IMG/VR virus record: IMGVR_UViG_3300037963_001933
Coordinates: 1 to 47,940 of that record
Strand: one strand, 5' to 3'
Length of the DNA: 47,940 bases
From: a virus
The notes below the pieces were generated by a model that was given only the letters and a program-made list of their open reading frames with translations, ran no database searches and was not told the DNA's origin. The position numbers and the translations under genes were made by a program. This document shows, in pieces, positions 1 through 47,940 of this stretch. Positions within the stretch are counted from its first letter, which is position 1, and each line of letters opens with the position of its first letter.

Positions 1-314
1 GTATCAGTAAAAGTACCATCAGCCATTTCTAAAACCATCCAAAAACCTTCTGAACTAGCAAAAGGATCACCAGGACTATAATTATTATAAAAAGAATAAT
101 TAGTTTGGTTTTGATTACTCCAATTCCAACTATAAGTATTATAAGGCGTACCCCTGTGGACATTAGCTATAACACAACCACTGTCTAGTGGCTGCCATTC
201 AATCCACGTCCTAGCGTAACCGTACATGCAAGTGTCTTTAGTTGTTAATATTGGCGCACAGTTTTGTGCAAAACTAAATATTGGTAACAGTATTAATAAT
301 AGTATTTTTTTCAT
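1..314 (-). CDS. Exported protein of unknown function, 3' part missing
   Basis: This open frame runs off the left edge of the window, so only the first 104 codons are visible. It begins one base after the stop of the upstream gene (TAA A ATG), which suggests translational coupling. Residues 1 to about 18 form a classic signal peptide: MKK, then a Leu/Ile-rich core, ending SFAQN with likely cleavage after FAQ, the usual Bacteroidota pattern. The mature part is rich in Trp, Tyr, Asn and Ser and has a few cysteines (after CAP, TCM and GCV). I recognise no family. It closes a run of exported proteins at the 3' end of the leftward block, so it probably acts in the periplasm or at the cell surface rather than in the virion; that is inference. 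Confidence 0.7.
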   Translation of the reverse strand, partial: MKKILLLILLPIFSFAQNCAPILTTKDTCMYGYARTWIEWQPLDSGCVIANVHRGTPYNTYSWNWSNQNQTNYSFYNNYSPGDPFASSEGFWMVLEMADGTFTD

Positions 315-315
315 T

Positions 316-696
316 TTAATCTTCTCCACATTTTTTCTTTGGGTTTCCAACTTGTACCCAGTTTTCTTTTTTAAACCAGTCTCTTAGTGTAGCACCTTTT
401 TTACGAGCGCCTTTTACATTTGTTTTAGATGATCTTCTATATTTACCTTTTTTACCAGCTCTACTTTTAGCACTTGCCAAAGCCTTTCTTTCAGACTTAG
501 ACATTGAACGTACTTTGTCAGCTGGTAAACAAACTTTTTTAGTACCACCACCTTTTTGCTTTGAAAAAGGAGGTTTGTTTTTCTTTTTACGACAACTTCC
601 TTTAGCTCCTTTTTTAGTACCAGGTACTCTTTCGTAACCCTTCCAGCAAGGTAGCGGACTATTTTCTTCAAACTTAGATTTGATATCGTAAGGCAT
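316..696 (-). CDS. Small very basic Cys-containing phage protein (CWKGY type)
   Basis: 126 aa, extremely rich in Lys and Arg. Near the N-terminus it has an NSPLPCWKGY segment (residues 13 to 21) followed by a V-P-G-T-K-K-G-A-K-G-S-C pattern. I recall this CWKGY...GSC arrangement from many uncultured marine phage proteins, with no function assigned. The C-terminus has TLRDWFKKENWV and a final Cys-Gly-Glu-Asp, resembling small DWFKKxxW proteins of marine viruses. The charge suggests nucleic-acid contact, for example packaged with the genome, but nothing demonstrates this. Its start overlaps the stop of the upstream gene by one base (TAATG). It belongs to a set of three consecutive small basic proteins. 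Confidence 0.75.
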   Translation of the reverse strand: MPYDIKSKFEENSPLPCWKGYERVPGTKKGAKGSCRKKKNKPPFSKQKGGGTKKVCLPADKVRSMSKSERKALASAKSRAGKKGKYRRSSKTNVKGARKKGATLRDWFKKENWVQVGNPKKKCGED

Positions 697-1037
697 TATG
701 ACTTTTTCTTTTTACCGCCAGTACCCCAATTAGCAGCACCTCTTTTTCTACATTGAACCAACTGACCTGAAGCGTAAGCACTAGGCCAAACTTTAACTCT
801 TGATTTTACCTTATGATAACAAGCGTCTTTTTTACCTTTCTTTTTCTTTTTAGCAAATGGTGATATACCAGGTAACGTATTTGTTTCACACTCACACTCT
901 CCTGGTGGTTTACCACATGAACCAGACTCCATAGCCATAGCTTGTATTCTATCAGCTTGTGAAGCGTGCATTTTAGATGCTTTTTTAAGTTCTTTTACTA
1001 TTTTTTTTAATTTGTTGTTTTTTAGTTTAAATGCCAT
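696..1037 (-). CDS. Small basic protein with MAFK N-terminal tag and Cys motifs
   Basis: 113 aa. It begins MAFKLKNNKLKKIVKEL, one of six proteins in the window sharing the MAFK(M/L)(K/N) start. A Cys cluster follows (SCGKPPGECEC, about residues 40 to 50), then GISPFAKKKKKGKK, then a conserved-looking segment DACYHKVKSRVKVWPSAYAS and a C-terminal QCRKRGAANWG. I remember the DACY...VWPSAYASG...CRKxGAANWG pattern from marine phages and giant-virus relatives without a known function. The cysteines could bind a metal, but the spacing is not a classic finger. Overlaps the next gene by one base. Function unknown; a DNA-associated virion protein is a guess from charge and context. Confidence 0.75.
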   Translation of the reverse strand: MAFKLKNNKLKKIVKELKKASKMHASQADRIQAMAMESGSCGKPPGECECETNTLPGISPFAKKKKKGKKDACYHKVKSRVKVWPSAYASGQLVQCRKRGAANWGTGGKKKKS

Positions 1038-1048
1038 ATCTTATATTT

Positions 1049-1393
1049 TTAACATTTCCATCTACGTCTAGCCGCTTTACCTCTTTCACCTGTCCAACCT
1101 TTTGATCTAGCGCAGAACGATTTTCTTCTTTTTGCCGCTTTACTACCTGGTTTTACTTTACCAGTAACAGCTGTTTTTAATTTACTACCTGGATTTTTAC
1201 GTCTATATTCTTTTACACCTTTAGCTGTCATTCCAGCTCCTTCCTTTACAGTTCTAAAATTACGCCCTTTACCTTTAGTTGTTTTTCTAGGTTCACTAGA
1301 TTTTTTACGTTTACGTTTACGTTTTTCTAAAGGTGATTCTGCGTCTATGTCTACTATCCTTAAAAAAGGGTTATTAAGTTGTTTAAATGGCAT
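1049..1393 (-). CDS. Small basic protein, DUF6321-like
   Basis: 114 aa and strongly basic. The N-terminus MPFKQLNNPFLRIVD is a diverged form of the MAFK tag, followed by ESPLEKRKRK, the recurrent S-P-(L/F/M) motif. The C-terminal half (about residues 52 to 114) has the order G-A-G-M-T-A-K-G, NPGSKLKTAVTGKVKPGSK, AAKRRKSFCARSKG and ends RRRWKC. I recognise this as the phage and large-virus family catalogued as DUF6321, which has no established function. The invariant-looking Cys in KSFCAR and the terminal Cys may bind metal or form a disulfide. It precedes two other small basic Cys-containing proteins in the same transcript. Confidence 0.8.
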   Translation of the reverse strand: MPFKQLNNPFLRIVDIDAESPLEKRKRKRKKSSEPRKTTKGKGRNFRTVKEGAGMTAKGVKEYRRKNPGSKLKTAVTGKVKPGSKAAKRRKSFCARSKGWTGERGKAARRRWKC

Positions 1394-1395
1394 AA

Positions 1396-1755
1396 TTAAA
1401 AGTCACTCATTATTACTTCGTCTATTTTTTCTTGCACTTCTTCTTTTGTTGCTGTTAATGTAAAGCTAAGATCAGCTTGAAACCTAGCAACTTCTTCTCC
1501 GTCTTTAAATATTATAATCGTAGGCACAGACGCTATTTTATATTTTGCTTGCGCTTTGGTATCTTTACCAACATCTGTATAACCTATAGTTTTACAGTCT
1601 TTTAAACTTTGTACCCATGGCACATCATTAGCTTTATTCCAACCAGCGTTAAACTGTACTACTTTTATTTGGCTAAAACAAACACTACAAAACAACATGA
1701 AAACAATTATTAACATGTACATAGCTCGTGTTTGCCAGTTAATATTATCTATCAT
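1396..1755 (-). CDS. Exported thioredoxin-fold protein lacking the CxxC active site
   Basis: 119 aa. A hydrophobic segment (residues about 12 to 28, ending CSVCFSQ) is a probable signal peptide or anchor; the real start may be Met12 or Met14, since the first 11 residues overlap the upstream gene. The rest follows a thioredoxin fold: strand IKVVQFNAGW (30 to 39), helix, strand TIGYTDVGKD, then SVPTIIIFKDGEEVARF (76 to 92) with the family's cis-proline at P78. Where thioredoxins have W-C-x-x-C, this protein has an N-A-G-W-N-K-A-N stretch, so it cannot do dithiol exchange by the usual mechanism. It may be a binding or chaperone module in the periplasm. The fold call is fairly sure, the role unknown. 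Confidence 0.75.
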   Translation of the reverse strand: MIDNINWQTRAMYMLIIVFMLFCSVCFSQIKVVQFNAGWNKANDVPWVQSLKDCKTIGYTDVGKDTKAQAKYKIASVPTIIIFKDGEEVARFQADLSFTLTATKEEVQEKIDEVIMSDF

Positions 1756-2035
1756 AAAGTTTGTCCTCTATTTTTTCTAAAGTTTGTTTAATTTCTTCTA
1801 CATCTTTCTGTGTAGTCATAATAGTGTTACGTATCATTTGGTCTTTCATATCAAACTCCATACGCGTAACCTCTGGGTCTGGTGGTGGAGGTATAACAGG
1901 TAATTCTTTTGCCTCTGCTATGTCTGCTTGTAAAGCAAACCACATACCAACTATAGTAGCAATACCAAAACCTAAAGCTATTATTGTCTTTATACTTAAT
2001 TTAAAAGACGTATCTTCGTTTAATTCTTTTGTCAT
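1745..2035 (-). CDS. Single-pass membrane protein with C-terminal coiled coil
   Basis: 96 aa. Residues about 15 to 35 (TIIALGFGIATIVGMWFALQ) are one transmembrane helix. A Pro-rich linker (LPVIPPPPDPE, about 45 to 55) follows, then a charged helix to the end with heptad-like spacing (MIRNTIMTTQKDVEEIKQTLEKIEDKL), a probable coiled coil. The N-in, one-TM, long periplasmic helix layout is compatible with an inner-membrane spanin or a small holin accessory, but no lipoprotein partner (o-spanin lipobox) is seen beside it, so lysis is only a possibility. It overlaps the following thioredoxin-like gene by 11 bases, implying coupled translation. Confidence 0.7.
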   Translation of the reverse strand: MTKELNEDTSFKLSIKTIIALGFGIATIVGMWFALQADIAEAKELPVIPPPPDPEVTRMEFDMKDQMIRNTIMTTQKDVEEIKQTLEKIEDKLYDR

Positions 2036-2036
2036 T

Positions 2037-3116
2037 TTAAAAAATTGTGTAATTCATTCCTAGTTTAAAATCGTACCACTCACGATTCCAGTATTTGTTA
2101 TATTTACCTTCTACAAAATAACCTAGCTGCTTGTTTACCTTTACACCATATATTAAACCACCTGAGTAATCATACCACTGTCCATCAACATAATTATGAT
2201 AACTAAATTCACTACCATCATCATAATGGTAAGGCATCAAGCTACCCCAAGCATGTAGCCAAGTATTTTTGTTATATTTATAATAATCAAAACCTACAAC
2301 AAAAGAGTGTTGTATTGTTTTCTTTAGTTCATTTCTTTTCTTTTGTGTATAATCAGATAACACTTGTGGTATTACCACAGCTTCCCATACTTCAGCGCTA
2401 GTAGCTACTACACTACCACTTGGATCTGTATATATTGAATTAGCCACATCAACGTTGTAACCTTCTTGTAAAGCTAAATAAGTATAATGTATGTTACCAT
2501 TACTTAACATCCACTCATCTAAAGCATTGTAACCATATGGTTCTGCAAGACGGTGTACTAAGCCTACGTTCCAAGATAAATGTCTACCATCTCTATGTCT
2601 ATATCTTTCTGACATCTCAAAGTATTTCACATCAGCAAAACCATCTTCAAGATACTCTAGTTTTAAAGCAAAAAAGTTTACACATAACTCATCAGGACAA
2701 CCTTCATCAGAGCTAAATCTAATGAAGTGGTGTTGGTCCATGTAGTTTTTACCTTCTTGCCTTTTGTAATCTACTTCAAATAAATATTCAACTCCTTTAA
2801 CTTTACCAACAGTGGCCGCATCACTGTAATTAGATTCCGTTCCATCATAAAAAGTCTGAGCTTTATTCTCATATCCAAATCTAGCTATTTTACGTAAACC
2901 TATGGTCAAGTTATAATCATAAGGAGTTGATATTGTTTGAGTAGATAAACCATTATCTACAGAAAAAACATCAACATCAGACAATGATGTTCCACCATTT
3001 ACGGCAGCATAAAAAGTAGAAAACTTTAAAAGCTTTCTAAGTTCTTCACTATCAAGAGTTTGCGCTGTTACTATGTTTGATACAAGTAGTAGCAATATTA
3101 TTAGTCTTTTCATCAT
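2037..3116 (-). CDS. Predicted outer-membrane beta-barrel-like exported protein
   Basis: 359 aa. It starts MMKRLIILLLLVSNIVTAQ, a signal peptide with cleavage after TAQ; the second Met is an equally good start. The mature chain has many alternating hydrophobic and aromatic segments typical of beta strands, such as HSFVVGFDYYKYN and GLIYGVKVNKQLGYFVEGKY, and ends DFKLGMNYTIF with a C-terminal Phe, as transmembrane barrels usually do. I therefore predict an outer-membrane barrel of roughly 12 or more strands. No family is recognised. A phage-encoded barrel could change the host surface, for example to block superinfection, or help release; that is inference. It lies just downstream of the giant virion gene and begins the exported-protein cluster. 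Confidence 0.7.
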   Translation of the reverse strand: MMKRLIILLLLVSNIVTAQTLDSEELRKLLKFSTFYAAVNGGTSLSDVDVFSVDNGLSTQTISTPYDYNLTIGLRKIARFGYENKAQTFYDGTESNYSDAATVGKVKGVEYLFEVDYKRQEGKNYMDQHHFIRFSSDEGCPDELCVNFFALKLEYLEDGFADVKYFEMSERYRHRDGRHLSWNVGLVHRLAEPYGYNALDEWMLSNGNIHYTYLALQEGYNVDVANSIYTDPSGSVVATSAEVWEAVVIPQVLSDYTQKKRNELKKTIQHSFVVGFDYYKYNKNTWLHAWGSLMPYHYDDGSEFSYHNYVDGQWYDYSGGLIYGVKVNKQLGYFVEGKYNKYWNREWYDFKLGMNYTIF

Positions 3117-3146
3117 TGTTATATAGTCACTTATTTTTTTAAATCT

Positions 3147-6100
3147 TTACTTTTTATATCCAGGTTGATGTTGTGGTACATTACATGTTCCAGCGTCAGT
3201 AACAGCAAAATTACCACATCGTTTTCCGTTTTTCTTTATAAAGCTACACTTTTTCATTTTAGCTTTTTCCTCAGCACTAGCATGGTATTGACATCTATCA
3301 CCAGCTTTATCAACAGGAACAGTACATCTTTGCCCATTTGACTTTACAGCCGCGCATGTATTAACGTCTTTACCCTCACCTTCTTTTTCTTTTTTAATCT
3401 CTTCTTCAACTACAACGTCAACTTTATCTTGAGCAACATCAATTTTTTCTTGTTTCTTTTCTTCTTTTTTCTTTTCTTTAACTTCTTCTCTAATTTCTTG
3501 AACTTTAGTTTCAACGCCAACATCCCAAGTATTCCAACCCAATACTAAAGATAAGTTTTGCCACCATTCGTTTTCATCAGCAGATATAGCTAACAAGTTA
3601 TTTATTTTATTAACAGCTCTATCTAAAGGTATGTTTGTTAACCCAGATATTAAGTTTGCAACAGACGACCAAGCTGGATTTTGTGGATCCCATAAATCCA
3701 TCTCAGCTATTACGTCTTCATTTATTTGTTGACCTTTTATTGAGCTATATATTTTTCTTAACTTACTACCAATAGTAGGTGAGAAATTAGCAAACTCTAA
3801 AAGAGTATAAGTATGATCAGCGTTCCAACCTCTTTTGTCTTGCTCTTGGAACTCAAGCACTCCGTTTTTAACAGTAGCAACTATAGCTCCAGTTAGACCC
3901 ATACCACCAAGTATACTATCAATCATACCTTGTACAACTCTGTCTTCTTTCTTTTCCCACTCTTCATCTTCTTCTCCAAGTGCTGCAAACAAAGCTGTTT
4001 GTAAGCCGACAAACATAGCGTTTTGTATTGCTCCGTAATAAACTATTTTACCTATGTTTTCAGCCGTATTACCTCTATTGTTTTTAATGTCTTGTGATGC
4101 TCTAAGTATCTTTCTAGTATACTGCATCGGTGTATTTTTAAATGCAAGTATTAACCTACCTAAACCACCAGTCTGCTGTTGTGATAACATATCTTGTCTA
4201 GAAGACTGCTGGCCAGTTTCAGTTTCCATAACAAAATCTTCCATAGCTTTTTCCATAGCTTGCTCTGGAGTATAGTTTTCATTTGTTTCAGGGTTTATTT
4301 GAGTTTCATAAAAGTTAGCATAATTTCTAACGTAACTAGCACCACCAGAAGCAATAGCAAAACTATCTGCTATTCTTGTAGGAGTAAAACCTATTTTTAA
4401 TAAATAAGCTATAGCGGCTTTTGCTTTGTTATCTGCTTTTTCTACAACAGCTCTTAGTTCAGCTTCATTAATACCACGAGCTTCACCCTCTCTTCTTGAT
4501 TTTAAATAATCAGAGTTCCAAATCATAGAAAAATCTTTCCAAAACTGTGGTTGATTAGCAAAAGCTTTACCCGCATTAACCATGTTGTTTGGCCCTGTTA
4601 ATTTAACGTAATTAAACGTAGACAGTGTTTGCAGCACAGCAGATCTACCGTTTAAAAACATTATAGCACCAACAGAGTTGTTAACCCAATTGTTATAAGC
4701 GTTTGTTATTCTATCACCACTAGGCATACGTTTACCTAACGAACTACCAGTTTCCATCCGATCTAACATGTTTTCTAAAGCTTCTCTATATTTAGAACCA
4801 TGTATAGCTTCTATTTTGTTTAAGTTTTCTTCAGAAAATATTTCATTTTTATTTTCAAGAAACTCTGCTAAATGTTTTTGTCTACCAACCACGTTGATAA
4901 TTTGATTAACGTCACTAGCTATATTTTCCATAGTCCAGTATTGACTAGGCTGTATATAACCAGCTTCTTGATTTGATATAGCGCCTAGCTGATCAGCAAA
5001 AGAAGTTAAGTTGTTTTCTTTTACAGCGTCTAACAATAACTTTCTATCTCTAGCTGACAACCCAGGTATTTCAATACCATTTTTATCCCAAAGATAAACT
5101 CTTACAGCGTGATCTAAGTTGTAATTACTTGGTTTACCATCTGGTCTATTTATAGAGGTTCTTAGTTTTACTTTTGCTTTAGGTATTGTTTTTAATAATT
5201 CTTTATATTGTCTTGTAACTTTTTGCTTTTCTTGAGTTATAGCTATCTCACCTTTTGAATAAGGTTTAACTAGTTTTTCTTGAAACCATTGTAATTGATA
5301 CTCACCTTCTTTACCTGGAGCTAAAAACTGATATATTAAACCATTAAAATCTTCAGCAGAATAAGGTATGACATTGTTAATACCATTGTATTTAGAACCT
5401 ATTAATCTTGCTTGAGCAGCAGAGTATTGTTTGTTTCTGTCTACGCCAGAAGTTATTTCTACAAACTCATTAAAAGTAGCACTATTACCAGATTGACTGT
5501 ATTTTTGGTGTAGCTCTGGATCTACTTCATTTAAAGTTTCATCAGCCTCTGTTCTACTCTGTACAAGATCATCATTTAACTGATTGTTTTCTACTTCGTT
5601 TTGTTGAGTTATGATAGCCGTGTTAGAATTTATTACTTTGTTTATTTCTATTTCAGTAACTCTATCTAAGTATGGATCACCATTAAAACTAAATATATTA
5701 CTTTTGTCACTATCGCTTAACAGTTTAAATCTTTCTAACGCTAAATCAGAAGTACTAAGATTTAATTTTATACCGTCAACAACAGGTTTGTCCATTGATT
5801 TTGATGTTGCAGCATCAGTATACCACTGTGTATGGTCAGCAAATATTTCTGTTAATAAAGCTTTTGGATCAACGCCTTCTTTAAAACCTTGTGGATTACC
5901 TTCGTTATCAAACTCAACAGTTTGCCACATTACGTTTTGTATTTTAATCATCAACCTAACGTTAGGATCCATATGTTCACCATAACTTCTTTCTGTCTGA
6001 GCGCCATCTTTTACTGTTATAAAATCTAAGCCTGATAATGCTCTTAAACCTTTTGTTAAGTTTGTTTGTGATTGTAATATAGAAACAAAAACATCAGCGT

Positions 6101-9100
6101 CCATATCACCATCAGCAACAGAAGTTAACATACCGCCAACTAAATCTACAGCTAAAGCTCTATTAGCTGTATTAGCAGCCTCTATCTCTGGAGCTATGTC
6201 TTTTAATAAAGCTATTTTATCTTCTTTAGAAATAGGTTGAGATAATATATCGTCAATCTTTTTAAACAAAGGTTGCGTTTTGTTCATTAAACGAACATCA
6301 TCAAGATTTACCTTAGTATTACTAGTTGTTTTTTCTGTTTGAGTTTTAATGTTTACAAGATCAGCGTTGTAATCACCTGTTCTTATTACAGCGCCGTATT
6401 GAGTAACAGGGTCTGTACTTGTAACCATCTCACCATTAACAGTACCTCTAAACATATTTAGCTCTGGCACAAACTCCCAACCAACAACATCCCAAACACC
6501 AAACTTACCATCTTTATTATCGTGACCGTAAAAAGAAGCGTTCTTAACTTTTTTACCATCAACCATAGATGTAGGTATTTTTTTAACACTTACGGTTGCT
6601 TTACCATCTCTTAGCTTTTTTCTATTAGCAGCATCCATAACAGCATTATGAAAGCCAACTAAGTCATACCCCATAATCGCGGCTACTTCCGCACCTACAT
6701 GTTTTGTGTAAAAGCTAACTACTTGCTTAGACTTTTTGTCTTTCATTTCTTTACTACTACTCCAGCTAACGTTTCTCAGTTTGTCTTTAAACCATTGAGG
6801 CACGTTTTCATCTGCAATTATAGTTGTTCTAAGTCTAACACTAGTTTCATCAATATTATCAGGGCCTAGCTCTCTAATTATAGTGTAAGCTAAATTTACC
6901 TCAGCTTGTGAAAAGTCACCTTTAAAACCTTTTATTGTCATGTAGTTAGGATCGTCAGGATCTAACACAATAATATCACTATGATCTTTTCCTTCTAAAG
7001 CAGCAAATACTAAGTTCATTCTTTGTGGAAGCTTAGTGAAGTTATAATCAGTTTCAAAATTTATATCAACACCACTTTGTGAAAACTTCATGTTTGGATC
7101 ACGCTTGATTAACTCAGAGTAATAAGTAATGTAGTTTTGTTTATCAGTAGGATCTTTTTGTTTTATAGCATCAAAAGAAGCATCAAGACCCATTTCAGCT
7201 GACAGCCTTTCAATAAGTTTATTAAACCTAGTTTTTCCAGTTCTATTACCAGAGTTTTGTTGTATACCTGCTATTTTACCGTGGTTATTAAAAAATAAAT
7301 CTAAAAACTGTTGCTCTGTCATATAACCAGGTTTACCTGGGTCATCAAACTGAACCGTGCCGTATATTGTATTACCAGCAGTTTCGCTTTCCATAAAACC
7401 TTTGTAATCTGGATTTGCTTGTATTCTTCTAGTTTCTTCAGTAGAAGCTCTTTCTTTTATAACATAAGATAATTCTGGAAAATTATTTCTATATTTTATT
7501 GCTAACGAGTTTACAATTAATTCTTTATTTTTTTTAAGATAAGTCTCAACCTGAGGATTTATCATGTTTTTATTCGTAACAGGATCTTTTACATACAAAG
7601 GACCTATGTTTTCAGAAACTATAGCCTTAAACTCTTCAGCAATGATGTTTTGAATATTATTTCTAATTTTTTTCTTTTTACCGTCAGGCGTACCTGTTTC
7701 AATAATAATATCACCAACCTTATTTATTATATTGTTTTTTGTTTTATCATTTATATTTAAACTAGTTCTTATTTCACTAGATTCAACACTAATAGAAACA
7801 CCATCACCACCAGCGCCAGCGTCAGCATCAGCGTCATCATAAAGGTTGTCTAAGTTAATGCCAACATCAGCATCGTCATAAGAAACAGTTTTGTTTTCAG
7901 CATCAACGGCTATTTGGCTTTTTGTTTCTTTTAATATATTACCTACCTGAGGGTTTAGCCTACTTATTAAATAATAACCAAAATCAGCGGTTGTATTTAT
8001 ATACCCTTCTTCTCCAGGTTTAACACCGTTAACATCCGTTACTAATTCGTTAGGGTTATAGTTGTCTATTATTTTAGCTACCTTTAACAAAGTTCCACTC
8101 ACAAAATCATCATATGTTATACCACTAAAACGAGAAGCTGTAGGATTAAAGTTGTCATTAATAAACTTGTTTATAGCAGGCATGTTTTGATTAACCAAGT
8201 CATCTTTAGCTCTTTTATGAGAGTTAGACATTGGTAAATTATTTATTTGTTCTATAATATCCTCAAGCGTAATCTCAACGCCATCTACAACTATAGGTTT
8301 ACCATGCAGCTCTATTGTTGCTTTTCTTTCTTCAAGTACTCGTTTTCTTTCATCAAACTCTAACTGTTCTTTTTTTAATATAGATATTGTTTTGGAGTTT
8401 TCTTTAGAAGTCTTTATATTTTTTTCAATTTTACTTATTTGAGTATTTAGTCCAGACTGTTTATTTTTTAACTCTTCTCGCAGTTGATCTCTTTGTGATG
8501 GGTTTTCTTTTATTAATTGCTGGTACTGTTTAGATAAAGCTAGCTTTTGTTCTTTTAAATCGTTTAAGTTTTTCTCATAAACACTCATCGATTGTTTTAA
8601 CATAGTAGGATCTAGCTCATCTCCTGCTAACCTTTGTATAAGGCTAAAATCTTTTTTACTTTGATTGTCTTTATAAAATCTATTTATATAATTAAAAACT
8701 TGCTCAGCATTATCAAACTGTCCTAAGCCAAAATATTCTTTACCTACTAATCTACTGGTTAAGCCGTTTATTAAGTTTTTCACACTTAAACCAAAAGAGC
8801 TATTAGTATTAAACATATTACTGGACAATACTCCTGAGTCTTTAAACTTAGGATTAACGTTTGCAAAGTTACCAGTAGCTATTAAATCACCTATTATATT
8901 TAAAACCTCTTCAACTTCAAAGTTATTATCTTTATAACTGTTTCTTCTTTGCTTATAATGTTCATATATAGCTTGTGCTTCTTTATCATTTGTTTTAGAA
9001 CCAAATTCTCTTTCCATCATAGCGTCCATCTCTGTCATAACCATCTCAGCATGCTGTTTACCTTGCTCGCTATTAACTATTTCAGAAACAGTCATTTTTT

Positions 9101-12100
9101 TATATATAGGCAACCCGTTAGCATCTTCACCTACTTTTACATTTAACTCTGTTTGAGCGTGGTTAACATGAAACACTTCATGTATACCAGAAACAGCGGC
9201 GTCTTGTGCTTGCTGTAAACTATAAACCGTTTTACCATCTTTAGTAGGAACGTTAAATATAGCTCTCATAGCGTTTGTAGTATAAAGTATAGCGTCTTTA
9301 CCTATGTTAGAAGCAAACTTACCAGTTATAGATGCCGAAAATATATCACTAACTTGTTTAGTTGCTTTTGCTATATCACCTTTATATACTTTTTTATAAT
9401 GATTTAATAAGTTGTTTTGTGTTATGTCATTAAAACCTATAGGATTACCATTATTATCTAGCTTGTAGCTATTTTCGTTTATTTCGTAATAAAGACCACC
9501 GTTTTCTTCTATTGTTTTTCTAGTTCTAATGTTACTACTTAAATATAAACCGTGTAAGTATTTAGCTTCAGGCCTTACTTTTTGCCAGTTTACAACAACA
9601 TCACCATTGTCTGTTTCTTTTGTACCATAACTTTTTTTACCATTAACAGAAGGTAGTGCTTTTACAATAGCTTGTTCAATTACACCATCTATTTTTAATT
9701 GAAGATCTTTTACCTTTTTTATTATTTTATTTTTTTCTTTTATAACTTTTGGGTTTTTAGGATCTTTAGTTTTACCTAGATTAAAAAGCTCAAGATTTAA
9801 AAGTCTTTTTTTCTCCGCATAACCATCTACTTCATTTAATTCGTTTTCATTTAAATATTTAAGCCTAGATATTGATTGTTCTGTATGTATAACTATTTTT
9901 TCTTGCAGCTCTGACAGCTCTTTATTTAAACTCGCTGCCTCAGCTATATCTTGTGGGTTTGTCTTTTTTAATTCTTTTAAACGTTTAGTTATTTCTTCAA
10001 ATCTTTTTAGATTTGCTTGTCTTGTTTTTCTATCTTCTGTTGTTGAAATTTCAGCAGAGACAATATTTGCTAATAATTTAGCATCAGAAGTACCGCTTAT
10101 AAGTAGCGTTGTAGTAAGCAATTGCATTTGAGCATCAATATCAATTGTTCCATCTGATTTAAATATACCTTGTAAAAGCCTACCATTACCATCACCTGTT
10201 TGTATAGCCTCTATAACATTATTACCTAGAGTAGTTAAATTCTCACTGGCAAATTCAGCTGTTTTTGTAGCCACTTGATATCCAGTAAAATATCCAGCTT
10301 TTTGCAGCGGGTTAAGCTGTCTCCATCTTGTGGCAAAATCACCTCCTTTTTTAAAAGGACCCTTTAATATAGGTATTGTAATATATCTTTCAAAAGCTAG
10401 TTCTATTGTACCAGCACAAAAACTAGAAAAAATTATAGAACTTTCACTTTGATTAGAGGCTTTTTGTTCTTTTTCTATTTGTCTCATTAAAGATAGTCTA
10501 TCTGCTTCGCTAATATTAGGATTTTTTAAAGCGTCTCTAGCTTGATCTATAATAGCTTGAGACTGAATTTTTGCTTCTGTTAAACTGTTGTACATACCAC
10601 CAGCTCCTGAGCTAAAAAACAAACCACCTGCAGCATATTGACCGCCAGGTAAAAAACTTAAAGCTGCACCCACTGCAAATAAAGAAACAGACCCTGTTGA
10701 TTCTGCTAACAAAGTTTCAAAAAATCTAGCAGTATTACCCCACTCATATCTGTATGCTTGAGGATAGTTTTCTTGATATAACTTATTCCATTTTCTAGCA
10801 TACTCACTATAACCAAAAGGAGTTATAACACTACCAAAAGTCATTTGTATATTTGCTTTGATTTTATCAAAAGTACTAAAGTTTAAATCAAAATCTTTTA
10901 AAAGCCTTTTTGTTTTTTCAGAACCTGATAGTTGTTTTTTTAATAATTCTTGTTCTTTATCAAGCTCATCCATAGCTGATAGTATTTGTTGTAACTCCAG
11001 CATTGCGCTTTTTTCTATATAAGCCTTGGTACCAATACCTTCTTTAGAACCAGTTATAAGTTCTCTGCTTAACTCGTCAAACTGAACTTCTAAACCTTGA
11101 TAGTATTCCATTTGAGCTTCTGATAATGGTACTGCTTGCCCGTCTTTCATAATTACTAACTGACCATCTCTAACTTGTATTGCGTTTAACATGCTAGTTA
11201 TAAGATCTAGTTGAGCAAACTTTTCACCGTACTCAGCTTGCCACTTATCTAAAGCACCAGTACCGTCAAGCTCTCCAGTTTTTTCATCAATAGAGCCAAA
11301 CAAATCTTTTTGTTTATTTTCTAAAATAGTCATTTTGCCTTGAACAAACTGATCTATTTTAAGTCTCATAGTTTCTACTAAAGCACCTTGGTCAACTACA
11401 CCGTAATTATAATTTTCAATAAATGCTTCACCACCTTCACCTGTCAACTTTGCTTTTGATAAATCAAAACGTTGAAGATTATTATTTTTGTCTACATAAT
11501 AACCATCTAGTCTTTGCAAAGGTGTTATGCACCACCTATCACCAACTAGCTGAGGTTGAGAGCTACCACCAAAAAAACCACCATTAAGAAAACCTGTGCC
11601 AACTAATGGGTTGTGAAACCTAGGGTTTGACGTGCTAAAAGGATCTTTTTGTGTCCATCTTATTACACCATCTGTACCCATAGAAAATTGACTACCTGTT
11701 CTTTTATTAACATATTCTGAATAAGTATTATAATACATTATGTCTTCCCAACCGGCTCTAATTTCGTCAGCTATCATTGATGGAATACCAACTGTAGATA
11801 ATATATTTTCTAATGAAGTAGCTTCCATAGTCATGCCATATTGGTCTGTCAAAGTTTTTGATATTTCAGCTACGGAATTATACAAATGCTCACTAAACAA
11901 ATTACTATTTAGCATAGATTCTGGAAGTACACCAGTTTTTTTCCAGCTTGTATAGTCTTTCCAGTGTTGGCTTTGAGCTTCCTTGTCGTCTTTACTTACT
12001 AAACTACCTATATACGGCTTCATGTATTTATCAGGGTTGTTTTTATATTCGTCATCCATACCCCTTTTAAAATCACTAAAAGACCCACCTCCTTCATATT

Positions 12101-13964
12101 TATCTCTAAATATATCTTTACAATACTCTGTAAACCAATCATCAAATTGATCTAGCGCAAAATAAAGATTACCTATACCATCTCTTACACTACGATCAAA
12201 TTTTTGAGGATCTGTTGGATATACTAATTTACCATCTTCTTCTATAGGTAAATGTTTTTCTTCAAAGTTTTGAAGCTGTTCTATAAAACTAATTTTGTTT
12301 TGTCTATTTTTTTGAAAAGTCTTTATAGCTTTAGTATCGCTTGGAAGTCCTAAATAACTAAGAATAGTAATAACATCATTTTCGTTCTGAGCGTTTATTT
12401 CTTTTATAATATTTTTTTTATATTCTTGTAGGTATTTTAATTTTTCAGGTAAAGTGGCTGTTTTAAAATCTATATTATCTATACCTCTTTTTCCTGAAAT
12501 TTTAACTTCTCCAATAGTGTTAGTATTTAAAATTATCTTAGAACCAGAAGGAGTGTAATACTTCATATAATCACCGTAGTCTGCTCCAATAAAAAAGTCT
12601 TCGTTTACATTTCCTAAAAACTCATCTAATAAAATCTGCTCTTCTTTTGTTCCAAAAACTTTATTACCTTTAGCATCCACAAGAAGCCTGTCTTTTAAAA
12701 CTTTTAACTCTTTGTTATAATTTTTATTATAGTGTTCTTGTATTATGTTATCGTCATCTAAAACATAGTCTAACTTGTTTTTGTTACGCTTATAAGCATA
12801 TTCATAATGATCTCTTGGGCTTGATGTTTGACTTGGCTTGTTTTTTATCATAGCACCATCATACATTGATAAATTACCATTATCATTGTAGTGTTTTAGC
12901 ATTTCAAAATAAGCTCTTAAATCATCAATTTTATCTTCAGTGTTTGCGTAACAAACATCACCTAGGCTTGATTGTGTATCATCACCTCTATAAAGATCGT
13001 TAGGATTTAGTTTTGGTATATTCATACCAGCACCATATCCTGTTACATATCTACCACGATAATGAGCGTTCATTACAGACGCGCAATCGTATTGATACAT
13101 CATTTCTAAAGCAGAATAAGGGTCAGAAGTTTGAAAATAACTTTCTAAACTTAAACCATTTTGATCAGCATATATTTTGTATGCAGGATCTTTCATCTTC
13201 TGCTGCGCCATCTCCTTTAAAAACTGTTCAAAATCTAAATCACCATCTGCATTCGTTGATTTACCTATTAACAAACTTAAATCATCATGTATAGTTTGTT
13301 CTGTTGAAAGAGATTTTCCATAATTATTTTTTGGTAATATAGATTCAAAAGTGTTTAAAGTTACGTTATCATGAAACTGAGCTATTTGATTAGGAGGCAC
13401 GTTAGTTGTTAAATAATCATACTCTGCTAAAACCTCATAAACATACTTCATCTGCTCTTGCATGTAAGGCTCATATGTACTAATTATATTTTGTATTTTT
13501 TCACTATTAAGTAGTACCTCGTTATAGTAGCCTTGTTGTTCTATTATAGTTTCTTTAGCTTTTTGTAAGTCCCCACTTACAGCAGCGTCTATAGTGTCAT
13601 CAGAAAGAGTGTCAGTTGAAATTTTTGTTTCTTCAAGTTTTCCTTTCTTTTTTTCATCACCAGTAATTATGTCTATTCCTAAATCTAATACATCACTTGC
13701 TATATCAATAAAACCCGGTTCCTCTTCAGATGGTTTTATAGCCGTTTCAAGATCTTCACCTTGAAACTCTTTAACATTTACATAATTTTTCGCAACTGCA
13801 TCCCACTTTTTTCCTTGTATAAGGCAGCTACCGTCTTCTACGGTCGCTTCTTTATTATAGTTAGAAGCAGACTTAACCATACACCCAGGTATACTCTTGG
13901 CGCTTTTAGATATGTCTTCTTGTAATTTTTCGTTTTCTACTTGTAGAAGCGGATTAAATTTCAT
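3147..13964 (-). CDS. Giant polyvalent virion protein (3,605 aa) with HExxH and C-terminal zinc motifs
   Basis: The largest gene here, 10.8 kb, begins MKFNPLLQVENEK two bases after the previous stop. What is visible: long charged helical stretches with coiled-coil runs (around residues 1,700 to 1,900); hydrophobic Gly/Ala/Leu-rich segments near 1,080 to 1,120 and near 3,310 that could insert in a membrane; a metallopeptidase-type HEVFHVNH motif at H1595 to H1602 (HExxH); an acidic low-complexity DADADAGAGG patch near 2,050; and a region at about 3,095 to 3,290 (NGRSAVLQTLSTFN ... NQPQFWKDF ... TPMQYTRKIL) that I recall from other very large marine phage proteins. The last about 70 residues hold two C-x7-C-x10/11-C-x(2-4)-H units resembling DUF5763-type zinc motifs. 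The best fit is a multi-domain internal protein packaged in the capsid and ejected into the host; no reaction is demonstrated. Confidence 0.85.
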   Translation of the reverse strand: MKFNPLLQVENEKLQEDISKSAKSIPGCMVKSASNYNKEATVEDGSCLIQGKKWDAVAKNYVNVKEFQGEDLETAIKPSEEEPGFIDIASDVLDLGIDIITGDEKKKGKLEETKISTDTLSDDTIDAAVSGDLQKAKETIIEQQGYYNEVLLNSEKIQNIISTYEPYMQEQMKYVYEVLAEYDYLTTNVPPNQIAQFHDNVTLNTFESILPKNNYGKSLSTEQTIHDDLSLLIGKSTNADGDLDFEQFLKEMAQQKMKDPAYKIYADQNGLSLESYFQTSDPYSALEMMYQYDCASVMNAHYRGRYVTGYGAGMNIPKLNPNDLYRGDDTQSSLGDVCYANTEDKIDDLRAYFEMLKHYNDNGNLSMYDGAMIKNKPSQTSSPRDHYEYAYKRNKNKLDYVLDDDNIIQEHYNKNYNKELKVLKDRLLVDAKGNKVFGTKEEQILLDEFLGNVNEDFFIGADYGDYMKYYTPSGSKIILNTNTIGEVKISGKRGIDNIDFKTATLPEKLKYLQEYKKNIIKEINAQNENDVITILSYLGLPSDTKAIKTFQKNRQNKISFIEQLQNFEEKHLPIEEDGKLVYPTDPQKFDRSVRDGIGNLYFALDQFDDWFTEYCKDIFRDKYEGGGSFSDFKRGMDDEYKNNPDKYMKPYIGSLVSKDDKEAQSQHWKDYTSWKKTGVLPESMLNSNLFSEHLYNSVAEISKTLTDQYGMTMEATSLENILSTVGIPSMIADEIRAGWEDIMYYNTYSEYVNKRTGSQFSMGTDGVIRWTQKDPFSTSNPRFHNPLVGTGFLNGGFFGGSSQPQLVGDRWCITPLQRLDGYYVDKNNNLQRFDLSKAKLTGEGGEAFIENYNYGVVDQGALVETMRLKIDQFVQGKMTILENKQKDLFGSIDEKTGELDGTGALDKWQAEYGEKFAQLDLITSMLNAIQVRDGQLVIMKDGQAVPLSEAQMEYYQGLEVQFDELSRELITGSKEGIGTKAYIEKSAMLELQQILSAMDELDKEQELLKKQLSGSEKTKRLLKDFDLNFSTFDKIKANIQMTFGSVITPFGYSEYARKWNKLYQENYPQAYRYEWGNTARFFETLLAESTGSVSLFAVGAALSFLPGGQYAAGGLFFSSGAGGMYNSLTEAKIQSQAIIDQARDALKNPNISEADRLSLMRQIEKEQKASNQSESSIIFSSFCAGTIELAFERYITIPILKGPFKKGGDFATRWRQLNPLQKAGYFTGYQVATKTAEFASENLTTLGNNVIEAIQTGDGNGRLLQGIFKSDGTIDIDAQMQLLTTTLLISGTSDAKLLANIVSAEISTTEDRKTRQANLKRFEEITKRLKELKKTNPQDIAEAASLNKELSELQEKIVIHTEQSISRLKYLNENELNEVDGYAEKKRLLNLELFNLGKTKDPKNPKVIKEKNKIIKKVKDLQLKIDGVIEQAIVKALPSVNGKKSYGTKETDNGDVVVNWQKVRPEAKYLHGLYLSSNIRTRKTIEENGGLYYEINENSYKLDNNGNPIGFNDITQNNLLNHYKKVYKGDIAKATKQVSDIFSASITGKFASNIGKDAILYTTNAMRAIFNVPTKDGKTVYSLQQAQDAAVSGIHEVFHVNHAQTELNVKVGEDANGLPIYKKMTVSEIVNSEQGKQHAEMVMTEMDAMMEREFGSKTNDKEAQAIYEHYKQRRNSYKDNNFEVEEVLNIIGDLIATGNFANVNPKFKDSGVLSSNMFNTNSSFGLSVKNLINGLTSRLVGKEYFGLGQFDNAEQVFNYINRFYKDNQSKKDFSLIQRLAGDELDPTMLKQSMSVYEKNLNDLKEQKLALSKQYQQLIKENPSQRDQLREELKNKQSGLNTQISKIEKNIKTSKENSKTISILKKEQLEFDERKRVLEERKATIELHGKPIVVDGVEITLEDIIEQINNLPMSNSHKRAKDDLVNQNMPAINKFINDNFNPTASRFSGITYDDFVSGTLLKVAKIIDNYNPNELVTDVNGVKPGEEGYINTTADFGYYLISRLNPQVGNILKETKSQIAVDAENKTVSYDDADVGINLDNLYDDADADAGAGGDGVSISVESSEIRTSLNINDKTKNNIINKVGDIIIETGTPDGKKKKIRNNIQNIIAEEFKAIVSENIGPLYVKDPVTNKNMINPQVETYLKKNKELIVNSLAIKYRNNFPELSYVIKERASTEETRRIQANPDYKGFMESETAGNTIYGTVQFDDPGKPGYMTEQQFLDLFFNNHGKIAGIQQNSGNRTGKTRFNKLIERLSAEMGLDASFDAIKQKDPTDKQNYITYYSELIKRDPNMKFSQSGVDINFETDYNFTKLPQRMNLVFAALEGKDHSDIIVLDPDDPNYMTIKGFKGDFSQAEVNLAYTIIRELGPDNIDETSVRLRTTIIADENVPQWFKDKLRNVSWSSSKEMKDKKSKQVVSFYTKHVGAEVAAIMGYDLVGFHNAVMDAANRKKLRDGKATVSVKKIPTSMVDGKKVKNASFYGHDNKDGKFGVWDVVGWEFVPELNMFRGTVNGEMVTSTDPVTQYGAVIRTGDYNADLVNIKTQTEKTTSNTKVNLDDVRLMNKTQPLFKKIDDILSQPISKEDKIALLKDIAPEIEAANTANRALAVDLVGGMLTSVADGDMDADVFVSILQSQTNLTKGLRALSGLDFITVKDGAQTERSYGEHMDPNVRLMIKIQNVMWQTVEFDNEGNPQGFKEGVDPKALLTEIFADHTQWYTDAATSKSMDKPVVDGIKLNLSTSDLALERFKLLSDSDKSNIFSFNGDPYLDRVTEIEINKVINSNTAIITQQNEVENNQLNDDLVQSRTEADETLNEVDPELHQKYSQSGNSATFNEFVEITSGVDRNKQYSAAQARLIGSKYNGINNVIPYSAEDFNGLIYQFLAPGKEGEYQLQWFQEKLVKPYSKGEIAITQEKQKVTRQYKELLKTIPKAKVKLRTSINRPDGKPSNYNLDHAVRVYLWDKNGIEIPGLSARDRKLLLDAVKENNLTSFADQLGAISNQEAGYIQPSQYWTMENIASDVNQIINVVGRQKHLAEFLENKNEIFSEENLNKIEAIHGSKYREALENMLDRMETGSSLGKRMPSGDRITNAYNNWVNNSVGAIMFLNGRSAVLQTLSTFNYVKLTGPNNMVNAGKAFANQPQFWKDFSMIWNSDYLKSRREGEARGINEAELRAVVEKADNKAKAAIAYLLKIGFTPTRIADSFAIASGGASYVRNYANFYETQINPETNENYTPEQAMEKAMEDFVMETETGQQSSRQDMLSQQQTGGLGRLILAFKNTPMQYTRKILRASQDIKNNRGNTAENIGKIVYYGAIQNAMFVGLQTALFAALGEEDEEWEKKEDRVVQGMIDSILGGMGLTGAIVATVKNGVLEFQEQDKRGWNADHTYTLLEFANFSPTIGSKLRKIYSSIKGQQINEDVIAEMDLWDPQNPAWSSVANLISGLTNIPLDRAVNKINNLLAISADENEWWQNLSLVLGWNTWDVGVETKVQEIREEVKEKKKEEKKQEKIDVAQDKVDVVVEEEIKKEKEGEGKDVNTCAAVKSNGQRCTVPVDKAGDRCQYHASAEEKAKMKKCSFIKKNGKRCGNFAVTDAGTCNVPQHQPGYKK

Positions 13965-13965
13965 A

Positions 13966-16404
13966 TTATATTTTCTTGTATTTATTTATTAACTTTCTAC
14001 CTTCGCTTAAATAGCTCATTGGACTATTTTCTCCACTAGGTGGTGGAGGTGGTGCCTGTGCAGTTACTTGTTCTTGTGGTGGTGGTGTTTGTTGTTGTTC
14101 AGTTTTTTCAGCATAAACACCTTCTTTGTTTTCTTTTTCTTTATCTATGCTTGACATAGTTTCATCCATTATTTTTTGAGCGCCTTCACCTGGTTGCGCA
14201 GCTTGTTGAGGTACGTTTTTATTGTAAGACTCAGTTAGTTTAGATACTAACCAACCATGTACCTCATCTGTCAATAGATCAAGATCAAAGTTATTGCTTT
14301 CAGGCATAAACTTTTCTACGTCAGCGTTAGGATTACCTTCTAAATAATCTTGAAGCCAAGACTGACCGTATAAAGGATCAAAAGCCCATGACAAAATACT
14401 GTCTTCGTTTTTTAATAATTGATCGGCATTACCTTTAACAGTGTTTTCGTTTAACGGTTTGCCAGACTCAGCTAGCTTTTGTAAACTTTCAGAAACTTCT
14501 ATAAACTGTGCATGACCAACACTATCTTTAGCAAAAACATCAAAGTCTAATTCCTCAACATATTTTACGTTTGGTAAACCAAAAGACTTAATACCTATTT
14601 TACCGTCTTCAGCAATACCTATAGTAGTATTTTTATCACCCATAAAAGTAATATTACCAATAAATTTTTCGTCTTTTCTAGAGCCTTGAGAAACTACAGA
14701 ACCACCAGCATTACCTTGAGTAGCATCACCAGAGTTTCTATCCATCCAGTCTAAAAATTTACCAGAATAAGTTGTTACATCTTGTATTAAAGTGTTTACA
14801 GAAGTACTTATCTGTTGCATAACGTCATTATTCTTTTCATTTGTAGCCTTTACCATTTCAGCTTTTTTACCTTGCAACCACTTAGTTATTATATTAACCC
14901 ACTCTTTGTTTTGAAAAGAGTTTATAGGCTTATCTGTAGTTGGATCATACTTAGTATGCTTTATAAAAGTATCAATTTTTTTATCCATTGTTGGGCCATA
15001 TGCTTTCATTTTTTCCCATATAGTACCAAATTCTGAATTTATGTTTAATTGCTCTTGCTGACGCAATGGACTTCCGTAATTCATAGGCGCGCTAGGCATC
15101 CAATTTTCTCTATATCTTTTTATACTTAAATCACGCCTTGGAAATGGAGATTTAAACTGTATAGGTGTTTTGTATTGCGCAGGAGTAGAAGACTGAAGAT
15201 CACCATTAAAAAACCCTCTAGACTTCATTTTTAACAGTTGTATACCTTCGTAACCAGGGTATTTATCTAAAAAATCGCTGTAAATTCTTTGACTTTTATC
15301 AGCCTCGTTATAATTACTGTATTTTTGTTGTATCTCAGCTAAAGAACCTTCAACCTCTTGTAATTTTGTTGTATAATAACCTCTAAGTTTTTTCCATTGA
15401 GCAGCGGAAAGCTCACCTGTTACAGGCACACCAGCGTTTCTAAAAATTTGCTTCATTGCTCCACTAGAGCCTTTAAAAACATTTTTATTAAACGATATTG
15501 TACGTAAGCCGTTAGCATCTTCCTTTATATCAAAGCTATAATTCCATGATTTTCCTATAGCGTCTTTACCTTTACTGACATAACCAGATACCTGACCATC
15601 GTTATTAAACACGCTTTTATTTGTAAATTTTCTAAACTCACCACCACCTAAAGCGTTTGATATACCAGAGTTTTTACCAGTTGTAATACCAGCTACGTTT
15701 GGATTAACATTGTTTTTAGGATAACTATTATTTATTTGGTTTCTTTGTTTTCTGTTATAACTTTGTCCTGCTCCTATGTTTTGATTTGCTTCGTTTGCGG
15801 TTATAGTTTGCTGACTTCCTAAACTAGAATCTGCTTTTTTAATATCGGTTTGACTTGTAGCTGTTTTGTCGTCAGTTTTTACTTCAAGTTTTACATCTTG
15901 AGGTGATGGTCCACCACCTGACTGCGGATTTCCTGATATGTTTTCTGTTGACACTTGTTGTTCAGTACCCGTAGGTTGTTCAGTATTTGTAAGCTGCTCA
16001 GTATTTGTAGGCTGTTCAGTATTTGTAGGCTGTTCAGTATCCGTTTCTTTGTTTTCTTTTTCTTTGTTTTCTTTTCCTTCTTTTTTAATTTTCCTGAATT
16101 TTTCTTGATGATTCATTATTTTAGACAAAGTGTCTTTAGCATCACTTACTTTTGTCCAATCAGGAAAACCACCTAAATATTCTCCTTCACCAGCTTTAGC
16201 CTCCAATGAAGTAAGCCAAGGGTTTGATTTACTTGTTCCACCCGTAGCTATGTTGTAAGGTTGTTTAACTTTAAAAGGGCCTTTTGGTTTGTCGTGAACA
16301 TAACCCATTTTATCCATACGTACATGATCTTCATGTGTGTTAGCCTCATAACCCTTACCTGTTTCAGGGTCATACATCATATGTTTTTTAAATTCTTTTG
16401 CCAT
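13966..16404 (-). CDS. Large low-complexity virion-associated protein (812 aa)
   Basis: 812 aa, hydrophilic, with no recognised catalytic domain. It starts MAKEFKKHMMYDPETGKGY. Residues about 105 to 155 are a Glu/Lys tract followed by a repeated N-T-E-Q-P-T unit encoded by an 18-bp tandem repeat. A middle segment has FKSPFPRRDLSIKRY and YGSPLRQQEQ, and the C-terminus is Pro/Gln-rich, then ENSPMSYLSEGRKLINKYKK; the S-P-(F/L/M) element also recurs in the small MAFK proteins. It lies between an Ala/Gln-rich internal-type protein and the giant polyvalent protein, so an internal or ejected virion protein is the likeliest role. That is a context inference. Confidence 0.75.
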   Translation of the reverse strand: MAKEFKKHMMYDPETGKGYEANTHEDHVRMDKMGYVHDKPKGPFKVKQPYNIATGGTSKSNPWLTSLEAKAGEGEYLGGFPDWTKVSDAKDTLSKIMNHQEKFRKIKKEGKENKEKENKETDTEQPTNTEQPTNTEQLTNTEQPTGTEQQVSTENISGNPQSGGGPSPQDVKLEVKTDDKTATSQTDIKKADSSLGSQQTITANEANQNIGAGQSYNRKQRNQINNSYPKNNVNPNVAGITTGKNSGISNALGGGEFRKFTNKSVFNNDGQVSGYVSKGKDAIGKSWNYSFDIKEDANGLRTISFNKNVFKGSSGAMKQIFRNAGVPVTGELSAAQWKKLRGYYTTKLQEVEGSLAEIQQKYSNYNEADKSQRIYSDFLDKYPGYEGIQLLKMKSRGFFNGDLQSSTPAQYKTPIQFKSPFPRRDLSIKRYRENWMPSAPMNYGSPLRQQEQLNINSEFGTIWEKMKAYGPTMDKKIDTFIKHTKYDPTTDKPINSFQNKEWVNIITKWLQGKKAEMVKATNEKNNDVMQQISTSVNTLIQDVTTYSGKFLDWMDRNSGDATQGNAGGSVVSQGSRKDEKFIGNITFMGDKNTTIGIAEDGKIGIKSFGLPNVKYVEELDFDVFAKDSVGHAQFIEVSESLQKLAESGKPLNENTVKGNADQLLKNEDSILSWAFDPLYGQSWLQDYLEGNPNADVEKFMPESNNFDLDLLTDEVHGWLVSKLTESYNKNVPQQAAQPGEGAQKIMDETMSSIDKEKENKEGVYAEKTEQQQTPPPQEQVTAQAPPPPPSGENSPMSYLSEGRKLINKYKKI
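15957..16043 (-). repeat. 18-bp in-frame tandem repeat inside the 812-aa gene
   Basis: About 4.6 copies of an 18-bp unit, plus-strand form TTCAGTATTTGTAGGCTG with a few substitutions per copy. It encodes N-T-E-Q-P-T repeats in a disordered linker. Units begin at 15961, 15979, 15997, 16015 and 16033. Copy number is likely to vary between relatives by slippage; being a multiple of three, changes would keep the frame. Confidence 0.9.
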
Positions 16405-16416
16405 ATCTATAATTTA

Positions 16417-17040
16417 TTAAGCACCTGCTTTGTTTGCTTGTATTTGAGTTATTGCTCCACCAACTCCACCAGCTATTTCGCTAGCACCAGACCACATTGC
16501 GGTATTAGCTTTTATTAAACCTTCTGTTGCAGCAGCTTTTTCAGCAGCAGCCATTCTTAGTTGACCAGTAATATTTTCTTGTTGTTTGTTATAAACGTAT
16601 TGCTCACCTTGTGCTCTTTGGTTTTGCAATTGAGCAGCTTGTTGTGCTTGAGCCATTTGATTTGCTCTTTCTTGTTGAGCAATACCAGCAGCTGTCTTTT
16701 GTGCAGCTTGTTGACCTTGATTCATTATTTGTTGAGCTAAACCAGCTATACCAGATCCACCTGCCGCTCCTTGTAAAGCTTGCATAGTGTTTGCTTGATT
16801 AACAGCCATTTGCTGTCTTTCATAATCAACTTGTTGTTGATTAATTGTTAAATCCTCCATAGTGTTTTCCATATCAGCATAAGGATTAGAAAGCTCTAAA
16901 CCTTGCAGGGCTTTTTTTTGTTGTGCCATTTCACGATTAGCACGCTCTTGCTCTCTTTGTCTAGCTTTACGCTCTTGGTTAGCAGATATCATTTTTGCGG
17001 CACCACCTACAACGGCAACACCAACCATTACCCAACTCAT
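16417..17040 (-). CDS. Ala/Gln-rich internal virion (ejection-type) protein
   Basis: 207 aa. The N-terminus MSWVMVGVAVVGGAAKMISA is a hydrophobic Gly/Ala helix, followed by a long Gln/Ala/Arg-rich, almost certainly helical body (QERKARQREQERANREMAQQ and onwards) and a Gly/Ala-rich C-terminus near ASEIAGGVGGAITQI. This layout is common for small internal proteins of podovirus-like phages that are ejected and help form a channel, such as the T7 gp14 class. I see no sequence identity to T7 gp14; the comparison is by architecture and by its place before two huge virion proteins. Its start overlaps the upstream cupin-like gene by four bases (ATGA). Confidence 0.75.
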   Translation of the reverse strand: MSWVMVGVAVVGGAAKMISANQERKARQREQERANREMAQQKKALQGLELSNPYADMENTMEDLTINQQQVDYERQQMAVNQANTMQALQGAAGGSGIAGLAQQIMNQGQQAAQKTAAGIAQQERANQMAQAQQAAQLQNQRAQGEQYVYNKQQENITGQLRMAAAEKAAATEGLIKANTAMWSGASEIAGGVGGAITQIQANKAGA

Positions 17041-17507
17041 ATTATATTGTTTTTATTATTAATATATTCTTCAAATTCTTCGTAATCTTTTACTATTATT
17101 TCTTTTTCTAATTGCTCTAAATCTTCTGTGTTAGTAGGATTAGGATAAACATTAACCCAAACAGAGTCTTCATAAGCATATATAACTCTTTTTGAACCCG
17201 CGGCAGCTTTTACATAGCAAGGCGCCATGTAATCATTAACGTTTGTTTCTGAAGCAACAGATAAATGCCCAGACAATAAAAACCAAACATGTTCGTTTTT
17301 ATGTATTTTTCCTATTACCGCTGAGTCTTTTTTCATTGACATTTGCCTAATATAAACACCATCAACAAACATATGTTCTAGTGGAAATACTTTTGTATCA
17401 CCTTTTACGATATTTTTTCCATCTACAAGAGGTATTAGTGCTTTTTCTGCTTCTAATATTTTACTTCTTACTTGTAATTTTTGTTCTTTTTTTACTATAT
17501 CTTTCAT
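17037..17507 (-). CDS. Cupin-like small beta-barrel protein
   Basis: 156 aa. The central part (about residues 45 to 122) reads as a single cupin/RmlC-type barrel: VYIRQMSMKKDSAVIGKIHK, NEHVWFLLSGHLSV, then a GSKRVIYAYEDSVWVNVYPN strand pair. Histidines H69 and H73 in IHKNEH sit where the metal ligands of cupin motif 1 lie, but the second motif has no clear His, so enzyme activity is doubtful. The N-terminal 40 residues and the acidic tail (EQLEKEIIVKDYEEFEEYI) are extra. Such single-domain barrels occur among tail genes of marine phages. A structural or carbohydrate-binding role is possible; an enzyme is not supported. Confidence 0.65.
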   Translation of the reverse strand: MKDIVKKEQKLQVRSKILEAEKALIPLVDGKNIVKGDTKVFPLEHMFVDGVYIRQMSMKKDSAVIGKIHKNEHVWFLLSGHLSVASETNVNDYMAPCYVKAAAGSKRVIYAYEDSVWVNVYPNPTNTEDLEQLEKEIIVKDYEEFEEYINNKNNII

Positions 17508-17548
17508 TAAATTTAACTTATATGTACTATAGTCACACTTTTTGCTAA

Positions 17549-17905
17549 TTATTTACTACTTTCCCACATGTCAGCACTTATACCAAAAAGCTCTGCTTCT
17601 TCAGTAGAATTATTTCTAAAACATACTTCTGCATAATAACCTTTTAAACCACTGTTGTTTGCTTTTTTATTTTTACTAAATAATATAAAATCTGTTGCTG
17701 ATGGTAGAACAGTGTTAGCATCGTGCTCTACAACCATGCTTAACCTATCGGTAGCTATAGAGTCACACGTGCCTAAAACAACAACGTCTGATGTAGATGC
17801 TGTGTTAAAACCAGCTGTTAAAGTTGTAGGGCAATATAATATTAAGTCTCCAGCTTGAACAGAAACTTGTATAGGTATTGTAAATGTTAATGAAGCTAAT
17901 GGCAT
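17549..17905 (-). CDS. Small beta-rich structural protein, unknown
   Basis: 118 aa, low in charge, with repeated Thr/Val/Ser-rich strand-like segments (SLTFTIPIQVSVQAGDLILY, TSDVVVLGTCDSI) and a C-terminus NNSTEEAELFGISADMWE. There is no signal peptide or membrane helix. It sits directly downstream of the 761-aa tail protein with a six-base gap, inside the tail module, so a minor tail or fibre-associated component is likely. No family recognised. Confidence 0.65.
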   Translation of the reverse strand: MPLASLTFTIPIQVSVQAGDLILYCPTTLTAGFNTASTSDVVVLGTCDSIATDRLSMVVEHDANTVLPSATDFILFSKNKKANNSGLKGYYAEVCFRNNSTEEAELFGISADMWESSK

Positions 17906-17911
17906 ATTTTA

Positions 17912-20197
17912 TTATGTTAATGTTATTGTTATATTAGCAGACGAACTAGCATTTATACCGTCGCTAACAGTATAAGAAACTGTATCTGAGCTACCAGTAG
18001 AAGGAGCGTTATATATTATAGATTTACCATCACCACTTATTATAGCCGTGCCACTTCTACCACCACTAGGTATTGTTGCTACAGTTAATGTACCAGTGTG
18101 AGTTGTGCAAGAATCTAAAGGTTCTATAATTATACTACCGCCCAGTGGACAAGTAAAAGCATCATCACCAGTAAATGCCGCTGCTGTTGGTGTAGAATAA
18201 GCTGTTACAAAATCATCTAAAGAAAGTGTTGTTGTAACATCAGTGTTACCAACTTGATCTATATAACCGTCTACATTAAGATTTACAGTTGCTGTTCCAG
18301 CTCCAGTAACTTCTACTTTTGTTATGTAAATAGAACTACCAGCTTCTGAAAAACTTAAAGTAAGGTTAGCTGGTAAAGTTTGGTTTGATGACATTACTAA
18401 TAAACCAGCGTTACTTATAGAAGAAACAGTTGGATATCCAACTATATTATCACCTTGTATTAGGTCACCAACTTTTATATCAAACGTGCCTTCAGGCACA
18501 GATTTTAATTGAACAGTATTGCTATTGGTAATAGCAGAAGACGTGTCATAATAAACATAACAACCATTGTTTAATCTAGCAGTAACACTGTTTTGTTTAA
18601 AGTCTTGAAACGATGGTTGTCTAGATATCCCAACTGTTCTAGTAAATACTAATGTACCAGAAATAGTTTCTGTAGAAGTTTTACTTAAAACAATGGTAGC
18701 ACTACCATCAACAGTTATTGTTGTATCAGTATCAACACCTGTTCCAGTAACAGCATCACCGGTTTGTAATTTTAAAGCCGCTGAGGTTGCTGTTAAAACA
18801 ACAGAAGTACTAGCGTGTGTATGTGACGAAACAGTTCCGTTAACTGTATAAGCTAATCTTTGAGAATAAGTAAAATACCCATTGTTAACAGTTCTAGGTG
18901 TTATTCCATAATAATCATTAGTTGGAAAAGAATTTGTTACAACGTTTTGGAGTTTAGAAAGCGGTATTTTATTTAAAGGATTTAATATAGTTGTTGATGC
19001 TGGCACAGCTCCATTAGTAGTGTGTGCCGCAACGTTCAACATATAGTCAACCTCTCCAAGTTGAAACAAGTTTATTATATAAGGGTTTTGGCTAGAGCTA
19101 TTTGTAGAAGATGTTGTTGCTCCAGTAGGAGTTAAAGTTACCTTGTAACTTTTATCATAGTTAGCTTCTTTAAAAAAAGCTTGTATAAAAACTTTGTGTT
19201 TGTTTTTGTTATCGTATCTAGCTAATAAACCAGGATCTACTATAGTGCCTTGTAGTTTTGTTGCTTCTCTTGTAAAAATTTCATTTTCAAAATCATAAGA
19301 AAGATTATTGTTGTCTTCAACTTTCAAATCATAGGTAGCGCCAGGAACACCATAAACACACACGTAGTAGTCTTTGCTTTCAGCAGGTATAATATCATTA
19401 TCTTTATGACCTTCAACAACAACGTTATAAACGCATGTTGTCATAACCGGGTCTGCTAATACGCTTGGTACCGTAGCATATATAGTGTGTTTTTTAAGCT
19501 CATCACTAGACAATAAAACCGTACCAGTGTCATAAAGTATATCATAAGAAGCTCTTCTTAATAATGTTAAATTATCAACCGAAGAAGTATCTTCTGTTCT
19601 TCTATCTAGTCTTTCAGATATTATAAACCTGTCAGCGTTGTCACCAGATATTCTAAAAGAAACTTCTGAAGGCGCATAATAACTAGCACTAGGAGTAAAC
19701 GTAAAAGTACCTAAATTAACAACAGAATTTATAGGTAAACCGTTTAAATACGTGCAATTTCTAGTACGAGTAGATCCAACAGTATTATCCACAATACTAT
19801 TACTACCAAGATCAGAGTTAAAAGCAAAGCCAGTTGTAGCGTTAGAAACAACGTTGTTAACAATATTCCAATTAGCTGCTCTTTTTGGCAAGTGTGCAGT
19901 GCCGTCTATATCAACTTCTATAGTAACAGCCGTTGATGGCATTGTAAAACTTTGTACTAAATTAACTCTAGCTATAACCTGATTAGAAGGATCTAAAGCT
20001 GTTGTAGTGTCAGAAAAGTTAACGCTAGCAACTTCAACTGGTAAAGTAGAACCTATAGTAAAGTCGGAAGCTTGAACCACATAACCTGGGTTAGCAGTTA
20101 TTATAATATCGTAAGTACCAGGCATTGTGCCGGCTGCTACACTATCTCCTGAAAACTCTACTGTTGTTGGTTGTGATGTTGTATAATTGTTTGCCAT
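17912..20197 (-). CDS. Tail/fibre-like structural protein with C-terminal Ig-like domain
   Basis: 761 aa, almost wholly beta-type: rich in Thr, Ser, Val and Asn, poor in Lys and Cys, with no membrane segment. The N-terminal 120 residues alternate strands (YDIIITANPGYVVQASDFTI). The last about 80 residues (SIIIEPLDS ... SGDGKSIIYNAPSTGSSDTV, then YTVSDGINASSSANITITLT) look like an Ig-like/cadherin-like repeat of the kind found at the ends of surface proteins (NAPSTGSSDTVSYTVSDG pattern). It follows the 2,101-aa tail-hub gene by two bases. A tail spike, fibre or receptor-binding role is likely by position and composition, but no host-binding site can be read from the sequence. Confidence 0.75.
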   Translation of the reverse strand: MANNYTTSQPTTVEFSGDSVAAGTMPGTYDIIITANPGYVVQASDFTIGSTLPVEVASVNFSDTTTALDPSNQVIARVNLVQSFTMPSTAVTIEVDIDGTAHLPKRAANWNIVNNVVSNATTGFAFNSDLGSNSIVDNTVGSTRTRNCTYLNGLPINSVVNLGTFTFTPSASYYAPSEVSFRISGDNADRFIISERLDRRTEDTSSVDNLTLLRRASYDILYDTGTVLLSSDELKKHTIYATVPSVLADPVMTTCVYNVVVEGHKDNDIIPAESKDYYVCVYGVPGATYDLKVEDNNNLSYDFENEIFTREATKLQGTIVDPGLLARYDNKNKHKVFIQAFFKEANYDKSYKVTLTPTGATTSSTNSSSQNPYIINLFQLGEVDYMLNVAAHTTNGAVPASTTILNPLNKIPLSKLQNVVTNSFPTNDYYGITPRTVNNGYFTYSQRLAYTVNGTVSSHTHASTSVVLTATSAALKLQTGDAVTGTGVDTDTTITVDGSATIVLSKTSTETISGTLVFTRTVGISRQPSFQDFKQNSVTARLNNGCYVYYDTSSAITNSNTVQLKSVPEGTFDIKVGDLIQGDNIVGYPTVSSISNAGLLVMSSNQTLPANLTLSFSEAGSSIYITKVEVTGAGTATVNLNVDGYIDQVGNTDVTTTLSLDDFVTAYSTPTAAAFTGDDAFTCPLGGSIIIEPLDSCTTHTGTLTVATIPSGGRSGTAIISGDGKSIIYNAPSTGSSDTVSYTVSDGINASSSANITITLT

Positions 20198-20199
20198 AA

Positions 20200-23100
20200 T
20201 TAATCTGTATCTCCAGTATCTTTAATTGTTACTTTATTTCTTACAACAGCTGTGTCTGTAGCTGTATTATCTGTAGAAGAAACAACACTACTAATAGCAG
20301 ATAATTTACCTATACCTTGTGTTGAAAATGTTTTTGGATCAAAATTAGTAATGTTATTAGATTTATTACTTCTTATAAAATTAAACCATTTACCTTCTTT
20401 TCTTTTAAACTCAGGTATGTATCCTGTTTCTAAATCTGTTTCTATATAGCTAGAATACCAACCATCAACAGGTGTGTTATTGTAAAATTCATCATCAGTT
20501 ATATTTGCTAAAACTCTAGACTGAGTTCCTTCGTAATTTAACGAGCTAAAATGTTTTACACTACTTGGTATATCGTTAAAAAGAACACAAACCTTAGACA
20601 TATGTTGTATCCCATAAAAATTATTTCTAGTTTCACTACTGTGGTGTTCATATATATTACCACCTCTAAAGGTATAATATTTATCATTAAGACTTAAACC
20701 AGATTCTTTTAACCAAGACTGAAATGTTACCCAACCTTTGCTTTTTTCACTGTAACTAGCTGTAATATTCACTAAACCAGTATTAGTATCATCTAAACCA
20801 TCTGAAGCAAAATCATTAATATCATCATCGTCTTGGACTTCAAAAGGTCCTTGCAAAGACCATTTAAACATGTTTGAGTCTTGATAACCACTCCAGCCAA
20901 CAAGCCAATTTACTTTTACTTCGTAAGCCTCTTTGACTGTATCATAAAATATACTTTCAATAGAGTAAACCGTTTCTGGTTGATGAGTATAAGTCCAGTT
21001 GTTAGGCCAATTTATAAAGGCTTGTATAACGCCTAAACCTGTTGCACCAAGAGCTGGATTGTGAAGAGGCGAATGCGCGAAGAAATTAGTTTGATATAAA
21101 TAAACATTGTTAGGACCGTGTGTATTAAGAGCGTTTATTAAAGAGTTCCAATTAGGTGTACTATCTGTAGCTGGCATAATATTATAACCAGTTGTTATTT
21201 TATCAAACCAAAGTGTTATTGGGTTTTCTAAAGTTGGATTAGCACCATACTCACCAGGTCCACCATGCTCTATACCGACTGGATGTGTTGGTGTTCCACT
21301 TGCTCTTATACCAGCCCAACCTCTTTTTGTTTGGCCTGTATTGCCTATAAAATTAGGCGGTGTTTGCGCGCTACTAGCACCGTTGGTTTCAATCCACTCA
21401 GCCCAATTATTAGTAATGCCACCATATCTAAACCAATTACCAAGAGGATTACCTACCGTAGGTATAGGCCCTGTGTTTATAACAGTAAGTCCTGTATCGT
21501 CTTCGTCATCAGTTGTTGACAAAGTTTCTAGGTGTTTTGATCTTATAGTTAAATTATATAATCCTTTATTATCATCATAACTACCTACAAGAGTTATGTC
21601 TTTTGCTCTAAAAGCATCTTTAAAATAATCTCTCATACCCATGTCAGATATAGGCACTAGACCTTGTGCTGATAATCTTAAAACAGCACCTCTTGCTTTG
21701 TCTGTAAAGTAAGCTCTATATTCATCATAAGCAAAAGAACTAGGATCTGTAGATATTCCATAGTCACCACCATAAGGTTTTGCATTACCTAAAACTCTAT
21801 TTGTTGATGTTACGTTAGCATTACCATCAGCGTTAAATAAAGCATCTTTATTAGCAAGTATGTTTATAACTCTATCTTCACATAAAGCTGTTAAGTTTGT
21901 ATCTTTTGACCAAAGCTTTTGTATACTACCGTAAGTAGGGTTTAAATCTTTAGTTATTTTTTCTGCCTGTATAAATTGATTTAAGTTATTAACACCGCTA
22001 ATACTATTATATATACCTGAATATATTAATCCTGACTTTCTACGTTCTTCTTTATATTGCTCCGCTAATACAGTGGAAACCTTAGGTCCTTTATCTATTG
22101 TGACAGCGTTAAAGTCATCTCTAATTCTATTTGACTCAACACCGTTGGCAAAAGAAAAACAGTTGTAATATTGTAAAGGATTATAACTAGTGTAGTAATG
22201 TGAGCTTTCAAAACGATTTTTATAAGTTGAAAACTCTTGGTCTATTGCTAAACAATCACTAGCTTCATGATAAATATCTAAATCAATATCTTCTTTTGGT
22301 TCTGTTTCAAATATAGCTGGATTATCACTTGTATAAGAATCATCAACAGCAAGTTCTTCTAAAAACTCAATATGCCTTAAACCTTCTACTGGTTGGTCTT
22401 GGTAATGTTTTATTCTATATCTATCGCTCCAAGCAACTCCTGAAGAATCTCCTTCTTCATAGGTAGTACCACCTACAGTAACGCCTTCCCAGTTGTCAGT
22501 AAAAGGATTATAACCTGTACCTGTTCTACCAACAGCATCGGCACCAGTGGTACCTAATGAAGGTTCAAACTCCATTCTTATCATAACGCTATGGTTTGAC
22601 TCGTATCTAGCGCCTGTTTCACTGTTTATCCAGTTGTTTGAAGAACGAGCATAATTTTCAACCATCCACTCGTAGCCAGATGTTTTGACTCTATATATAG
22701 TAGTATCACCTTTAAATCTAAATAACGTTCCAGGCCCTCTCATTTTTTCTGCTAAAGCTAGTTTTTTATCGTTACCATTTGTAAAGTTGTTACCGTGTTT
22801 AGTAATACCCCATCTTTTCTTTGCTTTTCTTCTTATACCACCTTGACCAGCTTTACTCCAGTGCATCTGTATATCTAAAGTACTATAGTTTTGATCTGGA
22901 AAATCTTTAAATCCTCTTGTACCTCCTGTAGGTGGATACCACTCGGATCTATGGTCTATTTTACTTACAAAAAATCTTTGTTGCGGTATATCAATATAAC
23001 CATCATTACTGTCTCTATAATACTTTTCATCATCTGGAACGTTTTTTTGATAACCTAAAGATGTACTATCTGTTACTATGTATACTTTTTGAAGTTGTTT

Positions 23101-26100
23101 TACTAAAATGTTTTTTGAAAAAACAGCGTCTTTATGTATTTTAACAAAAAACCTACCATTAAATTCTGGTAAGTTTTTTACTTTTTTACTAGCTATTTCT
23201 ACTGATAAACTACTTTTTAAAGTACCGGTATTAGTACCATCGTCAGTTGTCCACGACATGTCTAGTCCAAAAGGTTTTTTAACTACAACACGTCTATTAC
23301 CACCATATTCAGATATAGTAGATATATCATACCAATCAGAAGTATTAGTAGCATTAGAAACTCTAACAGATCTATCTGCAGCGTTAGCAACATCTTCAAA
23401 AGAGGATCCTTCTTTAAATAAACTAGATGGTAAGTCAAAGTGTGATTGGTCTATTTTTGGTTCACCATCTGTTGGAAAAGAAGGTGGTGTTACTGTACCA
23501 AGAGTATCAAATTTTGTTTTTACAAATAAAGGTGCTTCGTTTTCTATTGCTATAATTTTATATCTAGCTTTTTCAACTACAAACTCATCGTTATCATGTT
23601 GTTTTTTAAGTATTAAATACGTGTCTTCATCAACTTTATTTCTTTCAGAAGAAGGAAAGCTAAGCCAAACATTACCATCTTTAGCATCGTAAAATCTATC
23701 AAGTGCTAAATTATAATATTCATTAGAAGTTTCTTTTACATAAATTTTAAAATGAGTAGCCCAAACAGGCCAATCATCCGTTTCTTCAAGCCTTACCGTT
23801 AAACCATTGTAATCATCAGCTTTATTTTTCTTAACCTTAATAACACCTGATTCGTGTGTTTGAATAGGTGTTGTTCTACCAAACTCATCTACATAAGCCA
23901 TACCTACTTGATATGTTCTTAAAGATTTTAAAGATCTTTCAGGTTGTTTAGCTTCTGTTTCTAAAGCATTTAACGGACTATACCACTTTATTGTTTGACC
24001 TGTTGTTGGATCTACTAAAGCTGTATTTTCATCATATTGTATATTATCTCTAATATTTTTTCTTTTACGTATGGCTGTTTTAAACTTTTGCTTTATAGTG
24101 TTTTTGTCGTTTTTACCAACTATATTAAATTGATGTATATAATTAGCATAAACAATTCTATTAGCAGTTACTTCTTGACCTAATGCTTTTCTAGGAACGT
24201 TATCATAAGGTCTTAATAATTGATTAGAAGGCACAGCAGCATGTATTATATCTGATTTTATTTCTAAAGAACCTACAGGATCATCTATATTAAACGCTGG
24301 CTTTCTAGCTATAGTTCTTTTTATTTCAAAAGGACTACCATCATACAACCAAGTTGATGCTGAGCTTGTGACAGCAGTACCACCAGCGGTAAGAGATATA
24401 TAACTAGCTTCGCTTTCACTAACTAAAAAAGAATCAATTAAAATAGTTCCAGAAAGCCCTGTTTGTCCTGCTGTAAAGTTAATTTGATCTCCAACCTTAA
24501 TATTAACATCTTCAAAATCATCTGTTATGTTGTAATAATAAACACCATTTTCAATAATTACACTTCCAGCAAAAGATGTTGTTCCAATCATAGCTAAGTC
24601 AGTAACTAAAGTATTAGGTGTTTCTCTTTTAACTACTTTACCAAACCAACCTTCATCACCCTTATAATCAACAGTTTTTAATCTATTACCTACTGTTTTA
24701 GAACTAGGTGATTTAATTGTTTCTACAGTGTAAATATTTGGAGAGTTTGATTCTTTATACAAAATATCTATTTCAACAACATCTAAAGGTGTTGTTATAG
24801 GTTTAAAACCATAAAGCAATAAATATCTTAAATTATTTGTCATTCCTAAATTATGACCTTTTCTTGGGTGATAATCAAATCTATCTGGAATAAATGCTAC
24901 CTCTGAAAAAGGTGAAAAAGCAGAGTACTCACCATCTTCATATCTCCATCTATAAGCAAACCTTGGAAATTTAAATTCAAACAAAGGATCTTTTTGCTGC
25001 AGTCTAACTCTAAAATTAACAAGAGGCTTTATTATTTTAGTAGATATTGCTTGTATTTCAAAAGTAAATGTGCTTCCTGCTGTTTTAGAATCTACAATAG
25101 CAGTAACTAAAGAACTTCCATCAAAACCAGCTTCATCATCTTCTGGATAAAATTCAACTACATCTCCTTCCTCCCAGTCTAAAGATTGTGCAAAAGTTAA
25201 AGATGGTGTTGTTTGACCATTTGTTAATCTTGCGCCAGCCTCGTCAAAAAAGAAACTACTAGAAGAAACATTTGGATCATCAAAAGGAAGTTGAACATCT
25301 TGTTCTACCACAATGTTACCGTCTTTTGGCTGTATATCAGCTTTTGTAGTATTAGACATTATCATATCTAAAGAAGACGTAGGCGCGTTCTTTATTACGG
25401 TAGCATGTTTATAAGAAAAGAAAGGATAGTTTATTGCAGACGCGTAATCGTCTAAGGACGCTAGTCTAGCGTTTGTTGCGTTGTCAGGTATTTGACCGTT
25501 AACTATTAAAAGTGTAGGATATTTTCTAGTTCCGTTTTTATGATATTGAGCCGCTGCGTTTACAAGATCATTATCATTATCAGTATGAGGACCATATGTT
25601 GATCCGTACTTACATCGGTTTATATTTATTTTTTTAGGCTCTGTTAAGTTGTCAGTCCAAAATAAAAGATCATCTATTATATTTATTCCAGTAATAACTT
25701 CACCTGGGTTTTTAGAAGCAAAATGATTAAATGCTAACGCTCTTTTTTCATGAGGTAGTTTAAACTGTACGCTTGTGCCAGCTACCGCTGTCCCTAAAAT
25801 ACTATATCCTAAGTCATTTGCGTCGTGTTCAGTATATATTCTCCAACCGTTATAACCAGAGTCAGTATCTTCTTCTATTTTTATTACAGAAGTTTTTACA
25901 CCTTTTATATAAACTTCCATACCAACTTGTATACCTATAGGTCTTATGTCACCAGGTAAACCTAGGTTACTTACGTGTAGATGATCTCCTTTTGCGTGTT
26001 GATCATTAGAAAGCTTAGTGTTAACTTTTACGTGTTCTACAAAAACGTATTTAGCATTGTCGCTACTTTCATTATATTCTATTATATAATCAGAGTATAT

Positions 26101-26505
26101 TTTATGCTTTACGTCTACATTACCAGAACTATCTTGTTCAGCGTGAACATAAGTATCGTTTAAAGCATAATCACCAGTTTCCCAGCTAGCGTCATAGTTT
26201 CTATGTGGATCTGTAACAAAATAATATATTTTGTTTTTAGCTTTATCAGCTATAGAACCAACACAAACCGCGTCCTTTGAAAACAAGTGGCTATCAGCTG
26301 TTAAAAAATCTAAATCTGTACTACCAATTTGATCTGTGTTTAATAAAGTATTACCTTTTAGTGATTGTACAGTTCCAGCATTAGAACCCTCTGAAGTGTT
26401 AACTTCTATGTTTAAAGCATCTCTATATTCACCATTAGGTACTAATCTTTCGTCAAGATCTTTATTCATTCGACCTTGAGTAAAGTTACGTTTTAACTCC
26501 GGCAT
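20200..26505 (-). CDS. Very large tail-hub/stabilisation (muzzle-like) protein, 2,101 aa
   Basis: The N-terminus (LKRNFTQGRMNKDLDERLVP followed by NGEYRDALNIEV and TVQSLKGN) is the pattern I associate with the large tail stabilisation or muzzle protein of crAss-like phages. The rest is a long beta-rich chain with YRWRYEDGEYSAFSPFSEVA around residue 515 and many Asp/Asn/Gly turns, and no membrane segment or catalytic motif. Position supports the call: it follows two connector-sized proteins and precedes the fibre-like protein. Family members plug or extend the distal tail of short-tailed virions. The assignment to crAss-like muzzle proteins comes from memory and is moderately sure; a structural tail role is quite sure. 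Confidence 0.8.
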   Translation of the reverse strand: MPELKRNFTQGRMNKDLDERLVPNGEYRDALNIEVNTSEGSNAGTVQSLKGNTLLNTDQIGSTDLDFLTADSHLFSKDAVCVGSIADKAKNKIYYFVTDPHRNYDASWETGDYALNDTYVHAEQDSSGNVDVKHKIYSDYIIEYNESSDNAKYVFVEHVKVNTKLSNDQHAKGDHLHVSNLGLPGDIRPIGIQVGMEVYIKGVKTSVIKIEEDTDSGYNGWRIYTEHDANDLGYSILGTAVAGTSVQFKLPHEKRALAFNHFASKNPGEVITGINIIDDLLFWTDNLTEPKKININRCKYGSTYGPHTDNDNDLVNAAAQYHKNGTRKYPTLLIVNGQIPDNATNARLASLDDYASAINYPFFSYKHATVIKNAPTSSLDMIMSNTTKADIQPKDGNIVVEQDVQLPFDDPNVSSSSFFFDEAGARLTNGQTTPSLTFAQSLDWEEGDVVEFYPEDDEAGFDGSSLVTAIVDSKTAGSTFTFEIQAISTKIIKPLVNFRVRLQQKDPLFEFKFPRFAYRWRYEDGEYSAFSPFSEVAFIPDRFDYHPRKGHNLGMTNNLRYLLLYGFKPITTPLDVVEIDILYKESNSPNIYTVETIKSPSSKTVGNRLKTVDYKGDEGWFGKVVKRETPNTLVTDLAMIGTTSFAGSVIIENGVYYYNITDDFEDVNIKVGDQINFTAGQTGLSGTILIDSFLVSESEASYISLTAGGTAVTSSASTWLYDGSPFEIKRTIARKPAFNIDDPVGSLEIKSDIIHAAVPSNQLLRPYDNVPRKALGQEVTANRIVYANYIHQFNIVGKNDKNTIKQKFKTAIRKRKNIRDNIQYDENTALVDPTTGQTIKWYSPLNALETEAKQPERSLKSLRTYQVGMAYVDEFGRTTPIQTHESGVIKVKKNKADDYNGLTVRLEETDDWPVWATHFKIYVKETSNEYYNLALDRFYDAKDGNVWLSFPSSERNKVDEDTYLILKKQHDNDEFVVEKARYKIIAIENEAPLFVKTKFDTLGTVTPPSFPTDGEPKIDQSHFDLPSSLFKEGSSFEDVANAADRSVRVSNATNTSDWYDISTISEYGGNRRVVVKKPFGLDMSWTTDDGTNTGTLKSSLSVEIASKKVKNLPEFNGRFFVKIHKDAVFSKNILVKQLQKVYIVTDSTSLGYQKNVPDDEKYYRDSNDGYIDIPQQRFFVSKIDHRSEWYPPTGGTRGFKDFPDQNYSTLDIQMHWSKAGQGGIRRKAKKRWGITKHGNNFTNGNDKKLALAEKMRGPGTLFRFKGDTTIYRVKTSGYEWMVENYARSSNNWINSETGARYESNHSVMIRMEFEPSLGTTGADAVGRTGTGYNPFTDNWEGVTVGGTTYEEGDSSGVAWSDRYRIKHYQDQPVEGLRHIEFLEELAVDDSYTSDNPAIFETEPKEDIDLDIYHEASDCLAIDQEFSTYKNRFESSHYYTSYNPLQYYNCFSFANGVESNRIRDDFNAVTIDKGPKVSTVLAEQYKEERRKSGLIYSGIYNSISGVNNLNQFIQAEKITKDLNPTYGSIQKLWSKDTNLTALCEDRVINILANKDALFNADGNANVTSTNRVLGNAKPYGGDYGISTDPSSFAYDEYRAYFTDKARGAVLRLSAQGLVPISDMGMRDYFKDAFRAKDITLVGSYDDNKGLYNLTIRSKHLETLSTTDDEDDTGLTVINTGPIPTVGNPLGNWFRYGGITNNWAEWIETNGASSAQTPPNFIGNTGQTKRGWAGIRASGTPTHPVGIEHGGPGEYGANPTLENPITLWFDKITTGYNIMPATDSTPNWNSLINALNTHGPNNVYLYQTNFFAHSPLHNPALGATGLGVIQAFINWPNNWTYTHQPETVYSIESIFYDTVKEAYEVKVNWLVGWSGYQDSNMFKWSLQGPFEVQDDDDINDFASDGLDDTNTGLVNITASYSEKSKGWVTFQSWLKESGLSLNDKYYTFRGGNIYEHHSSETRNNFYGIQHMSKVCVLFNDIPSSVKHFSSLNYEGTQSRVLANITDDEFYNNTPVDGWYSSYIETDLETGYIPEFKRKEGKWFNFIRSNKSNNITNFDPKTFSTQGIGKLSAISSVVSSTDNTATDTAVVRNKVTIKDTGDTD

Positions 26506-26509
26506 TTAA

Positions 26510-27391
26510 TTAGTGTTTTATATGTTTAGACTTACCTCTTAAAATTTGAGTAATTTCTTCTAATTTAATATTAGACAGTCTTAGTTTTGCTTTTCTTATT
26601 TCAGCAAATCTTTCTTTTTTAAATCTTTGAACTAAATATTCTTGTGTATTAGCTCTAGTAGATAATATAGCATACGCTATATATTTATACATGGCTTCTT
26701 CAGCAAACTTATGTACTTTCATTTCTGCGTCTGTACCTAGGCTATCACTTATATATTTTATTATTATTGTTTTTCCAGCTAAATTAGAACTAAAGTGTAC
26801 TAAACCAGTATTTGGGTCTATATAAAATGAACCATTTATGTTAGCGTGTTGAGGGTCTAAACCATACCGCTTACCCTCTAGCGCTTCATATATTTCATCA
26901 TCATAATCATCGTCACTATCTGGTGTGGCTTCTATAGCTTCAAAATTTTCCCAAGTAGAAGAAGAGTTATCTGTTATTAAATTTTGACTACCATCAAAAG
27001 TGTAATCACCATTAGCGTCTTGAGTTACATCTGTTGGATTTGATGTTTTTAAAGCTGGGTATATAACATGTTCTATACCAGATCCATCGCTCCAAGTAAA
27101 TTTAACGTAATTAACATAATCTTGTGGTAATATCATTGTTAAAGAACTTGGTAAAACTATTTCTTGAGATTTTACAGATTTAAAAGTATCAAATGATAAT
27201 TCTTGTAAAGCTCTTTTGGCGTGAAAAGACACGTCTGTTCTTCTTATCTTTGATATTATTTTATCTTCACCTACATAAGCGATAATAAATTGATTTATAA
27301 TAGTTTCTAAAGATGTAAATTGATAATCACCAAAAGGAGTTGGTGAGGCTGTGCTATAATATTGTTGTCCTGTTTGTGTTATTAATCCCAT
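26510..27391 (-). CDS. Head-to-tail connector/tail structural protein (293 aa)
   Basis: 293 aa, soluble, mixed alpha/beta. It has a helical N-terminal half (TSLETIINQFIIAYVGEDKI, DVSFHAKRALQELSFDTFKS), a beta segment (SQEIVLPSSLTMILPQDYVN) of the type seen in adaptor or ring proteins below the portal, and a basic helical C-terminus (RFKKERFAEIRKAKLRLSNI). It lies between the 245-aa protein and the tail-hub gene, starting directly at the former's stop. This is the place of the ring/adaptor proteins of crAss-like and other podoviruses. Exact identity among ring proteins cannot be settled by eye. Confidence 0.75.
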   Translation of the reverse strand: MGLITQTGQQYYSTASPTPFGDYQFTSLETIINQFIIAYVGEDKIISKIRRTDVSFHAKRALQELSFDTFKSVKSQEIVLPSSLTMILPQDYVNYVKFTWSDGSGIEHVIYPALKTSNPTDVTQDANGDYTFDGSQNLITDNSSSTWENFEAIEATPDSDDDYDDEIYEALEGKRYGLDPQHANINGSFYIDPNTGLVHFSSNLAGKTIIIKYISDSLGTDAEMKVHKFAEEAMYKYIAYAILSTRANTQEYLVQRFKKERFAEIRKAKLRLSNIKLEEITQILRGKSKHIKH

Positions 27392-28129
27392 TTAGTATTG
27401 TTTTTTAGCCATTAATTCGTTATCTTCGTTTGATGCTATTTGAGTCAAACCTGGTTTGTTTAACGTTACTCCTGCTAGTTCTAATATTTTATATACCAAC
27501 TCTGTTTCTTCTGAAGCGTGTAACTGAAAGTCTGTTGCTTGTGTAGCGTCAAATAACGCGTATGAACCTACGACGTTGTAACCCCAAACAACTTGAGTTG
27601 GTTTAGATATATAGTTGCAAAATATATTTGGATTATCACCAACTATTGAATATGCCACTGTAGGTGAAGCTGGATATAAAAGTATTTTTGTGTCTGTTTT
27701 TCTAACATATACAGGGTTGTTGTCAGTAGGTGTTGCTAAAGCTGTTTTTAACATATTATGTAAATCGTTTTTATCAACTCTTTCAACTTCACAATCATAT
27801 GTGCCAGCGTTATAAAAAACAGTACCTAACTTATGCACAACTGGCGTTACTGGTAAAGTAGCTTCATTACCAACTAAATTTGAAAACGCAACTTTCCAGT
27901 TTTCAAAAGGTGCTATTTTTTCGTGTAAAATATCGAGCTTATCACTGTACTCACCAACGTTACCGTGTTCACCATACATTTTACCTAGTTCATAGCAATA
28001 CTGTTCAAATATTAATAATTGAGCTTGGTTAGCTAATAAATTAAACTCTTGAGGCGTTATGTAACCTCTCTGCTCTTTGTTAGCTATAGCTTGTACTCTT
28101 TGATATACTGTATCTACACTTACTGCCAT
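27392..28129 (-). CDS. Conserved virion structural protein, probable connector ring (245 aa)
   Basis: 245 aa beginning MAVSVDTVYQRVQAIANKEQ then RGYITPQEFNLLANQAQLLI. I recall this N-terminal helix-turn-helix-like segment (VYQxVxxIANKEQRGYITPxEFNxxAxxAQ) from structural proteins of environmental crAss-like and marine Bacteroidota phages. The middle is beta-rich (TYDCEVERVDKNDL, VYVRKTDTKILLYPASP), and the C-terminus helical with ASEETELVYKILELAGVTLN. It is the first gene of the connector set after a hairpin at 28150 to 28173. A ring or adaptor protein at the portal is the probable role. Confidence 0.75.
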   Translation of the reverse strand: MAVSVDTVYQRVQAIANKEQRGYITPQEFNLLANQAQLLIFEQYCYELGKMYGEHGNVGEYSDKLDILHEKIAPFENWKVAFSNLVGNEATLPVTPVVHKLGTVFYNAGTYDCEVERVDKNDLHNMLKTALATPTDNNPVYVRKTDTKILLYPASPTVAYSIVGDNPNIFCNYISKPTQVVWGYNVVGSYALFDATQATDFQLHASEETELVYKILELAGVTLNKPGLTQIASNEDNELMAKKQY

Positions 28130-28149
28130 TTATTGTTTTTTTTAGTATT

Positions 28150-28173
28150 GCAACCACCCGTTAAGATGGTTGC
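28150..28173 (-). other. Intergenic hairpin, attenuator or processing candidate
   Basis: A perfect 7-bp inverted repeat, GCAACCA (28150 to 28156) and TGGTTGC (28167 to 28173), with a 10-base loop, lies in the 55-bp gap between the 273-aa and 245-aa genes. On the minus strand the sequence after the stem is A-rich, not U-rich, so it is not a canonical terminator for the leftward transcript. On the plus strand T-rich DNA follows, but no rightward gene is seen nearby. An RNA processing, stability or attenuation element is possible. Confidence 0.4.
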
Positions 28174-28184
28174 TTTACTTTGTT

Positions 28185-29006
28185 TTACTTCATTCGTTTT
28201 TCTATATTCTTGTACACTTCCATACCTTCATCAGTTTTAAACCAAGCGGCTAAAGCTGAATATGGGTGCTCATCAAAAGGTACAGTCATTATTTTTCTAC
28301 CAGTTGAAGCCCAATTAAAAGTTCTTTGATCTGAAGTTAAAGATAATATACCAGCTTCTGTAGCTTTTATACCAAAGTTTCTAAGTTGTATATTATCATC
28401 TGTAACTAATTCTAAGAACAGTTGAGGATTTCTCTTAGCAAATATAAGTAAATCACGTTTTAATTCCTTATATGACATGCTAGATACCCTAGAACCGTTC
28501 TCTACTCTCATAACAGCCTCCATCATATCAACTTCTAAATCATTAGCCGCTTGTAAAGCAGCAACTTCAAATTCTAACCAGTCTAATTGTTGTTCTGCTT
28601 GTTTAACTGGTTTCCACTCATAATAAAGTTTATCTCTATGTGGGTGATATAAACTTAAAAATTTTTGTAAAGTTGTTTTTTCTCTAGGAACGTGTAGTAC
28701 ACCGTTTCTAAATACGATGTGAGATAATCTTTGGTCACCTTTCATTTCATCAACAAAAGGAGTTCTTTGATTTTCACAATATTTTAATTCTCTTTCAAAA
28801 CCTTTTTCTTCGTCAAAATAATAGATATTAGTAGATCTTATCATGTAAGATAATGGTTTTTTATTACCTATTAAATAATAAACTCTATCTTTTATTTCCC
28901 ATTCAGGTTTTTTAGGTTCAACTTTTTTAGGTTTCGGTGTTTCAACAACTGGTGTTTCAACAACAGGTACTTCTACCTTTTCTTTTTTTTCTTGTTTTTT
29001 TGCCAT
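28185..29006 (-). CDS. Hypothetical structural-module protein (273 aa)
   Basis: 273 aa. A basic Lys/Pro/Val-rich N-terminal tail (PVVETPVVETPKPKKVEPKK, residues 13 to 32) is followed by a compact alpha/beta region (WEIKDRVYYLIGNKKPLSYM, FRNGVLHVPREKTTLQKFLS) and a helical part with KPVKQAEQQLDWLEFEVAAL. The C-terminus has RTFNWASTGRKIMTVPFDEH. No family with known activity is recognised. It is the first gene after the terminator behind the capsid gene, so an accessory head or head-tail joining role is the most reasonable guess. Confidence 0.65.
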   Translation of the reverse strand: MAKKQEKKEKVEVPVVETPVVETPKPKKVEPKKPEWEIKDRVYYLIGNKKPLSYMIRSTNIYYFDEEKGFERELKYCENQRTPFVDEMKGDQRLSHIVFRNGVLHVPREKTTLQKFLSLYHPHRDKLYYEWKPVKQAEQQLDWLEFEVAALQAANDLEVDMMEAVMRVENGSRVSSMSYKELKRDLLIFAKRNPQLFLELVTDDNIQLRNFGIKATEAGILSLTSDQRTFNWASTGRKIMTVPFDEHPYSALAAWFKTDEGMEVYKNIEKRMK

Positions 29007-29036
29007 AATATAATATATAATAAAATTAATAAAATA

Positions 29037-29058
29037 AAGCCGAGGCCGAAGCCTCGAC
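29037..29058 (-). terminator. Rho-independent terminator with UUCG loop behind the capsid gene
   Basis: Read on the minus strand the RNA is CGAGGC-UUCG-GCCUCG, a perfect 6-bp GC-rich stem closed by a UUCG tetraloop (plus-strand positions 29041 to 29056, with an outer G-C pair), followed by CUUUAUUUUAUU. It lies 15 bp past the stop of the major capsid gene. In an AT-rich genome this is a conspicuous factor-independent terminator. It probably lets the capsid gene be expressed more strongly than the tail genes, with partial read-through. Confidence 0.85.
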
Positions 29059-29072
29059 TTTTATATAAATGC

Positions 29073-30569
29073 TTACTTCAATAAGAAGAAGTTATTAGCA
29101 CCTTGTACAATTAAACATCTTTCAGATAAGTAATGTACCTCCATTGCATCTAGTTCAGATGTAGTAGCACCAACAGAACCAGTAACCCAAGTTTTCATTC
29201 TTCGGTCATCAGTTTGTGAAGCTCTATATCTAACGTGTAAGAATGGACGTTTTAAATTCTTACCTAAAGTTTGATCATACACAGAAGAAACTCCTGCAGG
29301 TATCATACAACCTCTTATCGCATTGACAGTGTCTTTAGCATTAATAGCACCTCTTGTAGAAGCGTCATTTAAGTATTTCCAGTCAGACTTATAGAAGTCA
29401 TAAGAACCTCTTCTGAAACCAGAGAAACCTAAATTAAGTGCCATATCTTCTTCGTTGTCAAACACACCGTAAGAAGTACCACCTGTACCATGAGAGTTCA
29501 TTGAAGCTAACATGTCATCTATAGCTAAACTAGTAGATCTGTTTAAGAACATCATGTTTTCTTCAATAGCACCTTGAGAATCAAGCTCAGCTAAAATAGC
29601 GTCAAACTCAGCTAAATCAGTACCAGCATCAACACCTTCAATACCTGTAGCTATATTACCTCTAGTTTCAATAGCTGAGAATAAACCTTCAGTACCAAAA
29701 GTAGTGTGAGATGCTCCTAAAACAGAACCATCAGCTGCAGACTGAGCACTATCACCAACAACAGACTCAATCATTGCCATTTCTAAGTAATCAGCAAAAC
29801 GAGCTCTAGTGTCTCCTTCAGCTTTTAAATACCAGTAGTAGCCATTTTGTCCGTCTTCACCTGATATTTCAACCCAACCAATTTGAGAAGCATCAGATCC
29901 AGAGATGTCATACTTGTCTTTTAATATAATCGGCTTGTTAGTAAATGATTTGAAACCTGGAGTGTTAGTACCTACTCTTCCGTTAGTACCTTTTGAATAC
30001 TCAGAACCAATAACTAGTACCGTTAAAGATCCATCATCATCAGAACCTGTAGCAGTTAATCCAGTTAAGTTACCTATTTGACCATTTGCGTTTGTAGCAT
30101 CGTAAGGAACAACACTAACTACGTTAAGCGCTACGGCTTGTACTAATAATCTGTGAGTAGCAGTAGCTGTAGCTACTAATAAAATGTCATTTACTCTAAC
30201 ACCATTATCTCTAGCTGAAGCGTCTAATTGAACGCCGTCAATAGTTTTGTCAAGAGTAATCTGACCACCAGCAGTAGTATCAGCACACTGTGTAGTGTTT
30301 TCAACGTGACCAGTATAAGATAAATGTAATCTTCCTTGTTCAGACCATACTACTTGATCAGCAGTCATAGCCTCTTCTGCACCAACTTGTGAAAGAAAAC
30401 CAGAGATAGTTCTGTTACCAAACACCTCAGCTTCTGCTTCCATTAAGTCAGGCAGGTATTGCTGCGCCCATCCGTCCGAAGACCCAAGCGTAGCAAAATC
30501 AATATAATTCGAAGACAGTGTTTGCTGTATTGGAGCTGGCACTGTATTCGATGCACCTGTAATTGCCAT
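29073..30569 (-). CDS. Major capsid protein (HK97-fold, crAss-like size)
   Basis: 498 aa, acidic, Gly/Ala/Thr-rich. It starts MAITGASNTVPAPIQQTLSS and has long stretches typical of HK97-fold capsids: an N-terminal arm, a helix (LPDLMEAEAEVFGNRTI), a mixed core with SDWKYLNDASTRGAINAKD, and a C-terminal RPFLHVRYRASQTDDRRMKT leading to a YLSERCLIVQGANNFFLLK strand end. Length and position (portal, scaffold-like protein, this gene, then a strong terminator) match the capsid genes of crAss-like podoviruses. No delta-domain protease site or prohead protease is evident nearby. The capsid identity is firm from context and composition; the crAss-like label is from memory. Confidence 0.88.
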   Translation of the reverse strand: MAITGASNTVPAPIQQTLSSNYIDFATLGSSDGWAQQYLPDLMEAEAEVFGNRTISGFLSQVGAEEAMTADQVVWSEQGRLHLSYTGHVENTTQCADTTAGGQITLDKTIDGVQLDASARDNGVRVNDILLVATATATHRLLVQAVALNVVSVVPYDATNANGQIGNLTGLTATGSDDDGSLTVLVIGSEYSKGTNGRVGTNTPGFKSFTNKPIILKDKYDISGSDASQIGWVEISGEDGQNGYYWYLKAEGDTRARFADYLEMAMIESVVGDSAQSAADGSVLGASHTTFGTEGLFSAIETRGNIATGIEGVDAGTDLAEFDAILAELDSQGAIEENMMFLNRSTSLAIDDMLASMNSHGTGGTSYGVFDNEEDMALNLGFSGFRRGSYDFYKSDWKYLNDASTRGAINAKDTVNAIRGCMIPAGVSSVYDQTLGKNLKRPFLHVRYRASQTDDRRMKTWVTGSVGATTSELDAMEVHYLSERCLIVQGANNFFLLK

Positions 30570-30593
30570 AATTTTGTAATTTTAAATTTTTAG

Positions 30594-31730
30594 TTATTTT
30601 CGTTTTTTAATTTTAAATGTCGCTGTTTTATGATTATTATTATCTCTAACAATTCTTGCTTTAAACCCTGTTTTAGGTGCTGTAAAAGATTGTCTAGGAT
30701 CCATATTAACATTTTTGGATTTAGATATACTTTCTCTCAAAGCATCTGCTTTACCTTGCTCATAAAAATGATTTGCAATAGCATCAGGATTCATAGCTGT
30801 AAACAGTCCTTTGTGATAACCACTAGCATTTTCCATTTGACCATTTTCATTAAGAAACTTTCTTATGAAATTATTAATGTCACTCTGGTTTGTTTTTACT
30901 TTTTCAGTATCACTTACATTATACCTAAACCTTTTGTCTCCAATATTATATTCAAATCCTTTGAATTCATTATTAAAAACTTGATCAGTTTTTTGTAAAA
31001 ATGTAGACTGAGCTTGTTCTTGAATCTTTAATCTTTCTTGCGACTCATTGAAGTATTTAATAGCTTCTTGCTGTTCGTTAGTAAGCTTAGACCCCATTTT
31101 AATATCTTCATAGTATTTAGACTTTAGCCCGTCCAAGTAGGCTTTAGCGCTGGCAACTTGCTCTTTTAACGCTAGTTTTTTTCTTTTCACATCTTTTTCG
31201 TCATCTATTTTTTCGTCCCAATCAAAACTTTCTTGTACTAAAAAGTTTATTTCATCATCATCAAGATGTGGTTTTGTATCTTTGTAATAAGACCTAAGTA
31301 AATCATCATCACCATAATCATCAAAATTTCTATTTAAATTCATATAGTCATTTAGATCACCACCCGTGTCTTTCATAAAGTCAACAACCTTTTGTATATT
31401 TTCTGGTAAATCTGGTTGTTTAGGTAATTCTGGTTTTGGTGGTGGAGGTGTCTCGTTTGTTATTTCTTCTAATACTGGAGCTTCTTGTGTTTTTGTTTCC
31501 GGTTGTACTTCTTCTTGTTTTTGTACGGGCTCGGCATTTTTAAGCTCTGTAACCACTCCGTCGTTGTCAGTGTTATCTTCTTTAGTTTCATTTTCTTTTG
31601 GTTTACTCATGTCAACTTTAATGACATCTGGTGTTTTTTCAAATTTTTTAGGTTTTTTCTTTATTTTTATTTTTTCAACTTTATCGTCTACTTTAGGCTT
31701 TTCAGCCACGTTTTCTTTGTTTTCTTCCAT
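30594..31730 (-). CDS. Scaffold-like protein between portal and capsid
   Basis: 378 aa, highly charged, with little hydrophobic core. Residues 1 to about 110 are a disordered Lys/Glu/Pro tract (KPKVDDKVEKIKIKKKPKKF, then PPPPKPELPKQPDLPENIQK). The middle is acidic and helical (DDYGDDDLLRSYYKDTKPHL, DDEINFLVQESFDWDEKIDD), with coiled-coil-like runs to about residue 245 (ALKEQVASAKAYLDGLKSKY). The C-terminal end is basic (TGFKARIVRDNNNHKTATFK). A charged, helical protein just before the capsid gene is the usual signature of a phage scaffolding protein, whose basic tail contacts the capsid inside the prohead. Assigned by position and composition only. Confidence 0.75.
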   Translation of the reverse strand: MEENKENVAEKPKVDDKVEKIKIKKKPKKFEKTPDVIKVDMSKPKENETKEDNTDNDGVVTELKNAEPVQKQEEVQPETKTQEAPVLEEITNETPPPPKPELPKQPDLPENIQKVVDFMKDTGGDLNDYMNLNRNFDDYGDDDLLRSYYKDTKPHLDDDEINFLVQESFDWDEKIDDEKDVKRKKLALKEQVASAKAYLDGLKSKYYEDIKMGSKLTNEQQEAIKYFNESQERLKIQEQAQSTFLQKTDQVFNNEFKGFEYNIGDKRFRYNVSDTEKVKTNQSDINNFIRKFLNENGQMENASGYHKGLFTAMNPDAIANHFYEQGKADALRESISKSKNVNMDPRQSFTAPKTGFKARIVRDNNNHKTATFKIKKRK

Positions 31731-31757
31731 AATATAATATAATAATAATTAATAATT

Positions 31758-34178
31758 TTACATGCCCATTATTCCAGCTAACGGATCTTGTGCAGCGCCA
31801 CCCATTTCAATATCTTCTTGCTGAAAATCTTTTGGTGGTGAATCGTTTTTTCTTTGATCAATTAACTGAGATTGTTGTGTAGCTTGTATTTTTGTTCTTT
31901 CGTCTTTACGATCTTCTTTGCTATCTTCTTTTGCTTTCATAGCATCAGCTTGTAATTTAGCTAATCTAATCTGTATCTGGAACTCATGGTCCATTAACTG
32001 TTTTTTAAGCTCTGCTTCTTGCATCATTCTTTCTGCTTCAAATTTAGCTTTTATACCTTCTAACTCTTGCATAGACTTAGACTCAGACTGTTTTTTTTGC
32101 ATTTCCATTTGAGCAGAAGCCTGTTGAGTTTGTATATTAGCCTGTGATTGAGCCATTATATTCTCTTGTTGTATTTTTTGATCTCTTTCTAGCTTTTTCT
32201 TTCTACGTACTTTTAATAGTTGATTTGCTAGCTTTACATTTTTTATTTCTCTAAGATCAATAGCATCTTCTATATCTATTGTTTGTTGAGACAAAGCAAC
32301 TTGTATATTGTTTTCTAATAACTGTTTTTCTTCTTCATCTGGCATTAATTCTATAAATATACCAAAGTCATACAAATGTAACTCAGACATTTCTTTTAAT
32401 GTAGCCACGTTATGCGCACCTATTTGCTGAATAAAAGCATTTTTAGTAGGTGAATATTCTAGTATATCAGATATTCTAAGTGATAAAGCTTCACAAACTT
32501 CTTGTGTTAAAAATAGTCCTGACTGTAATATATGTCTAGTTGCAGTGTTACTATTTGCAGCTGCTAGTTTTTGCACGCCTACTAAAGAGTATTTTTCTGG
32601 AGTTGCAGCATCTCTAGCTTCATTTAAACCAGTCACATCTCTAATCATTTGTAAATAATAATTATAGGTCTGTATTAAACTTTGCATTTTACCACCGCCA
32701 TTATTAGTGTTTATTTCTTGTATTGGCATTTTACCAGGATTCATATCTCCATCTGCGGTCATTGACCTACCTATAACAGAACCTGTTTGGAAAAACATAT
32801 TTAACGCTTCTTGTGGGTTATAGTTAGTACCGTTACCTAAGTCTATTTCAGCCAAACCATCTGCGTCTAAATAAACACCATCAGGAACCATACGCGACAT
32901 TACCTGCTGTAACTTTAAATGTGTAAGCTGTATCATATCAGCAAAACCAGTAACTCTACTAACTAAACTTTCTATTTTTCCATTATACATCCTTGGAGCT
33001 GTAATAGCATAATTCATTTTTACTTTAGTAAAATCACTTTTAGGCCTCATCATGTTTTCAGCCATTTCCCATTTAAGAAGTTTACTACTCCCTAATATCA
33101 TAGCGCCTTCAAACAAAACTTCTACGCATCTTTTTAAAGCACTATAATCTCCATCTTTATTTTCAGGTGGGTTAAACGTATCATCTTTTTCTATAGCTTT
33201 GTCTGCACCTGTTCTAGTTTGTTTTACTTTATAAACCTCGTTCATATGAGTTTTATAATTAAAGTATAATACTGGAACTTTATTAACGTCTTTATCTCCG
33301 TATTCACCACCGTACCTATACATGTCTTTGTTACCAGCGTCATTTAATATTTCTTCCAGATTTTCATGTGTTAATTCTGGAAATTGTTTTACTAGCTCGT
33401 TTATTGGTATTTCTTTTAGTTCACCAACATAATATATATCGTCAAAATAAGGAGATTCAGTATAAGAATAAACAAGGTGTGCTGGGTCAACATAATCTAT
33501 TTTAACACCTTCGCTGGTATTAAACGTTGTTTTAACAGCACCAATGCCTAACACTGTTAAATCATAATAAAACTGTTTTTTTATTAATTCGTATCTGTTG
33601 CCATCTAACAATGTGTTTATAGCTTGTTCTTCTGCTAATTCTACAGCCTGTTTGTATGTAAGCTGCATATGAAGATTTAACTCTTGCTCTGAAGCAGGTA
33701 TTACTGACTTATCGTTTTTATTAAGAGTTATACCTAAAGTTTCTTCAACTAAAGCGTTTAAATCTTTTGTTTGAAAATCTCCTAGTAAAGACTCCATGTA
33801 TTCTGTTCTTTTACTTACACCATGTGGATCTTGTGAATAAGCTTTTACGTCATACATCCTTTCAGCTATACCATTTACAACTATATCTACAAACTTAGGC
33901 ACAATAGGTACCGGCTTCCAATCTAAGTTTAAATAACTTAAATCACCGTTTATAGATAATTCATCTTTATATTTTTGTATTGATTGTTCTCCTCTAGCAT
34001 AAAGTCTAAGGTTATGGAAATTATTAGAAGTATCTAAATATCTATTGTTATATGTACCATTAGCAAACCACTCGCTAGATATAGCTTTACCAACTTGCAA
34101 CCCGTACTCTGCAGACATTTTTTCTATGTCACTTACAACTTGACTTGGAAAACTACCTTGATAACCTTTTTTTAACAT
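31758..34178 (-). CDS. Portal protein (crAss-like)
   Basis: 806 aa, directly downstream of the terminase gene (five-base gap). The N-terminal half has portal-type helices and a wing-like region (FHNLRLYARGEQSIQKYKDE, DWKPVPIVPKFVDIVVNGIA, DPAHLVYSYTESPYFDDIYY). The stem/crown region includes SLIQTYNYYLQMIRDVTGLN, EARDAATPEKYSLVGVQKLA and SGLFLTQEVCEALSLRISDI. The last about 150 residues are a long Gln/Lys/Glu helix (coiled coil) ending GGAAQDPLAGIMGM, like the barrel/crown extension of large portals. The protein forms the dodecameric DNA channel at one capsid vertex. The identity is strong from position plus these features. Confidence 0.9.
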   Translation of the reverse strand: MLKKGYQGSFPSQVVSDIEKMSAEYGLQVGKAISSEWFANGTYNNRYLDTSNNFHNLRLYARGEQSIQKYKDELSINGDLSYLNLDWKPVPIVPKFVDIVVNGIAERMYDVKAYSQDPHGVSKRTEYMESLLGDFQTKDLNALVEETLGITLNKNDKSVIPASEQELNLHMQLTYKQAVELAEEQAINTLLDGNRYELIKKQFYYDLTVLGIGAVKTTFNTSEGVKIDYVDPAHLVYSYTESPYFDDIYYVGELKEIPINELVKQFPELTHENLEEILNDAGNKDMYRYGGEYGDKDVNKVPVLYFNYKTHMNEVYKVKQTRTGADKAIEKDDTFNPPENKDGDYSALKRCVEVLFEGAMILGSSKLLKWEMAENMMRPKSDFTKVKMNYAITAPRMYNGKIESLVSRVTGFADMIQLTHLKLQQVMSRMVPDGVYLDADGLAEIDLGNGTNYNPQEALNMFFQTGSVIGRSMTADGDMNPGKMPIQEINTNNGGGKMQSLIQTYNYYLQMIRDVTGLNEARDAATPEKYSLVGVQKLAAANSNTATRHILQSGLFLTQEVCEALSLRISDILEYSPTKNAFIQQIGAHNVATLKEMSELHLYDFGIFIELMPDEEEKQLLENNIQVALSQQTIDIEDAIDLREIKNVKLANQLLKVRRKKKLERDQKIQQENIMAQSQANIQTQQASAQMEMQKKQSESKSMQELEGIKAKFEAERMMQEAELKKQLMDHEFQIQIRLAKLQADAMKAKEDSKEDRKDERTKIQATQQSQLIDQRKNDSPPKDFQQEDIEMGGAAQDPLAGIMGM

Positions 34179-34183
34179 ATTTG

Positions 34184-36397
34184 TTATTTAATTATTTTAG
34201 ACATATTCCCTTTGTTTTCATATTTGAATATGTTTATATTTACTTTTTGTTTTTCAATTTTAGCATTTGGCGCATATAAATGTCTATTACAAGCCATTAT
34301 AGCTAAACCTGAGCTAATCGCAGCATCAAACTTTGTTCTTTTATTTATATCAAACCTAGCCCAATCGTTTAAAGTTCTATTAAAATACATTTTACCGTAG
34401 TTACCATTTGTTTGTAAACCTACTTTGTCTTGTATATACATTTCAATAGCAGCCGCATGAGCTTGTTTTATATCTTCACTAGAGTTTGGTATACCACCTA
34501 TTTCTTTTTCTGTTGCAGAAAGTTTATTCCAAACTTTATCTGGTCTGTTCATACTATAACCTCTGTAACCTCTACGTCTTAAGTAATATAATAATCTAGG
34601 TTTATTATTTTCAGCAAGTAAAGGCATGCCATAAAAAACTAGTGCCATTAACACATCTTCAAAAAATATCTCTGCTGTTTGTGGTCTAGCTATATACTCT
34701 AAGAAAAAAGAACTAGAAGGTGCTTCTTCCATAGAAAACTTTGTTAAACCGTGTAAAGCACCGTTAGAACCTCTACCATCTACTGTACCTGATATATCAT
34801 AACTATCACAACCAAAAGCACCTATGTGTTCATTACCAGGATATTTAATACCGTTTTTTGATACTATTTTATTTTGTAAGTGAACTGGTGGCACCCAGCT
34901 TATATTAAATCTACCTTTTGGATCTGGATAAAATATTACCTGCGTGTCTTTAACGCCGTTAACCCATTGAAAATTACCTTTTGATATAACAGCGTCATTA
35001 CCTATACCTTCGTTATAATCTATTTGTTCGTATATTTTTACTAAGTTAAATATACTATTTTTTGTTTCATCTCTAAACGCGTGTTCTTCAGTTCTTGGAA
35101 ACTGACGGTAAAACTCGTTTAACGCGTCTTGATCGTCTTTTAATCCATCAACCTCGTTTTGCCAACTATCTATTACACCTACATCTATTAGTTCACCATC
35201 TGGGGCAAACACGTCTGTGTCAGGAGTAGTGAATACTGGAACTCCATACTCATCAATAAATCCTTCGTAGTTCCATTCCATTGGGATAAACAAAGAATAT
35301 AAACCAGATTTTGTCTGGCCATTTCTATTTCTTTTAGTGACATCTGATGCATAATATAATTTTTTAAAATTGTCTCCACCTTTGTCTAAAGCGTTTGATG
35401 TTGATCCCATCATGCACTTACCAACTATTCTACTACCTAATCTTAAACACGTTTTTGTAACTCGCCAGTTGTTTAATATATTATCAGGTCTTTCCCACTT
35501 ACCACTTTCATCGTGTACTAACAAGTTTAGTTTTTCACCATCATAACTATTATCGCCTGTATTTTTCCAGTCTATAGTTGTGTCTAATCCTTGTATATCT
35601 TCTAACTGCTCGTTGGCTGTTATTTTTTTTCTTGTAAACTTACTAGCTGGTACTCTATACGCAAGCTCTGATTTTGGCCTGTCCATACCATCTTGTATTG
35701 GTTTAAAAAAGAAAGGATAGTTAATACTAATAGGTACTACTTTGTCGGTAAACATTTTTTTAGCATCAGCACCTGTTTTTGATAGTATACCATATCTACT
35801 ATCACTTGATATTGTGGCTAAATTAACTGTTTCTGCAGATGACATAAAAGAAAAACCAGAACGACGATTTTTAAGGTAACACATACCATAACATCTTTTA
35901 TCTGCTTTGCAAGCTTCCCAAAATATATAAAACAACCTATTAGCTTCTCTAAAATCTGGAGCACCTACATCTATTTTACTCCATTGTAAATACATGTAAT
36001 GTGTGCCTGTTATATATGTTGGTTTATTATTATTCATAAACCAAAAACCTTCTTCTCTACGTTTAAACTCTTCGTCTATATACTCGTACCACTGATCTTT
36101 TTGTTCTTCTGGGTACGCTCTCCAATCAAATATATTTTTTAATTTACTTAACTGTTTTGGATATTCTAGTTTTTGCCACTTGTTTTTGTCATTGCTATGC
36201 ACTCGCTTTGGCAACAACGGCAAAGCAATGTGCAAACCTTGCACTTCAAGTATTTCGCCAATTTTACCAGTTTTAGATATAACCACGACATCATGTTCTT
36301 TATTGTATCCATATTTCCATTTTTTTAATTTGTTAAGCCGACTGATAGTCGTGCGTTTAATAGGTTCTATTGTTTTAACTAAACTTTGCTCGTACAT
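34184..36397 (-). CDS. terL: Terminase large subunit (packaging ATPase/nuclease)
   Basis: 737 aa. After an N-terminal region, the ATPase has a degenerate Walker A, YLKNRRSGFSFMSS (about residues 174 to 187), and Walker B LNLLVHDESGKW (hydrophobic strand then D-E, about 290 to 301), followed by a coupling-type motif MMGSTSN. The C-terminal nuclease half carries IGAFGCDSYDISGTVDGRGS (about 526 to 545), whose first Asp is the expected RNase H-like metal ligand, and later conserved acidic positions. It packages DNA through the adjacent portal. Its start overlaps the upstream stop by one base (TAATG), and the upstream gene is a candidate small subunit. Confidence 0.93.
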   Translation of the reverse strand: MYEQSLVKTIEPIKRTTISRLNKLKKWKYGYNKEHDVVVISKTGKIGEILEVQGLHIALPLLPKRVHSNDKNKWQKLEYPKQLSKLKNIFDWRAYPEEQKDQWYEYIDEEFKRREEGFWFMNNNKPTYITGTHYMYLQWSKIDVGAPDFREANRLFYIFWEACKADKRCYGMCYLKNRRSGFSFMSSAETVNLATISSDSRYGILSKTGADAKKMFTDKVVPISINYPFFFKPIQDGMDRPKSELAYRVPASKFTRKKITANEQLEDIQGLDTTIDWKNTGDNSYDGEKLNLLVHDESGKWERPDNILNNWRVTKTCLRLGSRIVGKCMMGSTSNALDKGGDNFKKLYYASDVTKRNRNGQTKSGLYSLFIPMEWNYEGFIDEYGVPVFTTPDTDVFAPDGELIDVGVIDSWQNEVDGLKDDQDALNEFYRQFPRTEEHAFRDETKNSIFNLVKIYEQIDYNEGIGNDAVISKGNFQWVNGVKDTQVIFYPDPKGRFNISWVPPVHLQNKIVSKNGIKYPGNEHIGAFGCDSYDISGTVDGRGSNGALHGLTKFSMEEAPSSSFFLEYIARPQTAEIFFEDVLMALVFYGMPLLAENNKPRLLYYLRRRGYRGYSMNRPDKVWNKLSATEKEIGGIPNSSEDIKQAHAAAIEMYIQDKVGLQTNGNYGKMYFNRTLNDWARFDINKRTKFDAAISSGLAIMACNRHLYAPNAKIEKQKVNINIFKYENKGNMSKIIK

Positions 36398-36675
36398 TAC
36401 TTAGATCTGCCTTCTGCGAATCCTCTAAAGACCTCTTTCTTTGTCTCTTCAGGTGCTTTGCCCTCAAGCAAGTTTTCTTCTTCTTGGATTCTGTTAAGTA
36501 TTTCAAATGCGTCAAATATTGCTAATTTTTTAGTAGCTGCAGCATTTTTTAGTCTATCGGCACTAACATCATCTTCAGTGTTAGTTATTATTTTTTCTCT
36601 TGCAACGTTTATTAATTCTTCAACTGCTCTGTGCCCAGCTTGGATTATAAGTTTTTTCGTTTCCTTGATATTCAT
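36397..36675 (-). CDS. Small helical protein upstream of TerL, possible small terminase subunit
   Basis: I choose the start at 36675 (MNIKETKKLIIQAGHRAVEE, 92 aa) rather than an upstream ATG at 36726: it is preceded by the A/T-rich leader ATTAAAT usual for this genome and halves the overlap with the preceding gene. The protein is almost all helix: KLIIQAGHRAVEELINVARE, DRLKNAAATKKLAIFDAFEI, LNRIQEEENLLEG. Overlapping the TerL start by one base and of small-subunit size, it may be the DNA-recognition subunit, but no helix-turn-helix is clear. The role is inferred from position only. Confidence 0.7.
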   Translation of the reverse strand: MNIKETKKLIIQAGHRAVEELINVAREKIITNTEDDVSADRLKNAAATKKLAIFDAFEILNRIQEEENLLEGKAPEETKKEVFRGFAEGRSK

Positions 36676-37210
36676 ATTTAATTGTAATAAAATTAGATAA
36701 AACTCTATATAGTCTTTCGCCATCAACTATAAATTCATATTCACTATTAGGTCTAAAACCTATTAAATCTCCAATATTTACAGTACCATCAGAGTATTTA
36801 ACAATACCTTGCAGTGGTCTTTCAGATTTAATGTTAAATTTATCAACAGCTTTTAAAGGTTTTACAAAACAATAACCTTTTGGTGCTATCCACTTATTTT
36901 TTCTTTTGTATAAAAATATTTGATCGTTATTTATTAAATAAGTATTTTCATCAAAATAAGCTTTGCTGTTTTTTTCAATACCTTTTACGTTGTGCCAACG
37001 TCTAAAAACATTGTGATGCACTATAACTGTATCACCTGGTATTATATTTGTATTACCTATTATTGGTGTTGATATAACAACAGCTTCTCTATTAACATAT
37101 TGGTGGTTAAATATTTCAGTATTAAGTATTAATTCTGAATCACCAATCTTTTTTTTATTATTGTATCTTTGGCCTTTAGGCTCGACAACAAAATTATAAA
37201 CGCTCTTCAT
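36620..37210 (-). CDS. GroES-like-fold hypothetical protein (196 aa)
   Basis: 196 aa. The pattern DTVIVHHNVFRRWHNVKGIE, then YLINNDQIFLYKRKNKW, APKGYCFVKPLKAV, GIVKYSDGTVNIGDLIGFRP and YRVLSNFITIKYEYQGNE resembles the barrel strands of chaperonin-10 proteins, with a G-D-x-(V/I) turn repeated as in GroES. I recall relatives in uncultured marine phages labelled co-chaperonin. However, no mobile loop (hydrophobic G-x-(I/L)-(V/M)-L) is obvious, and a clear GroES is encoded at 41658 to 41915, so this is more likely a paralogous barrel used in assembly. Overlaps both neighbours (17 bp with the SET gene, 56 bp with the next). Confidence 0.65.
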   Translation of the reverse strand: MKSVYNFVVEPKGQRYNNKKKIGDSELILNTEIFNHQYVNREAVVISTPIIGNTNIIPGDTVIVHHNVFRRWHNVKGIEKNSKAYFDENTYLINNDQIFLYKRKNKWIAPKGYCFVKPLKAVDKFNIKSERPLQGIVKYSDGTVNIGDLIGFRPNSEYEFIVDGERLYRVLSNFITIKYEYQGNEKTYNPSWAQSS

Positions 37211-37577
37211 TTAAGTAAACTTTATTTAACACGTGGTCCCTATAGTTTATAAGTATTTCTTCGTTTTTACTTATATTTTTAGTAGCAACCATAACAACAT
37301 CGTTGTTTTTTAAATAATAAAACATACAGTTATTATTATCACTATGGTTTGTAAACCTTCCTAGTGTTGTTTTGTATTTATTATCAATACTACCAATACC
37401 TATAACTTTTCCTTTGTTTATGTTTTTCAAAGCAAAAACACCAACACCGTGTATATTTGATTTATCTTTATAATAAAAATCACTTTCAAACTCTATTGTT
37501 ATTCCAGAGCGTGTTATAGTATTTAATTGTTGTTTGGTAATATTGAGATCTTTTAACATCTCAACAAAGCCATGCAT
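37194..37577 (-). CDS. SET-domain protein, putative protein lysine methyltransferase
   Basis: 127 aa, a minimal SET domain. Signature elements in order: NIHGVGVFALKNINKGKVIG (residues 41 to 60, the G-x-G AdoMet loop and following strand), GRFTNHSDNNNCMFYY (73 to 88, the RFINHSCxPN-type motif) and NEEILINYRD (105 to 114, the E-(E/L)-x-x-(I/F)-x-Y motif whose Tyr lies at the active site). These make AdoMet-dependent lysine methylation plausible; the substrate is unknown. Small phage SET proteins occur in marine viruses. It lies between head-module genes, so virion or host-protein methylation are both possible. Starts in a TAATG overlap. Confidence 0.85.
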   Translation of the reverse strand: MHGFVEMLKDLNITKQQLNTITRSGITIEFESDFYYKDKSNIHGVGVFALKNINKGKVIGIGSIDNKYKTTLGRFTNHSDNNNCMFYYLKNNDVVMVATKNISKNEEILINYRDHVLNKVYLNEERL

Positions 37578-37798
37578 TAGTATTCTAGATTATATTCTAC
37601 AGATACGGCCATATTTTTGTTAAAGTCCTTCCAAGGTAGTACGTTTTTATTTTTTTTAATATAAATAGAATACTTATCTTTTTCTTCTAGTATATCGCAA
37701 ATAGTATGACCACCATAAACCTCTTGACCCACAGAATAATGCATCGCATCGTTCTTATAATCTTTACCAACGCTTATTTTTCTAATTAACTTTGTCAT
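37577..37798 (-). CDS. Small conserved hypothetical protein (73 aa)
   Basis: 73 aa, basic, beginning MTKLIRKISVGKDYKNDAMH with a following YSVGQEVYGGHTICDILEEK and a strand-like KYSIYIKKNKNVLPW. The length suggests one small beta domain. I recall similar sequences in marine phage clusters next to terminase genes, with no known role. It overlaps the upstream coiled-coil gene by 17 bp and the SET gene by one base, so all three are probably translated together. Confidence 0.7.
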   Translation of the reverse strand: MTKLIRKISVGKDYKNDAMHYSVGQEVYGGHTICDILEEKDKYSIYIKKNKNVLPWKDFNKNMAVSVEYNLEY

Positions 37799-38054
37799 CT
37801 TCTGAATAGTTTATAGTACCATCTTCAATATTGATATTATCAGTACCATATTCTTTTTTAAGATCTTTTTGAAGAGAAGTTAATGTTTCTTGTTTATTAG
37901 CTAAATTGTGTAAAAAACTATGTTGAGTTGTTAGTAATCTACCAAGCTCCATATAAGTTTTATTTATTTCACTAACAGTTGTTTGTATTTCTTTTAAGTG
38001 TTTTTCACTTACTTGCGTAGGTTTTAAGTCTACGACTTTTTCTTTTTTTGCCAT
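37782..38054 (-). CDS. Coiled-coil hypothetical protein (90 aa)
   Basis: 90 aa, charged. Residues about 18 to 68 form one long amphipathic helix (KHLKEIQTTVSEINKTYMEL, HSFLHNLANKQETLTSLQKD) with heptad-like Leu/Ile/Val spacing, followed by an acidic tail (INIEDGTINYSEDDKVN). No family recognised. A small oligomeric helical protein near TerL could be an assembly factor; there is no direct evidence. Confidence 0.7.
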   Translation of the reverse strand: MAKKEKVVDLKPTQVSEKHLKEIQTTVSEINKTYMELGRLLTTQHSFLHNLANKQETLTSLQKDLKKEYGTDNINIEDGTINYSEDDKVN

Positions 38055-38085
38055 TTTATTTAATTTAAGTTAATTTAATTTAATT

Positions 38086-38865
38086 TTATCTACTTCTTTC
38101 AAAACCAAAAATTACTCTTATTGGATTTGCGTTTACTATTTCTTCGTTATCTTCTACTTGAGCGCCTAAATTTGCATTTAACACTATTTCACTTGCACTC
38201 ATTGATTTAACAGTACCTAAAGGAGTATCATCTGTGTTTGTGTAAATTGTGTCGCCTATTTGAAAGCATTTTCTAGGATCAACACCATCAACAGCTATTG
38301 TATCTGTGGATGTAGTCGCCTGCGCGGTTGGTTTAACTCCAGTTGAAAAATCAATTGCACCACCACAAAACGCTGCTACGTATATAGTATCAAAACCAAC
38401 ACTAACACCAGTGCTTTCACCTTGCAGTATAACTGGAAACGTACCACCATTTGCGCCTCCATAATTAGAAGTAAAATAATCTCCAAACTCTCCACCTACG
38501 GTAGCTGAAGACGTTCCTTCTACTTTTGCAAAACCAATAAGATGTTTAGGTAGTTCAAAACATAATGTTTGAGGCTCATTTTCTTCACCAAGGGTTGTTG
38601 GCGCTACACCATTAACTGATTTAGCAAACACAAACTCTATATCAGAATTTACCTGAACGCCACCATCTTGTCCCATAATATAACCTGATATACTAACTAA
38701 TTTGCTAGTTCCTTTTGGAACCTGTATTGGTTGCCAGTCAAAAAGAATATCTCCAGATTGAAATGGTGCGTCTGTTGCTGATGGTGTTTGAGCACCTATT
38801 ACTTTTGATACATCTCCATCGATTATATCTGGTTCTATTCTTACTGTAAAATTACTTGTTGCCAT
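38086..38865 (-). CDS. Beta-rich putative structural/head decoration protein (259 aa)
   Basis: 259 aa, low charge, Gly/Thr/Val-rich, with no signal or membrane segment. It starts MATSNFTVRIEPDIIDGDVS and carries beta-type segments throughout (SISGYIMGQDGGVQVNSDIE, TFPVILQGESTGVSVGFDTI), ending with EIVNANPIRVIFGFERSR. The composition matches a phage outer or head decoration protein. It is placed just upstream of the terminase module in the leftward block. No homologue with a known structure is recognised, so the role is inferred. Confidence 0.65.
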   Translation of the reverse strand: MATSNFTVRIEPDIIDGDVSKVIGAQTPSATDAPFQSGDILFDWQPIQVPKGTSKLVSISGYIMGQDGGVQVNSDIEFVFAKSVNGVAPTTLGEENEPQTLCFELPKHLIGFAKVEGTSSATVGGEFGDYFTSNYGGANGGTFPVILQGESTGVSVGFDTIYVAAFCGGAIDFSTGVKPTAQATTSTDTIAVDGVDPRKCFQIGDTIYTNTDDTPLGTVKSMSASEIVLNANLGAQVEDNEEIVNANPIRVIFGFERSR

Positions 38866-38869
38866 ATTT

Positions 38870-39256
38870 TTATTTTTTTACTTTTTCTAGTGATCTACCA
38901 CCGAAGTAAGCACCAATCACTGTTATTAATACTAACTGTAGTAAGTCAGTCCATTTGTCTTCTACTTTAAAATCTATAACACCAGCGTCAATAAATATTA
39001 ATAACACCGTGCTAACTACTAAAAACACTAAAACCAAAGGTCTTATGTTTTTGCTAAGCCATGAATCTGAGTTCATATCCAACTGCCATCTTGCTGTAAC
39101 TTGCTTTTGCATTTCAGCTTCATAACCCATTATCATATCTTTTATTTGCTTTTCAGCTTCTAACTTTTCTTCTTTTGACGTATGCAAGTTATCTATAACT
39201 CCACCTACGTTTTTTACTAAATCAGCGGCACCACCACTAAATAATTTATCTAACAT
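38870..39256 (-). CDS. Holin-like membrane protein (3TM holin/gene-transfer-release type)
   Basis: 128 aa. The N-terminal half is amphipathic and charged (GGVIDNLHTSKEEKLEAEKQ, EMQKQVTARWQLDMNSDSWL), followed by two strong hydrophobic helices: RPLVLVFLVVSTVLLIFIDA (about residues 72 to 91) and LLQLVLITVIGAYFGGRSLE (about 104 to 123). The order (amphipathic segment, W-L-S-K-N-I-R-P, TM, short loop, TM ending GAYFGGRS) matches the phage family annotated as holin of 3TMs. It would form the inner-membrane lesion that triggers lysis. No endolysin was recognised beside it. Confidence 0.8.
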   Translation of the reverse strand: MLDKLFSGGAADLVKNVGGVIDNLHTSKEEKLEAEKQIKDMIMGYEAEMQKQVTARWQLDMNSDSWLSKNIRPLVLVFLVVSTVLLIFIDAGVIDFKVEDKWTDLLQLVLITVIGAYFGGRSLEKVKK

Positions 39257-39258
39257 AT

Positions 39259-39540
39259 TTATTTTTTCTTTTCTTGTTCTTCCTTTACTTTTGTTTGCTC
39301 TTCCGTTAAAACAGTAGGTTTTCTAAGTTTTTCTCTATCTGCTTTGTGTTTAGCTTTATATCCAAAAGGATCAGGGTCATTAGTTTGTAAATTAGGCCTT
39401 CTACCATCTACACCATATTTGTGAGCCTTTTTATATTCTTCGTAGGTTACTTTTTTACCGTTTACTTTGTACCAATAATTTGGCACAGTAACTTGTAACA
39501 CTGGTGAAGTAACACCTCCTATAGTTTTAAATAATCCCAT
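39259..39540 (-). CDS. Small basic hypothetical protein (93 aa)
   Basis: 93 aa. It starts MGLFKTIGGVTSPVLQVTVP, then NYWYKVNGKKVTYEEYKKAH and a long Lys/Glu-rich tail (DREKLRKPTVLTEEQTKVKE). The first 45 residues could form a small folded unit, the rest looks disordered. No family recognised. Located between the holin-like gene and a 66-aa gene with gaps of one to two bases, so it is part of the same operon. Confidence 0.65.
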   Translation of the reverse strand: MGLFKTIGGVTSPVLQVTVPNYWYKVNGKKVTYEEYKKAHKYGVDGRRPNLQTNDPDPFGYKAKHKADREKLRKPTVLTEEQTKVKEEQEKKK

Positions 39541-39541
39541 A

Positions 39542-39742
39542 TTATAAATCGTCTATTTGTCCTGTGTGCAGCTTACCATCACTAGTCATAAAATATTTTT
39601 TACCATTAGGGTCGAAAACATAATGGCCTTTTTTACCGCTTTTAGTAGTATAAGCCTCTCCTTTTTTCCAACCTTTGCTTTCGTCAAAAACTGGTTTTTT
39701 TGTTTGATTAAATGGTGTTCCAACACCTCCTTGTATCTCCAT
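39542..39742 (-). CDS. Very small basic hypothetical protein (66 aa)
   Basis: 66 aa: MEIQGGVGTPFNQTKKPVFD, then a Gly/Lys/Tyr-rich hairpin-like KSGKKGHYVFDPNGKKYFMT and LHTGQIDDL. The start is a TAATG overlap with the stop of the 201-aa gene. No family recognised. Position among MAFK-type and other small genes suggests a virion or assembly accessory. Confidence 0.65.
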   Translation of the reverse strand: MEIQGGVGTPFNQTKKPVFDESKGWKKGEAYTTKSGKKGHYVFDPNGKKYFMTSDGKLHTGQIDDL

Positions 39743-40347
39743 TACTCGTCTCCTCCTTCAAATTCTGGTTCAAAATCTTCTTGACCTGTGCCAGATGGAT
39801 TAACAACTTGTACTTCATACTCGTTAGTTTCAGGGTTTAACTGAACTTGATAATCGTTGTCAGGAAGCAACTCTCCAACTTTAGCTTTTACCATCTTATC
39901 ATTTACTATGTTTGGTGGTAAAAATACTTTTGCATCTTTACCTATACCTTTTATTAGTTCATCGTCATTTTCTACAATAACATAAAGCATACCTGTAGCT
40001 TCGTCTTTTTGTACCTTACCCATAGCACCACCTTCTAAGTCCATTGCATCAAACTGCCAAGCGCTTTCTATTTTACCTCCTGTTTTTTCTTCTTTTGTCT
40101 CTGTTGGTTGTGGCGCAGTAGGAGCTTCTCCTCCACCCATCATACCCATCATTGCTTCCATACCACCCATACCGCCCATATCGCCCATACCTTCTTCAGC
40201 TTGTTTAAGTGCTGATGGCGAAGTGTATAACATAGGGCCCATTTTACTATTGTAGTATATACCTGATTTATTTTTTGCTCTTCCTAAATTTAGTACTGAT
40301 TTTCTTGGACCTTTTAATTTTCCAGGTCTATTCATTTTAAATGCCAT
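39742..40347 (-). CDS. MAFK-tagged Met/Gly-rich virion-type protein (201 aa)
   Basis: 201 aa, beginning MAFKMNRPGKLKGPRKSVLN, one of six proteins with the shared MAFK start. Residues about 50 to 70 are a Met/Gly low-complexity run (GMGDMGGMGGMEAMMGMMGG), then a Pro/Thr/Glu linker, then a folded-looking domain from about residue 93 (SAWQFDAMDLEGGAMGKVQK, ATGMLYVIVENDDELIKGIG, KVFLPPNIVNDKMVKAKVGE). The acidic tail ends EGGDE. A basic head plus acidic body is unlike the very basic members of the set. No function known; a structural or cargo protein is suggested by the tag. Confidence 0.7.
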   Translation of the reverse strand: MAFKMNRPGKLKGPRKSVLNLGRAKNKSGIYYNSKMGPMLYTSPSALKQAEEGMGDMGGMGGMEAMMGMMGGGEAPTAPQPTETKEEKTGGKIESAWQFDAMDLEGGAMGKVQKDEATGMLYVIVENDDELIKGIGKDAKVFLPPNIVNDKMVKAKVGELLPDNDYQVQLNPETNEYEVQVVNPSGTGQEDFEPEFEGGDE

Positions 40348-40348
40348 A

Positions 40349-40771
40349 TTATGCGTTTTTTATTTTATCACTTTTTGCGTATGCTCTTTTCTCATGCGGT
40401 AATCGTTTATCTCCTTCTTCATAAACTTTTCCTGTTTCATCATCTATTAAATTACCGTCTTTTCTTGTATATGTCTTTTTTGCTATTTTATCCTCTACAC
40501 TGTCATCATCGTAAGATAATTTACCACTATCCATCTCTTTTTGATGATGCACCTCGTGTACAATAACTTCTTTTTCTTTTTTACTACCTTTAGGTATACT
40601 TACATCTATATTGATAATTTTACCATTTTCAGCCTCACCTTGTATACCTTCATCTAAATCCTTGCGTACTATTTTATAGCCTTCGTGTAAAAAGTCATGG
40701 TTTTCTCCTTTAAAGGGAAAACTTGCATTATTGTATTTCATCTTAAAACTACCCTTACACTTTCTTGGCAT
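40349..40771 (-). CDS. Small HExxH-motif protein, putative metallopeptidase
   Basis: 140 aa. EKEVIVHEVHHQKEMDSGKL contains a zinc-peptidase signature H72-E73-V74-H75-H76 on a predicted helix preceded by a hydrophobic strand (VIVHE). A third ligand could be Glu or His further on (LPHEKRAYAKSDKI, about residues 123 to 136), as in Glu-zincins, but this cannot be settled by eye. The N-terminus MPRKCKGSFKMKYNNASFPF has an internal FKMK resembling the MAFKMK tag. Located among small virion-type genes. Possible roles are virion maturation, cell-wall degradation or host-protein cleavage; none is shown. Confidence 0.7.
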   Translation of the reverse strand: MPRKCKGSFKMKYNNASFPFKGENHDFLHEGYKIVRKDLDEGIQGEAENGKIINIDVSIPKGSKKEKEVIVHEVHHQKEMDSGKLSYDDDSVEDKIAKKTYTRKDGNLIDDETGKVYEEGDKRLPHEKRAYAKSDKIKNA

Positions 40772-40772
40772 A

Positions 40773-41213
40773 TTATCTATTTTTATCTTTTATCATATCA
40801 TCTATAGCTTTATTGTAAACTTTATCTGTATATGATTTATTTTTGTAAAAAATACTTCTTTCTGATATAGGTAAGTCTTCATCACCTAAAAGTATTCTAT
40901 AAATTCTACTTATCATCTGTGAGCACTTCCATGAAGTTTTAAATATAGAATATTTTATAGTTGTTCTATTTCTATGTCTCCAAACATCTATCCAACCTTC
41001 ATTTCTTAATCTGTCCCACCTCGCTTTGTCCCATGAGTACGTATAAGTACCATCTATAAACTCTTGTCGTGTAAATCTTTCTTTACAATCTAAATAAATT
41101 AATAATTCTAAATCTGCATCTTTTAACCCGTAAGTTTTACAGACCCACTTTCTAGTGAGCCTGTAATACTTAAGGATATTCATTTCACGCAGATCCTGCG
41201 CAGTTAATCTCAA
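40773..41213 (-). CDS. Putative winged-helix protein (146 aa)
   Basis: 146 aa, basic, Trp/Tyr/Arg-rich. The core (RKWVCKTYGLKDADLELLIY, LDCKERFTRQEFID, YTYSWDKARWDRLRNEGWID and a wing-like VWRHRNRTTIKYSIF) follows a winged-helix layout of the MarR type: recognition helix RWDRLRNEGWI then a beta wing. I recall relatives in marine phages near TerL. The rest is helical (SQMISRIYRILLGDEDLPIS). It may bind DNA, perhaps as a late regulator, or be a structural protein with this fold. DNA binding is plausible but not proven. Confidence 0.7.
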   Translation of the reverse strand: MRLTAQDLREMNILKYYRLTRKWVCKTYGLKDADLELLIYLDCKERFTRQEFIDGTYTYSWDKARWDRLRNEGWIDVWRHRNRTTIKYSIFKTSWKCSQMISRIYRILLGDEDLPISERSIFYKNKSYTDKVYNKAIDDMIKDKNR

Positions 41214-41219
41214 TTAATA

Positions 41220-41585
41220 TTAAGATAGTGCAACAGAAACAAAACCGTCGTTAGTACCTGGTGAAGCTATACCAACTACAGCTAAAATCTCTGCAATAGT
41301 CAATCCACTCCATAAATCAAAAGTTTTAGAAGTTTCTTTTCTATTAACATCTCTACCATTGTAACTTAGCATTAAAGGCACTAAATAAGCAGCCATAGCG
41401 TTTGCGTTAGCTAACTTTTCAGCAGTTGATCCATCAAAAGTAAAAGTTAACGTCCAACCAAGACCGCCAAATACAGTTGTTGCAGCGTTAACAGTAACAT
41501 CTTGTAAAGTAGTAACGTCAACGTAAATAAAGTTATCAGCAACAATAGCATCAGATGTTACCAATGGAATTTTAAACATTTTCAT
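41220..41585 (-). CDS. Small Ala/Val/Thr-rich protein (121 aa), unknown
   Basis: 121 aa, near neutral, with strand-like segments (FKIPLVTSDAIVADNFIYVD, TVNAATTVFGGLGWTLTFTF) and helices (AEKLANANAMAAYLVPLMLS). No signal, membrane or catalytic motif. Its likely start follows a 72-bp A/T-rich gap after GroES, one of the larger gaps in the block, so an independent promoter is possible. Composition would suit an abundant capsid-bound protein. Unknown. Confidence 0.65.
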   Translation of the reverse strand: MKMFKIPLVTSDAIVADNFIYVDVTTLQDVTVNAATTVFGGLGWTLTFTFDGSTAEKLANANAMAAYLVPLMLSYNGRDVNRKETSKTFDLWSGLTIAEILAVVGIASPGTNDGFVSVALS

Positions 41586-41657
41586 AATTTTTCTTTTTTT
41601 TTGTTAATTAATTAGTTTACTTGTTAAGTTTTGTGGTTTTAAGTTTATGGTTTTGGC

Positions 41658-41915
41658 TTAATCTACCAAAACAACATCACTATCACGAATAACTCTATAA
41701 AGAGTATCTTTCCATGATATGTCGTGTCCAGCATGTTTATCGTAATATATCGTGTCACCATCTTGTAATCCTTCTACAAGGTTTCCGCATGATATTATAT
41801 TTGCTTTTAAATACCTATTGTCAACGTCAGTATCATCTGTCATTATTAGGCCAGCAACCTTTTTAGGTTCTGTTTTTATATTTTTTATTACTATATATCT
41901 ATTTATCGCTTTCAT
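41658..41915 (-). CDS. groES: GroES co-chaperonin
   Basis: 85 aa, close to the 90 to 97 aa of bacterial GroES. It starts MKAINRYIVIKNIKTEPKKV; the mobile loop that touches GroEL reads AGLIMTDDTDVDN (residues about 22 to 34), with GLIM in place of the usual G-G-(I/V)-x-L. The rest follows the GroES barrel: KANIISCGNLVEGLQDGDTI, YYDKHAGHDISWKDTLYRVI, ending SDVVLVD. It lies directly downstream of groEL with a 17-bp overlap, the order reversed from the usual bacterial groES-groEL operon. It would cap the phage GroEL chamber for folding of virion or other phage proteins. Confidence 0.88.
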   Translation of the reverse strand: MKAINRYIVIKNIKTEPKKVAGLIMTDDTDVDNRYLKANIISCGNLVEGLQDGDTIYYDKHAGHDISWKDTLYRVIRDSDVVLVD

Positions 41916-43464
41916 TTGTTCTCATATTTGAAATTACACAATCTGCAGATATAATAGTAGAAACAACACTTACCGCGTTTTTAAGCGCTGACTTTGTAAC
42001 AAGCACTGGATCAATAATACCAGATGATATCATATCAACAGCTTCACCTGTTACAACATTAACGCCTAGACCTTTGTCAGGGCGGGGTGCTGTTTGTGTT
42101 AAACCAGCGTTATCAAGTATAGTGTGAAATGGAGCTTGTATTGCTTTAAAAAGTATTTTTTCACCTTCGTTATCACTTGTTAGGCTTTGTGAAGCATTTA
42201 AAAGAGCAGTACCACCACCTGGTACAATACCTTCTTTCAGAGCAGCTTTTGTAGCATATATTGCGTCTTCTACTCTATCTTTCTTCTCTTTCATCTCAAC
42301 TTTAGAATTAGCACCAACTTTTACAATACCAACACTACCGTTTAACATAGCTAATCTTTGTCTATGTTTTTTCTGTATATATGGGTTTTTATGCCATTTA
42401 TCTATAGTTTTCTTAATACTCTCTATACGTTCTTTCATTTGTTCGTGTGGAGTATCAATAGTTAATACAGTGTTTTTATCATCTGTTATAGCCGTATGTG
42501 CTTCACCTAAACAATCAATATCTATTAAATCAAGATCATCACCTAATTGTTCGTTTATAACCTTGGCTCCAACTAAAAATGCTAAATCTTCACATGTATC
42601 GTTTTTAGTAGGACCAAAGCCTGGTAAGTCAACTATATTAACTTTTATATTACCTTTAACTTTGTTCATAAGAAGTGCAGCTTTAACTTGCTGTTCTACT
42701 GGAGCAACTATCAAAAGTGATCTTTTGTTCTTTATAACGTACTCTAGTATTTTTTGTATTTTTCTTATGTTTGGTATTTCTGAAGTTACGATTAATACTA
42801 AAGGATTATCAAGCTCACATATTTGCTTGTCTTTATCAGTAATAAAATGTGGAGATGTGAGTCCTGAGTCTATTTGTACACCATCTACGACTTCAACATA
42901 CGTTTCTTCTGTTGGAGACTCTTCCATTAACACCACACCATCTTTACCTACTTTAGTATAAGCTTCCGCTATAATCTCTCCTAGTTCCGCATCATTATTA
43001 CAACTAATTGAACTAACAGATTCCAGCATATCGCCCTCGATCTTTACAGAAATCTTATTTAGGTAATCGTTTACCTTTTTTAAACCGGAGTTTATTCCGT
43101 TTTTTATATCTCTAATAGTTTCTTCACTATTATTTACTTCTTTTAATAGTGATTCAGCAAGTACAGTAGCTGTAGTAGTACCGTCACCTGCTTCTTTCAC
43201 TGTATTTCTAGCAGCTTCTTTAATAAGGGTAGCACCCATATTTTCAACCGGGTCAAATAAGACTACCGATTCAGCTACGGTTACACCATCTTTTGTTATG
43301 ACCGGGTTTCCGCGTGCGTCTTCGTAAATAACACACTTACCAGAAGCACCTAAGGTTGATTTTACTGCTTTTGCGAGCTTTTCAACGCCCGTAATTACCT
43401 TGTTTTTTGCAAAATCGCCAAAATTCACGTCTTTGACAATCTCACTAGGTTGATTGTATTCCAT
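41899..43464 (-). CDS. groEL: GroEL chaperonin
   Basis: 521 aa (cellular GroEL about 548). It has all three domains: equatorial N-terminal part with EAGDGTTTAT (91 to 100; D94 corresponds to the ATP-site Asp87 of E. coli), intermediate and apical domain (GVQIDSGLTSPHFI, PLVLIVTSEIPNIRKIQKIL, VDLPGFGPTKNDTCEDLAFL), and equatorial C-terminal part with RVEDAIYATKAALKEGIVPG (397 to 416; D400 corresponds to catalytic Asp398), GGG and the final VSTIISADCVISNM. Catalytic residues are kept, so it should hydrolyse ATP. The C-terminal GGM tail is absent. It overlaps groES by 17 bp. With its own chaperonin, the phage may fold its very large virion proteins. Confidence 0.96.
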   Translation of the reverse strand: MEYNQPSEIVKDVNFGDFAKNKVITGVEKLAKAVKSTLGASGKCVIYEDARGNPVITKDGVTVAESVVLFDPVENMGATLIKEAARNTVKEAGDGTTTATVLAESLLKEVNNSEETIRDIKNGINSGLKKVNDYLNKISVKIEGDMLESVSSISCNNDAELGEIIAEAYTKVGKDGVVLMEESPTEETYVEVVDGVQIDSGLTSPHFITDKDKQICELDNPLVLIVTSEIPNIRKIQKILEYVIKNKRSLLIVAPVEQQVKAALLMNKVKGNIKVNIVDLPGFGPTKNDTCEDLAFLVGAKVINEQLGDDLDLIDIDCLGEAHTAITDDKNTVLTIDTPHEQMKERIESIKKTIDKWHKNPYIQKKHRQRLAMLNGSVGIVKVGANSKVEMKEKKDRVEDAIYATKAALKEGIVPGGGTALLNASQSLTSDNEGEKILFKAIQAPFHTILDNAGLTQTAPRPDKGLGVNVVTGEAVDMISSGIIDPVLVTKSALKNAVSVVSTIISADCVISNMRTNESDK

Positions 43465-43496
43465 ATTTGATTAAATTTAATTAAATTATTGTTCTA

Positions 43497-43787
43497 TTAG
43501 AACGTTTTTACTACTTTTGGGCCTTTTGTAGCCTCTAATTTTTTAGAGAAATGGTCGATGCTGCCATCAATTGCTGCTTCAGCGCCTTCTATGGTCTCTC
43601 TACGTGTAACATCGTGCCAATTTTTATCATTTTCTGGGTCATTTACCTCAGTTTGATAAAAACCGTTAGGTAATTGTGTTATTCTCCAATTACTTTTGTT
43701 AGCTAAATGCTTCCACTGGTTAATAGTTTTTTCGTTCGGTTTAGTATTGCTAGTATATGTACTAGTCTTGTAGTATAAATAAGTCAT
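43497..43787 (-). CDS. Hypothetical protein (96 aa)
   Basis: 96 aa. The middle has NWRITQLPNGFYQTEVNDPE and the C-terminal half the helical RETIEGAEAAIDGSIDHFSK ending KGPKVVKTF. The EGAEAAIDGSIDHFxKK pattern is one I have seen in marine phage proteins without a known function. It precedes groEL by 32 bp in the same direction. No catalytic motif. Confidence 0.65.
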   Translation of the reverse strand: MTYLYYKTSTYTSNTKPNEKTINQWKHLANKSNWRITQLPNGFYQTEVNDPENDKNWHDVTRRETIEGAEAAIDGSIDHFSKKLEATKGPKVVKTF

Positions 43788-43833
43788 TTTGGTTTTATTT
43801 TTGGTTAATATTGACTTGGTTTAGGGACTTTCC

Positions 43834-44373
43834 CTATTTTTTCTTTTTATCGTAATTCATTTTAGGTGCTGGATTCTTATCTTTCATCTTTGGACCACCT
43901 TTTTTGTCGTACATCTTTGGAGCTGGTTTATTGTGTTTCATTTTTGGACCACCTTTTTTCTTTTTACCACTGTGAACCATTTTAGGCGCAGGATCTTTTT
44001 TACCATATTTCATCTTTGGGCCACCTTTTTTATCTTTACCACCGTGAGTCATTTTAGGTGCTGGTCTATCTGGGTGATTATGCCTTTTATCAGACATTGG
44101 TCCTTCGCTAGGATCGTGTGTCATGTATTCTTTGTGTGAGCTGTAGTGCTTCATTGCAGAAGACCCATAATTCATACCAGATCCTTGTTTATCAGCAGCG
44201 GCTTCTTTCATAGATTCTTCTTTATTACCATCTCCATCGATGTCTATGTAATCTGGTTTAGCACCATCATCTTCACCAGTTTCTTTTTTCATCATTGGTT
44301 TTGTTTCTGATTTTTTACCGTATTTTTTTATTGCAGACCCAAAAAACATAGGTCCTTTCATCTTAAATGCCAT
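43834..44373 (-). CDS. MAFK-tagged Lys/Gly/Pro repeat protein (179 aa)
   Basis: 179 aa. It starts MAFKMKGPMFFGSAIKKYGK (the shared tag). Residues about 36 to 52 have an acidic segment YIDIDGDGNKEESM resembling a D-x-D-G-D-x-x-x-E calcium-binding turn. From about residue 104 the chain is a repeat: PAPKM followed about 10 residues later by GGPKMK, with four PAPKM and three GGPKMK units over roughly 70 residues, ending in poly-Lys. It looks like a disordered, highly basic, glycine/proline-rich DNA-binding or condensation tail. No family recognised. It follows another tag protein by 26 bp. Confidence 0.75.
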   Translation of the reverse strand: MAFKMKGPMFFGSAIKKYGKKSETKPMMKKETGEDDGAKPDYIDIDGDGNKEESMKEAAADKQGSGMNYGSSAMKHYSSHKEYMTHDPSEGPMSDKRHNHPDRPAPKMTHGGKDKKGGPKMKYGKKDPAPKMVHSGKKKKGGPKMKHNKPAPKMYDKKGGPKMKDKNPAPKMNYDKKKK

Positions 44374-44399
44374 TTTTTATATTTTTTTATGTTTATTAA

Positions 44400-44582
44400 T
44401 TATCTGTTCATACCAAAGAAGTTTACACCACATTTTGGTTCTGGTAGTACTATTCCTAGTTCGTTTAACATTTTGTTTCTTTCTGCTATTTTCTTTTTAC
44501 GTTCTGCGTCATCTTTAGCCTTCTGCTCTTCGAACTGAGTTAAATATTGTTGCAAGAAAGGTGTTTTCATTTTAAACGCCAT
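44400..44582 (-). CDS. MAFK-tagged small protein (60 aa)
   Basis: 60 aa, beginning MAFKMKTPFLQQYLTQFEEQ, with a charged helix (KAKDDAERKKKIAERNKMLN) and ending VLPEPKCGVNFFGMNR. The N-terminal six residues equal those of its neighbours. The next gene in the direction of transcription begins 26 bases on. No function known; its role may lie in being carried by the tag. Confidence 0.75.
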   Translation of the reverse strand: MAFKMKTPFLQQYLTQFEEQKAKDDAERKKKIAERNKMLNELGIVLPEPKCGVNFFGMNR

Positions 44583-44584
44583 GT

Positions 44585-44878
44585 TTATTTCTTTTTACTT
44601 TTCTTTTTCTTCTTCTTCTTTTTCTTATCAGGGTGACCAGCACCACCATCAGCTTTATTAGCCCAAACTGCTCTACGTTGAGCTGCCGATGCATATTTGT
44701 CAAGTGGGCTGCTCTTCATTTTATTAATTGAGTCTAACTTTTTTTGAGCTTCTATCCTTGATGTTACATATGGATCCTCTCTTTCTGAAAGATCAAGTTC
44801 TGGAATGTCTTTGATAACAAGACCATCATCGCCATATTTATTTTTATAAAGTGTTGGACCTTTTAGTTTAAACGCCAT
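44585..44878 (-). CDS. MAFK-tagged basic protein (97 aa)
   Basis: 97 aa, beginning MAFKLKGPTLYKNKYGDDGL, then DIPELDLSEREDPYVTSRIE, SSPLDKYASAAQRRAVWANK and a poly-Lys C-terminus of about 14 Lys/Ser. It has both the N-terminal tag and the S-P-L motif (residues about 57 to 59). The ASAAQRRAVWANKADG segment resembles a helix seen in other small marine phage proteins. No enzyme motif. The poly-Lys tail suggests nucleic-acid contact; that is inference. Confidence 0.75.
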   Translation of the reverse strand: MAFKLKGPTLYKNKYGDDGLVIKDIPELDLSEREDPYVTSRIEAQKKLDSINKMKSSPLDKYASAAQRRAVWANKADGGAGHPDKKKKKKKKKSKKK

Positions 44879-44884
44879 ATTTAT

Positions 44885-45142
44885 TTATCTTTTAACTTTC
44901 TTTTTAGCTTCTGCAAGCTGTTTAGCAAAATCTCCTTTTACATAACCGTCTATATTACCTATTCTTTCTTCTTCAGTCATGTTTGCTATGTCTTCCGCAC
45001 TATAAGTTGTACCTGTATCTCCCATGTCTTTTTGTACTTGCGCATAAACTCTATCCATGTAAGCCTCTTCTCTGTCTGTAAAGCTTTCTTTTTCTTTAAT
45101 TTTTTTATCAAATGGGCTCCAGCCCTTCATTTTGAACGCCAT
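44885..45142 (-). CDS. First gene of the leftward block: MAFK-tagged small protein (85 aa)
   Basis: 85 aa. It starts MAFKMKGWSPFDKKIKEKES (tag plus S-P-F motif), then helical FTDREEAYMDRVYAQVQKDM and a basic C-terminus AKQLAEAKKKVKR. It is the most upstream gene of the 45-kb leftward block, so the promoter for at least this set must lie in 45143 to about 45300. No family recognised. Confidence 0.75.
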   Translation of the reverse strand: MAFKMKGWSPFDKKIKEKESFTDREEAYMDRVYAQVQKDMGDTGTTYSAEDIANMTEEERIGNIDGYVKGDFAKQLAEAKKKVKR

Positions 45143-45177
45143 AATTGTTTTTTTTAATTACTTACTTATCAGTATTA

Positions 45178-45212
45178 TCACACGTATAAATACTTATTTA
45201 AGTAAAGTGTGA
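45178..45212. repeat. Nested inverted repeat at the leftward promoter side
   Basis: TCACAC (45178 to 45183) is complementary to GTGTGA (45207 to 45212), and inside it ACTTA (45192 to 45196) pairs with TAAGT (45199 to 45203). The two palindromes share roughly one centre. Located 36 bp upstream of the first leftward gene. Could be an operator or a structured leader. Confidence 0.7.
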
Positions 45213-45254
45213 CACTTGCCTGTTACTAAGGGTTTATTAATAGGCTTATGTCAC
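45209..45254. repeat. Second inverted repeat with internal loop
   Basis: GTGACA (45209 to 45214) pairs with TGTCAC (45249 to 45254), and GCCT (45218 to 45221) with AGGC (45242 to 45245), separated on each side by three unpaired bases and closed by a 20-base loop. It overlaps the first inverted repeat by four bases, so the two structures exclude each other and could switch. Confidence 0.6.
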
Positions 45255-45289
45255 AAAAAAAATGTTGTAAATATTGGAGTGTAGTGTTG

Positions 45290-45315
45290 CCCCCTACCCC
45301 TAGGCCGGCCCCCCG
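45290..45315. other. Short GC-rich island with palindromes
   Basis: A G/C-rich run of about 26 bp stands out from the surrounding A/T-rich DNA. It contains CCTAGG and the 8-bp palindrome GGCCGGCC (45303 to 45310) in a C-rich context. No gene uses it convincingly. It may be a protein-binding site, a replication-related sequence, or a trace of foreign DNA. Confidence 0.6.
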
Positions 45316-45454
45316 AAGCTTAAAACGCACTTGTAAACGCCAGCTCGCCATCGTTTTTCGTAATTATTATCCATTTTTATTCGTTTTTACTTTGCGTTTC
45401 GTTGTAATTACAAATTGCACTTACTTAAAACATTTTAGCTTTTTCCTACATAGT

Positions 45455-45489
45455 AAATACGAACGCATTTGGATAATATATATGTAAAT
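45455..45489 (+). promoter_or_regulatory. Six-copy rightward element, copy 1
   Basis: AAATA, then a 12-base core CGAACGCATTTG, then GATAATATA and TATGTAAAT. An ACA triplet lies four bases before AAATA, as in every copy. This copy has no convincing gene before copy 2, only an eight-codon frame, so it may drive a leader RNA or be a relic. The element's nature is discussed under findings. Confidence 0.8.
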
Positions 45490-45493
45490 TGAA

Positions 45494-45505
45494 ACAAACT
45501 AAATA
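45494..45505 (+). repeat. Left-half remnant of the six-copy element
   Basis: ACAAACTAAATA matches exactly the left flank of copies 3, 5 and 6 but is followed by TAAAG instead of the CGA core and GATAATATA. It looks like a partial copy left by recombination or decay just after copy 1. Confidence 0.55.
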
Positions 45506-45594
45506 TAAAGAAAAACAATTACACAATGAGAAAGTCGCGGCAATACATGTAATACAAAAATAATAAGTAAACAAACAATATACTTTTACAATGT

Positions 45595-45628
45595 AAATAC
45601 GAGACTAATTGGATAATATATATAGAAA
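45595..45628 (+). promoter_or_regulatory. Six-copy rightward element, copy 2
   Basis: AAATA, core CGAGACTAATTG, then GATAATATA and TATAGAAA. It ends about 28 bases before the ATG of the 72-aa gene at 45656, a normal leader length if transcription starts just after the TAATATA block. Confidence 0.85.
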
Positions 45629-45655
45629 TAATAATAATAATTAAAATAAATAAAA

Positions 45656-45874
45656 ATGGAAAGAAAATTAATAAATTTATACTGCAATAATACTAATAAA
45701 TTAAAATACTCAATGGATATTGATATTAATATTGATCACACTTCTGAAGAATTTGAAGAAATATACATTGGAGAAATGATTGAATTATTCAATATTACTC
45801 CTGAGAAAATGAGAACACTATACCATGATATTACTACTAAATATATTCATGATCACACAAACTCAATTAAGTAA
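45656..45874 (+). CDS. Small acidic early-type protein (72 aa)
   Basis: 72 aa: MERKLINLYCNNTNKLKYSM then an acidic stretch DINIDHTSEEFEEIYIGEMI and helical ITPEKMRTLYHDITTKYIHD. The leader is pure A/T without Shine-Dalgarno (AATAAATAAAAATGG). No family recognised. It is the first clear gene of the rightward set, behind copy 2 of the repeated element; a host-takeover or regulatory role is likely but unproven. Confidence 0.75.
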   Translation: MERKLINLYCNNTNKLKYSMDIDINIDHTSEEFEEIYIGEMIELFNITPEKMRTLYHDITTKYIHDHTNSIK

Positions 45875-45892
45875 TAATATAAATTACAAACT

Positions 45893-45927
45893 AAATACGA
45901 AGTATATTGGATAATATAAATGTAAAT
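45893..45927 (+). promoter_or_regulatory. Six-copy rightward element, copy 3
   Basis: Preceded by ACAAACT; AAATA, core CGAAGTATATTG, then GATAATATA and AATGTAAAT. Lies in the 88-bp gap before the 80-aa gene at 45963. Confidence 0.85.
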
Positions 45928-45962
45928 AAAATAAAATAAATAATAATTAAAAATTAAAAACT

Positions 45963-46205
45963 ATGTCAAACTTAAAAAACACTTTAAAAACTAAAAGATT
46001 CGTAATCAGAAAGTCATTAATCGGTAAAAATACTATAATTACTTTCGTAAACAAAAAACAAGAAAAAGTATCATATAATCATGACGAAGTATATAATACT
46101 CACAAAGAAAGATTTGAAGCAATGAACTGTTTTGCAAAGTACAAATCATACACTAACTCAAATGCAATTCCAGCATTTTGCAGAGACTTACAAATCACTG
46201 CGTAG
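45963..46205 (+). CDS. Small basic early-type protein (80 aa)
   Basis: 80 aa: MSNLKNTLKTKRFVIRKSLI, GKNTIITFVNKKQEKVSYNH and an end NSNAIPAFCRDLQITA. Basic in the first half, with a strand-turn-strand look (RKSLIGKNTIITFVNKKQEK). No domain known. Preceded by copy 3 of the element and an A-rich leader. The gene is followed by a 179-bp non-coding stretch with tRNA-like sequence. Confidence 0.75.
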   Translation: MSNLKNTLKTKRFVIRKSLIGKNTIITFVNKKQEKVSYNHDEVYNTHKERFEAMNCFAKYKSYTNSNAIPAFCRDLQITA

Positions 46206-46384
46206 TGTAAAAAACATGTCAGTAGTAACTCCACGTGAAGTACAGATTAGCGTGTAGTGGGCAGAGTCGTAGTTCCACGTTGTTTAGCGACTTATAAAAA
46301 ATGCGAACAAGTATCAGTAGTAATGGTTAATGTGAGTTCGATTCTCACGCTACTACAAATGTTTAACTATAAAAATATATAATT
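46206..46384 (+). ncRNA. Structured intergenic stretch with a tRNA-like T-arm
   Basis: Less A/T-rich than its surroundings. Positions 46332 to 46348 are a canonical T-arm: GTGAG, TTCGATT, CTCAC, followed by GCTACTA and C, as in the 3' end of a tRNA. No matching 5' acceptor, D-arm or anticodon arm can be folded at the right distance, so this is not a complete tRNA gene. Upstream are TAGCGTG (46248 to 46254), complementary to CACGCTA (46346 to 46352), GTGG/CCAC (46257/46275) and AGTCG/CGACT (46265/46288). It may be a small structured RNA, a decayed tRNA, or a tRNA 3'-end sequence of the kind used as an attachment site. Confidence 0.4.
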
Positions 46385-46531
46385 ATGAAAGTAACTTGTA
46401 AAAAAACTGGTAAAGATATGACCAGCAAAGTAATAAAAAATCTTGAAAAGTCTTTAATTAAAGATGGTTTCAAAATAGTAAGTAAATCACCATACAGAGA
46501 TAAAAATGGTAACTTCATTAATACAAAATAA
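46385..46531 (+). CDS. Very small basic protein (48 aa)
   Basis: 48 codons, MKVTCKKTGKDMTSKVIKNL, EKSLIKDGFKIVSKSPYRDK, ending NFINTK. Lys-rich, with an A/T-rich leader (ATATATAATT ATG). Its stop TAA overlaps the AAATA of the next repeated element. It has no copy of the element directly upstream, so it is probably read from the preceding unit or from the structured stretch. No family recognised; short but with plausible coding character. Confidence 0.6.
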   Translation: MKVTCKKTGKDMTSKVIKNLEKSLIKDGFKIVSKSPYRDKNGNFINTK

Positions 46532-46564
46532 ATACGACAATAGTCGGATAATAATAATGTAAAT
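46530..46564 (+). promoter_or_regulatory. Six-copy rightward element, copy 4
   Basis: AAATA, core CGACAATAGTCG (perfect 4-bp stem CGAC/GTCG), then GATAATAAT and AATGTAAAT. Its first two bases overlap the stop of the 48-aa gene, and the next start is only 18 bases after GATAATAAT. Confidence 0.85.
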
Positions 46565-46572
46565 AATATAAT

Positions 46573-46827
46573 ATGACAAAAAGAAATTTTAGTATAACAA
46601 GAGGGAATACACCGGGCGAGTGGTACCACGCAAAAGTAACTGATAGTTATGGCAATGAGTATGATAATTACTTTGAGACAGCGGACAAAGCAAATGACTG
46701 GATTTACTATGTGTGGGAAAAAGAAGACTGGTTTAATAGTGCAAACTCACAAGAATTACTAGCAAATGCTATTGCTAACTGTATAGAAATAGATAAAGAA
46801 AATGGTATAGAACCAAGTTTAGATTAA
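46573..46827 (+). CDS. Small acidic early-type protein (84 aa)
   Basis: 84 aa. The first half has strand-like segments with aromatics (NFSITRGNTPGEWYHAKVTD, YGNEYDNYFETADKANDWIY), the second half is helical (EDWFNSANSQELLANAIANC) and the end acidic. The G-E-W-Y-H-A-K-V-T-D and N-D-W-I-Y pattern suggests a compact alpha/beta fold. Unknown function; belongs to the unit started by copy 4. Confidence 0.75.
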   Translation: MTKRNFSITRGNTPGEWYHAKVTDSYGNEYDNYFETADKANDWIYYVWEKEDWFNSANSQELLANAIANCIEIDKENGIEPSLD

Positions 46828-46833
46828 CAAACT

Positions 46834-46866
46834 AAATACGATTACTAACGGATAATATAATTGAAT
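46834..46866 (+). promoter_or_regulatory. Six-copy rightward element, copy 5
   Basis: Preceded by ACAAACT; AAATA, core CGATTACTAACG, then GATAATATA and ATTGAAT. The ATG of the phosphatase gene follows only seven bases after GATAATATA, so if this is a promoter the transcript would be nearly leaderless. Confidence 0.85.
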
Positions 46867-47412
46867 ATGAAATATAATAAACTAACATACGGAGCAAGTG
46901 TCTTTGACTTTGACGAGACAGTAGGTTACAGCAACAACTTTGTTTTAGCCACTAAAAAAGGTCACAATACTATTAAAATTGACTCTGCTATGTGGCCAGA
47001 AGTTGGTGCAAAAATGATGAGTGAAGGTTGGAAAATGGATTTTACTGACTTCAATAAAGTAACAGATGGTAAACCAGGTCCACTTATCGGTAAGTTAAAA
47101 AACCAAATAGAAAAATATGGTAATGACCAAGTTTATATACTAACAGCTCGACACTCTGATAGTGAGCAAGCAATACATAACTGGCTATTGTCACAAAATA
47201 TAGAGCTAAAGCGAGAAAATATAGTAGGATTAGGTAACTCAACAGGCGAAGCAAAGGCTGAGTGGATACAAGAAAACTTAATACTATCAGGTATAAATGA
47301 CATATACTTTGTAGATGATGCGTTTAGCAACGTACAAGCAGTACAAGAAATGTTCAACGAGTATCCAAAAGGATTCTTAGTAAAAGGTGGTAAATCAATA
47401 ATAACTAAATAA
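46867..47412 (+). CDS. HAD-superfamily phosphatase
   Basis: I place the start at ATG 46867 (MKYNKLTYGASVF, 181 aa); a TTG two codons earlier falls inside the repeated element and is not needed. Motif I is D14-F-D16-E-T18 (nucleophile and acid/base Asp), motif II Y-I-L-T93-A-R-H, motif III a Lys in STGEAKAEWI (K120), motif IV D150-D151 in DIYFVDDAFSNVQAV. All HAD catalytic residues are present, so a Mg-dependent phosphate hydrolase is likely. The cap is short and mostly helical. The substrate cannot be read; phage HAD proteins include 5'-nucleotidases and end-repair phosphatases. It is followed by a small exported protein six bases on. Confidence 0.85.
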   Translation: MKYNKLTYGASVFDFDETVGYSNNFVLATKKGHNTIKIDSAMWPEVGAKMMSEGWKMDFTDFNKVTDGKPGPLIGKLKNQIEKYGNDQVYILTARHSDSEQAIHNWLLSQNIELKRENIVGLGNSTGEAKAEWIQENLILSGINDIYFVDDAFSNVQAVQEMFNEYPKGFLVKGGKSIITK

Positions 47413-47418
47413 AATAAT

Positions 47419-47685
47419 ATGAAGAAAATTAAATTATGTGTAGCTGCTATGCTACTAACGTGCACAACTTATGCAAACACAAGTGATACTACAAAACCAT
47501 CAGTAGACACAGAAGAAAGAGGTAAACTCAAGTTTCAAATACTAAATATGATAGAAGGTATACAAAGAGATATGTACTATGGCTATATACCTTACAATCA
47601 AGGTAATTACTATGTAAACTTATTAGTAGATATGTTACCTAAACCAATAGATTCTTGGTGTGAAAACTGTGATGAGTTAGACTAA
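47419..47685 (+). CDS. Small exported protein (88 aa)
   Basis: 88 aa. MKKIKLCVAAMLLTCTTYAN is a signal peptide with likely cleavage after YAN or TYA. The mature part (TKPSVDTEERGKLKFQILNM, YYGYIPYNQGNYYVNLLVDM) is helical with aromatics and ends IDSWCENCDELD with two cysteines three apart. No family recognised. It shares a transcript with the HAD gene, being without a repeated element of its own. A phage early protein sent to the envelope could act in superinfection exclusion; that is inference. Confidence 0.75.
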   Translation: MKKIKLCVAAMLLTCTTYANTSDTTKPSVDTEERGKLKFQILNMIEGIQRDMYYGYIPYNQGNYYVNLLVDMLPKPIDSWCENCDELD

Positions 47686-47694
47686 TTACAAACT

Positions 47695-47729
47695 AAATAC
47701 GACACGAGTCGGATAATATAAATGTTAAA
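47695..47729 (+). promoter_or_regulatory. Six-copy rightward element, copy 6
   Basis: Preceded by ATTACAAACT; AAATA, core CGACACGAGTCG (perfect 4-bp stem), then GATAATATA and AATGTTAAA. Lies between the exported-protein gene and the 58-aa gene starting at 47748. Confidence 0.85.
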
Positions 47730-47747
47730 CAAATAAAATAATATAAT

Positions 47748-47924
47748 ATGCAAAACACAATTAAATTTCTAAAGCCAAACATAACTACTGGCTTACAAAA
47801 AATCCAACTAAATGGTATTACTTATAAACCATATACCATTTGCTCTCTTGCTGATACTAAATTTGGCACAGATGAAGTTACTAGCTGGTTTAACTACAAA
47901 GGTTTAACTTATATAGCAGAGTAA
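47748..47924 (+). CDS. Very small early-type protein (58 aa)
   Basis: 58 aa: MQNTIKFLKPNITTGLQKIQ, LNGITYKPYTICSLADTKFG, ending FNYKGLTYIAE. The leader is AAATAAAATAATATAATATG, as usual here. Beta-type with aromatics; no family recognised. Preceded by copy 6 of the element. Confidence 0.7.
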   Translation: MQNTIKFLKPNITTGLQKIQLNGITYKPYTICSLADTKFGTDEVTSWFNYKGLTYIAE

Positions 47925-47925
47925 T

Positions 47926-47940
47926 ATGAAGTGTAAATGT
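47926..47940 (+). CDS. Start of a further gene, cut by the window edge
   Basis: One base after the previous stop (TAAT ATG) an open frame MKCKC... runs off the right edge. The close spacing would suit translational coupling, but only five codons are visible, so this is weakly supported. Confidence 0.35.

Follow-up and report, generated by a model that had tools for sequence, protein, structure and literature searches.

A fixed-spacing promoter-like array ahead of the early genes of uncultured Bacteroidota podophages and its association with a phage-encoded sigma factor

What is the short element that recurs ahead of the small rightward genes of an uncultured Bacteroidota phage, and what reads it? 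The stretch of DNA analyzed here, referred to as the window, is a virus fragment of 47.9 kb from IMG/VR. Its leftward half encodes portal, terminase, GroEL, and virion proteins akin to those of Cellulophaga phage phi38:1 and its relatives, and its rightward end carries small genes without family matches. Six plus-strand copies of AAATACGA-N9-GATAAT begin at positions 45455, 45595, 45893, 46530, 46834, and 47695, compared with 0.01 expected in shuffled windows. The first-pass annotation had proposed a promoter-like multicopy element at these places ahead of the rightward early genes of a Bacteroidota phage, and the sequence bears this out, all six copies being found on the plus strand with an exact 9-base gap. 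Its statement that every copy lies on the plus strand holds for these six but overlooks one divergent minus-strand copy, which scores about 30 bits in the matrix scan versus a minimum of 37 among the six; divergent copies are also present in 5 of 49 relatives. The left-half remnant that it placed at 45494 is present as well. The features are as follows.

45357 to 45397, minus strand: weaker divergent copy, GCAAAGTAAAAACGA-N9-GATAATAATTACG, facing the leftward GroEL/structural genes (30.1 bits)
45446 to 45486, plus strand: putative array promoter 1, CTACATAGTAAATACGA-N9-GATAATATATATGTA (38.9 bits)
45494 to 45505, plus strand: left-half remnant ACAAACTAAATA, the remainder of the motif being absent
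45570 to 45591, plus strand: leader block AACAAACAATATACTTTTACAA, overlapping the start of promoter 2
45586 to 45626, plus strand: putative array promoter 2, with the leader sequence AACAAANNATATACTTTTACAA ahead of it (37.2 bits)
45884 to 45924, plus strand: putative array promoter 3, exact consensus (48.7 bits)
46521 to 46561, plus strand: putative array promoter 4, overlapping the stop codon of the ORF before it (43.1 bits)
46825 to 46865, plus strand: putative array promoter 5 (47.1 bits)
47686 to 47726, plus strand: putative array promoter 6 (45.5 bits)

The leader sequence AACAAANNATATACTTTTACAA also stands ahead of one array copy in about one-third of the relatives. A host sigma-A promoter was considered within the leader block (TATACTTTTACAA), where the resemblance is approximate, and no claim is made for it.

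Across 192 sites, the logo reads TTACAAACTAAATACGA, eight variable bases, R, and then GATAATATAAATR, which gives a full motif of TTACAAACTAAATACGA-N9-GATAATATA with conservation reaching upstream to TTACAAACT. When sites were defined by the upstream half alone (n = 164), GATAAT lay exactly nine bases on in 156, and the remainder mostly had GATATT, GATAAC, or GATTAT at the same place; the core length that was said never to vary is thus a gap of fixed size well beyond the window. The distance from ACAAACT to GATAAT is 17 bp, which is a -35/-10 geometry of the sigma-70 class, with a purine at the expected start. A scan with the Escherichia coli sigma-70 consensus gave fewer matches than shuffles, and this candidate was dropped. 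Over 483 sites, the median distance from GATAAT to the start codon is 31 bp and the distribution peaks at 10 to 14 and 30 to 34 bp; 23 of these 483 sites fall within a sense ORF, versus 394 of 850 random positions (46%). The description of the copies as preceding genes and never lying inside them is broadly right by this count; in the window itself, the copy at 46530 overlaps the preceding stop codon.

The same annotation had read the 12-base core, which consists of CGA and the nine variable bases, as a stem with hints of covariation. In 176 distinct cores from relatives, positions 1-12, 2-11, 3-10, and 4-9 can pair in 45%, 70%, 34%, and 35%, respectively; pair 2-11 is largely G-T (Watson-Crick in 18%), and pair 4-9 equals its shuffled value of 36%. 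No covariation was found in these cores, and the nine spacer bases show mainly neighbor correlations. Pairing is a trait of the six window copies alone, and the core is a spacer rather than a stem. A conserved stem with compensatory changes, a feature of N4-type hairpin early promoters, was likewise not found in the 176 cores. An Rfam search returned no match at gathering thresholds, and its subthreshold snoRNA matches were set aside as chance. Judged from sequence, the repeated element is almost certainly a transcription promoter and not a stem-loop.

The predicted early genes that follow the copies in the window are listed below.

45656 to 45874, plus strand: small early gene, 72 aa, without a family match
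45963 to 46205, plus strand: 80-aa early gene, the commonest shared gene with its own array promoter
46385 to 46531, plus strand: small early gene, 48 aa
46573 to 46827, plus strand: small early gene, 84 aa
46867 to 47412, plus strand: early gene, about 181 aa
47419 to 47685, plus strand: early gene, 88 aa
47748 to 47924, plus strand: early gene, 58 aa, with homologues in three of the five sigma-bearing genomes to which the window was compared

The early blocks of 66 genomes contain 365 gene families, 220 of which were seen once. The family of the 80-aa gene is present in 50 of the 66 genomes and has its own promoter before 51 of 57 copies. Other families are also nearly always accompanied by their own element (37 of 44 and 30 of 37 copies), and still others almost never are (0 of 36 and 1 of 36 copies), so that the proposed tie between the element and particular genes of a variable block holds for some families. 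Gain and loss of genes at promoter units is clear. The gene shuffling that had been suggested fits the highly variable gene content but not the order of the shared early families, which is consistent in 93.5% of comparisons.

Beyond the window, an IMG/VR motif scan recovered 119 stretches. Bases that lie beyond the search pattern served to tell 194 genuine sites apart from 34 chance matches. Whole records carry up to 23 copies, mostly on one strand in nearly all of 45 records, and the reversed-pattern control gave 0 to 2 copies in the same 45 records. More than 80 IMG/VR loci carry the array, which keeps to one strand and to an early block of 5 to 8 kb, where its 5 to 12 near-identical copies stand ahead of most small early genes; its carriers are podophages of about 65 to 70 kb with Pervagoviridae-like structural genes. 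A matrix scan of five large related records placed every site within the early block and its operon; shuffled genomes, phi38:1, and MW202828 yielded none. The motif gave no match in a BLAST search against phages, and no paper describing it was found in the literature.

In relatives of the window phage, the operon that follows the array includes a gene for a protein containing sigma-70 regions 2 and 4, a link that was invisible to the first-pass annotation because the window ends before the sigma gene. The best solved match of the sigma profile is FliA sigma-28 (E = 1.5e-10), and the predicted model of the protein matches sigma factors. The sigma has no sequence match to any cultured phage record and at least 460 sigma-bearing matches in IMG/VR. 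It is present in all motif-bearing records of at least 59 kb, the records without it being shorter fragments. Among sigma loci with 5 kb or more of upstream sequence, 48 of 49 carry the array (295 sense versus 5 antisense sites), and in the exception, L263, GGTTGACACGA-N9-GATAAT is present eight times. The count for 85 distinct sigmas is 501 sense versus 12 antisense sites. Loci missed by the strict pattern have their own jointly altered arrays, with ACGGRGCAAACACG in L298 and ACAAAAATAATACG in L291 and L299; L251 and L310 are without ACGA and have ACAAAC 17 to 18 bp from GATAAT, and no array was recovered in L320. In 84 of 85 loci, the sigma is adjoined by a 206-aa protein with a helix-turn-helix (HTH) end, for which a fold search gave no significant match.

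Variation in the base just before GATAAT is half as large within genomes as between them, which is not true of the spacer. The upstream half of the motif drifts, yet the recognition helix of sigma region 4 remains conserved, as does that of the HTH neighbor; neither protein is thus a clear match for that half. Links of Ser108 and Lys121 in sigma region 2.4 to a T before GATAAT, and of an HTH-protein residue to a promoter base, are confounded by ancestry and were not used, and the association statistics single out neither protein. FliA/sigma-28 promoters have the consensus TAAA-N15-GCCGATAA. The array shares GATAA in the -10 with them, and the phage sigma profile is best matched by FliA itself, but the array has another -35, another spacing to TAAA, and the extra ACGA block; this resemblance is a lead, not a test.

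A sister group of 20 records, comprising MW202828, whose terminase is 65% identical, and 19 records near it, has neither the sigma nor the array. Motif and sigma are thus present together and absent together; however, the whole early and replication half has been exchanged between the groups, a confounder that makes this co-occurrence nonspecific to the sigma. Bacteroidota sigma-A promoters have TAnnTTTG at -12 to -5 (PMC9723704). This box is enriched upstream of genes in the sigma-less phi38:1 (8 versus 1.6 expected) and MW202828 (10 versus 0.8 expected) and not in six sigma-bearing genomes (7 versus 5 in total). The -10 of the array occupies a comparable position, but the 192-site logo lacks TAnnTTTG, which upholds the earlier remark that the element does not match this promoter, and the array was rejected as a host sigma-A box on both counts. 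A separate late-type motif occurs at exactly two sites before genes in each of six genomes, and at the same positions MW202828 has TAnnTTTG host boxes instead. In the window, the two sites are as follows.

29004 to 29017, minus strand: late-type motif TATATTATATTATG, located right at the start codon of the gene that follows the MCP-like one
31728 to 31741, minus strand: late-type motif TATATTATATTATG, second copy, at the start codon of the gene that follows the portal gene

Where transcription starts, to which temporal class the array belongs, and what reads it are inferred from this evidence, and the following mechanism is proposed. The -35 would be (A)CAAACT and the -10 would be GATAAT, 17 bp apart, with AAATACGA as an extra conserved block at about -29 to -22, and transcription would begin at a purine some 6 nt downstream of the -10. 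Transcripts from individual copies would be short, often with almost no leader, and would cover one or a few small early genes; the replication operon would be supplied by the last array promoter. Most likely, the array is read by the core RNA polymerase of the host with the phage sigma bound, a view held with confidence that is about even or slightly higher. A FliA/sigma-28-like phage factor on the host core would then read the array, possibly helped by the adjoining HTH protein, and the array would act as a positive-feedback promoter set that is controlled by the phage and independent of host sigma-A. Speaking for this reading are the strict association, the pairing of a FliA-like protein with a FliA-like GATAA -10, the joint change of whole arrays, and the lost host boxes; the relation of array and sigma is an association and not proof that the sigma is the reader. 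Reading of the array by the sigma would require a different promoter to produce the first sigma molecules; a TAnnTTTG scan of the sigma-bearing genomes revealed no evident host-type promoter for this. It is improbable that host sigma-A promoters have been abandoned altogether, with the array driving early genes, TATATTATATTATG driving late ones, and the phage controlling the specificity of both.

Podovirus-encoded sigmas with their own promoters are known from phiEco32 (gp36) and 7-11 (gp47), in which 6 to 8 sites lie before middle and late genes, early genes use host sigma-70, and the 7-11 promoters are bipartite with a 16-bp spacer (PMC8948821). The present phages resemble them in combining a sigma-70-family protein of a podophage with a conserved phage-specific motif and in having divergent early and late clusters. 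They differ in that 5 to 12 copies occupy the early block and none the late cluster, and in the extra conserved block between -35 and -10 with its fixed spacing. That the podophage sigmas of phiEco32 and 7-11 read middle or late promoters is an observation that runs against reading of the array by the phage sigma.

The same precedent, together with the position of the array in the block expected to be transcribed first, with the sigma in the operon behind it, would suit an array of immediate-early promoters for a host holoenzyme other than sigma-A, through an alternative sigma or an activator, with the phage sigma reading the late TATATTATATTATG instead. The separate late-type motif in each of the six genomes, replaced by TAnnTTTG in MW202828, is consistent with this, as are copies in bacterial chromosomes: a bacterial genome scan found near-perfect copies in four Flavobacteriia MAGs (0 to 1 mismatches, none at 2 to 3), mostly ahead of small secreted proteins, and a host protein in Flavobacteriia might read these contig copies. 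However, the motif is not TAnnTTTG and occurs in only 2 of 300 genomes of that bacterial family, whole arrays change together by phage lineage, and the array is absent from the sigma-less sister group. A host reader is the main rival and is regarded as possible but doubtful. Far less probable is an RNA polymerase that is carried in the virion or encoded by the phage, as in N4 and crAss-like phages. Rigid spacing and giant virion proteins of 3,605 and 2,101 aa would agree with such an enzyme, but these proteins are without a D-x-D-G-D motif, the conserved C-terminal stretch of the giant protein has no recognized polymerase motif, no solved RNA polymerase matches, and hairpin recognition is unsupported by the covariation test. 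No match to the T7-like RNA polymerase family was found in 31 records, where the control was equally silent.

T4 early promoters are of the host sigma-70 type. The element could instead be a hairpin or regulatory RNA, a DNA stem-loop, or a T4-type promoter/stem-loop cassette that shuffles genes, and we consider this extremely unlikely. Some cores are palindromic, such as CGACACGAGTCG, certain genes almost always have their own copy, and similarity between genomes often ends at the element, although a conserved element alone yields such clustering. Pairing is refuted by the 176 cores, a search of 45100 to 47940, the early part of the window, gave no terminator-like hairpin, and gene order is mostly conserved. 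T4-type PeSL cassettes (Arbiol 2010 and Comeau 2014, as cited in PMC4503421) likewise show early promoters recurring across a variable stretch of small early genes, and particular genes travel with their own promoter, but the stem-loop and terminator are missing here. The terminator is a defining feature, so the proposed assignment to T4-type promoter-terminator cassettes fails.

With reading by the phage sigma as the favored explanation, an abundant uncultured clade of Bacteroidota podophages would gain a readable promoter code, with about 500 promoters, known polarity, and a probable reader, and the array would pinpoint the early, host-takeover gene of each unit. If host sigma-A has been wholly abandoned, the chromosomal copies would be host genes switched on by the phage sigma, that is, triggered by infection. 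The approximately 85 sigma lineages with jointly shifted arrays provide a natural data set on the coupled change of a set of promoters and its reader, and an orthogonal sigma/promoter pair may be offered for Bacteroidota, in which few genetic tools work.

The leader of the promoter array, the sigma factor neighbour and the chromosomal promoter copies were located as follows:

45570-45591: leader block AACAAANNATATACTTTTACAA, preceding one array copy
L135:11363-11983 and homologues: gene adjoining that of the sigma factor, for a protein of 206 aa whose C-terminal end carries a helix-turn-helix
L150:3775, L153:5771, L152:322, L154:141, and L155:4273: near-perfect phage promoter copies on Flavobacteriia MAG contigs

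The leader block was found in 24 of the 74 relatives, usually ahead of the first or second array copy, against a TACTTTT frequency of 0.5% at random positions. Between two early genes, the segment at 46206-46384 has a 3' end resembling a tRNA T-arm and acceptor (GTGAGTTCGATTCTCACGCTACTAC), and in relatives such tRNA-like ends lie immediately 5' of array copies. No tRNA was predicted in this segment by ARAGORN or Rfam, and it is perhaps a tRNA relic. In the sigma-less relative MW202828 (L182), the site that holds the array in the window's clade is occupied by a perfect palindrome, TGTCGTTAACGACA, with 14 copies at 32700-44200, mostly of the form GTGTCGTTAACGACAC and directly 5' of early genes.

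The helix-turn-helix protein gene adjoins the sigma gene in 84/85 loci, and its product shows no Pfam, PHROG, or fold match. The sigma gene is present twice in genomes G040 and G022, and G011 (L129 and L132) carries the early block at both record ends, in similar but nonidentical copies; these duplications may represent either strain assembly overlap or terminal repeats. The genes behind the chromosomal copies presumably encode small secreted lipocalin-like proteins or a TerB-like protein, and no weaker promoter sites were found in the Flavobacteriia genomes holding these copies.

The virion gene region carries the following elements:

29004-29017 and 31728-31741, minus strand: late-type motif TATATTATATTATG, at the start codons of two capsid-region genes
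28130-28184 and 29007-29072: GC-rich terminator-type hairpins, 5' of two virion genes

The hairpins before both virion genes are kept in all six sigma-bearing genomes and in phi38:1. Exactly two TATATTATATTATG motifs precede genes in each of the six sigma-bearing genomes, in place of the TAnnTTTG boxes of MW202828. The motif is a candidate late promoter, which may serve leaderless mRNAs.
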